Below, piece after piece: positions 1 to 39,729 of a stretch of DNA of 39,729 bases; position 1 is the stretch's first letter, and each line of letters begins with the position of its first letter. The DNA comes from Myxococcales bacterium. GTDB taxonomy: Bacteria > Myxococcota_A > UBA9042. The notes under the pieces were generated by a model. The model saw nothing but the letters and a program-made list of their open reading frames with translations. It was not told the DNA's origin and made no database searches. Made by a program: the position numbers and the translations under genes. The stretch lies in assembly GCA_023954815.1 (NCBI GenBank), contig JAGSHB010000036.1, positions 1-39,729 on the forward strand, read 5' to 3'.

Positions 1-746
1 ATCCAAAGGCCCGATCCACCTGACTGTTTGTGGGTCTTTTGGGCGATGATTTCGGCTGCTTGAGGGCCCATGGCTAGGGTCATATGAAAGGGCCCAGCGC
101 CCGTGGACAGTTTGTAGCGCCAGACCCGCGCGGTGAGCGTGTCGCCCGCTGAGATGGCGTGCAAAGACGGTTGGGTCGCCGTTGCGTAGTTACACTTGTC
201 GGTTTCGATCTCATACCACGGCTCAGCGTCGATAATGTCCACGCTCGTGTCAGCGTTAGTGCACGGCACTGCTTGCTCGGGTGCGTTTTTCCAGAAGGGG
301 TCTTTGTCACTGCTCGCCAAAGCGAAGAGGCCATGCTTGATGAGCGACACCTTGCTACTTGTATCGGGAAATACAGCGTCCCCAGATGAACTATCGACGG
401 CAGCGCCATCGGTCGAACGGGGGAGCGAGCCATCGCTTTCGGCCGCGTCCGCATCAGCACCGTCTGCATCGGCCAGCGGAATCGCGCTTGTGTCCCCCAC
501 CGTGCTGTCAGCGGCGGCATCGGACGCCATGTGGCTATCGGTGATGTGCGTCTCTGCTGACCCTGCGTCGCCCGTGAACGCTGAGTTCCGACCGCAGCCG
601 GTTGCCGCGTACACCACTGCGGCAGCCATCATGAGCTGATAAACCACGCGCTGGGCGCGACCTGCTGCCCCCAGCAAACTTGAGGCAGGCGCGGGCTGGC
701 GACGATGGGGGAGGTCTATGGTCGGGGCACAACAAGGGCTGGGCAT
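1..746 (-). CDS. Asp-rich lipoprotein, C-terminus cut by window edge
   Basis: Not recognised as a named family. The ATG at 746 was chosen because a GGGAG ribosome binding site lies five bases upstream. The shorter start at 632 has no such site and would leave a signal peptide without positive charge. From 746 the protein has a long N-region with arginines (R15, R16, R30, R33), a hydrophobic stretch (about residues 34-48) and a lipobox-like A-T-G-C ending at C51, so it is probably lipidated and exported. After the cysteine come roughly 80 residues rich in Asp, Ala, Ser and Thr, a flexible acidic spacer. A folded part then begins (about residue 135 on) with Trp, Tyr and two further cysteines. 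The gene is open at position 1, so its C-terminal domain is unseen. The same design recurs at 8080, 25072 and 32123. Function unknown. Confidence 0.7.
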   Translation of the reverse strand, partial: MPSPCCAPTIDLPHRRQPAPASSLLGAAGRAQRVVYQLMMAAAVVYAATGCGRNSAFTGDAGSAETHITDSHMASDAAADSTVGDTSAIPLADADGADADAAESDGSLPRSTDGAAVDSSSGDAVFPDTSSKVSLIKHGLFALASSDKDPFWKNAPEQAVPCTNADTSVDIIDAEPWYEIETDKCNYATATQPSLHAISAGDTLTARVWRYKLSTGAGPFHMTLAMGPQAAEIIAQKTHKQSGGSGLW

Positions 747-785
747 CACGGCTCCCAAATGCGCTGTGAGATGCTGGAGAGTACA

Positions 786-814
786 ATAATATGCGGCGTG
801 CGACGTAGTTCCAT
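786..814 (-). promoter_or_regulatory. Possible promoter for the truncated lipoprotein gene
   Basis: On the minus strand a TATTAT hexamer (791-786, five of six matches to the -10 consensus) stands out in GC-rich sequence. A weak -35 candidate (ATGGAA, 814-809) lies 17 bases upstream. Transcription would begin near 779, giving a leader of about 33 bases that contains the GGGAG ribosome binding site. The -35 match is poor, so this is tentative. Confidence 0.3.
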
Positions 815-1139
815 GACTATTCCTGAGCTGTCTGAAACCGTGCTCGCGTTCATCCGAACGCTGATCAGAGGTGCGCACAGTCGCGACATCCGTTGACTGT
901 CTGGGGTGGCGCCCATGTGGGCTCGGCGCTGGGTCTCCAATCGACCACTCCTGGTAGCATGGGGCGCGACTGTTCTGTGCACGCCCGCGGAGCCCTTGCA
1001 CTCCCAAGGTATGTGGCAGATCCCAGGCTTGCAGGGCCAGCGGAAAAACCCCGACGCTCGCGGCAAACTGGCGTTGCGCTTGGCCTGGTTGGACAGGGAC
1101 CGCGTGACCGCGGTGACTCACAACTGCGGAACGGCTGCC

Positions 1140-1201
1140 ATGGCGAAGTGCATCGTCAACTGGCTCAAACATGGCGAAGTGCATCGTCAACTGGCTCAAA
1201 C
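1140..1201. repeat. Perfect 31-base tandem duplication
   Basis: Positions 1140-1170 and 1171-1201 are identical and abut directly. The unit starts ATGGCGAAGTGC and ends GGCTCAAAC. Its length is not a multiple of three, so any reading frame across it shifts. This is consistent with a recent slippage or recombination duplication in non-coding or decayed sequence. Confidence 0.9.
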
Positions 1202-1300
1202 GCGTTCGCATCCAGCAGGCGCCCAAGTGGACCGCTGCGCAGGTGACTCTCGTCTTCGACTGAGGTCGTGCCGTACATGGCTCGGCAGGCAACGGACGCC

Positions 1301-2524
1301 TCACGCGTCGGCCAGTGCGCGTCGCAGCCTCGCCAGCGCCGCCCACGCGACGAGTACCTTAAAGCGACGGCGATCCAACCCCCGGAAGACTTGGCGCCAG
1401 GACGCAGTTCCGCCGGGGCCGGTGACGGCCATACAGATGGTGCCGACGGGCTTGTCGTCCGTGCCGCCTGAGGGGCCCGCGATACCCGTTGTTGCCACGC
1501 TGAACTCGGCGCCGGTCCGGGCCCGCGCTCCCTCGGCCATGGCGGCTGCAACCTCTTCGCTGACGGCGCCGTGGGTGTCGATGAGCGCGGCTGGCACGCC
1601 GAGGAGGGATGTTTTTGCGGCGTTGCTGTAGCAGACGAGATCTGCGAGTAGATGCTGGCTCATGCCGGCCGCGTCGGTGAGCAAGTCCCCAATCAGCCCG
1701 CCTGTGCAGCTCTCGGCGACCGCGACGGTGGCGTCACGGCGCGCTAGGGCGTTCCGCGTGATGTCGCCGATGGAAGCGCTGGGGTCTTCCGAGAACAAAC
1801 GCCAGCCGAGGCTATCGCGCACTGCGTCGAGCCAGATACCCCAGGCCGGATCAGGGCCGGTGCTGTGCAGGCGAATCTCTGGAAAACGCGGGAGTGAACG
1901 AATCTGGACCTGTTCGTAGCAGGGCAGCGCAGCGATGCGTTCCTGAAGCGCGCTCTCGGTGATGCCAAAGATGCGCAACATGTGCTCGGATCTGGGGGTG
2001 GCTGTCAGTCGGGCTTGTGCCAGCAGCGCCGTGAGGTGAGCGCGCAGCATTCCCTGGAACTCCCGTGGAACACCAGGAAAACAAGCGAATAGTGCCGCTC
2101 CGACGCGCTGTGAGAAGCCAGGTGCGGTGCCGAACTCGTTGGTCAGTACCTCGGCCCCATCGGGAAAGTCTGCCTGGCGTTGATTGGTCTCCGTGAAGGG
2201 CCTACCGCGGGCTGCGAATCGCGATTCAAGCGCTGCCAATACATCAGGGTGGCGGCGCAAGGGCACCCCGACAGCCTCCGCCAAGGCGGCGCGAGACTGG
2301 TCGTCATCGGTTGGCCCAAGCCCGCCTGTGACCAGAACCAACTTGGCGCGGGTAGCGAGCTCATTGACGGCTCGTACCACATCATCGCGGGCATCTGAGA
2401 CGTGCCTCGCCTCCAGCAACTGCACCCCGAGTCGTTCTAGCTCTTTGGCCGCATGGTGGCCATTGGACTCGTGGGTGTTGCCACGCAGTAGCTCGTCACC
2501 GATGGCTAGGAATGCAACGGACAT
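1301..2524 (-). CDS. cinA: CinA-family protein with nicotinamide-nucleotide amidohydrolase domain
   Basis: A 407-residue two-domain CinA protein. The N-terminal MoaB/MogA-like domain (about 1-170) starts MSVAFLAIGDELLRGN and carries the VTGGLGPTDDD signature near residue 70. The C-terminal domain (about 250-407) has the AESCTGG motif with the presumed catalytic Ser and a downstream TGIAGPSGG, typical of the PncC nicotinamide mononucleotide deamidase that recycles NMN to nicotinate mononucleotide. The ATG at 2524 is preceded by GGAGG at ideal spacing and matches where CinA proteins normally start. The frame stays open to 2737, but the extra 71 residues have no family resemblance. The gene is usually linked to recA in other bacteria; no recA is present here. 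It is likely cytosolic. Confidence 0.93.
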   Translation of the reverse strand: MSVAFLAIGDELLRGNTHESNGHHAAKELERLGVQLLEARHVSDARDDVVRAVNELATRAKLVLVTGGLGPTDDDQSRAALAEAVGVPLRRHPDVLAALESRFAARGRPFTETNQRQADFPDGAEVLTNEFGTAPGFSQRVGAALFACFPGVPREFQGMLRAHLTALLAQARLTATPRSEHMLRIFGITESALQERIAALPCYEQVQIRSLPRFPEIRLHSTGPDPAWGIWLDAVRDSLGWRLFSEDPSASIGDITRNALARRDATVAVAESCTGGLIGDLLTDAAGMSQHLLADLVCYSNAAKTSLLGVPAALIDTHGAVSEEVAAAMAEGARARTGAEFSVATTGIAGPSGGTDDKPVGTICMAVTGPGGTASWRQVFRGLDRRRFKVLVAWAALARLRRALADA

Positions 2525-2883
2525 CGACACCTCCACATACAATCGCGCTTGGCCGTCTCCCCGCTGGAAAGGAGTCCAGACGCGCCGCAGTCTTTGCAGT
2601 ACACGCGCCTGAGCGGCTTGCCAAGCGCTGTCCGCTATCAGGAGAGCGCCAAAGCGCTGCCAACAACAGCGAACCCTTCCGCCGACAGCCAGCGTGATCC
2701 TGCTCTCCCTTCGCGTGTAGAACGAGGCCGGTGACACGAGTAAATACCTTGAGTTTTAGTTAGATCAGCGCCATCTTGGCCGCAGTTCTCAGATGCAGTG
2801 AGCGCAGAAGAATGCAGCGCGCAGCAGGGCGGTTCGTTCGTCCTTTGCGCCCGTTTTACGGATGTGGCGCACGGGGGGCCGAC
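2525..2883. other. Divergent intergenic region between cinA and the kinase
   Basis: About 360 bases separate the two divergent starts. No gene is supported; the frames here lack ribosome binding sites and family motifs. A weak plus-strand promoter candidate is GTGACA (2731-2736) and TTTAGT (2755-2760) with an 18-base spacer, in a locally AT-richer patch (2741-2770). No clear minus-strand promoter for cinA was found. Confidence 0.35.
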
Positions 2884-4455
2884 ATGAACGAAGTCGACGC
2901 GCTCAGGGTCGAACTCGCCGCAACGAGGAGGGTGCTCGCCGAGTCGCAGCGCGTGGCACGCCTGGGCAATTGGGTGCTGGATCACGAAACGGGAGAACTC
3001 AGTTGGTCGGCTGAGATCTTTGAGCTATTCGAGTTGGACCCGGACAAGTTTGGCGCGTCCTACGAGGCCTTTCTCCATGCGATCCACCCTGGCGACCGAG
3101 ACAAGGTCAGCGCGGCCTATGCTGAGTCACTGGAAACCCGACAGCCGTACGAAATCACCCATCGGCTGCTGCTACCTGACGACAAGATCCGCTGGGTCAA
3201 CGAGCGCTGCCACACGTTCTTCACGGCCGAAGGGGCGCCGATTCGGTCCCATGGCACCGTGCAAGACGTGACGGCTGCGGTCCTCGCTCATCAAGAACAG
3301 ACCCGCCTGCAAGAGCACTCCGCCCAAACCCAGCGCTTGGAGTCCCTTGGACTGCTCGCGGGCGGGATCGCGCACGACTTCAACAACCTGCTCACGACTG
3401 TTCTCGGCAATTGCTCCGTGATTCGGTCGCAGCGCGACCTCAGTGGCGCGTCTCAACGCAGTCTAGCGGATATCGAGGAGGGTGCGCGCCGAGCAGCGCT
3501 GCTCTGCGCCCAACTGCTCGCCTACGCGGGTAAGGGCCGGTTCGTGTCGCAGGTGGTCGACCTCTCCAATCTGATCAGGAGCATGACTGCGTTGGTCCGT
3601 GTTTCGCTGCCCAGGGCCACGACGCTGAAATTGGACTTGACCGACGGGCTGCCAGGGGTCGAGGGAGACCTCGCCCAGTTGCAGCAGGTCGTTCTGAATT
3701 TGGTGCTCAATGGTGCCGAAGCGCTCGGCGGCGAAGAAGGCACGGTCCACCTGCGCACGGGGATCGTGGACGCCGACCTCCACTACGTACGGGCCAATGC
3801 GTTTGGCAGCGAAATCTCACCGGGAAAGTACGTCTTCCTAGAGGTGACGGATGATGGCTGTGGCATGTCGCAGGAGACCCAGCAGAGCCTATTTGAGCCC
3901 TTCTTCACAACGAAAGCGACGGGGCGTGGTCTCGGGATGAGCGCCGTACAGGGCATCGTGGCGAATCATCACGGGGCGATGCGTGTGTACTCAGAGGAAG
4001 GGCTTGGCTCCACCTTCAAGCTGCTCTTTCCGGCGACATCTCAGGCCGCGGAGGAGGTGGTGGCTGAAACTCCTGTCACCTTCAAAGGCAAAGGGCTGGT
4101 GCTGGTCGTCGACGATGACGATTCTGTGCGCAGAACGGCGCTGCGGTGCTTCTCATTGCTGGGGTTTGACACCTTGGACTGCGAATCTGGTGAGGAGGCG
4201 TTAGCGCTGTACGCCGCTCGATCCACCGAGATTCAGCTGGTGTTCCTCGACATGACCATGCCGGGAATCGGCGGGCGGGAGTGTTTCCGCCGGTTGCGCG
4301 TGTTCGACGCGGACGTACAAGTGATCTTGACCTCCGGATACAATGAGCAGCGCACCATCTCCACCGTCGTAGGCAAGGGGCTCGCCGGTTTTGTGCAGAA
4401 ACCCTACTCCCTGAGCGACCTGGAGCACGCCCTCGAACAGGTTGAGTGGGATTGA
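2884..4455 (+). CDS. Cytosolic PAS hybrid histidine kinase with receiver domain
   Basis: A 523-residue signalling protein with no membrane segment. A short N-terminal helix leads into a PAS/PAC sensor domain (about 20-145). The dimerisation/H-box follows with AHDFNNLL; H164 is the predicted phosphorylated histidine. The ATPase domain shows the N box (NLVLNGAEAL, near 272), G1 (DDGCGMS), the FEPFFTTK F box and a GRGLGMSAV G2 box. A C-terminal receiver domain (about 405-520) begins VLVVDDDD and has the phospho-acceptor D456 in VFLDMTMPG and the conserved Lys in the QKPYS segment. The ATG at 2884 follows a GGGGGG-rich ribosome binding site; the frame extends upstream to 2776 without domain content. 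There is no DNA-binding output domain and no partner response regulator adjacent, so it is an orphan hybrid kinase. Its signal and target are unknown. Confidence 0.92.
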   Translation: MNEVDALRVELAATRRVLAESQRVARLGNWVLDHETGELSWSAEIFELFELDPDKFGASYEAFLHAIHPGDRDKVSAAYAESLETRQPYEITHRLLLPDDKIRWVNERCHTFFTAEGAPIRSHGTVQDVTAAVLAHQEQTRLQEHSAQTQRLESLGLLAGGIAHDFNNLLTTVLGNCSVIRSQRDLSGASQRSLADIEEGARRAALLCAQLLAYAGKGRFVSQVVDLSNLIRSMTALVRVSLPRATTLKLDLTDGLPGVEGDLAQLQQVVLNLVLNGAEALGGEEGTVHLRTGIVDADLHYVRANAFGSEISPGKYVFLEVTDDGCGMSQETQQSLFEPFFTTKATGRGLGMSAVQGIVANHHGAMRVYSEEGLGSTFKLLFPATSQAAEEVVAETPVTFKGKGLVLVVDDDDSVRRTALRCFSLLGFDTLDCESGEEALALYAARSTEIQLVFLDMTMPGIGGRECFRRLRVFDADVQVILTSGYNEQRTISTVVGKGLAGFVQKPYSLSDLEHALEQVEWD

Positions 4456-4793
4456 CTCGAATCGTCGCCTATCCGGTTGATTTGACACATGCATTCGGGA
4501 TTTCGGCGGGGCCGGGGACCCTGATCCCATCAGGAAAACCTATCGGACACGCACGTCACGATGCGCGAGCTAGTCGCGGCCGAAGAGGTCGTGCAGTTGG
4601 CTCAAGACGAAGTCACAGACGCCCGCCAGGAGGCCACATGGCGCGGCCCGCCCACTAATATGCCTTCGACGGCCCTGAATGCCCTGGGCGGGCTCCTAGG
4701 GCCCTAGAACAGCACTTTGGCCTTCAAAAAACAGCGTTTTGAAGGGATTCCCGACCTGCTTCCATGCGCGCGCTGTCGGTGGCGTGGCGCCGC
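4456..4793. other. Convergent intergenic region with a possible small ORF
   Basis: This lies between the kinase and the VF530 gene, which converge. A 48-codon plus-strand frame (4561-4707, starting MRELVAAEEVVQLAQDE) looks protein-like, with an amphipathic helical start, but has no nearby ribosome binding site and could be a gene remnant. The GC-rich stretch 4670-4707 has several overlapping small inverted repeats. The clear stem-loop at 4721-4745 is listed separately. Confidence 0.4.
4721..4745. terminator. Perfect 9-bp stem-loop between convergent genes
   Basis: CCTTCAAAA (4721-4729) pairs exactly with TTTTGAAGG (4737-4745) around a seven-base loop. It sits between the stop of the kinase and the stop of the VF530 gene, where a bidirectional terminator is expected. 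The A and T runs are inside the stem rather than after it, so it is not a classical Rho-independent terminator. Confidence 0.5.
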
Positions 4794-5105
4794 TCACCCG
4801 CCGTGACTTCGATGCCCACTGACGCTCTGGAGATAGAGCCGCTCCACTTTGATGCGTGCCCACTCGGTGCGACGGAGGAACTTCAGGCTGGACTTGATGC
4901 TGGGGTCGTAGGCGAAGCAGCGAACTGGCACGCGGTCAGCGAGGAAGTCCCACCCGTGGCGCTTTACCATATGCTCCAAAATCGCCTTGAGCGTCACCCC
5001 GTGCAGGGGGTTGTTGGGCTGAGTTTGCGGCACCTGAGCAGAACGGGCTCCTGCATCACGGTCTTTGCGCTCGGGCTGGGCGTTGTCGCTGTGGTCCTTG
5101 CCCAT
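4794..5105 (-). CDS. VF530-family (DUF2132) small DNA-binding protein
   Basis: A 103-residue protein. After a charged, probably disordered N-terminus (about 1-30), residues about 32-90 match the VF530/DUF2132 family: NPLHGVTLKAILEHMV, then WDFLADRVPVRCF and DPSIKSSLKFLRRTEWAR. VF530 proteins are small helical proteins annotated as DNA-binding; their cellular role is poorly defined. The ATG at 5105 has GGAGG six bases upstream. It is transcribed away from the AI-2E-type permease, with about 207 bases between the starts. A long plus-strand frame (4764-5312) runs antisense over it and is only an artificial upstream extension of the permease frame. Confidence 0.85.
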   Translation of the reverse strand: MGKDHSDNAQPERKDRDAGARSAQVPQTQPNNPLHGVTLKAILEHMVKRHGWDFLADRVPVRCFAYDPSIKSSLKFLRRTEWARIKVERLYLQSVSGHRSHGG

Positions 5106-5312
5106 GGTGTTCCTCCGGTGCGGCATGCAGGCCGTTTGATACCACAAGTGAGGCCGCAACCGATCGTTGCGCCGTGGGGGGCACCTTCGCTCTATGAGAG
5201 CTGGACCGTGCCATTGATCGATGCCCTGAACTCTGCAAGGCTGCGGCACAATCCGCCCCACAGGCCCATCATCACAACAGCTGCGCGGCGACGAGTCGGC
5301 CGAGTCCATCCC

Positions 5313-6386
5313 ATGAACCAGACCCCACCTCAGCCGCCCCAGACGGAGCCACCCCCGCCGCAAGACGCCAACGCCCGCATCCAGGTGATGAGCATGGTCG
5401 TGCTGGCGACCCTGGCCACAGGTGCCGCGTTGTACTGGCTGCGACCCGTCATGGTGCCTTTTGTGTTGGCGCTGATGCTGACGTACGTGCTGCGCCCGCC
5501 CATGGCTTGGATGATGACGCGGCTGCGTTTTCCCCATTGGCTGGCGGTCATCGCGGCGCTGAGTGTCGGGTTTTTACTGCTCACTGGCGCCGGCATCGTG
5601 GTGGGTCGCTCTGTGAAGACGCTGATGGGCCACGCCGACGCCTACGAGCAGCAGCTGCAGACCGCTGTGCGCCAAGCCGCGGCGTGGCTTCACGGCCAGG
5701 GCATCACCGTCGGCAGTGAGGCATTTGAGCGTCACCTGGCGGCGGCGCCCGTGGGTAGCATCCTGATGCGGCTGGCCAATACTTTGGTGGACTTGCTGTC
5801 CAATACGTTCCTCGTGCTGGTGTTCGCGGTCTATTTGCTACAGGGCGGCGCTGAGGCCGAAGCCGATCCCGACGACACCGGTCTGTGGGACAGAATCGAC
5901 GAGCAAATCAAGCGCTATGTGAACCTCAAAATCGCCCTGAGCGCGGGTACGGGCGCCACGGTTTGGCTGATCCTCACAGTGTTGGGAATCGATCTGGCGA
6001 TGGTCTTTGGGGTGATGGCCTTTGCGCTGAACTTTGTGCCGAACGTCGGCTCTGTCATCGCGACCCTGCTGCCGCTGCCCTTGGTGCTGGTGAGCCCCGA
6101 CATCTCGACAACCGCAGCGGTTCTCGCCATCGCGCTGCCCGGTGCGGTGCAGATGGTGGTGGGCAATGTGCTGGAGCCGAAGCTCGCTGGCGACTCCTTG
6201 GATCTGCACCCCATCACCGTGCTGCTGGCCCTCATCCTGTGGGGGATGTTATGGGGCATGACGGGCATGCTGCTCGCGACGCCGATGACGGCCGTTGCGC
6301 GGCTGCTCTTGGAGCAAAGCGAGTTGATGCATCCGGTCGCCGAGTTGATGGCCGGCCGTGTTTCGCCCGCAAAATCGAATCACTAG
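5313..6386 (+). CDS. AI-2E/PerM-family permease
   Basis: A 357-residue polytopic inner-membrane protein of the AI-2E exporter/PerM family (COG0628). A Pro/Gln-rich cytosolic N-terminus (1-20) is followed by paired hydrophobic segments near residues 30-75, another near 80-110, a soluble helical region (about 115-165), and C-terminal membrane helices. The family-typical stretch with FALNFVPNVGSVIA lies near residue 245 and EPKLAGDSLDLHP near 290. Members are often annotated as autoinducer-2 exporters, but other transport roles are known, so the substrate is not assigned. The ATG at 5313 is chosen because it starts just before the family-homologous part; the ribosome binding site is weak. The stop is 33 bases before rph, suggesting co-transcription. 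Confidence 0.88.
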   Translation: MNQTPPQPPQTEPPPPQDANARIQVMSMVVLATLATGAALYWLRPVMVPFVLALMLTYVLRPPMAWMMTRLRFPHWLAVIAALSVGFLLLTGAGIVVGRSVKTLMGHADAYEQQLQTAVRQAAAWLHGQGITVGSEAFERHLAAAPVGSILMRLANTLVDLLSNTFLVLVFAVYLLQGGAEAEADPDDTGLWDRIDEQIKRYVNLKIALSAGTGATVWLILTVLGIDLAMVFGVMAFALNFVPNVGSVIATLLPLPLVLVSPDISTTAAVLAIALPGAVQMVVGNVLEPKLAGDSLDLHPITVLLALILWGMLWGMTGMLLATPMTAVARLLLEQSELMHPVAELMAGRVSPAKSNH

Positions 6387-6419
6387 CTGGCCAGCCCAGC
6401 CAATTGCCGCGGTGGTCTT

Positions 6420-7136
6420 GTGACGCCGCGGACTTCGGAGTTTCTCATGCGTCCCATCTCCTTTCAGCGTCACTACATCAGCCACCCTGCCGGTTCTTGC
6501 TTGGCGTCTTTTGGCGAGACCAAGGTGATCTGCACAGCATCCATCAGCGAGAGTCTGCCGCGCTGGCTCGTGGGTAAGGGCCGCGGTTGGGTCTCGGCCG
6601 AATACGCGATGCTGCCCGGCAGCACGTCGAGCCGGAAGCGCCGTGACCGCGGCGGCAAGACCGACGGTCGCTCCATCGAGATTCAGCGTCTCATCGGTCG
6701 CAGCCTGCGCGCAGCGGTGAATTTAGAGGCGCTCGGTGAGGTGTCGATCACGGTCGACTGCGACGTGTTGCAGGCCGACGGTGGCACCCGCACCACAGCC
6801 ATCAGCGGCGGCTACGTGGCCCTGGTGGATGCGCTCAACAAGATCGCGGCGGAGCGCGGCGAAGAGCGCGGTGCGGCAGCCTACCTCAACGGCCAGCTGG
6901 CCGCGGTGAGCGTGGGCGTCGTCAAGGGCGAGATCGTTTGTGATTTGGACTACTACCACGACAGCCGCGCCGACGTAGACATGAACGTGGTCATGCGCGA
7001 CGGCGACTTCGTGGAGGTCCAGGGCACCGGTGAGCAGGGCGTCTTCTCGCGGTCGCAGATGGATCAGCTCCTAGACTCGGCGGCCGAAGGTATTGAGCTG
7101 ATTCAAGCCGCACAGGTGGCTGCGCTCGTCGACTAG
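6420..7136 (+). CDS. rph: Ribonuclease PH
   Basis: A 238-residue phosphorolytic 3'-5' exoribonuclease that trims tRNA 3' ends, of normal family length. Diagnostic stretches: FGETKVICTASI near residue 32, the AEYAMLPGST segment near 60, the Arg-rich RKRRDRGGKTDGRSIEIQRL segment, and the DCDVLQADGGTRTTAISG block that includes the phosphate-binding region. A GTG start at 6420 is used because it aligns with the usual N-terminus (the LRP-like LMRPISF). The ribosome binding site is poor, and translational readthrough from the permease 33 bases upstream may help. The N-terminus lacks the usual RxDGR motif (it reads TPRTSEF), a mild deviation. Confidence 0.93.
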   Translation: MTPRTSEFLMRPISFQRHYISHPAGSCLASFGETKVICTASISESLPRWLVGKGRGWVSAEYAMLPGSTSSRKRRDRGGKTDGRSIEIQRLIGRSLRAAVNLEALGEVSITVDCDVLQADGGTRTTAISGGYVALVDALNKIAAERGEERGAAAYLNGQLAAVSVGVVKGEIVCDLDYYHDSRADVDMNVVMRDGDFVEVQGTGEQGVFSRSQMDQLLDSAAEGIELIQAAQVAALVD

Positions 7137-7151
7137 CGGATGACGGGATAG

Positions 7152-7943
7152 CTAGCGCTGCGGAAGCCCCAGCAGATAGAGCTGCCGGGCAGGCCCGAAC
7201 CCACCAACGGTGCCCTTTTCCCAGGTGTAGTCGTCGGCATGCAGGCCCGTGAGCAGCTCATCCATGTCGGACTGAGTGTACGTGCGGGCGTTGCTCACCG
7301 CCCCGTCCCAGGCGACGACGGCCGGGATGATGGGGATGATGTACGTGAAGACTAGCTGCTGCCACGTCATCGGGCGAATCCACGGGGTGAGCAACAGCGT
7401 CATCAAGAAGGTGTTCGGAATCGCGAGCCACCACAGCGCGCGCGGCATGCTGTTGTCGCTGATCTCGAACGCCAGGAACGGCGCCCGATCATCGAAGGCC
7501 CGTTTGACGATGGAGCGCGCGAGGTCGGGCGGCATGTGGTGGAGGCTACACATCATCGTGCGAACGCCTTGCGCGATGTCGCCGGGGTTGGTGGCGTCGA
7601 CGGGAGTGGTGAGGTAGGTGACCCGCTCGTCTGCCTGATCAGCGATGATGTCCGCTTGCTCCACCTGCGGATACAGATCGCTAAACGTCAGCTTTGTGCC
7701 GGCCAATCCAGGCTGCTGCCACAGCTTCTGCATGACATGGAGCATCGGACCACAGCTTCCAGAGCAAAGATCGAAGACCGACTGAGAGGTCGAGCGCGCC
7801 AGTGCGCGTTGCAACAGCGGTGTGATGGCCGCGGGCGTGCGCATGAGCCGATGCAGCGGCACAATGAAACGCGTGACGCGGATCCGCAGCCAGTGAGGAA
7901 ACCAGTCTAAGTCTTCGAACTCGAACAGGTGTATTCGCTTCAC
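7152..7943 (-). CDS. SAM-dependent methyltransferase-like protein
   Basis: A 263-residue protein. It starts with GTG (VKRIHLFEFEDLDWFP) at 7943, preceded by GGGAGG at five-base spacing. The longer frame to 8021 has its only purine-rich run abutting the ATG, so the internal start is preferred. Residues about 70-85 (SVFDLCSGSCGPML) form the glycine-rich motif I of class I methyltransferases, and LTFSDLYP follows as the acidic-loop region. Residues about 175-220 are strongly hydrophobic (two probable membrane helices), so it may act at the membrane. It resembles uncharacterised proteins annotated as class I methyltransferases; the substrate is unknown. It converges on rph with only 15 bases between the stops. 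Confidence 0.72.
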   Translation of the reverse strand: MKRIHLFEFEDLDWFPHWLRIRVTRFIVPLHRLMRTPAAITPLLQRALARSTSQSVFDLCSGSCGPMLHVMQKLWQQPGLAGTKLTFSDLYPQVEQADIIADQADERVTYLTTPVDATNPGDIAQGVRTMMCSLHHMPPDLARSIVKRAFDDRAPFLAFEISDNSMPRALWWLAIPNTFLMTLLLTPWIRPMTWQQLVFTYIIPIIPAVVAWDGAVSNARTYTQSDMDELLTGLHADDYTWEKGTVGGFGPARQLYLLGLPQR

Positions 7944-8079
7944 GATGGCCTCCCGAAGTCTCATTTTCGCGTCGATACCATGCCAGCGCGCGGAGTCATT
8001 GGCGACCTTTGCGGTGGCCATTCCTGGGCGGCGCGACTACTCTGCGCGGCGAGACGGGCCGGATCGGCGGAGGACTGAG

Positions 8080-8817
8080 ATGAAGAAACAGATTATCGGC
8101 GGAGCGCTGCTCTTTGCGTCGGCGTGTGGAACGCCAGACTCGGGAGGCACTGCGACCGCTGACATCGGTACGGAAGATGACGGGACGACGGCCGCTGATG
8201 GTGCGACCACCGACAGCGCTGGCGGACAGGACACCGGGACGGCGGCAGATACCGGAACTGCGGCAGATGCCGTGACGACAGATGCTGGACCGGCGGACGC
8301 AGGCACGCAGGACGTCGCGACCAAGGATGCTGGGCCGGCCGATACGACTGTTGCGGATACAACTGCCGCGGACACGGGCGTGGCTGACTCGGGCCCCGCC
8401 GACACCTCGTCTCCGGATGTGGGCACGCCCGACGTGGCGATGGACGGCGGCGTGAAGGACGCTGGTAAGCCCGACGTGGGCACACCGGATGTTTCGCCAG
8501 AGGACACAGCAGTCGCTGACTCCGGCAACATCGACGCCGGTGCGGACACGGCTTGCGACAAGCCCGACCCCAAGGACGCGTCAACGCTGCTCGGGACGGC
8601 TTGCGCAGGTACGTTCAAGGCTGTCTGCGACGACACTGGGCAAGTCATCTTGATGTGTCAGGGTGGCAAATGGACCAACTGGACCGGCGGCAAGTGTGGT
8701 TGCTATCACACGACCTGTGGGCCGGATCAGGCTAATTGTATTGCGATTGGCTTTGTTGGGATCGCCAAGTCTGGGCAGGTTCGCAAGGTTGGTCACGTGC
8801 TCCGGATGTATGGCTGA
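8080..8817 (+). CDS. Asp/Thr-rich lipoprotein with Cys-rich C-terminus
   Basis: A 245-residue predicted lipoprotein of unknown function. The ATG at 8080 follows GGAGG. The signal peptide MKKQIIGGALLFASAC ends in the lipobox cysteine C16. Residues about 17-160 are a low-complexity spacer of repeated short units such as ADTG, DAGPAD and PDVGTPDV, acidic and probably extended. The C-terminal 85 residues hold about seven cysteines, tryptophans and a CGCYHTTCG segment, likely a small disulphide-stabilised domain, ending in a basic tail (KSGQVRKVGHVLRMYG). Its promoter should lie in the 136 bases between it and the divergent methyltransferase gene. It could be a small surface-displayed binding domain on a stalk. 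Confidence 0.75.
   Translation: MKKQIIGGALLFASACGTPDSGGTATADIGTEDDGTTAADGATTDSAGGQDTGTAADTGTAADAVTTDAGPADAGTQDVATKDAGPADTTVADTTAADTGVADSGPADTSSPDVGTPDVAMDGGVKDAGKPDVGTPDVSPEDTAVADSGNIDAGADTACDKPDPKDASTLLGTACAGTFKAVCDDTGQVILMCQGGKWTNWTGGKCGCYHTTCGPDQANCIAIGFVGIAKSGQVRKVGHVLRMYG
8143..8550 (+). repeat. Degenerate short repeats encoding the Asp-rich stalk
   Basis: Imperfect repeats with a period of 9-15 bases encode short Asp-containing units. Examples are GCGGATACCGGAAC-like copies near 8250 and GACGTGGGCACACC-like copies near 8410 and 8475. Such tracts can expand or contract by slippage in multiples of three, altering stalk length without loss of frame. Confidence 0.6.
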
Positions 8818-9276
8818 GCACACACGACTCTTGCGCAATTTTCGATGACTTTGGATGGCGGGCAGTCCCGTTTTCGGGTGGTGTATGGGACTGAATTGGG
8901 ACCGATTGGGACTGGCGCGTTGGCGTGGTGGTCCTCGTGACCGTCTGAGATCTTTGCGGGTTTTTGCGGGCGTGCGTTGGCACGGTGTTTGCTCTGCTTC
9001 AGGGCGGGTGCGGTCCGGGTGCCCCGGTGGCGGCTTGGTGCCTGTCGTTGCTGATGTTTCATTTAGGCCCGGCGCGGGGTTTCCTGCGGGACCGGGGCGG
9101 ATGAGGGTGGGCGCTGGGGGAGAAACCTCGGCGTCTACGGAAGGGGGAGGGGTTCGAGCCAACCGGCTCGGGACCACGCCAGCCCGTGCGGGTCGAGGGA
9201 CACGTGCGCGCAGACGCCGCTGGGCGTTTGATGCTGGGAGGGTCCAAAATCAACGTCCCCCCACCGGGAGCTAGTC
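8818..9276. other. Intergenic region with strong G/T strand bias
   Basis: About 460 bases with no supported gene. From roughly 8850 to 9130 the plus strand is conspicuously rich in G and T with few A, while msrA immediately after is rich in C and A. Minus-strand frames across it read as Pro/Arg/Thr-rich low-complexity peptides without a ribosome binding site or motifs. A GGGAG ribosome binding site for msrA sits at its right end. Confidence 0.4.
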
Positions 9277-9924
9277 ATGATATTTGGACGAAGGAAGCCC
9301 CAGATGCCTGCGGCGGAGCAAGCGCTCCCAGGCCGCTCGACACCCATCGAAGTAGCGGCAATCCACGAAGTCACGGGCAATAGGGTCAAAGGCCCGTACC
9401 CGGAAGGCCTCCGCACAGCGGTGTTCGGCCTCGGCTGTTTCTGGGGCGCAGAGCGCCTGTTCTGGAAACTCGACGGCGTCTGGTCAACCTCAGTGGGCTA
9501 CGCGGCAGGCCACACCCCAAACCCAACCTACGAAGAGGTCTGCTCAGGCCGCACAGGCCACAACGAAGTCGTCCTCGTCGTGTACGACCCAGAAACCCTG
9601 CCGTTCAGAGCGCTACTGACCACATTCTGGCAAAACCACGACCCCACCCAGGGCATGCGCCAGGGCAACGACCAAGGCACGCAGTACCGCTCAGGCATCT
9701 ACACAACGACGCCAGCGCAGCAGGAAGCGGCCGAAGCGAGCCAATCCGCCTACCAAGCAGAGCTCACTTCGGCAGGCTACGGCCCCATCACCACCGAGGT
9801 GATCCCAGCCCCAGCGTTCTACTTCGCCGAGACGTACCATCAGCAATATTTGCACAAGAATCCAAGGGGCTACTGCGGCTTGGCCGGCACGGGCGTCAGC
9901 TGCCCCATCGGCATCGCCAAGTAA
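9277..9924 (+). CDS. msrA: Peptide methionine sulfoxide reductase MsrA
   Basis: A 215-residue MsrA that reduces methionine-S-sulfoxide in proteins. The catalytic motif GCFWG places the nucleophilic cysteine at C54. [11 protein letters not shown] and NDQGTQYRS are family landmarks. The C-terminal [12 protein letters not shown] supplies the recycling cysteines C200 and C209. The N-terminal extension ([11 protein letters not shown]) and overall length match the long proteobacterial form typified by E. coli MsrA. GGGAG precedes the ATG by six bases. Codon choice favours A- or C-ending Pro, Thr, Ser and Ala codons more than neighbouring genes, which could mean horizontal acquisition; this is by eye only. 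It converges on the cytochrome gene with a 30-base gap. Confidence 0.96.
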
Positions 9925-9928
9925 CGAC

Positions 9929-9941
9929 TCGCGCGGCGCGA
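9929..9941. terminator. Small GC hairpin between convergent genes
   Basis: TCGCG (9929-9933) and CGCGA (9937-9941) pair around a CGG loop between the stops of msrA and the cytochrome gene. The stem is short and there is no T tract, so a terminator role is only suggested by position. Confidence 0.2.
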
Positions 9942-9954
9942 CGGTCCCAGCGGT

Positions 9955-10422
9955 CTACTTCGCGCCAAAAGTCGCGCGCACATAGGCCAGCACGTCCTTC
10001 ATCTCCTGGTCCTTCAGCACGCCCTTCTGCGGCGGCATGGCGTTGCGTTTGCCCTTCTTGCCGTCACGAATCGACGCCAACAGCACGCTATCGGGTTTGG
10101 CAAGACGGCTCTTGTCCTTCACAAAGTCCGCCGCCAGCGCACCGCCCATGCCTTTGCCATCCTTCTGGTGGCAGGCCACGCACTTGCTGGCATAGATCGC
10201 CGCGCCCTTCTTGGCATCGCCGACGGGCCCGGAGTCATGCATCTGCTCCGGAGTCAGCGGCTTGGCCTCAGCCTTGGCGGCAGCGGCCGGCTTCTCTTCC
10301 GCAGTCGGCGCAGCGGTAGCCTTGGCAGGCGCCGGCTTGGCCGGAGCCGACTCTTTCTTGCCACAACCAACCAGGGCCACAGCAGCGCACAACGCCAGTG
10401 GCATCCAAACGATACGATTCAT
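9955..10422 (-). CDS. Lipoprotein monohaem cytochrome c of the nos locus
   Basis: A 155-residue class I-type cytochrome c. The signal peptide ends ALVGC, giving lipidated C20. A Lys/Ala/Pro-rich linker spans about residues 21-58. The haem motif CVACH is at residues 81-85, and a Met in NAMPPQKG is the likely axial ligand. The ATG at 10422 (MNRIVW) is used because the AAGGATGG site is correctly spaced for it; an ATG three codons upstream has no room for a ribosome binding site. It is the last gene of the nosRDFYL string, 51 bases after nosL. That context suggests it delivers electrons to NosZ, perhaps like the NosC cytochromes of other nos clusters; the assignment of role is inference. Confidence 0.88.
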   Translation of the reverse strand: MNRIVWMPLALCAAVALVGCGKKESAPAKPAPAKATAAPTAEEKPAAAAKAEAKPLTPEQMHDSGPVGDAKKGAAIYASKCVACHQKDGKGMGGALAADFVKDKSRLAKPDSVLLASIRDGKKGKRNAMPPQKGVLKDQEMKDVLAYVRATFGAK

Positions 10423-10473
10423 GGGTTCCATCCTTGTGCGCCACGACGAGCGTCGCTGGGCAGTCTTGTGCGC

Positions 10474-11007
10474 CTAGTGCGCGTTGGGGCGTTGCGCGGC
10501 CTTGAGCACCGCAGGGGGGAGGCCAGCCCAGTCGAGACTGACAATCGCGGCGCTGTCGAGCCGCTTCTTTACGGCATCCGCATCTGCCTGATTTCCGAAG
10601 CTCAGGACCGGCGGCCCCATGATCCCGCGGCGTTTGGCACCGAGCAGATAGTGGGCTTTACCCGCCAGAATCCAGGGGCGAGCGCCCATTTCCGGCTTCT
10701 CCGGGTCGACCTTGGTATCGAGGGTCTCCACGTAGACGTGGGTCGCTTTTCCGTGGGGCGACGGCGCTTGGATGTACTGCACCATGTCGCCGAGGGAGCA
10801 GAAGAACACGTGGGTGCCATCGCGATGCACCAACTGACCGCGCGGGGCCGGCTGCTCGCGCACCACCATGCCGCACGCTGCGCACTCCGCCGGACCGATG
10901 GCTTTGGCGCTCACCGGCTTGGCGGCGACCTTGGCCTGTTCCTTTCCGCACCCGGCCATCACGACCGCGGCCAGCAGGATCAGGGTCAGCTTCAACAGGC
11001 GTCTCAT
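10474..11007 (-). CDS. nosL: NosL copper chaperone lipoprotein
   Basis: A 177-residue NosL. The signal peptide MRRLLKLTLILLAAVVMAGC gives lipidated C20. The ECAACGMVV motif contains the copper-binding C42, C45 and M47. FFCSLGDMVQY and the later HYLLGAKRRGIMGPP segment are typical of the NosL family. NosL carries Cu(I) for assembly of the copper centres of N2O reductase. Its ATG (11007-11005) overlaps the nosY stop by four bases (ATGA), indicating translational coupling. The frame is open further upstream, but inside nosY. Confidence 0.95.
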   Translation of the reverse strand: MRRLLKLTLILLAAVVMAGCGKEQAKVAAKPVSAKAIGPAECAACGMVVREQPAPRGQLVHRDGTHVFFCSLGDMVQYIQAPSPHGKATHVYVETLDTKVDPEKPEMGARPWILAGKAHYLLGAKRRGIMGPPVLSFGNQADADAVKKRLDSAAIVSLDWAGLPPAVLKAAQRPNAH

Positions 11008-11801
11008 CGCAGCCTCCGCGAGTAGGTCAGCAGCAATGCGCTCAGGCCGACGGGTACCACAATCCAGGCTGCCCAGATGCTCATCGACACCCACTTGGCG
11101 GGCAGTCCAACGGTCATGCCCAGGCCCTCTAGCACTTCCGGGCCCGCGAACGCAGCCATCATCTCGACCCGAAACAAGCCAGCTGGGTTGGCGTAGACCA
11201 GCTGCGCGATGGCTTCCTGTGCGACCGCGCCATCCGTCGCGATGAGCAGCCCGAGCAAGCCGAGGTCGTAGAAGAAGACAAAGAGAAACCAGATGGCGAC
11301 GATGAGACTCGCCGCGGTGACCTGCCGTGAGGTGATGGTCGAAATCAGAATCCCGAGGGAGACAAAGGCCGCGCCGAGCAGCAACGTCGGCACAAACAGG
11401 CCACTGAGCATGGCAAACTGCCCTGCCCCGCCCACAAGCGCGGCTGCGCCCAGGCCGATGCCAATGGCGATGGCCAACGCCAACACTCGACCGGTGAACT
11501 TGGCGAAGACCACCTCGGCCCGCGCTACAGGCAGGCTCAGCAGCAGCCCGAGGGTGTTGCGCTCACGCTCGCCGACGATGGCGTCGTGGCCCAACACGCC
11601 GCCCACCAAGGGCACGAGGAGGCTCACCAGGGTCACCAGGCTCGGACCGGTCAAGGCGTCCGCGGCGCCGCCAGCGCTGGCAGCGTACAGGCTCGTTCCC
11701 GAGGCCAGCAGACCGAAGAGCAGACTCACCACCAGCACCCACCGGTCGCGCGCGCGTTCAAGAAGTTCGTGGCCCACAAGGGCTCGTGCGACAGCGCCCA
11801 T
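11004..11801 (-). CDS. nosY: NosY ABC-type permease
   Basis: A 265-residue inner-membrane protein of the ABC-2 permease type with about six hydrophobic segments (roughly residues 22-45, 55-75, 105-130, 135-155, 165-190 and 235-257). GHDAIVGERERNTLGLLLSLPV near residue 72 is the cytosolic coupling region typical of NosY. It forms the NosDFY complex with NosF and the periplasmic NosD, needed to build the CuZ centre of NosZ. Its ATG overlaps the nosF stop by one base (TGATG). Confidence 0.94.
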   Translation of the reverse strand: MGAVARALVGHELLERARDRWVLVVSLLFGLLASGTSLYAASAGGAADALTGPSLVTLVSLLVPLVGGVLGHDAIVGERERNTLGLLLSLPVARAEVVFAKFTGRVLALAIAIGIGLGAAALVGGAGQFAMLSGLFVPTLLLGAAFVSLGILISTITSRQVTAASLIVAIWFLFVFFYDLGLLGLLIATDGAVAQEAIAQLVYANPAGLFRVEMMAAFAGPEVLEGLGMTVGLPAKWVSMSIWAAWIVVPVGLSALLLTYSRRLR

Positions 11802-12754
11802 CAGTTCACCTCCGCTGTTGCAGCCGGAGATCCGGCGCCGCCGGTAGCCAGCAAGTGGTCATACACGGCATCGAGGCCCGGCTCCTGCACGCGCACCCCC
11901 TGGACCGCACCGTTGAATTGGCCACGCACGTCCAGGAGCTTGAGCAGCTGGTCCGGCGGTACATTGACCCCAAGCCCACCCACCCGCGGCGTCAGGTCGG
12001 CAGCCAGGCCAGCAAGCGACAGCGCATGGGTAAACGGCGAGGTGTCGTCGGCCATGGCACCGGCAAAATCGAAGCTCACCCGCACCGGCAGCGCAGCTTG
12101 GCGCCGCAAGACGTCGGGGGTGTCATCGGCGAGCACACGCCCCTCGGCGAGCAGGCAGATCCGGTCGACGCGCTTTTCCAACAGGGTCAAATCATGACTC
12201 GACAGGATGACCATACGCCCGCGTTTGCGACTGTTTTCCAGCACATCCCACAGCACGCTCAGCCCTTCTTGGTCGAGGCCGCCGGTGGGTTCATCGAGCA
12301 CCAGCAGGTCTGGATCTCCCAGGATGGCGATGCCCAGCCCCAGGCGCTGACGCATCCCACGGGAGTAGCCTCGAATCGCCCGCTTGGCGGCATGGGCGAG
12401 CCCGACACGCTTCAGCACCGCATCCACCTCAGAGACGGCGACGCCACGGGCACGGGCGAAGAAGCGCATCACCTGCTTGCCGCTCAAACTCTCCGAAAAG
12501 GCCACAGATTCGGGCAAATAGCCGAGATGCGACTTGAACTTCTTGTCGACCCGCGCCGGCTGTCCATCGACCTTCAAGGTGCAGGCATCGGCTTCGATGA
12601 GCCCCAGGAGCACCTTCAACAAGGTCGATTTACCCGCGCCATTGGGACCGACGAGCATCAGGATCTCGCCGCTCTGCAGCTGGGTGGTGACCTTGTCGAG
12701 GGCCTGTAGGTCGCCAAAGCGGACCGATACGTCCTGCAGTTCAATGCGTTTCAT
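11801..12754 (-). CDS. nosF: NosF ABC-type ATPase
   Basis: A 317-residue ABC ATPase. Walker A GPNGAGKST lies at residues 36-44, the ABC signature is YSRGMRQRLG, Walker B is LLVLDEPT and the H-switch is SSHD. The extra C-terminal portion (about 220-317) is typical of NosF relative to minimal ATPases. It powers NosDFY in copper-centre maturation of N2O reductase. Its ATG (12754-12752) overlaps the nosD TGA (ATGA). Confidence 0.95.
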   Translation of the reverse strand: MKRIELQDVSVRFGDLQALDKVTTQLQSGEILMLVGPNGAGKSTLLKVLLGLIEADACTLKVDGQPARVDKKFKSHLGYLPESVAFSESLSGKQVMRFFARARGVAVSEVDAVLKRVGLAHAAKRAIRGYSRGMRQRLGLGIAILGDPDLLVLDEPTGGLDQEGLSVLWDVLENSRKRGRMVILSSHDLTLLEKRVDRICLLAEGRVLADDTPDVLRRQAALPVRVSFDFAGAMADDTSPFTHALSLAGLAADLTPRVGGLGVNVPPDQLLKLLDVRGQFNGAVQGVRVQEPGLDAVYDHLLATGGAGSPAATAEVN

Positions 12755-14061
12755 CTAAGCCCTCCGGCGCTCTTTTCGGTGCGGGCTGCCACCAGCGGAC
12801 GCTCATCGATAACGGTAGCCGTGCGCAGCAGTGGCATCCGCCGCTCCAGATGGCCCAGCAGCTCCAGCGTGGGGCTCCTCAGCAGCAACACCGCTGCCGG
12901 AAAGCGATGCACCAGGCTCGCGGTGAAGCTATCGACCCGATACGGCCGCTCGCCGACGCCATCGCCATCGGTGTCCCAGCCGAGGTAATCCCCCCAGCGG
13001 TTGCCCTTACCGGTCTTCGCCCAGACCAAGTCCTTGGTGCTGACGTAGAACACCTGCCGCCGATTACCCACGAAGCGATTTTCGGTGACGGTGTTGCGCA
13101 CACTCCCCGCCCAAATCTTCGCGCCGACGCCGTTGCCGATGACGTTGTTGCCTTTGATGACGTTTTCGGTGCTCGAATAGAAGAACAGCCCTTCGCCATT
13201 GCCGCGCATGTGGTTGTTGGCGATATGGCTGTACTGCACGTCGCGAAAGAGGATGCCGTGGTGCTCGTTTTCCTCGGCCACGTTCTCCGTCACCTTGAGA
13301 TGCTGGCTCGACATGATGGCGTAGCCGCTGCCGCTGCCGATGCTCCGGTTCTTCCGCAGGGTGTTGCGATAGCTGAACATGTAGTGCACGCCGTAGCGCG
13401 TCCGCTTGAGCACGTTGCCTTCGATGAGGCTGTCCTCGGTCGCTGAGACGTAGATGCCGTCGCGCCCGCCGGTGACCGTATTGCCCTTCACCACCAGATG
13501 GCTGGCATCGAAGAGGTGGATGCCGTTGCCGCGATAGGAGCGATGACCGGTCTCCAGACCCGTGACCGTGTTGCCGTCGAGGTGGGCGTTGCGGGTCTTG
13601 TGCACCCAGATTCCGAAGGCGCATTTACTCAGCTTGCAGCCGCGAATCACCGCGCCTTTGGCCGTCTCCGCGACGTGGATGCAGGCGTCCGGGGGCAGAC
13701 CGCTGAGGGTCTCACCGCTGTTGCGCACGATGAGGTCACTGACGACAGCGCCCGGCGCTTTGACGAGGATCGTAATACCCTTGCCCTGCCCGTCGATGAC
13801 GCCGCCAGTCCCGATGAGCGTGATGGCTTTGTCGACCACCACTTGCCCCGTCCAGACACCGGTCGGCACCTCTACCCGGTCACCGTCCGCCGCCAAGTTC
13901 ACCGTCGCCGCTAGGCCTCGCCCGCCCTGGCCCACCACCAGCGTTCGCGCCACTGCCGTCTGGCCAACCAGCAGCACCGCCATCAAGGTAGCGAGCCCAA
14001 CACTGACTTTCAGCCCAGCATTTCGGGTAGATAGCGCAATTTTGGCGGACGGGTGATTCAC
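12751..14061 (-). CDS. nosD: NosD periplasmic copper-maturation protein
   Basis: A 436-residue exported protein. The GTG at 14061 is chosen because GGAGG lies seven bases before it and it overlaps the nosR stop (GTGA); the frame stays open to 14268 only inside nosR. A signal peptide spans about residues 1-36 (ending AVARA-like). Most of the protein consists of right-handed beta-helix repeats with recurring GNTVTG, GNNVIGNG and NTVTENRF units, characteristic of NosD/carbohydrate-binding CASH domains. The C-terminal GNRWGDYLGWDTDGDGVGE segment with PYRVD is a conserved NosD feature. It works with NosF and NosY to assemble CuZ in NosZ. Confidence 0.94.
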   Translation of the reverse strand: MNHPSAKIALSTRNAGLKVSVGLATLMAVLLVGQTAVARTLVVGQGGRGLAATVNLAADGDRVEVPTGVWTGQVVVDKAITLIGTGGVIDGQGKGITILVKAPGAVVSDLIVRNSGETLSGLPPDACIHVAETAKGAVIRGCKLSKCAFGIWVHKTRNAHLDGNTVTGLETGHRSYRGNGIHLFDASHLVVKGNTVTGGRDGIYVSATEDSLIEGNVLKRTRYGVHYMFSYRNTLRKNRSIGSGSGYAIMSSQHLKVTENVAEENEHHGILFRDVQYSHIANNHMRGNGEGLFFYSSTENVIKGNNVIGNGVGAKIWAGSVRNTVTENRFVGNRRQVFYVSTKDLVWAKTGKGNRWGDYLGWDTDGDGVGERPYRVDSFTASLVHRFPAAVLLLRSPTLELLGHLERRMPLLRTATVIDERPLVAARTEKSAGGLR

Positions 14062-16217
14062 TTGCGGTCCTCCCGGTCCTTCATCAGGCGGGCGAGTTTG
14101 TCGGCGTTGGGCGGCTCGCCCTTTTCGCGGCTGCGGCGCATCAAGCGGTCGATGCCGACGAGCGGGGGGCACACTTGCTCGTTTTGGTAGTTCGACTCGC
14201 ACTCCATGCAAGATAGACATTCGCGCGGGTCGATCTTGCCTTGTTTGTCGATGGCCTTCGGCTCGCACGTTTTTGTGCAGATCTTGCAGGAGTCACAGGC
14301 GTTTCGGCGGTAGGGACCGCTGAGGCGGAAGCTACCCGGGATAGCCAGACCAGCGCCGAGTGGGCAGACATAGCGGCAGAAGGGGCGCCACCAGAACAGG
14401 GACAGGCCAACGAGCGTCCCCCACCAGGCCACAAAGCCCCAGTGGCGCGTCCAGGGTGCGACGAGAAACGACGTCTTGAAGGGCTCCACCTCGGCCATGC
14501 GCTCGCCGAGCTCTGGGGAGTAGATGAACGTGCCGATGAGCACGACGAGGATGACGTAGCGCAGGTAGCGCAGTCGGCTGTGAACCGCATCCGGCAGCTC
14601 AAACTCGGGCAAACGCAGCAACCGACCCAGCTTGAACAGCAGCTCGGTCGCAGAGCCAAAGGGGCAGGTCCAGCCGCAGAACACCCCACGGCCCCAGATG
14701 AGGGTCACAATGGCGATGCTGATCCACGAGATGAACAGCAGGGGCTCGCTGAGAAAGAGGCTCCAGCGAAAGCCGTGCACCGCGCCGTCGACGAAGGTCA
14801 TCATCTGGGTCACGGACGGCTGCGCTTTGAGCCACACGCCGAGCAAGAGCACGCTCGCCAGCATCACGCTTGTGTGGATGATGCGCAGCCGCTTCATGTC
14901 CGCCACCAGCCAACGCCGACCGATGAACAGCGCCATCACACCCAGCAGGATGGCGAGCACCACGTAGACCCGCGCCCCCTGGTTGCGCCACGCCTGCACG
15001 TAGATCTCTTCGGTCTCGAACACGGGCGCCGCTTCAGGCCGTTTGTACAGCGAATCCGGCAGCCGATGCGTAGCGGAAAACGAGTGAAACTCCCGTGAAT
15101 AGCCGCCCTTTCCGTCGTAGCGGCTTCCCATAAACACAAGATCGAAGGGCTCGCCTGCGTGTAGTTTGCCGCCGCGGGCGAAGAAGACGGCGCCTTCCTT
15201 GAACTCCGGTGCGCCCTTGGCCTCCGTGTGGCCGCCGATGCGGTGGTGGTCGTGATCCTTGAAGATCATCTGGCGCAGGCCCTGCTCCACGCGCACCCGG
15301 TCAAAGATACCGCCGCGCACGTAGCCAGACCCCTTGAACGAGCTCGAGCCGACACCGTAGATGACCAGCAGGTGCTCATCTGCCTTCTTGCGGCCCATCA
15401 GCCAATTGTATTCGTGGTCACCGAGCAGTGAGCGACCGATCTGCGGCGCATCGGCGACCGTAAACCAGAGATTGATGAACTGGTCGTCCGCGGCGGTCGG
15501 TTTGGTGCTCCCCATCTGTTTTTCGCTGACGAAGAGGCGACCGAACACGCCGGCTGTCTCCATCTGCTGCCACGAGAGCACCTTGTCGGTCTTGATGAAC
15601 TCGCCGGTCGCGCCCTTGGCGGCGGCGAGCACACCCACGTCCATCGCGAGCTTGCGGCCGGCAGCGAGCACGGTCTGATTCTGAGCCAGCGCCGTCACCG
15701 TGGCGCCCGAGATCGCGTCGACGGAGATGGCGCCGGGTTTGCTCGATTTGCCGACGACGACGCGCGTAGAGACTGATTTTCCGGCGTACCAGCTCACAAA
15801 CGTCTGCAGGGCTGACTCTGGAATTCCGACCAGCAAGATGGGCTCACTGTGGTGGATGACCTTGGCGCCCGTGAACACCGCCTTGCCGTCAATCCCGAAC
15901 AGCGTCACCAGGGGCTTGCCGCTATAGGCGTCGATGTCGACCACGTCTGTGGATAGTCCGACCCAGCCCAAGGACTTGCCAGCAGCGTCCACCCCCACCT
16001 GATACGACGTGCCCGCGACGGGCTTGAAGCTCACCGCGCCCGGCAGCACTTCTGCGCAGGGCTGCGTCTCGCAATCGAGGGTCTTGGGCGCTGGCTTCGC
16101 GGCGACCGGCTGGGCCATCAGAAGCAGCGCAGTAACCAGGGCCACGACCAAGCCGCGGCCGCCAAAGAGGGGGGAGCCGAGCGGTTGGGAAACGAAACTG
16201 GTGCGCGAACAGGTCAC
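14058..16217 (-). CDS. nosR: NosR membrane flavo-iron-sulfur protein
   Basis: A 719-residue NosR, the electron donor and maturation factor for N2O reductase. A GTG start at 16217 has GGAG five bases upstream. After a signal/anchor (about 20-40), the periplasmic FMN-binding domain contains DAISGATVT; T175 is the predicted site of covalent FMN attachment. Membrane helices follow from about residue 415. The CGWTCPFG and CRYVCPLGAG motifs and two cytosolic [4Fe-4S] binding stretches, CDSCKICTKTCEP and CLSCMECE...VCPP, complete the polyferredoxin part. No ApbE/NosX flavin transferase gene is present in the window, so flavinylation must rely on a gene elsewhere. The gene heads the overlapping nosRDFYL string. 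Confidence 0.95.
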   Translation of the reverse strand: MTCSRTSFVSQPLGSPLFGGRGLVVALVTALLLMAQPVAAKPAPKTLDCETQPCAEVLPGAVSFKPVAGTSYQVGVDAAGKSLGWVGLSTDVVDIDAYSGKPLVTLFGIDGKAVFTGAKVIHHSEPILLVGIPESALQTFVSWYAGKSVSTRVVVGKSSKPGAISVDAISGATVTALAQNQTVLAAGRKLAMDVGVLAAAKGATGEFIKTDKVLSWQQMETAGVFGRLFVSEKQMGSTKPTAADDQFINLWFTVADAPQIGRSLLGDHEYNWLMGRKKADEHLLVIYGVGSSSFKGSGYVRGGIFDRVRVEQGLRQMIFKDHDHHRIGGHTEAKGAPEFKEGAVFFARGGKLHAGEPFDLVFMGSRYDGKGGYSREFHSFSATHRLPDSLYKRPEAAPVFETEEIYVQAWRNQGARVYVVLAILLGVMALFIGRRWLVADMKRLRIIHTSVMLASVLLLGVWLKAQPSVTQMMTFVDGAVHGFRWSLFLSEPLLFISWISIAIVTLIWGRGVFCGWTCPFGSATELLFKLGRLLRLPEFELPDAVHSRLRYLRYVILVVLIGTFIYSPELGERMAEVEPFKTSFLVAPWTRHWGFVAWWGTLVGLSLFWWRPFCRYVCPLGAGLAIPGSFRLSGPYRRNACDSCKICTKTCEPKAIDKQGKIDPRECLSCMECESNYQNEQVCPPLVGIDRLMRRSREKGEPPNADKLARLMKDREDRK

Positions 16218-16248
16218 GTGAACTCCGTTGACCGCCGGGGCGGCGATC

Positions 16249-16296
16249 CAGGACGAAAATAGGTCACTTTCGACCCTCGAACTTGATCTAAGTCAA
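16249..16296 (-). promoter_or_regulatory. nosR promoter with FNR/DNR-type box
   Basis: TTGATCTAAGTCAA (16283-16296, written on the plus strand) matches the TTGAT-N4-GTCAA form known for Anr/DNR regulators and differs by one base from the FNR palindrome. On the minus strand a TATTTT -10 hexamer lies at 16261-16256. A start near 16249 would place the box centre about 41 bases upstream, the class II activation position. The leader would be about 32 bases and includes the GGAG site. The start point is inferred, not measured. Confidence 0.7.
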
Positions 16297-16450
16297 CTCA
16301 GCGGCACCGCTCGCCGCCACGGGTCGCCGGTAACGCAGGCGCCGCCATTCGGGACACAAGACGACAAAGGTGGCGCCCCAAAGGGGGGAGCAGCGGCGAA
16401 AAAGCGGCGGAGCAAGCGTGGATTCAGAGTGGCAACGCCCAGACGACAGC

Positions 16451-16482
16451 GAGAGGGTGACCCGGGAGTGAGCCACCCTCTC
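16451..16482. terminator. 9-bp perfect inverted repeat upstream of nosR
   Basis: GAGAGGGTG (16451-16459) pairs exactly with CACCCTCTC (16474-16482) around a 14-base loop. It lies between nosZ and the nosR promoter. Without a T tract it may be a Rho-assisted terminator, an mRNA stability hairpin or a protein-binding site. Confidence 0.4.
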
Positions 16483-16586
16483 AACATCGTCGCGGGCCAA
16501 CGGCTCAGAGCCGAGAGGGGTGCCCGCTTCGGGAGCGGTCCAACCGATGCCATCTCGGTTGCCGCCAGGGAGATCGCAGGCCATCG

Positions 16587-16610
16587 CCCCGCCGTGGGGG
16601 AGCGGCGGGG
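16587..16610 (-). terminator. GC stem-loop just after nosZ
   Basis: CCCCGCCG (16587-16594) pairs with CGGCGGGG (16603-16610) around an eight-base loop, starting about 15 bases beyond the nosZ stop. Position and strength suggest a 3' end hairpin for the nosZ transcript. No T tract follows. Confidence 0.5.
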
Positions 16611-16625
16611 GATGACCAAGGATGA

Positions 16626-18581
16626 CTACGCCTCGACAATCATGCGGCCGCGCATCTCAAGGTGCAGGGCGTGGCAGAACCAGGGGCAGTAGTACCAGTA
16701 GACACCCGGCTTACCGACCGTGAAGGTCATGGAGTTGGTGTCCTTGGCGTTGACGATGAAGTTCACGTCATGCAGCGACATGCAGAAGCCGTGACTCAAG
16801 TCCTCAACGTTGTCCTGGTTGGTGACGATGATCTGCACCTTCTCGCCGGTCTTCACCTTGAAGTCGCGCATACCGTAGTTCGGCGCCTGGCTGGTCATGT
16901 AGACGCGCACCAGACCGTCCTTGCGGCGAACGACCTTGTTGTCCTTGAGCAGGTCGACGCCGTCTTCCTTGGCCCAGGCCTCGTACATGGCGAAACGCGC
17001 GTCGGTCCGCGGCTGAATCTTCTTCGGGTGAATCAGCGATTTGCTCACCACCACGCAATCGTGGGGCTCGGAAAAGGTCGGTCCATCGTGGGCCAGAACC
17101 ATCTTTTCGCCCGAAATATCAATCAGCTGGTCATTTTCCGGATGCAACAGACCGACGTTCAAGAAGCGATCCTTCGAGAACTTGCACAGGGCGATGAGCC
17201 ACTTGCCGTCAGCGTCCTTGGTCTCCGACATCGACGCGTTGGTGTGCCCCACCTGGTAGTGCACATCGATCTTCTGAACGATTGGATTGGGCGTCTTGCC
17301 GTCCTTGCTCTTGAAGGCAGCGATGGCCTTGTCGATGTTCCACTTGGTGATGACCGAGTCGATGAAGATCGAGGTGTAGGCGTTGCCGCGACCGTCGAAG
17401 GCCGTGTGCAGCGGTCCAAGACCCACCTCTGGCTCAGCGACAACCGAATCGCGCGGCTTGATCTTGCCACCGAAGACGTCGGCCAACTTGTCGATCTGCA
17501 CCACCGTGACGGTCGGCGAGAGCTTGCCCGAGCACATGGCGTACTTGCCGTCGGGGCTGATGTTCACGCCGTGCGGGCTCTTGGGAACCGGCACGCGCTG
17601 CACGAACGCGCTGTTGGCACCACGGGCATCGATGACCGGCACTTTCGAGTCGCCGATGGTCATGGTTTTGCCCGCTTTCACGGCCTTTTCGCACTCAGCG
17701 ATGTTGAACACGTACAGGTGGTCGCGGTCAGCGCCCATCATCTCTTCGAGCGTCACGCCGCCCTCGGAGTTGTAGCAAATCGCGAAGCTGTACTTGCCTT
17801 CGTAATCCGTGGCGCACAGGTCCATGTTGCCTTCAACCATGACCTGCCACTTGACCTCCATGGTCTCGCCGTCGATCGCGGTGTGCAGGGCGCCGTACTT
17901 CTTCGGGTCCGTCATGTTGCTGCCGTCATTTGGCAGCGGCGTGCGGAACTCGGAGTTGCAGAAGACGTAGCCCGTCTTGTGACGCTGCGGGAAGATGCCG
18001 TGCGTACCTTGGCAGTTGGGGATATCGACGATTTTGTCGACTTCCATGGTCTCGCAGTTCACGCGAGCGAGGCGGGCGGAAGCCTTGTCGTTCACGTAGA
18101 CATAGCGACCGTCGTAGGTGCCGTCCTTGTAGCTTGGGTGCACGTGGTGGGTATCACCGCTCATCCGGCCGCCGAGCAGCTTCTTGGAAAAGTCAGTTCC
18201 GCCCCAGCCCGTCGCGGCGTCGCGGTTGAAGACAGGAATGCGCTTGAGCTCACGCATGGACGGCACGCCGATGATCCGGATCTCGCCAGACTGACCACCG
18301 CTCCAGAAGCCGTAGTAGTCGTCGAGCTGGCCGGGCTTTACGTGGGCCGAGAGGCCCTTGTGTGCCGGTGCAGCTTTCGGTGCTGGCGCAGCCTTTGCGG
18401 GCGGCGGCGGCGCAGTCGTTGCAGGCACAGCTGGTGCGGGCTTAGCGGTCTTTTCGGCGCAAGCGGTCGCAGCGACCACGCCACCACCGACCACAGCCAT
18501 CTTGGTGAGGAAAGAGCGGCGATCCTCGGTGGTCTCCGGGACGACGTCGACGTTTGATTTGTTGGGGTGTGACTCAGTCAT
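16626..18581 (-). CDS. nosZ: Nitrous oxide reductase NosZ, predicted Tat lipoprotein
   Basis: A 651-residue N2O reductase, the copper enzyme that reduces N2O to N2. The ATG at 18581 has GGAGG seven bases upstream. The N-terminus carries a twin-arginine motif RRSFLTK (R21, R22), a hydrophobic run and an AATAC lipobox-like end at C41, followed by an Ala/Pro/Lys-rich linker to about residue 75. CuZ-type histidine motifs are present: DTHHVH, LHTAFDG, PHGVN, GHTNASMSE and EPHD. The CuA motif CPWFCHALHLEM supplies C632, C636, H640 and M643, with LSHGFCM upstream. Tat export plus a neighbouring nosR fit clade I N2O reductases; a lipid anchor is unusual for that clade. It is transcribed separately from nosR, under an FNR-type box. 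Confidence 0.97.
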   Translation of the reverse strand: MTESHPNKSNVDVVPETTEDRRSFLTKMAVVGGGVVAATACAEKTAKPAPAVPATTAPPPPAKAAPAPKAAPAHKGLSAHVKPGQLDDYYGFWSGGQSGEIRIIGVPSMRELKRIPVFNRDAATGWGGTDFSKKLLGGRMSGDTHHVHPSYKDGTYDGRYVYVNDKASARLARVNCETMEVDKIVDIPNCQGTHGIFPQRHKTGYVFCNSEFRTPLPNDGSNMTDPKKYGALHTAIDGETMEVKWQVMVEGNMDLCATDYEGKYSFAICYNSEGGVTLEEMMGADRDHLYVFNIAECEKAVKAGKTMTIGDSKVPVIDARGANSAFVQRVPVPKSPHGVNISPDGKYAMCSGKLSPTVTVVQIDKLADVFGGKIKPRDSVVAEPEVGLGPLHTAFDGRGNAYTSIFIDSVITKWNIDKAIAAFKSKDGKTPNPIVQKIDVHYQVGHTNASMSETKDADGKWLIALCKFSKDRFLNVGLLHPENDQLIDISGEKMVLAHDGPTFSEPHDCVVVSKSLIHPKKIQPRTDARFAMYEAWAKEDGVDLLKDNKVVRRKDGLVRVYMTSQAPNYGMRDFKVKTGEKVQIIVTNQDNVEDLSHGFCMSLHDVNFIVNAKDTNSMTFTVGKPGVYWYYCPWFCHALHLEMRGRMIVEA

Positions 18582-18712
18582 GATGGCTCCTCCGGCCGCC
18601 CAACGACTGCACCCCCCTCGGGCACAACGGCGGCTCGGCGCTAAGTGAGGCGGGTGTCATGAACTGCGACAATCCGCCGCACACATGGGTAGCCAAAAGG
18701 TCCGCTTTCCAG

Positions 18713-18726
18713 TTGATATGGATCAA
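18713..18726 (-). promoter_or_regulatory. Perfect FNR/DNR-type box upstream of nosZ
   Basis: TTGATATGGATCAA is a full match to TTGAT-N4-ATCAA. It lies about 132 bases upstream of the nosZ start and about 65 bases beyond the stop of the giant lipoprotein gene. A weak -10 candidate, TACCCA (18691-18686), sits at exactly the same distance from the box centre as TATTTT does at nosR, predicting a start near 18678 and a leader of about 97 bases. Oxygen- or NO-responsive activation of nosZ is therefore likely. Confidence 0.75.
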
Positions 18727-18778
18727 GACGGCCGTAACACAGGTCTATCTGGTCGTATTTTGCTGACTGCGGCGCGAA

Positions 18779-21700
18779 CTACTGAATCCGCCACCCGGTG
18801 CGCGGGCTGTGCAGGAGCTCATCGGCGGTCAGGGCGCGGCTCATGATACGGACGTCGCTGGTGCGCCCGATAAGCCCCTCGCCTGACACTGTGGAGCCAA
18901 TGAGCAAGGACTGCGCTGCGGTGCCGGTGACGCCATACCCAGAAGCTGAACCCGCACTTTTTCCTTGAAAATACAGGCTCGTCTGCTTGCTACTGGCTTT
19001 GTAGGTCGCTGCCAGGGAGTACGGCTGCTTCGTGGTGACCGTCGGGCCTTTGACACTGGCGCCGCCGCTGACCTGATGGGCCCACTTCTTGCCGTCGATC
19101 CGGATCGCCGGGGAGCCGTTCTTGCGTCCCACCAATCCGACATTGCCCGCGAAGTTCGCGATGGCACCGCGCCACTCTAGGGCGTAGTCCCCGCCGACGA
19201 ACGGTAGCTTCCACGCCCCGAGATCGACCGTGCCGTAGCCCTTGGATTGCATCGCCGAACCCGCAAGCTGACCACTCTGCACCTTGCCGACCGTACGCAT
19301 GGAGGTTTCGTCGACCGCGAGGTACTGCGCTTCGGCATCCTGAAAGCGCCACCAACCGGCGTAGCCCAGACACGGCGACAAGAGGGCATGGCACACCGTC
19401 TTCTTGTCGAGCGCGACCACCTTCGGAAGCTGCGCCTTCGCCTGCGCGTCACCCCAGTGCAGGCTGTAGCGATGGTAGAGATAGCCCTCAAGCGCCGGAT
19501 TCGGCTGGGTCTGGGCGAGAAAGCGAACGCGTGGCAGCCCGATGGTCCGGCGCGCGAGTTCGTTATCGGATAGCGCCGCCTTATGAATCGCGATCTCGTC
19601 GATAGCGCCGTGAAACGCGTAGTCCTTGAAGTTACTGCCGAGGGTGCCGCCGCCGTAGTAGCCGATGCGCGTGATGCGGCTGCCGAATATGGGCAGTGCC
19701 GTGGTCACCTTGTCCTTGCCATTGGCCCAAATCGCCGGGACGCGGACGCCGTCGACAAAGACATGCAGCTGACCGCTCTCTCGGCGTAGGGCGGTGTGGT
19801 GCCAGCCGCCGTCCAGATGAACCGAGAACGACGCCGCATAGTCCTGTGTGCCGTCGGACACCAGATGCCTGAGCCTGAACGCATGCTCGCCTTGCAGCCG
19901 GTCGAGAATCAAAGCCAACCCCTTCTTCCCTGCGGACTTGGAATTGCGGGTGTCAAGCAGGTAGGCGCGCGCGTGCTTGGCGGACTCAATACGGAACCAA
20001 GCCTCGGCGGTGAAGTCCCCCAGCACAACTTCGGGAGCCGTGACCTTTGCGTAGCTCGTCGAGCCATCGAACGCCGCCGCCTTGTCAGCACTATGCAGCC
20101 CACCAGCGACAGTCTTCGTGCCAATAAACGCCGCAGTCTTCTTCCCTGAAACCTCGTCCTTACCGTCGCCGCTGAGGCGCCAGTAGGCGACGGCGTCTTT
20201 CAGGTCGGCAGCACCCATCGGGCGACGCCCCACGACCTCGCTATGGGTGCGGTGCCCAATACTGTCCCAAGTCGCCCGCTCGGTGACCTGCACATCTCGC
20301 AGATCAGGCTGCACGCCGGGGGTCAACGTGGTGCCATAGGGGCGCCGCGAATCGACGTAGAGCTTGATTTCCCGGGCTGAGAGCGCGCGACCGACAATCA
20401 AGGCGTCGTCGATGTGCACGGAGCACTTCGGGAAGTTGTCCTCCCCAAGCCGCAGGTATTTAAGCCCGACGACACTAGCCGGAACGGTCGTGTGGCCGTC
20501 GTCCGACTTGGTCAAGACACCGTCACCATTGAGGTAGACTCCAATCGCCTGATTCGCGCGAATGACGAGGGCGTAGTGCTGCCAGCCCGTTCGAGTGTCG
20601 ACCAGGTCGTCTTCCGATCGAATACGAACCATCTCCGTCTTGAGCCCTTTGAAGTCACCGTTGTGCGGGCCGTAGGAGATGCGGATCGCCCCGTCGTCAT
20701 CAACCCGCATCTTCATGTGGCCGTGAACTGTTGGGCTGACCACCGCGCCAGACGCGTTGACCAGGTCACAGGAGACCTCTCCGTTGGGCTGCACGTTTGC
20801 CCACAGCATGATGGTCGCGTCGCGCAATTTGAAAGGCGCGAGCGTAGACGACGAGTTGGTCTTGTCGTGGCTCGCATCCATCGCGCTGCCAGCGCCCAAA
20901 ATGGAAGGCACCGAGCCACCCTCCGCGTCCTTGAGCGTGCGGTTGTTACCGCTGCTGTCGGCATTGTTGCCGTCAAATCGCCAGTGCCCAACCAAGGTCG
21001 GATCGGCCATGCCGTTGACGAGTGGCACCTCGACCGGCTCGTTGCTCCGACGAACATCGCTGCAGCCTGCCGCCCCACCCCGCGTCGCCATCCGCAGCGC
21101 TAGTTTCTTGCTAGGCGAACCAGCCAGCCCACCACAGGCGCTGACCGCTCCATCGGGATTCCAAACGGTCGGGCAAGAGTCCGCCTTGCCCACCAAGCCG
21201 TCATGATCGAGGTCGAGGGCGTCTTTGGCCGGCGTGCATCCCGACACAGGCGCGTGCTGACAGCCTTCAGACGGCTTGCAGCTGTCGGTCGTACAAGCCT
21301 CCCCGTCGTCGCAGTAGCGATAGCCGGGAGTCAGGCATTGCTCTGCTGACGAGCAGGTCAGATGCCCCCAAGCGTCAGAGACCATCACGCGACCGCGCAG
21401 CTCAGGCTTCTTGTCGCCATCGATGTCGTGATGGTCACTCGCGCCGAAGAAGTAGCGGTTGCCCTGCGCCGTGAGGCGGACCGAGTACGACATCGGCGAG
21501 CGCTTTTCGACGGTCTTGTGCCAGGTCACCTTGCCGATCGTATTGAGCCGCGCCAGGCCTGCGGCTTGTAGGTACTTGCCATTGGGAGAGCCGCTGACAA
21601 TGGGCTTCGATTTACCGAGGACGCTCATGGTGCCGTTGCTGTGCATCACCAGATCCGTCAGCTCGGTGAACTGCGCCCCTGGGATGCGGGAGTAGAGCTG

Positions 21701-24700
21701 CGCGCCCGCTGCGCTCAGGCCGAGAACATAGGGTTTGAGCGCATAGTTCGATGTGGTCGTCCCGACGCCCCAGATCTCTCCTTTCGGCGAGATCCCGACG
21801 CCGCGAAGCCGTTGATTTCCCGGTCCACCGTAGTTCTTCTTCCACAGCAGCTGACCGGTGGCGCTTAGCTTCAACACGAACGCGTCGGTCTTGTCGCCGT
21901 CGCTATCGGTGCTTCCTGCCGCCACGATGGTCTTCGCCACGGCGGCGACCCCAAAGCACACATCGACGTCATTGCCGCCAAATCGCTTGTTCCAGACCGT
22001 CACCGGCTTGGCACCGGCGGTCCGTACCACCCAACAGTCGGTCTTGCCGTTGCTGTCGGTGGAGGTCTCGCCCACGGCGACTAGCCCTTTTTCATAGCGC
22101 GTCGCAAAGAGAAATCGGTCCTGTTTGGAGCCGCCAAAGAGCGTGCGGTCGACGAGCTTGCCGTCGCTGCCAACCCGCCAAATGGCCCCCTCAATACTGC
22201 TGCCTTGCGCGTTGCCGCCCACCGCAACGACCGCTGCCTTACCATCATCGAGTGGCCCGCCGTCCGTCGCGTCAAAAACAGCTTCTGCGCTGCAGTCGGC
22301 GTACTGTTTGGACGACTCCCGGTAGGTCCATAACGTCTTTCCGTTGCTGTCGAGCCCCATGATACGGGGCGACCACTTGCCACCGATGACCCGGTCCTGT
22401 CCCACGGCTGCATGGCCCCCGCCAGTCATCGGGATCACTTGGTGTACGAGGGATTCCTGCGCGCCGGCGTAGGCCGCCACCTTGTCGAACACCGCACAGT
22501 TGACCACCGGCTCGCACTTGCTGCCGATGCACTCACCGGTGCCATCTCCAAGGTTGCAGTCGGCGCCATCGGTGGTTGTTTTTGTGCAATCGCCAGTCTT
22601 CGGGTCGCAGGCATCGGTGGTGCACGAGTTGCCGTCGTCACAAGACTTCGGCTTGCCGGGAACGCACTTCCCCTTGGAGCACGCGTCACCGTCTGTACAC
22701 GGCTTGCCATCGCTGCACGGCGCATCTGTGGGCGTGTGCGCGCAGCCCTTGACCTTGTCGCAGCTGTCCTTGGTGCACGGGTTGCTGTCATCGCACGTGT
22801 TGACCGTTCCGGGCGCACATGTGCCGCTCTTGCAGACGTCGCCCACGGTACAGGCGTTGTTGTCGCTACAGTTGATGGTCAGCGGTGTTGTGACGCAGCC
22901 TTTGGTCTTGTCGCAGGCGTCTCCGGTGCATGGGTTTTTGTCGTCACAGACAATCGCCACGCCACCGACGCACTTCTTGGCGCTGCAGGTCGCATCTTTC
23001 GTACAGGCGTCGCCGTCACTGCACGGTCCACTATCGACAGCGACATGCGTACAATCGGTGGCTTTGCCGCACGCATCCTTGGTGCACGCGTTGTCGTCGT
23101 CGCAAGACTTCGCTGCACCGCCCTGACACAGGCCGTTCTGGCACTTTGTCTCGATGAAACAAGGGTTTCCGTCGTCACATGACTTGCCGATCATGGCCGC
23201 GACGGGGCTCAGTCCGCACTTGCCGGTCTTGTCGTTGCACACGCTTTTTTGGCAGGCCGTGTCGTCCACCGTCTTGCACTGCACCACGGTGTTGGGGTTG
23301 GGCGCGCACTTGAACGGCATCGTCTTTTTGTCACACCACAGCACGCCATTGCAGACCTTGCCGTCGCCCAATTTGTCTTCGCAGCTATACCCGGGCTTGT
23401 GCGGGCCGCACTGGCAAATATCGTTGCCCGGCAAGCACTTGCCATTGGCGCCGCATCGGTCAGCCACGGTGCAGGGCTGCGCGTCGTCGCACGCAGAGTT
23501 GACATTCGCGGGCGTCAGCGCGCACTTGCCGGTCTTGGGCACGCACACATTGTGACTGCACGGCCCGTCGTCGACCGTCTTGCAGACGACCTTCGTCTTC
23601 GGATTGACGATGCACTGGTTGGTCGTCTTGTCGCAGACCAGGGTGCCATTGCACAGGTCACCATCTTCGAACTTGCCGCAGTCAGCGTCCTGCGTGCACT
23701 TGCACTGCGGCGCGGTCGTGGCTGGCTTGCAGACGCCTGTTTCGCAGGCATCGCCCACGGTACAGGCGTTGCCGTCGTCGCACGTCGCGCCATCCTTCGC
23801 CGACAACAGCGCACACTTCCCTGTCTTGGGTTGGCAAGTCATGGTCTTGCAGGCGGTGTTGTCCACCGTCTGGCAGGTCACCACGGTCGCCGGATTGAGC
23901 TGACACTTCTTCAGGGCCTGATTGCAGAACAGGGTGCCATTGCAGAGGTTGCCGTCGTCTTTGGCGGCGCAGTCCGAGTCGGTCGCGCAGCTGCACGTAT
24001 TGGTCTTCGATGCACACTTGCCCTTGCCGCAGGTCTCGTCGATGGTGCACGGGTTGCCATCATCACAAGGTTTGCCGTCGCCGATGGTGACCATCGAACA
24101 CGTGCCGGTCTTCTTGTCACAGAGATTGGCCTCGCAGGCGGTATCATCAACGGATTTGCAGGTGATGACCGTCGCCGGGTTGACAGCACACGCGCCCGTG
24201 ACCTTGTTGCAGAACGGCGTGCCGTTGCACACGTCACCATCGTCAGGGCACTTGTTCTTGAAACCGGCTTCGCACGCCCCAGCCTTGCACGTGTCACCAA
24301 CCACGCACTTATCTCCGTCATCGCAAGGCGTGCCGTCCTTCAGCGCGGTCATTGCGCACTTGCCCGTGGCGGGCGCGCAGGTGTTCTTTCTGCAAGCTGT
24401 GTCCTTGGAATTGGAGCAACTGATGACGGTCGCTGGGTTGACGATGCACTTGCCGCTGCTCTTTTCGCAGAACAACGTGCCCGTGCACGCGTTGCCGTCC
24501 TCGTGTTTTTCGCAGTCCTTCGACGTCTCGCACTGACAGGTCGCCTCCCCGGCGGTGCACGTTCCGTCCTTGCAAACGTCGCCTTCGGTACACGCGTCAC
24601 CGTCAGAGCACGCCTTATCATCGGCCATCTTCTTGGACACACACTTGCCGCTCTCTGGGACACAGGTCTCGGTCGTACACGGATTTCCGTCGTCCGCGCA

Positions 24701-25072
24701 GGTTTTTGGCGAGGAATTGCACGTACCGAGCTTGCAGACTCCCGGTGCACACGCGTCGCCGCAAACCAACCCGTCGGGCTGACCGCTCTCCTTGCAGGCG
24801 CCGTCGACGCACTTCCAAGCCCGGCACGCAGCGAGCTCGCCAGCGCAGTCAGTCGCGACAACGCACTCCGATTTCTGAGCATCATCTGATGCAGTCACAT
24901 CAACTGCCGAGACATCTCCTGCAGTCACGTCGACTACCGAAGCATCGGCGGCCGACACATCTCCCGATTTTCCCCTGTCGGCCACTGGGTCGTCGACGCA
25001 GCTAACGAGCAGCCCCGTCAACAGGAGCGCTGCGCAAAAGCCTGTTCGCCAGACGCTGATTGCCAACCGCAT
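18779..25072 (-). CDS. Giant Cys-rich repeat / propeller / LamG lipoprotein
   Basis: A 2,097-residue exported protein of unknown function. The start at 25072 (MRLAISVWRT) has GGGAG five bases upstream, better placed than for the ATG seven codons earlier. The lipobox LLVSC gives C25. A short Asp/Val-rich spacer leads to a cysteine-rich region (about 65-850). This contains five copies of a roughly 75-residue unit recognisable by CNGTLFC-like and NPxTVVxC motifs, then shorter units of the DDxNPCTxDxC type. Residues about 855-1260 look like a beta-propeller (recurrent VAVGETSTDSNG-like and GGPGNQRLRG-like blades). A Ca-binding-like DLDHDGLVGKADSCP segment follows near 1290. Three LamG/concanavalin-like domains start near 1357 (GHWRFDGN), 1627 (AYWRLSGDG) and 1900 (GWWRFQD). 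The domains suggest a disulphide-braced stalk presenting glycan- or protein-binding heads. It is 50 bases downstream of the vWA gene, probably in one operon. Confidence 0.88.
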   Translation of the reverse strand: MRLAISVWRTGFCAALLLTGLLVSCVDDPVADRGKSGDVSAADASVVDVTAGDVSAVDVTASDDAQKSECVVATDCAGELAACRAWKCVDGACKESGQPDGLVCGDACAPGVCKLGTCNSSPKTCADDGNPCTTETCVPESGKCVSKKMADDKACSDGDACTEGDVCKDGTCTAGEATCQCETSKDCEKHEDGNACTGTLFCEKSSGKCIVNPATVISCSNSKDTACRKNTCAPATGKCAMTALKDGTPCDDGDKCVVGDTCKAGACEAGFKNKCPDDGDVCNGTPFCNKVTGACAVNPATVITCKSVDDTACEANLCDKKTGTCSMVTIGDGKPCDDGNPCTIDETCGKGKCASKTNTCSCATDSDCAAKDDGNLCNGTLFCNQALKKCQLNPATVVTCQTVDNTACKTMTCQPKTGKCALLSAKDGATCDDGNACTVGDACETGVCKPATTAPQCKCTQDADCGKFEDGDLCNGTLVCDKTTNQCIVNPKTKVVCKTVDDGPCSHNVCVPKTGKCALTPANVNSACDDAQPCTVADRCGANGKCLPGNDICQCGPHKPGYSCEDKLGDGKVCNGVLWCDKKTMPFKCAPNPNTVVQCKTVDDTACQKSVCNDKTGKCGLSPVAAMIGKSCDDGNPCFIETKCQNGLCQGGAAKSCDDDNACTKDACGKATDCTHVAVDSGPCSDGDACTKDATCSAKKCVGGVAIVCDDKNPCTGDACDKTKGCVTTPLTINCSDNNACTVGDVCKSGTCAPGTVNTCDDSNPCTKDSCDKVKGCAHTPTDAPCSDGKPCTDGDACSKGKCVPGKPKSCDDGNSCTTDACDPKTGDCTKTTTDGADCNLGDGTGECIGSKCEPVVNCAVFDKVAAYAGAQESLVHQVIPMTGGGHAAVGQDRVIGGKWSPRIMGLDSNGKTLWTYRESSKQYADCSAEAVFDATDGGPLDDGKAAVVAVGGNAQGSSIEGAIWRVGSDGKLVDRTLFGGSKQDRFLFATRYEKGLVAVGETSTDSNGKTDCWVVRTAGAKPVTVWNKRFGGNDVDVCFGVAAVAKTIVAAGSTDSDGDKTDAFVLKLSATGQLLWKKNYGGPGNQRLRGVGISPKGEIWGVGTTTSNYALKPYVLGLSAAGAQLYSRIPGAQFTELTDLVMHSNGTMSVLGKSKPIVSGSPNGKYLQAAGLARLNTIGKVTWHKTVEKRSPMSYSVRLTAQGNRYFFGASDHHDIDGDKKPELRGRVMVSDAWGHLTCSSAEQCLTPGYRYCDDGEACTTDSCKPSEGCQHAPVSGCTPAKDALDLDHDGLVGKADSCPTVWNPDGAVSACGGLAGSPSKKLALRMATRGGAAGCSDVRRSNEPVEVPLVNGMADPTLVGHWRFDGNNADSSGNNRTLKDAEGGSVPSILGAGSAMDASHDKTNSSSTLAPFKLRDATIMLWANVQPNGEVSCDLVNASGAVVSPTVHGHMKMRVDDDGAIRISYGPHNGDFKGLKTEMVRIRSEDDLVDTRTGWQHYALVIRANQAIGVYLNGDGVLTKSDDGHTTVPASVVGLKYLRLGEDNFPKCSVHIDDALIVGRALSAREIKLYVDSRRPYGTTLTPGVQPDLRDVQVTERATWDSIGHRTHSEVVGRRPMGAADLKDAVAYWRLSGDGKDEVSGKKTAAFIGTKTVAGGLHSADKAAAFDGSTSYAKVTAPEVVLGDFTAEAWFRIESAKHARAYLLDTRNSKSAGKKGLALILDRLQGEHAFRLRHLVSDGTQDYAASFSVHLDGGWHHTALRRESGQLHVFVDGVRVPAIWANGKDKVTTALPIFGSRITRIGYYGGGTLGSNFKDYAFHGAIDEIAIHKAALSDNELARRTIGLPRVRFLAQTQPNPALEGYLYHRYSLHWGDAQAKAQLPKVVALDKKTVCHALLSPCLGYAGWWRFQDAEAQYLAVDETSMRTVGKVQSGQLAGSAMQSKGYGTVDLGAWKLPFVGGDYALEWRGAIANFAGNVGLVGRKNGSPAIRIDGKKWAHQVSGGASVKGPTVTTKQPYSLAATYKASSKQTSLYFQGKSAGSASGYGVTGTAAQSLLIGSTVSGEGLIGRTSDVRIMSRALTADELLHSPRTGWRIQ

Positions 25073-25122
25073 CTCCACTCCCTGCCAGTTCATCTCGGAC
25101 CCTGTTGGCTCAGTTTGCGAAA

Positions 25123-27156
25123 TCAGCAGCCAAACTGAAAGTGGATCTTCTTGTCTTTCATCGCGTCGCAGGTCTCAGGGCACAGGATCGCAGCCGTCGG
25201 CTTGGCGGCGTTGTCGAAGTGCCACCCGACCTGACCCTTGACGCACTTGTCGGCGCTATCGACCCGTGTAATCGGCTTTTTAGCGCCGCCGCCGCTGCTC
25301 CAGCTCACCGCGATCTTCGTCGGGTCGACCGGTTTGCCGTCCTTGCTCTTGGGCAGGCTGTAGCTGCACTGCACTTTCACGGTCTTGACCACGTTGTTGC
25401 CGATCGCCTTGAACACGTTGGTCCAGTCGGCAGAGCAAATCTGCGCAACCTCACCGCCAGTCTGCTTGCTCAAATCGAGATAGACACCGCCCCAGCCCGC
25501 GCCGCCAAAGCAAGGGAGCAGCGCCAAGGTCGGGTGATACGAAGCGATGCTGTGGAAGGTGAAGCCATCGGGCCAACTCGGATTTTGTAGCTGTGCCACC
25601 TTCGAAGTGAACCAGGAGGCATCTTTGTCCGACTTGTCGTCGCTGACGACAACGATGTGCTTCGCCGCTCCAGCCCGTAGGAACCCTTGAAACTTGGCGT
25701 AGTTGTAGATGAACACTTTGAGAGCGTCCGTCGAGTCCACCTTGACCTTCACATGCCGATATTGCGCAGTGTCCGCGCAACCTTTGCCGCCCAGCGGAGG
25801 TGGCACACACAGGCCAAAGCCGTCTGCCAGCAAGATGACGTGGTAGTCGATGTTCTTGCCGCCGATAATCTGAGCGAAGAGGTTCAGGTTCGCCTGAACC
25901 GCCTTGGCTTCGTCCTTCATCGAGCCGGAGGTGTCGATGGCGACGATGATGTCTACCTGCCCACCACTCGCCTCCGCGACGATGTCCTCGCTCGACTCGC
26001 TCGCCTTGCAGGGTTTGCCGGTGACCTCAAGCGGCACGTTGACCAGCGTCATGCCCGGCGCGTCGGAGCTAATCTGCAGCCCGGCAACCGCGGTGGAGGT
26101 CTTCGCCACCTCTTGGTCCAGCGTCAGCGTCACGTCGATGAGCTTGCTCTCACCAGGCTCGAGCTTGAATGGGCCCGGCTCGCTGATTTTGACCGTCTTG
26201 ACCTTGCTCAGCAGGGAGAGCGCGATCTCTTTGACGTGCAGCGCGGCGAGGCCGTTGGAGTAGATCTTCAGCTGCTTGGTGACCGTGTCGCCCTTGTCCA
26301 TGGTGCCAAAGAGCAACTTCGGCGGAACGACCTGAATCTTCGGGCCGATCTCCTTGGCGTAAACATCCACCTGCGCCTTGCGGTCGCCGTCGTACTGCAC
26401 GAGCAGCGCGGTCGCGTCTGCGCCGCCAGCGGTCGGATTGAAGGTGATCTCTACTTCGGCGGAGGCGCTCGGCTCGATGTCGAAGGGTGCTTTGGGCGCC
26501 TTGGTGATGGTAAAGTCCGCGCTACCGTTGGGATCGAGCTCCAACTTGTCGACGGTCAGCTTGTTGCTGCCGTTGTTGTACAGCTGCACCGACTTCTTCG
26601 AACTCTGTGTGGACGGCACAGCGCCAAAGTCGACCGGATCAGGGACCGCCTTCAGATTGCCGCTGCCCTTCTTCACCACGATCGGCAGGACCGCCTCCTG
26701 CATCGACAGCAGGGTCGCATTGTTGGTCACCGTGAGCTTGGCCGTCTTCGCGCCCTCAGCCTTTGGGGCGTAGCGCACCTTCAATTTGACTGTCCCACCC
26801 GGCTGCAGGGTGAGCGGCGAAAAGTCGATAAGCGAAAATTCACCCGAACTCTGGGTGAGTTTTGCCGTTTTCAGCTCGAGATCGCCCCGATTTCCCACGT
26901 GACGCACCGTGACTTCGAGGGTGGTCGTCGAACCCGCAGCGCTGTCCACGAACACCAGCTTGTCGGGCTCAAACGCCAGTCGAATGTCGTCTTCTAGACA
27001 GAACGCGCCGGTACAACCCGCGCCGCCAGCCGTGTTGGGATCGGTGCCAGAGCCGCCCTCGTCGGAGCTGGAACAGGCGAGCAGTGTGAGACTCAGGAAC
27101 AAAGGGATAACGAAACGGGCGACGGTTCCGCGCAGCAAAGGCGCGTAATGCAACAT
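25123..27156 (-). CDS. Lipoprotein with Ig-like (ASH-type) repeats and vWA domain
   Basis: A 677-residue predicted lipoprotein; the signal peptide ends LLAC, giving C28. GGAG lies five bases before the ATG. After a Gly/Ser/Thr spacer come three Ig-like domains of the ASH/choice-of-anchor-D type (about 55-160, 165-270 and 275-385), seen from repeated patterns such as DFGAVPSTQSSKKSVQLYN and LLFGTMDKGDTVTKQLKIY. A von Willebrand A domain begins near residue 398 with the metal-ion site DTSGSM, and VVSDDKSD lies further in. The C-terminus (about 600-677) is Cys-rich and ends in Cys. vWA and ASH domains commonly mediate surface protein contacts. The gene lies between the fibrinogen-like gene (149 bases upstream) and the giant lipoprotein (50 bases downstream). 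Confidence 0.88.
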   Translation of the reverse strand: MLHYAPLLRGTVARFVIPLFLSLTLLACSSSDEGGSGTDPNTAGGAGCTGAFCLEDDIRLAFEPDKLVFVDSAAGSTTTLEVTVRHVGNRGDLELKTAKLTQSSGEFSLIDFSPLTLQPGGTVKLKVRYAPKAEGAKTAKLTVTNNATLLSMQEAVLPIVVKKGSGNLKAVPDPVDFGAVPSTQSSKKSVQLYNNGSNKLTVDKLELDPNGSADFTITKAPKAPFDIEPSASAEVEITFNPTAGGADATALLVQYDGDRKAQVDVYAKEIGPKIQVVPPKLLFGTMDKGDTVTKQLKIYSNGLAALHVKEIALSLLSKVKTVKISEPGPFKLEPGESKLIDVTLTLDQEVAKTSTAVAGLQISSDAPGMTLVNVPLEVTGKPCKASESSEDIVAEASGGQVDIIVAIDTSGSMKDEAKAVQANLNLFAQIIGGKNIDYHVILLADGFGLCVPPPLGGKGCADTAQYRHVKVKVDSTDALKVFIYNYAKFQGFLRAGAAKHIVVVSDDKSDKDASWFTSKVAQLQNPSWPDGFTFHSIASYHPTLALLPCFGGAGWGGVYLDLSKQTGGEVAQICSADWTNVFKAIGNNVVKTVKVQCSYSLPKSKDGKPVDPTKIAVSWSSGGGAKKPITRVDSADKCVKGQVGWHFDNAAKPTAAILCPETCDAMKDKKIHFQFGC

Positions 27157-27305
27157 GACAACTCCTACATTGAACGCGGCAGTGTGCCAGTCAACGTCAC
27201 AAATTGCATGGGTTCTTTCTGAACGTTTGGCAGGTCAACTATCGACCGCGCCACAGCCCGAGGGCCGTCGACTGAGATAGGGGGCGCCTACCTCAGCCGA
27301 CGTGA

Positions 27306-30113
27306 TCAACGCAGCCAGATCGCCACTGATCCATGCTGGTCCCACTTGTTGGGCAACCAGTGGTAGTGGTGCGAGTAGTACGGCTGACCGGTTTTGATGG
27401 ACGTGATGGTCTTGCCGCCGACTTTGCACGTCTTGGTGTAGAACCGCGAGCCGTTCTTACCGCGCCCATCGCCGCTATGCACCGAGATGAACAACGGGCC
27501 AACCGTCATGCCCGACGAACCGATGCAGTTGCTGTCATTGGTCGCGCCATAGCCGGTCGGGTAACTATCCGACCACGTCGCGCCGAGGCTGTGCTTGAAG
27601 GTGTACCGCGTCTTGCCCGTCTGATTGGTGTCACCCTTGTAGACCTTGAGCTTGACCGGGACGCATGGGCCGCGACCTGTCGAACCGGTGCTGGTGTAGC
27701 CGCCGTGCTGGCTATGCGGGGCGAAGTTGACCGTCTTCGGATCCGGGATGTTGAACGCGTAGATGGAGCTGTAGGCCTTCATGTTGCCGGTGATGTTGCG
27801 CGTGTTGTGGTGGGCAAACGCAATCTCACTGGAGTTCTGAGCAATTTCAACAGCGCGAATCGCCGCCGGGAAGCCACGACCCTCGGGATCCCAGCCCTGC
27901 CCTGCCACGCTGCCGCCGCACTGCATATCGAATAGCGAGTGCCAGTCGGGACGGTGAGGCGAGTAGTTCACCAGGGTCCAGCCACCGCCATCGGTCGTCA
28001 TGTCGCAGTAGGTCTCCAGCGGCGGATTGCCGCCGACGCCATCGGGATCGATGTAGTGCAGACCATCGTGCGCGGCCGGGTACATCTGCTTGATTTGCTT
28101 ACACGTCTTCGGTGCGGTCGTGGGCTTGAACGTACCCGCGCCCCGCAGCGGTCCGCGGTACTCCACCTGCAGACGGCTGTGCGCGCCAGCGTACGGACCA
28201 TTCGAGTTATGACCATGATTCCACGAGTGATAGTTGTAGTACGACGCACCACTTGTGTACTGGTCGACGCGCATCCAATCGCCCTTCTTAAAGGGCCAGA
28301 CCAAGACGGCGTGGGTGTCTTTCCACGTGCCATGGCCGTGATTGTGGCCGTGGTGGATGTACTGCCAACCGTTCTTGATGACCTTGATGTGCTGCCAGTT
28401 CGCAGAGTGATTGATGGCGAAGTAGTTGATCTTGTAGTAGCCGGCTTTCTTGATGTAAATGTAGCCGTTTTGCCGCACATCTAGGTAGTTACGCGCGGTG
28501 TTAAAGTCGCTGCCGTCCAGACAGTAGGTCGCCCAGTTGCTGTTCTTGCGTGCAGAACTCCGGCAGCCACCGGAGAACAGAATTGGCTGGGCCCGCGCCG
28601 CGTACCATTCGTAGCTGACGCTGCCGTTGTTGGCGTCGTTGGCTTGGCAGACCTGCAAACCTTCCATGGGGTCATTGCGGAACACGCCGCGGTGGGCAGC
28701 ATCGCAGACCTTCTCCGACTGAAAGCGCATACCGCCGCCGATCTCAACTGGCCCACCAGGCACGCCGTGACCGTTGTCTTTGCCCCACACCTGGCCATTC
28801 ATGTAGGCGTGGCCATTCACACCGACCTTCTGGTTGGACAGGGTCTGAATCTTGATGTTCCAAGATGCGATCCAGCCGTCGCGCTTCTTGACCGGGTCGC
28901 AGTACTTGGAATTGCCGGTCGCCTGGGGCACGCAGTAGCCGGTGTCCAGCACCTTCAAATTCCAAAGTCCCTTCGCGTTCTTGTTCGTCCAATAACCGAT
29001 GTCGCCCGACTTGGGCTTCGCCGTGCTGGAGTAGGTCTTCTTTAGAATCTTGGCGTCTTTTCCGCCGCAGGGATCGCACAGCACCCAGCCCACTTTTTTG
29101 TCATTGGGGGGGAGCACCGTAATGGCGACTTTGCTCAGGTCCGTGTTCTCGACGTGGATGTTGACCTCGAACTTCTGAGCCTTGCCAATGTCGGGAAAGT
29201 CCAAGTTGCTAATGGCCTGCGTGCCCTGATTGTCCGGGATCGGAATCATCTTTCCGCTTGCCCAGATGGTGTCGGTGAACTGGTTGGCGAGCAGGTTGTT
29301 GCTGATCTCGTTGAGCCCGTCACCGGGAAGCGCGTTCGGGTCCATCGACTTGACGCACTTCAGTGAGCCATCGGCGTTGATGCCCTTGACCACGAACCCA
29401 GCGGTCTTGCACTCGCCCGAAGGGGTCTTGATACCCGTGAGCTTGGAGCCGTCACCGACAAATGCCGTTGCCGTCACCGTGCTTGCAGCCACGCCGCCAG
29501 TGAAGGTGCCGTTCTTGGCCTTGATGCTGAATGCGCCGAGGTTCACGTTGCCGTTGAACTTCATTTCGCTGACTGAGACGCAGCCTGTGCAAGCGAGATC
29601 CTTGGCCGGACCGCCTTTCGTTGCTGAGCCCGCGTAGTTGAATCCAACCGACGCAGATGACACGCCACCCTTCGCAATTTGAGCGCCAGACACGCAGCCA
29701 CTGCAGCTGAGCGACGCTGCGACGTGCGCATAACTGACCGCGTTGAGTTGGCGACGTGGCAATTCCGGATCGGCGCCGATTTTGATGCTCACCCAAGCCT
29801 TCGCCAACCCGGCAAGCGTCTTGGGGCTGATGGGCTTGGTCAAACCGAGACGGTAGCTGAACCGCCCCCCCTTCACCGTCACCTTGACCGGGCCCTCACT
29901 CCAGGCCGGGCTGCCCCCGGATTGTCCCGGAAAGATGCCGAACGTCACGTCGTAGGAGCCGTCTGCTGCGGCCCCACCACCGGCACTGGTGAGCACGGCT
30001 TCAATCGCCGTTGTGCCTGGAACCGCAGCTGTGGCCGAAATCGCGGGCAGGCTTAGGGCCAAGAAAAGCAGGGCGGCATACCCAGAAGCATACTTTGGAA
30101 AAGAGCAAGTCAC
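27306..30113 (-). CDS. Exported P-domain / C1q-like / fibrinogen-like protein
   Basis: A 935-residue secreted protein of unknown function. A GTG start at 30113 is chosen because GGAGG lies five bases upstream and the next residues (MTCSFPKYASGYAALLFLAL) form a signal peptide; the frame opens at 30140 without such a site. An N-terminal beta-rich region (about 35-225) has a LNAVSYAHVAAS segment often seen in bacterial tail-fibre-like or fibrinogen-domain proteins. Residues about 285-420 resemble the P/Homo B domain (LDFPDIGKAQKFEV to GLWNLKV). Residues about 515-650 look like a C1q/TNF-type jelly roll. Residues about 668-935 hold a fibrinogen-like domain with LETYCDMTTDGGGWTLV. A histidine cluster (HHGHNHGHG, near 590) suggests metal binding. 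Recognition of glycans or surfaces is the best guess. Confidence 0.85.
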   Translation of the reverse strand: MTCSFPKYASGYAALLFLALSLPAISATAAVPGTTAIEAVLTSAGGGAAADGSYDVTFGIFPGQSGGSPAWSEGPVKVTVKGGRFSYRLGLTKPISPKTLAGLAKAWVSIKIGADPELPRRQLNAVSYAHVAASLSCSGCVSGAQIAKGGVSSASVGFNYAGSATKGGPAKDLACTGCVSVSEMKFNGNVNLGAFSIKAKNGTFTGGVAASTVTATAFVGDGSKLTGIKTPSGECKTAGFVVKGINADGSLKCVKSMDPNALPGDGLNEISNNLLANQFTDTIWASGKMIPIPDNQGTQAISNLDFPDIGKAQKFEVNIHVENTDLSKVAITVLPPNDKKVGWVLCDPCGGKDAKILKKTYSSTAKPKSGDIGYWTNKNAKGLWNLKVLDTGYCVPQATGNSKYCDPVKKRDGWIASWNIKIQTLSNQKVGVNGHAYMNGQVWGKDNGHGVPGGPVEIGGGMRFQSEKVCDAAHRGVFRNDPMEGLQVCQANDANNGSVSYEWYAARAQPILFSGGCRSSARKNSNWATYCLDGSDFNTARNYLDVRQNGYIYIKKAGYYKINYFAINHSANWQHIKVIKNGWQYIHHGHNHGHGTWKDTHAVLVWPFKKGDWMRVDQYTSGASYYNYHSWNHGHNSNGPYAGAHSRLQVEYRGPLRGAGTFKPTTAPKTCKQIKQMYPAAHDGLHYIDPDGVGGNPPLETYCDMTTDGGGWTLVNYSPHRPDWHSLFDMQCGGSVAGQGWDPEGRGFPAAIRAVEIAQNSSEIAFAHHNTRNITGNMKAYSSIYAFNIPDPKTVNFAPHSQHGGYTSTGSTGRGPCVPVKLKVYKGDTNQTGKTRYTFKHSLGATWSDSYPTGYGATNDSNCIGSSGMTVGPLFISVHSGDGRGKNGSRFYTKTCKVGGKTITSIKTGQPYYSHHYHWLPNKWDQHGSVAIWLR

Positions 30114-30490
30114 GGTGTCCTCCACGACGCCAGCGGCCACTTTGAGTGGCGCTCCGGTCAGGTATCTGAGCTACGTCTTCGTCTGTGAGAGCGTACCGCC
30201 AAACCGGGGCGTCCCGCAACAGTTCTGACGTAAGGACGGATGCCTAATAGCTGGTCATTGTTTCGATTATGCAGAGGCGGCGCATCTAGTTTGACTCCGT
30301 ACCATCATGCTAATAAGGACACTAGCAACGCGTTCTGGGCGCCCAAACATGTGCAAATGTGCAGCTCATCTTTGCGTTGCGGCGCCAAAGACGATGACGA
30401 GGTGACGAGCGATCGAGCGCCAGAACGACATCGAATCGCGCCGTGGTTCGATGGACTGGCCCGTTAACCCGCAGCTCGGGAAGATGGACC
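30114..30490. other. Intergenic region upstream of the fibrinogen-like gene
   Basis: About 380 bases, locally AT-richer (30240-30370) than the rest of the window. No gene is supported; the one plus-strand frame (30240-30467) has no ribosome binding site or motif. A promoter for the fibrinogen-like gene is expected here, but no strong -35/-10 pair was found. A short perfect hairpin lies at 30136-30150. Confidence 0.4.
30136..30150 (-). other. Hairpin in the predicted leader of the fibrinogen-like gene
   Basis: GCCACT (30136-30141) and AGTGGC (30145-30150) pair perfectly around a three-base loop, about 22 bases upstream of the GTG start and close to its GGAGG site. It could affect mRNA stability or translation. 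With only six pairs, chance is not excluded. Confidence 0.3.
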
Positions 30491-31972
30491 TCAAAACGTC
30501 GATGTCAGACGTTCGGTGACGCGAAAGTCCTGCCATCGCACGCGACGGGTCTGCCACCAGAAGTCGAACGTGTACCCCGGCCAGAGGATGGGGTTGTTCC
30601 CTGCATCATCGAGGTACCAGCTCCGGCAGCCGCTCCCCCAAATCGCCGAGGCCAAGCGCGATTGGATATCCCGGTTGAAAGCAGCCTCCGCCGCTTCCGT
30701 CACTTCGACGACGTGCCCATCGCCTGCCAGGGCGCGCTCTACGCACTCACCGACCATTCGGACCATGGACTCGATCATGAAGATCATGGAGTTGTGCCCT
30801 AGGCCGGTGTTGGGGCCTGTCATCATGAAGAAATTCGGAAATCCAGGCACCGCCGCGCCCAAGTACGCATGCGGCAGGTCAGCCCAGGCATCTGCCAACG
30901 TCTGCCCCTCGCGGCCGACGACGTTCATAGGCGCGAGCAAGTTGGTCAGATCGAAGCCAGTCGCCCAAATGAGCGCGTCGACCTCGCGGCGTTGCCCGGA
31001 GGCAGAGATGACAGTGCGCCCCTCGAGTTCGCTCACGGCCTCGTCGATGACCTCGACATCTGGTCTGGCCAGCGCTGGGTAGTAGTCGTCTGACAGCAAA
31101 ATCCGCTTGCAACCGGGCCGATAGCTGGGCGTCACCTTCTCGGCGAGCTGTGGATCACGAATCCCGCGGCGGATGTGACGGCGACCCAACAAGGCCACCA
31201 ATCGCATAAACATGGGCGCTGTGACGAAGGCGAACGCCTGCATCTCCATCCGCACATACAGGCGCGCCCGGTGCAGGCGCCGGCGCCAGTCGGACGTCAA
31301 AAAGCGCTGCTTTTCCTTGGCTGTATACGGCCGGTCACGTCGCTGCATGACCCACGCCGGCGTCCGTTGGTAGACGATGAGCTGCTTTGTGCGCTCCGCC
31401 AAGGCCGGCACCACTTGAATCGCAGAGGCGCCCGTGCCCACCACAGCGACGGTCTTGCCTGTGAGGTCGACGTCATCTCGCCATTGCGCGGTGTGCCACG
31501 TGGGCGGTTGGAAGGTCTCTCGCCCGGGGAGATCAGGGCTTGTCGGGATGCGTAGCGCCCCCGTCGCCGTCACCACGACTCGTGCCCAGAAGACATCGCC
31601 TTTGCGCGTCGTGAGTCGCCACTGGGAAGTGTCCGCCTGCCAACGTGCCTCTGTGACCTCGCAGCCCAAGCGGATGCGATCCCGCAGGCCGAGTTGGTCT
31701 GTCACCCTGGCGGTGTAGGCCTCGATTTCAGGCTGCGCGCTGTAGACGTGAGACCAGTCCGCGTTGGGGGCAAATGAGAACGAATACAGGTGGGAAGGCA
31801 CGTCACAGGCGCAGCCCGGGTAGCGATTGACCTGCCACGTTCCGCCGGACGCTGGGCTTGCGTCCAAGAGCAGAAAGTCCCGTTTTCCAGCTTTTTGGAG
31901 ACGATGGGCGATCGCGATGCCGCTGAAACCGGTACCGATGATGGCAACTTCTGTGCGCGACTCGACCATCAT
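30491..31972 (-). CDS. Baeyer-Villiger-type flavin monooxygenase
   Basis: A 493-residue flavoprotein monooxygenase using FAD and NADPH. The FAD Rossmann motif is near the N-terminus (IIGTGFSGIAIA), followed by GGTWQVNRYPG, typical of class B monooxygenases. A second Rossmann motif for NADPH (VVGTGASAIQVV) lies near residue 180. The Baeyer-Villiger fingerprint region reads F154-x-P156-x3-H160-x3-W164, so the usual Gly is Pro. WATGFD near residue 340 is also conserved. It may oxidise ketones or aldehydes to esters; the substrate is unknown. Adjacent GTG/ATG/ATG codons (31975, 31972, 31969) make the exact start uncertain. It is divergent from the penicillin-acylase-family gene, with about 150 bases between starts. 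Confidence 0.9.
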   Translation of the reverse strand: MMVESRTEVAIIGTGFSGIAIAHRLQKAGKRDFLLLDASPASGGTWQVNRYPGCACDVPSHLYSFSFAPNADWSHVYSAQPEIEAYTARVTDQLGLRDRIRLGCEVTEARWQADTSQWRLTTRKGDVFWARVVVTATGALRIPTSPDLPGRETFQPPTWHTAQWRDDVDLTGKTVAVVGTGASAIQVVPALAERTKQLIVYQRTPAWVMQRRDRPYTAKEKQRFLTSDWRRRLHRARLYVRMEMQAFAFVTAPMFMRLVALLGRRHIRRGIRDPQLAEKVTPSYRPGCKRILLSDDYYPALARPDVEVIDEAVSELEGRTVISASGQRREVDALIWATGFDLTNLLAPMNVVGREGQTLADAWADLPHAYLGAAVPGFPNFFMMTGPNTGLGHNSMIFMIESMVRMVGECVERALAGDGHVVEVTEAAEAAFNRDIQSRLASAIWGSGCRSWYLDDAGNNPILWPGYTFDFWWQTRRVRWQDFRVTERLTSTF

Positions 31973-32122
31973 CACCGCCTCAGTAGCTCCGTCTGACTGC
32001 GTCCCGAAACAAGTGCACTCATGCGAACACGAGAGCGGCGCAGTCTGCTAGGGTCGCATTCCCATGGCCAAGTTCTGGTCGTATCCATACGTTTGCCGTG
32101 GAGTCCCTCCTTGGAGCCTAGC

Positions 32123-35100
32123 ATGACACCGCCTATCCACACTGATGCCCGCCGAATGCGCCTCACCCTGTCCCTGGTCTGCGCGATGCTGTGGGTCGGT
32201 GCCATGGGCTGCAGCGGTGATGAACCCGGCAAGGCTGACAACGATGCCGGCACGTCGGTCGATGGGACCCGGAGTGATGGGACCCCGGGTGATGGGACCT
32301 CTGTCCAGCCGAACGAAGCGCAGAAAGCACAACTCAAGGCCATCTCGGAGAGTGAGCGCTGGCAGATTCCAGGGCTGAGCGCCGAAGTGTGGGTGGTGCG
32401 CACGGAAGCCAACGTGCCGCATATCTACGCCGAAAATGAAGGCGACTTGGCCCGCGTACATGGCTTCGTGGCCGCCCGTGACCGCTACTTTCTCATCGAC
32501 ATGATGCGCCGTTTGGGTCTGGGTCGGCTGACGGAGGTCTTTGGCAGCGTCGCCCTGGGCAGCGACCTGAACTCTCGCGGTACGGGTATGTCCCACGTCG
32601 CCGAGCGCGTGCTGTCGATGATGAGCCCCGAGATGAAAGCGGTCATGGAGGCCTACGCGGTGGGCATCAACACCTATATCGCGCTGGTGGCTGCCAAGAA
32701 GTTGCCCCCGCCCAGCGAGCTCAAGTTGGCGGCGCCCTTGCTCGGCTACAAGTCACCGTCTGACGCGATGAAGCCCTTCACGCTCAAGGATATGGCGGGG
32801 GTGCTGACGGTCATCCTGTTCCAGCAGGGCTACGAGACCGAGGACTTGCGCAGGGCGAAAGTGCGCCAGCAGCTGGAGACGGCCGGCAAGGGCACGGCCA
32901 ATGCGGCCCTGCGGAAAAAGGGCTTGATCGACGACGTCTTTCGTGCGGTGGCACCCATCGAGCCCGTCACCACAACGCCTGGCTATGGGGTCAATGGCGC
33001 TGGCGGTCAGGGCGCCGGCGGTAAGACCGACGACCCGAACCGCATGCCCTACCCCGTCACCAAACAGGCGCGTCCGCTATTCGGTGGGCATGTGCCCGAC
33101 AGCGTCTTCGACCGGATTGAGCATAGATTGGGCGAGTTGACGACCGCGCTTGGCAAAGCCGAAAGAGGCGAGTTCGGCTCGAATATCTGGGTCGTTAGCG
33201 GAAAAAAGGCGAAGGGTGGCGCGGCACTCCTGGCCTCGGATGGCCATCTCGCACTTCAGGTTCCGTCGCTCTTTTGGCGGGTGGGAATCGATACGCGGGT
33301 CCTCGGCGGCGGCAATACCCACCAGCTGGGGTTGACCTTCGCCGGCATGCCGATGGTGGGGGCCGGCACCAACGGCGACGTCGCTTGGAGCAATACGTAT
33401 CTGTACAGCGACATCACCGACTACTACCGCGAGAAACTCAAGCTGGACAGCAAGGGGCGGCCAGTGAGCAGCCGCTTCGGCAAAGAAGACAAGCCGCTGC
33501 AGGCCATCGATGAGGTGTATGAAATCGCGAACATCGCCCTGCTCAACAGCGTCGGCGGCAAGCAAACCTGGACGCGGTGGGAGCTGTTCGACGGTCGCCG
33601 CTTGGTTGGCATCGAAGGCCGCCCAGCGACGGAAGAGGAGCTCGCCGGCACGAAAAAACTCGGCGCGGGGGAGTCCATTGTGGCGATGTTGGGCGACTTC
33701 ATCGTGCCGAAGGACATGGACGGCGACGGCACCATCGTCGGCATCTCCATGGACCTGACCACGTTGGATGTCGCCGATACCGCCGGGGCGGTCTGGGGAA
33801 TGGGGCACAGCGCGGATGTCGCTAGTTTCCGCAGCTTTGGCAACCGCCTGGTCGGCTGGGCGCAGAACATGATGGTCACAGACGACCAAGGCGACATTTT
33901 GTACACGGGCTACAACGCCACGCCTTGTCGCAACTACCTCGAGCGGACCAAGGACGGCCATTTCGCAGACGACGCCAACCCCAGGTTGCTGATTGATGGC
34001 AGCAAGTACCGCGGCTTTGAGATCCCCGTGAAAGACGGCGTTGTGGACGAGGCGCCGGGCAAGAAAGATCCCTACAAGTGCATCATTCCCTTCGATGCGT
34101 GGCCGGTCGCGCTCAATCCCAAGGAAGGGTATATCGTCAACGCGAATAACGACTTCGGCAACACGAGCATCGACGGCAAACTAGGTAACGACACGTGGTA
34201 TCTCGGTGGTCCATGGGTGCTGGGCTACCGGGCCAAGACGATTACAGACCACGTCGCTGCCGCGGTGGGCGATGGCTCGGCTGACGTCCAAAAGATGAGC
34301 GCGATTCAAGGGACGCAGACCTCCCCCCTCGGCGCGCAATTTGTGCCGGCGATGCTCGGTGCGATCGCCAAGGCGAAGGCGGCGGGCGCGGCGACCGGCG
34401 AGGCCGACAAGCGACTGCACGCGCTGTACCTCGCCGAGCAGGCGACGATGGACGTGGTCAGCAGCCGGCTATCGGCGTGGCAGAAGTCAGGATACCCAGC
34501 CAGCAGCGGGGTGGAGACCTTCTACAACCAGCCCTCGGCCCAAGACAAAGCCAACAGCGTGGCGACCATGCTGTTCAACGCTTGGACGACCGAGGTGCTG
34601 CATCGGCTCTTTGACAAGTCCGGCGCGTCCTTTGGGGCCATGGTCGCCCTCCGTGGGGTAGGCAATTTGCTGGCCGGTCGTGGCGCCAAAAACCCGAAAA
34701 ATCAGGCTGGCTGGGATAAAGCGACCGGCGAGAACGTGCTCTTCGACCTGCCAGAGACCCAAATCGTCGAGCGCAGTGACGAGGTGCTGCTGCTCGCGCT
34801 GACCGACGCGCTGACCCGGCTGCGGGCCAAGCCTGTCGAGCCCGGACTGGGCGGATTTGGCACGTGGGATGTGGACCAGTGGCGTTGGGGCCTGCGCCAC
34901 ATGCTGCACTTGGACTCGATCCTAGCGAGCTTCCTAGTCGGTGTGCCAGGGTTGGGCACACTCACGGAGATGTTCGCCATCACGACCAAGACGGTGCCCC
35001 TGGCCGACGAGGTCGTCATTGGCGATCCGCGCTACAAGCTGCTCGGGTTCCCTCGGCCTGGGGACTACGGCGCCGTCGATGCTGCCCATCCCCATGCGAT

Positions 35101-35368
35101 TCGCTCCGCCAAGTTCCCGGACGATGGCGTACGCGACTTCCGCTACAGCCACGGTCCCATCATGCGGATGGTGATTGCCCTGCATGGCGATGACAAAGTC
35201 GAGGGCGTGAACATCCTGCCGGGCGGTCAGTCGGCGCTCAATGACTCGCCGAATTTCGCTGACCAGATCCGACTGTGGCTCGCCAACACCGCACAGCCGA
35301 TGCGCTTTTCGGTATCCGATGTGGTTGGCGGAGCGATCGGCAGAGAGGTGTACGAGGCAGCAGAGTAG
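32123..35368 (+). CDS. Penicillin-acylase-family amidase, predicted lipoprotein
   Basis: A 1,081-residue N-terminal-nucleophile hydrolase. The ATG at 32123 has GGAG six bases upstream; the open frame begins 34 codons earlier without signal features. A signal peptide (about 12-29) ends GAMGC, suggesting lipidation at C30, followed by an Asp/Gly/Thr-rich spacer. The alpha part shows NVPHIYAENEGDLARVHGF and RDRYFLIDMMRR. GEFGSNIWVVSG places the predicted autocatalytic cleavage site and nucleophile at S353. ASDGHLALQVPSLFW and VNANND (oxyanion-hole Asn region) support the fold. The family cleaves amide bonds in substrates such as beta-lactams and acyl-homoserine lactones, so quorum quenching is possible but not shown. 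It is longer than typical members of about 750-850 residues. Confidence 0.93.
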   Translation: MTPPIHTDARRMRLTLSLVCAMLWVGAMGCSGDEPGKADNDAGTSVDGTRSDGTPGDGTSVQPNEAQKAQLKAISESERWQIPGLSAEVWVVRTEANVPHIYAENEGDLARVHGFVAARDRYFLIDMMRRLGLGRLTEVFGSVALGSDLNSRGTGMSHVAERVLSMMSPEMKAVMEAYAVGINTYIALVAAKKLPPPSELKLAAPLLGYKSPSDAMKPFTLKDMAGVLTVILFQQGYETEDLRRAKVRQQLETAGKGTANAALRKKGLIDDVFRAVAPIEPVTTTPGYGVNGAGGQGAGGKTDDPNRMPYPVTKQARPLFGGHVPDSVFDRIEHRLGELTTALGKAERGEFGSNIWVVSGKKAKGGAALLASDGHLALQVPSLFWRVGIDTRVLGGGNTHQLGLTFAGMPMVGAGTNGDVAWSNTYLYSDITDYYREKLKLDSKGRPVSSRFGKEDKPLQAIDEVYEIANIALLNSVGGKQTWTRWELFDGRRLVGIEGRPATEEELAGTKKLGAGESIVAMLGDFIVPKDMDGDGTIVGISMDLTTLDVADTAGAVWGMGHSADVASFRSFGNRLVGWAQNMMVTDDQGDILYTGYNATPCRNYLERTKDGHFADDANPRLLIDGSKYRGFEIPVKDGVVDEAPGKKDPYKCIIPFDAWPVALNPKEGYIVNANNDFGNTSIDGKLGNDTWYLGGPWVLGYRAKTITDHVAAAVGDGSADVQKMSAIQGTQTSPLGAQFVPAMLGAIAKAKAAGAATGEADKRLHALYLAEQATMDVVSSRLSAWQKSGYPASSGVETFYNQPSAQDKANSVATMLFNAWTTEVLHRLFDKSGASFGAMVALRGVGNLLAGRGAKNPKNQAGWDKATGENVLFDLPETQIVERSDEVLLLALTDALTRLRAKPVEPGLGGFGTWDVDQWRWGLRHMLHLDSILASFLVGVPGLGTLTEMFAITTKTVPLADEVVIGDPRYKLLGFPRPGDYGAVDAAHPHAIRSAKFPDDGVRDFRYSHGPIMRMVIALHGDDKVEGVNILPGGQSALNDSPNFADQIRLWLANTAQPMRFSVSDVVGGAIGREVYEAAE
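32261..32305 (+). repeat. 15-base tandem repeat in the lipoprotein spacer
   Basis: GATGGGACC recurs at 32261, 32276 and 32291, exactly 15 bases apart, with variable six-base fillers. It encodes three DGT-type units in the acidic spacer just after the lipidation site of the penicillin-acylase-family protein. Confidence 0.8.
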
Positions 35369-35580
35369 CCACATTCAGCTGCGCGAATTGAACCAAATTA
35401 CGCCGAGCAGCGTCGCCCCAACCTGAGCGCGTCCATGCGCCGAAGCAGTTGAACTCCTGGCAGTTTCGCGTGGGTGACATGCGCTTGTGGGCACGATTGA
35501 ACTGATGCATAGTCCCCCCGCTCGCCAGCGATGCTGATGACGCTCCTCAGGGCGGGCCTCACGCCGCATAGAGGTCGTTC

Positions 35581-37281
35581 GTGCCCCCACAACACCAGCC
35601 AGAGCTTTGGGCCTCAGGGCGACCGCGACTGCTGCTCCGACTTGGCGCAGCGCTACTGACCGCGTGGTTTCTCGTTGGCGCCTGGCCCCAAGGGCCGGTG
35701 GAGTGCGACGGTGTGCGCCTAGCCATCAGCGCCGACCATATTCGTGAAAACGGGCGCTCGAATCACGACCGGGCGTACGTCTGGGAAGGCACTTCGGGCA
35801 CCTACGCGCTGCTGATGGCGGCACAAGAACTGACGGGGGGCGACGCCTACAAGACCTACGCGTGGCTGTCGACGATTGCGGGCCTCGTGTTCCTCCTTTT
35901 TGCGGCGCTCATCGCTGGCCAACTCGCCGGGGCTCCCTGGGAGCTGGCCCTGATTGTCGTCTTGCTCGTCTTTCAAGAAGCAGGCGCCAACCTCGCTTAT
36001 CCGAACAGCAACATCATCGCGGCTGCGGCGCTCGGTGTTGGCTGGTGGGTCGTGTTTCGGGCCCAAACGCTTCCTGCGATCGCGGCCGGGGCCTTGTTTT
36101 TCGGTCTCGCTGGCTGGTGTCGGGCTGACGCAGCGACCATGGCCTTTGCGATGGCCGCAGCCACCCTGCGGCCGGACATGGGCCGGCAGTGGCTCGTCCG
36201 AATCTCCGTTGTTGGCGTCGTCACCGGCGCCATCGTGTTTGGCGGCATGGCCTTGATGGGTGCCGAGGTCGGGGTTCTGCTCGAGACCCTCAGCAAGGTC
36301 AGCGCTGTGACGGTGCGCGGCACTCCGGGCGCAGGCCTGCTCGCCTCACCCCAAGTCCGGTCGAATCTGGCCTTTTTCTCCGTTGCGTCCGTACTGGGCA
36401 CGTTGATCGGATGGGGGCTCTGGGCCAAACAGCGTAACTGGCGGCCATTGGTCGCCAGTCTCGCGGGCGTCATCCCCGTCGCGATGTTCTATGTCCCCAA
36501 GGTCACGACGCCCAAACAGCTCGGGTATCTGATTCCCTTCGCTGCGGCGAGTTGCGTGTACGTCGTCGTGCGAACCGCTCAGGCGCAGGCGCAGACACGC
36601 CGACGCATCGCCTGGGCGGCCATAGCTGTGGTGGTGCTCGGTCAGGGCTTGATCGGATTGCGCGTGCACATGCGCTCCAAGCCCTGGGGTTTTTACGAGG
36701 GACTGTCACTCGCCACAATCGGCCCATGGCACCCCCGAAGTGGGCCATTTTCGCCCGTCTCCGTCGAGTTGGGTCCCGGTACAATCATCCCCACGGATGA
36801 CGGGCTGCGCTTGGCAACCGGCACGTTCTTCTATCCTTGGTTTGCCCATGACAAGAAGGCGGCACGGGCGCAGCGGATGACGGTACTGACGGCACGCGTC
36901 GCCGAGATGCAAGACGGACAAGCGGCATTCGCAGGCACCTGCGATGGCCAGTGGTGGTTCGGATTGGCGGCCAACCGCGCTGGCTTCAGCTACGCCAAGG
37001 AACTGCCCGTGTCCAAGACCATGCGGCGCGGACATATCTGGGAGATGCAGCACGCAGACGGCCGCCGCATCAAGATCTACAGTGGCTGGCTGGCGGACTA
37101 CGATCTGGACTACTTTCGGCGAGTCGGCGCCGACGAGGGTATCTACGTCCTGGGATCCAATCGAGAGCGGGCTGCGCTGCTCAAACAGGTGCCGGCAGCG
37201 AAGCGGATCTGTGGCATGTCTGGGTATTCCCCGGTGGGCGCGTACGATGTGAAACTTGGTCCGCGGCGTGATTCGAAATGA
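35581..37281 (+). CDS. Polytopic membrane protein, possibly GT-C-type glycosyltransferase
   Basis: A 566-residue protein. The GTG start follows AGAGGT at five bases. Residues about 15-370 contain roughly eight to ten hydrophobic helices. The first periplasmic loop has CDGVRLAISADHIRENG, and a later loop has an Asp/Arg-containing GWCRADAAT. A soluble C-terminal region (about 375-566) follows. The topology recalls GT-C glycosyltransferases (PMT/ArnT-like) that use lipid-linked sugars, and the two downstream genes make activated sugars, which supports a glycan role. No decisive catalytic motif was recognised, so the function is tentative. The gap to rmlA is about 100-130 bases. Confidence 0.65.
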   Translation: MPPQHQPELWASGRPRLLLRLGAALLTAWFLVGAWPQGPVECDGVRLAISADHIRENGRSNHDRAYVWEGTSGTYALLMAAQELTGGDAYKTYAWLSTIAGLVFLLFAALIAGQLAGAPWELALIVVLLVFQEAGANLAYPNSNIIAAAALGVGWWVVFRAQTLPAIAAGALFFGLAGWCRADAATMAFAMAAATLRPDMGRQWLVRISVVGVVTGAIVFGGMALMGAEVGVLLETLSKVSAVTVRGTPGAGLLASPQVRSNLAFFSVASVLGTLIGWGLWAKQRNWRPLVASLAGVIPVAMFYVPKVTTPKQLGYLIPFAAASCVYVVVRTAQAQAQTRRRIAWAAIAVVVLGQGLIGLRVHMRSKPWGFYEGLSLATIGPWHPRSGPFSPVSVELGPGTIIPTDDGLRLATGTFFYPWFAHDKKAARAQRMTVLTARVAEMQDGQAAFAGTCDGQWWFGLAANRAGFSYAKELPVSKTMRRGHIWEMQHADGRRIKIYSGWLADYDLDYFRRVGADEGIYVLGSNRERAALLKQVPAAKRICGMSGYSPVGAYDVKLGPRRDSK

Positions 37282-37414
37282 CAGCGTTGCGGCACGATTT
37301 TTCGGGGCGATTTGATCATCTGGCGGATCCCGGGCATCCAAGTTCCGCGCGAACAACACGGAACCAACGGCGAGTGGGGTAGTTGTGACAACGAACGATA
37401 ACAAGGGCGGTAAC

Positions 37415-38296
37415 GTGAAAGGCATTATCTTGGCTGGCGGGCTTGGCACGCGGCTGTATCCGCTGACGAATGTGGCGAGCAAGCAGCTGCAACCAATCTA
37501 CAACAAGCCGATGATTTACTATCCGCTGACGACGCTCATCCTGTCGGGTGTACGTGAGATCATGCTGATTTCCTCACCGCACGACATCCCGCGCTTTCAA
37601 GATCTGCTCGGTGATGGCAGCCGTTGGGGTGTCTCGCTGCACTACGCGACGCAAGCCGAACCCAAGGGCATCGCCGAGGCGCTGGTCATCGGTCAGGAGT
37701 TCATCGGTGACGACTCGGTCTTCTTGATGCTGGGGGACAACCTCATCTACGGCCGTTTGGAGTTCCTGCGTAATGGCATCGCTGGCAACGGCGAGGGGGC
37801 GACCATCTTCGGCTACCGCGTCGCTGATCCGCACGCGTTTGGCGTGGTGGAGTTCGATGCGGACTACAAAGTGCTCTCGATCGAGGAAAAGCCCGCAAAA
37901 CCGCGCTCAAACTGGGCCGTACCCGGGCTGTACGTCTACGGACCCGGGGCGGCGGCCCGCGCTGCAGCCTTGGAACCATCCGCCCGAGGCGAGTTGGAGA
38001 TCACCGATCTGAACCGCAGCTACCTCGCCGACGGCGCGCTGAAGGCCATCCCGATGGGTCGTGGTATTGCGTGGCTCGACACCGGCACGCCGGAGAACCT
38101 GCTCGACGCCGCGAATTTCGTTCACAGCATCGAAACGCGGACTGGATTCCTGGTTGGGTCACCAGAAGAAGCAGCATTTCGTCGGGGATTTATCGGCCTC
38201 GACGCGTTTGAAGCGCTCGTCGACTCGATGCCCAAGAGTTCCGCCTATCGCCAAAGCCTCGATGGCGTGGTGGCAGAAGCCCGTCAGGACTGGTAA
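37415..38296 (+). CDS. rmlA: Glucose-1-phosphate thymidylyltransferase
   Basis: A 293-residue nucleotidyltransferase that makes dTDP-glucose from dTTP and glucose-1-phosphate. The signature KGIILAGGLGTRLYPLT starts at residue 2. QPIYNKPMIYYPL, LMLGDNLIYG and WLDTGTPENL are RmlA landmarks. The GTG at 37415 gives the standard family length and N-terminus. An alternative GTG at 37385 adds ten hydrophilic residues and has a GGGG run in front, so the start is not settled. It is followed 125 bases later by wecE. No rmlB (dTDP-glucose 4,6-dehydratase) is present here, though it is needed to link the two steps. Confidence 0.93.
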   Translation: MKGIILAGGLGTRLYPLTNVASKQLQPIYNKPMIYYPLTTLILSGVREIMLISSPHDIPRFQDLLGDGSRWGVSLHYATQAEPKGIAEALVIGQEFIGDDSVFLMLGDNLIYGRLEFLRNGIAGNGEGATIFGYRVADPHAFGVVEFDADYKVLSIEEKPAKPRSNWAVPGLYVYGPGAAARAAALEPSARGELEITDLNRSYLADGALKAIPMGRGIAWLDTGTPENLLDAANFVHSIETRTGFLVGSPEEAAFRRGFIGLDAFEALVDSMPKSSAYRQSLDGVVAEARQDW

Positions 38297-38421
38297 TTTC
38301 CGCCGCCGCCCAACGGCTTCGCTCGGCCGCGCTTCGCCGATCAGGCCGCGCACGTGTCCGCGGTAGCGAGGCCCCCGGAGGCCCGGACCGAACAAACGCC
38401 CACGCCCCAGGAGCCAGTGGC

Positions 38422-39573
38422 ATGACAGATTCAGCCCAAATCCACTTTCATGTGCCCTTCTTGACGGGACGAGAGCGGGGCTACATCGACGAGGTCTTCG
38501 ACAACCGTAGATTCAGCGGAAACGGCCCGTTTTCACAGCGTTGTCAGCGTTGGCTGGAAGACTACACCGACGCAAAATTCGCTCTGATGACGCACTCCTG
38601 CACAGGCGCGCTTGAGCTGGCAGCCATGGTCGCGGGCTTGGGGGTGGGCGACGAAGTGATCCTGCCGTCGTATACGTTTGTGAGCACCGCGACCTCCATC
38701 ATGCGTACGGGCGCGACGCCCATCTTCTGCGAGATCGATCCCGCAACGATGACCATGGACTTGGAGGATGCCGCACGGCGGATCACGCCGCGTACACGCG
38801 CGCTGCTACCCGTACACTATGGCGGTGTGGGTGCCGACATGAAGGCCGTGATGGCCCTCGCGGAAAAGCACGACCTCAAGGTCATCGAGGACGCCGCTCA
38901 GGGGTTGGGTGCGAGTCGTCATGGGGAGAAACTCGGCAATATCGGGGCTCTCGCGGCGCTCTCGTTCCACGAGACCAAGAACGTACACTGTGGCCTTGGC
39001 GGCGCGCTCCTCATCAACGACGCATCGCTATTTGAGCGCGCCGAGAACATCTGGGAGCGCGGTACGGATCGGTCCAAGTTCTTCAAAGGCCTTGTCGACA
39101 AATACTCGTGGGTAGAGCTGGGCTCGAGCTTTTACCCCTCTGAACTGCAATCGGCGTTCTTGCTGGCACAGTTCGAGGGCATCGACGAGGGCGCAGAGCA
39201 GCGAGCCTCCCTGTGGAATCACTACCATGAGGGCCTCGCGCCGCTGGAAGCAGACGGGCTCCTCCATCGCCCTGTCGTACCGGAAGATGCCGTGACCAAC
39301 CATCACTGCTACTGGATCCGCTTGCCCACGCCCGCTCACGCCGATGATGTGCGCAAACAGGTCAACGCCCGCGGCATCTCCGTGGTGATCCACTACGTAC
39401 CGCTGCACGGCTCGACCATGGGCCAACGGCTAGGATGGCGCCCCGAGGATCTGCCCAAGACGGTTCACTCCGCTGGTAGCTTGTTGCGGTTGCCGGTTCA
39501 CCAACTCGTGGGTGAGGCCGAGCGCGCGCGCGTCGTCGAGACCATCACTGAGGTGGTCCGAGACGTCGTCTAG
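38422..39573 (+). CDS. wecE: dTDP-4-amino-4,6-dideoxygalactose transaminase (WecE-like)
   Basis: A 383-residue PLP-dependent sugar aminotransferase of the DegT/DnrJ/EryC1 family, very close in layout to E. coli WecE (376 residues). Landmarks are SCTGALELAAMV, PSYTFVSTATS, the PVHYGGVG and EDAAQGLGA segments, and SFHETKN, where K186 is the predicted PLP-binding lysine. The later GTDRSKFF and DKYSWVELGSS also match. It transfers an amino group to dTDP-4-keto-6-deoxyglucose, giving dTDP-4-amino-4,6-dideoxygalactose, a precursor of Fuc4NAc-type surface sugars. GGAG lies eight bases before the ATG. The C4 stereochemistry of the product is inferred from WecE similarity. Confidence 0.9.
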   Translation: MTDSAQIHFHVPFLTGRERGYIDEVFDNRRFSGNGPFSQRCQRWLEDYTDAKFALMTHSCTGALELAAMVAGLGVGDEVILPSYTFVSTATSIMRTGATPIFCEIDPATMTMDLEDAARRITPRTRALLPVHYGGVGADMKAVMALAEKHDLKVIEDAAQGLGASRHGEKLGNIGALAALSFHETKNVHCGLGGALLINDASLFERAENIWERGTDRSKFFKGLVDKYSWVELGSSFYPSELQSAFLLAQFEGIDEGAEQRASLWNHYHEGLAPLEADGLLHRPVVPEDAVTNHHCYWIRLPTPAHADDVRKQVNARGISVVIHYVPLHGSTMGQRLGWRPEDLPKTVHSAGSLLRLPVHQLVGEAERARVVETITEVVRDVV

Positions 39574-39593
39574 CTGCCCGGCGCGCCCGGCAG
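39574..39593. terminator. GC stem-loop between wecE and dinB
   Basis: Immediately after the wecE stop, CTGCCCGGC (39574-39582) can pair with GCCCGGCAG (39585-39593), eight pairs with one C-C mismatch. It lies between two convergent genes, so it may terminate both. There is no T tract. Confidence 0.45.
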
Positions 39594-39612
39594 GTCTGCA
39601 GCCCAATCCTAG

Positions 39613-39729
39613 CTATACTGCCGTTTTCTCTGGGTCTTCGAACAGCCACAGCTGTCTGGGGTCGCCCGTGCGGGTGTTCGTGAGCGTCCCGCCGCTGAGC
39701 CGCACGCCGATGCCCAACAGGCGCACCGG
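39613..39729 (-). CDS. dinB: DNA polymerase IV, C-terminal end only
   Basis: The last 38 codons of a minus-strand gene running off the right edge. The peptide reads PVRLLGIGVRLSG at its start and has QLWLFEDPEK near the end. Y-family DNA polymerase IV proteins end in just this way: a conserved RLLGV-like strand of the little-finger domain, then a QLxLF motif that binds the beta sliding clamp. DinB performs translesion DNA synthesis. The TAG stop is at 39613-39615, 40 bases from the convergent wecE stop. Confidence 0.72.
   Translation of the reverse strand, partial: PVRLLGIGVRLSGGTLTNTRTGDPRQLWLFEDPEKTAV

Follow-up and report, generated by a model that had tools for sequence, protein, structure and literature searches.

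The mosaic adhesive trimer (MAT) superfamily of Bdellovibrio bacteriovorus consists of trimeric, β-rich fibres on the surface of a predator, with about 20 paralogues per genome, and swapping of their tips has been proposed (PMC10769870). According to the accessible part of that paper, a conserved β-rich domain of ~130 amino acids lies immediately behind the signal peptide of MATs, and 13 of 21 members carry the Peptidase_S74 chaperone/protease, which is thus a feature of a subset. The interchangeable tips of Kil/Tad pili (PMC12075869) and the PilY1 adhesins (PMC13190605) are minor pilins or pilus-tip proteins with conserved clusters and few copies. How generalist bacteria recognize many different cell surfaces remains an open question. 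Here we report the analysis of contig JAGSHB010000036.1 (39,729 nucleotides (nt), hereafter the window) of the Myxococcales bacterium assembly GCA_023954815.1 (GTDB Myxococcota_A; UBA9042). We propose, with a probability of about 0.7, that one of its proteins, P0003, belongs to a large mosaic family in uncultured Myxococcota whose members are secreted, fibre-like and probably trimeric surface proteins. Our search of the open-access literature found no description of a P0003-type family in Myxococcota.

The window encodes three large exported proteins, consecutively and on the same strand:

18779-25093, minus strand: open frame of P0001, 2104 amino acids; an ATG at 25072 gives the 2097 residues of the first-pass annotation
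18779..25072, minus strand: P0001, Cys-rich/LamG lipoprotein, a neighbour outside the mosaic family (profile searches and gene-order comparison)
25123..27156, minus strand: P0002, 677-residue lipoprotein with three Ig-like domains and a vWA-like region, a neighbour outside the mosaic family
27306-30140, minus strand: open frame of P0003, 944 amino acids; a GTG at 30113, the end coordinate of the first-pass annotation, gives 935
27306..30113, minus strand: P0003, mosaic-family member with at least 18 paralogues in its own genome

The first-pass annotation had described these genes as three exported proteins, two of them lipidated, separated by gaps of 149 and 50 bp. The gaps follow from the coordinates above, and inspection by eye revealed lipoboxes in P0001 (GLLVSC) and P0002 (LTLLAC) and a signal peptide without a lipobox in P0003. 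Its domain assignments held for the Cys-rich repeats (Dicty_CTDC, seven copies, 3.1e-20) and LamG domains (Laminin_G_3, three copies, 1.8e-35; both Pfam) of P0001, and the propeller claimed for the same protein found a weak match only, to an SBBP lipoprotein model (0.0056). Similarly, the Ig-like domains of P0002 were recovered (choice_anch_D, three copies, 1.3e-31), and its vWA domain stayed below the Pfam cut-off (0.069; 0.002 in orthologues), with an intact DTSGS in the vWA-like region. As a lipoprotein with a vWA-like region and a DxSxS motif, P0002 resembles the MIDAS-family adhesin Bd0875 (PMC11003981), but it differs in bearing three Ig-like domains, and its match to the MIDAS-family model NF052240 is partial (1.1e-5; 24.7 bits against a cut-off of 700 bits). 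The Cys-rich Dicty-repeat stretches of P0001 (window 18779-25072) are extremely abundant in its own genome, with 396 matches. P0001-like Dicty-repeat proteins lie near members of the P0003 family at 23 loci, a raw count (L074, L075, L077-L081, L099-L101, L104-L106, L149, L156 and others).

The same annotation had proposed a single multi-component apparatus for surface recognition as the product of the three genes, and had named beforehand the lack of a conserved gene order in relatives as one refuting outcome. This order is not kept in two congeneric genomes, G002 and G003. In G002, separate contigs carry the relatives of P0001 (48% identity across almost its full extent), of P0002 (70%) and of the P0003 tip (81%), and no further window genes were found in the 17–19 kb around these genes. 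In G003, the P0002 orthologue is divergent from, and directly adjoins, an orthologue of the acylase gene of the window (75%). The monooxygenase-like gene (window 30491-31975), which in the window separates P0003 from the acylase gene, is missing from this G003 locus, and so is P0003. The trio as a conserved unit is thus ruled out by gene order in G002 and G003, and, because that order is not kept, the trio as one system is not supported. The shared direction, the short gaps and the export of all three products, along with possible co-transcription in this genome, would suit a single apparatus; however, given the lost gene order and the occurrence of the P0003 constant half in at least 18 dispersed paralogues that mostly come without orthologues of P0001 or P0002, we regard a single apparatus as very unlikely. 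The analysis confirms the three genes as described, and not that they form a shared system; the natural kin of P0003 are its dispersed paralogues rather than P0001 or P0002. A promoter and terminator scan of the trio region gave nothing above shuffled sequence, and anti-phage defence models gave no match. Beside the trio, NosR-like and NosZ-like genes (window 14058-18581; by eye) are likely to serve nitrous oxide reduction, and a 31-bp unit is perfectly duplicated in tandem at window 1139-1201.

P0003 is divided into a constant half and a C-terminal tail carrying two tips:

30027..30113, minus strand: signal peptide, AxA type, no lipobox (by eye; hydrophobic stretch)
29754..30020, minus strand: N-domain, residues ~41-129, constant half (AlphaFold pLDDT mostly 79-94; alignment A1)
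29283..29753, minus strand: shaft or linker, residues ~130-286, constant half, with a GDGSKLTG motif (alignment of paralogues)
28839..29282, minus strand: P-domain, residues ~287-434, end of the constant half (Pfam in relatives; Foldseek)
28149..28721, minus strand: first tip, C1q/TNF-like head, residues ~474-664 (AlphaFold, Foldseek)
27309..28118, minus strand: second tip, fibrinogen/intelectin-like, residues ~675-944 (sequence match, motif part only)

The N-domain is modelled by AlphaFold as a β-rich domain of ~90 amino acids right behind the signal peptide, and its matches to PDB entries 3sik and 3sz6 (E 0.0025-0.011) are too weak to use. The shaft is conserved among congeneric paralogues and mostly of low confidence in the monomer model. 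Pfam recognizes the P-domain (PF01483) in 14 of the 25 relatives aligned and gave no such match in P0003 itself, whose model of this region matches Kex2, furin and an Aeromonas protease (Foldseek). Viral structure matches include phage proteins with a P-domain as well as phage tail fibres. Residues 451-674 are predicted to adopt a C1q/TNF jelly-roll fold (pLDDT 67, moderate), matching C1QL1, Cbln1, C1q heads and TNF ligands (Foldseek). For this region, neither Pfam, searched with P0003, nor a solved-structure search with the C1q alignment gave a C1q match. In sequence searches, the end domain matches GGGWT_bact (3.8e-20) and intelectin-1 (4.3e-8) and contains the YCDM..GGGW motif; both matches cover its first ~60 residues, and the remaining ~210 do not align with intelectin/ficolin-type lectins. 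The first-pass reading of P0003 as a P-domain, C1q-like and fibrinogen-like protein thus stands, on relatives and fold, on fold, and on the sequence of the motif part, respectively, as does its view that these are animal-like recognition domains on exported, plausibly adhesive proteins. At 490 amino acids, the P0003 tail is the longest in the family, since two tips follow one another in it. A copy in G002 that is broken in the assembly likewise shows the end of a C1q domain followed by a fibrinogen domain: at L089:9036-10198, the N-domain (60%) and the tip (81%) of this P0003 relative lie in different frames, with the middle missing.

Judged by sequence, P0003 belongs to a large mosaic family of secreted fibre-like proteins. 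Its own genome (G000) contains at least 18 open reading frames carrying the constant half (about residues 20-450), and three further, more distant ones that mainly share the N-domain. Among the 16 own-genome members with measurable tails, the constant half matches in 120 of 120 pairs (median identity 48%) and the tail in 14 of 120. We collected 115 members from 19 Myxococcota genomes; the signal peptide, N-domain, shaft and P-domain are common to the family, and the tips at the end are unrelated. Genomes of the GTDB family of the window mostly have 18–40 constant-half matches, with 4–10 in two genera, and full-length matches in a phylum-wide sample are concentrated in this GTDB family, those elsewhere being mostly partial and weaker. 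A search of a genome collection with alignment A2 found only metagenome-assembled genomes (MAGs), and those named beyond 'bacterium' or 'Proteobacteria' are Myxococcales. First-look candidates for the constant half number ~84–118 in G007 and G011, suggesting bigger repertoires there.

The tips are highly diverse. A Pfam scan of 69 non-redundant tails detected COLFI and fibrinogen domains in 16 and 12 members, CTHRC1_C (best 3.1e-43) and TLDc (5.6e-29), and also BclA_C, C1q, Xlink, RCC1, phage collar and DUF4215 domains. The TLDc and CTHRC1_C domains are known mainly from eukaryotes; examples as bacterial fibre tips are found at L015:2317-3201 and L111:2675-3184. Clustering of the tails of 108 of the 115 members, those with usable tails and constant halves, gave 23 tip clusters, 9 of which are singletons, numbers that depend on the BLAST thresholds, and some tips are of no recognized type. 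Since proprotein convertases are the best-known carriers of P-domains, the family might consist of secreted proteases or other enzymes, with tips that merely help substrate binding. This is highly improbable, as P0003 matches no peptidase family and the 69 scanned tails gave a single weak peptidase match (Peptidase_U32, 0.0022). No more credible is an origin of the genes as remnants or parts of tail fibres of phages or phage-like contractile injection systems: the phage collar domain among the tips and weak structural matches to phage tail fibres point that way, but the members are dispersed single genes with Sec signal peptides and no recurrent phage neighbours, and the P0003 constant half has no PHROG match.

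The mosaic pattern of constant halves and tips is evident in the family tree as well as at the DNA level. Tip type changes at least 39 times on the constant-half tree, where a single origin of every shared type would need 13 changes and shuffled labels average 60; the tree is supported solely by SH-aLRT, with 34 of 105 branches open. Three own-genome members, G000_09, G000_69 and G000_102, have constant halves that are 87–93% identical in protein, with unrelated tips. G000_09 and G000_69 lie next to each other on a single contig. Their DNA is 84–96% identical across the constant half, starting just behind the signal peptide and stopping sharply at the tip, roughly where the P-domain ends, with flanks near background; G000_102 shows the same DNA pattern against both (64–94%). 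The reverse pattern is seen between G000_09 and G002_18 (tips 86%, constant halves 71%). Furthermore, G000_102 and G003_83 have matching neighbours (60–85%) and tips 70% identical, and the constant half of G000_102 is 67% identical to that of G003_83 versus 87–88% to own-genome paralogues. Genus-wide, the best constant-half partner lies in the same genome for 22 of 51 members and the best tip partner for 8 of 50 (Fisher p=0.004, counting as independent members that are not). Of the 31 members whose tip has an orthologue in another genome, 17 keep the matching constant half, indicating that exchange is common, not universal. These sequence patterns fit tip exchange, gene conversion of constant halves, or both, which are not separable in every case. 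As the related genomes are draft assemblies and most of them MAGs, a constant half could in some cases have been joined to its tip by chimeric assembly; this concern is lessened for G000_09 and G000_69, because they share one contig and differ by 4–16% in constant-half DNA windows.

In the proposed mechanism, the constant half (Sec signal, N-domain, shaft and P-domain) would anchor and present the C-terminal tip, probably at the cell surface, and the tip would bind to other cells or to particles through their glycans or proteins; glycans are the probable ligands of C1q and intelectin-like tips. P0003 carries two tips one behind the other, first the C1q/TNF head and then the fibrinogen/intelectin-like domain. 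The family's repertoire would diversify by duplication, by tip exchange and by recombination among paralogues that partly homogenizes the constant halves. Surface display, trimers and ligands are what we infer for the P0003 family by analogy with MATs. Prey recognition is plausible. Tentatively, dozens of fibre genes per genome, with a recombining constant cassette and swapped animal-type tips, may give an uncultured Myxococcota family a rapidly evolving means of recognizing the surfaces of prey or competitors, and with equal reserve this set of genes might be likened, as a bacterial equivalent, to variable receptor repertoires. The family could instead serve self-aggregation, kin recognition or attachment to matrix or particles. 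The likeness of the tips to animal matrix and glycan-binding modules favours such a role, as does the fact that predation is not known in these uncultured organisms; however, tip diversity and exchange are better explained by many different targets than by a single constant partner, and self-recognition alone does not obviously need at least 20 different folds, so that we consider this role somewhat unlikely. Under the reading that we prefer, a mosaic family of surface fibres, the tips are discrete modules suited to expression and glycan arrays.

A comparison with the described systems places the P0003 family closest to MATs in design. Both have a constant N-terminal part, diversified tips including TNF/C1q-like ones, and many paralogues (PMC10769870 for MATs). 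Immediately behind the signal peptide, where MATs have their β-rich domain of ~130 amino acids, P0003 has a predicted β-rich N-domain of ~90. Peptidase_S74 (PF13884) had no match in the whole draft genome of the window at E<=1e-3. The P-domain in the constant half of the P0003 family and its fibrinogen, CTHRC1_C, TLDc and RCC1 tips have no mention in the accessible text on MATs, from which the word 'fibrinogen' is absent. Moreover, tip exchange is deduced here from DNA and trees, whereas for MATs it was argued from structure (PMC10769870). We suggest that the P0003 family works like MATs, and do not claim that it belongs to their superfamily. With the interchangeable Kil/Tad tips (PMC12075869) and PilY1 adhesins (PMC13190605), the family shares a constant part joined to a variable recognition domain, in Myxococcota, but it differs from both in being far more numerous and in having no recurrent neighbour system. 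Collectively, what is new with respect to these systems is a MAT-like design in another phylum, in which tip exchange and partial homogenization of the constant halves are visible at the sequence level, and tips that resemble animal domains (C1q, fibrinogen/intelectin, CTHRC1 and TLDc).
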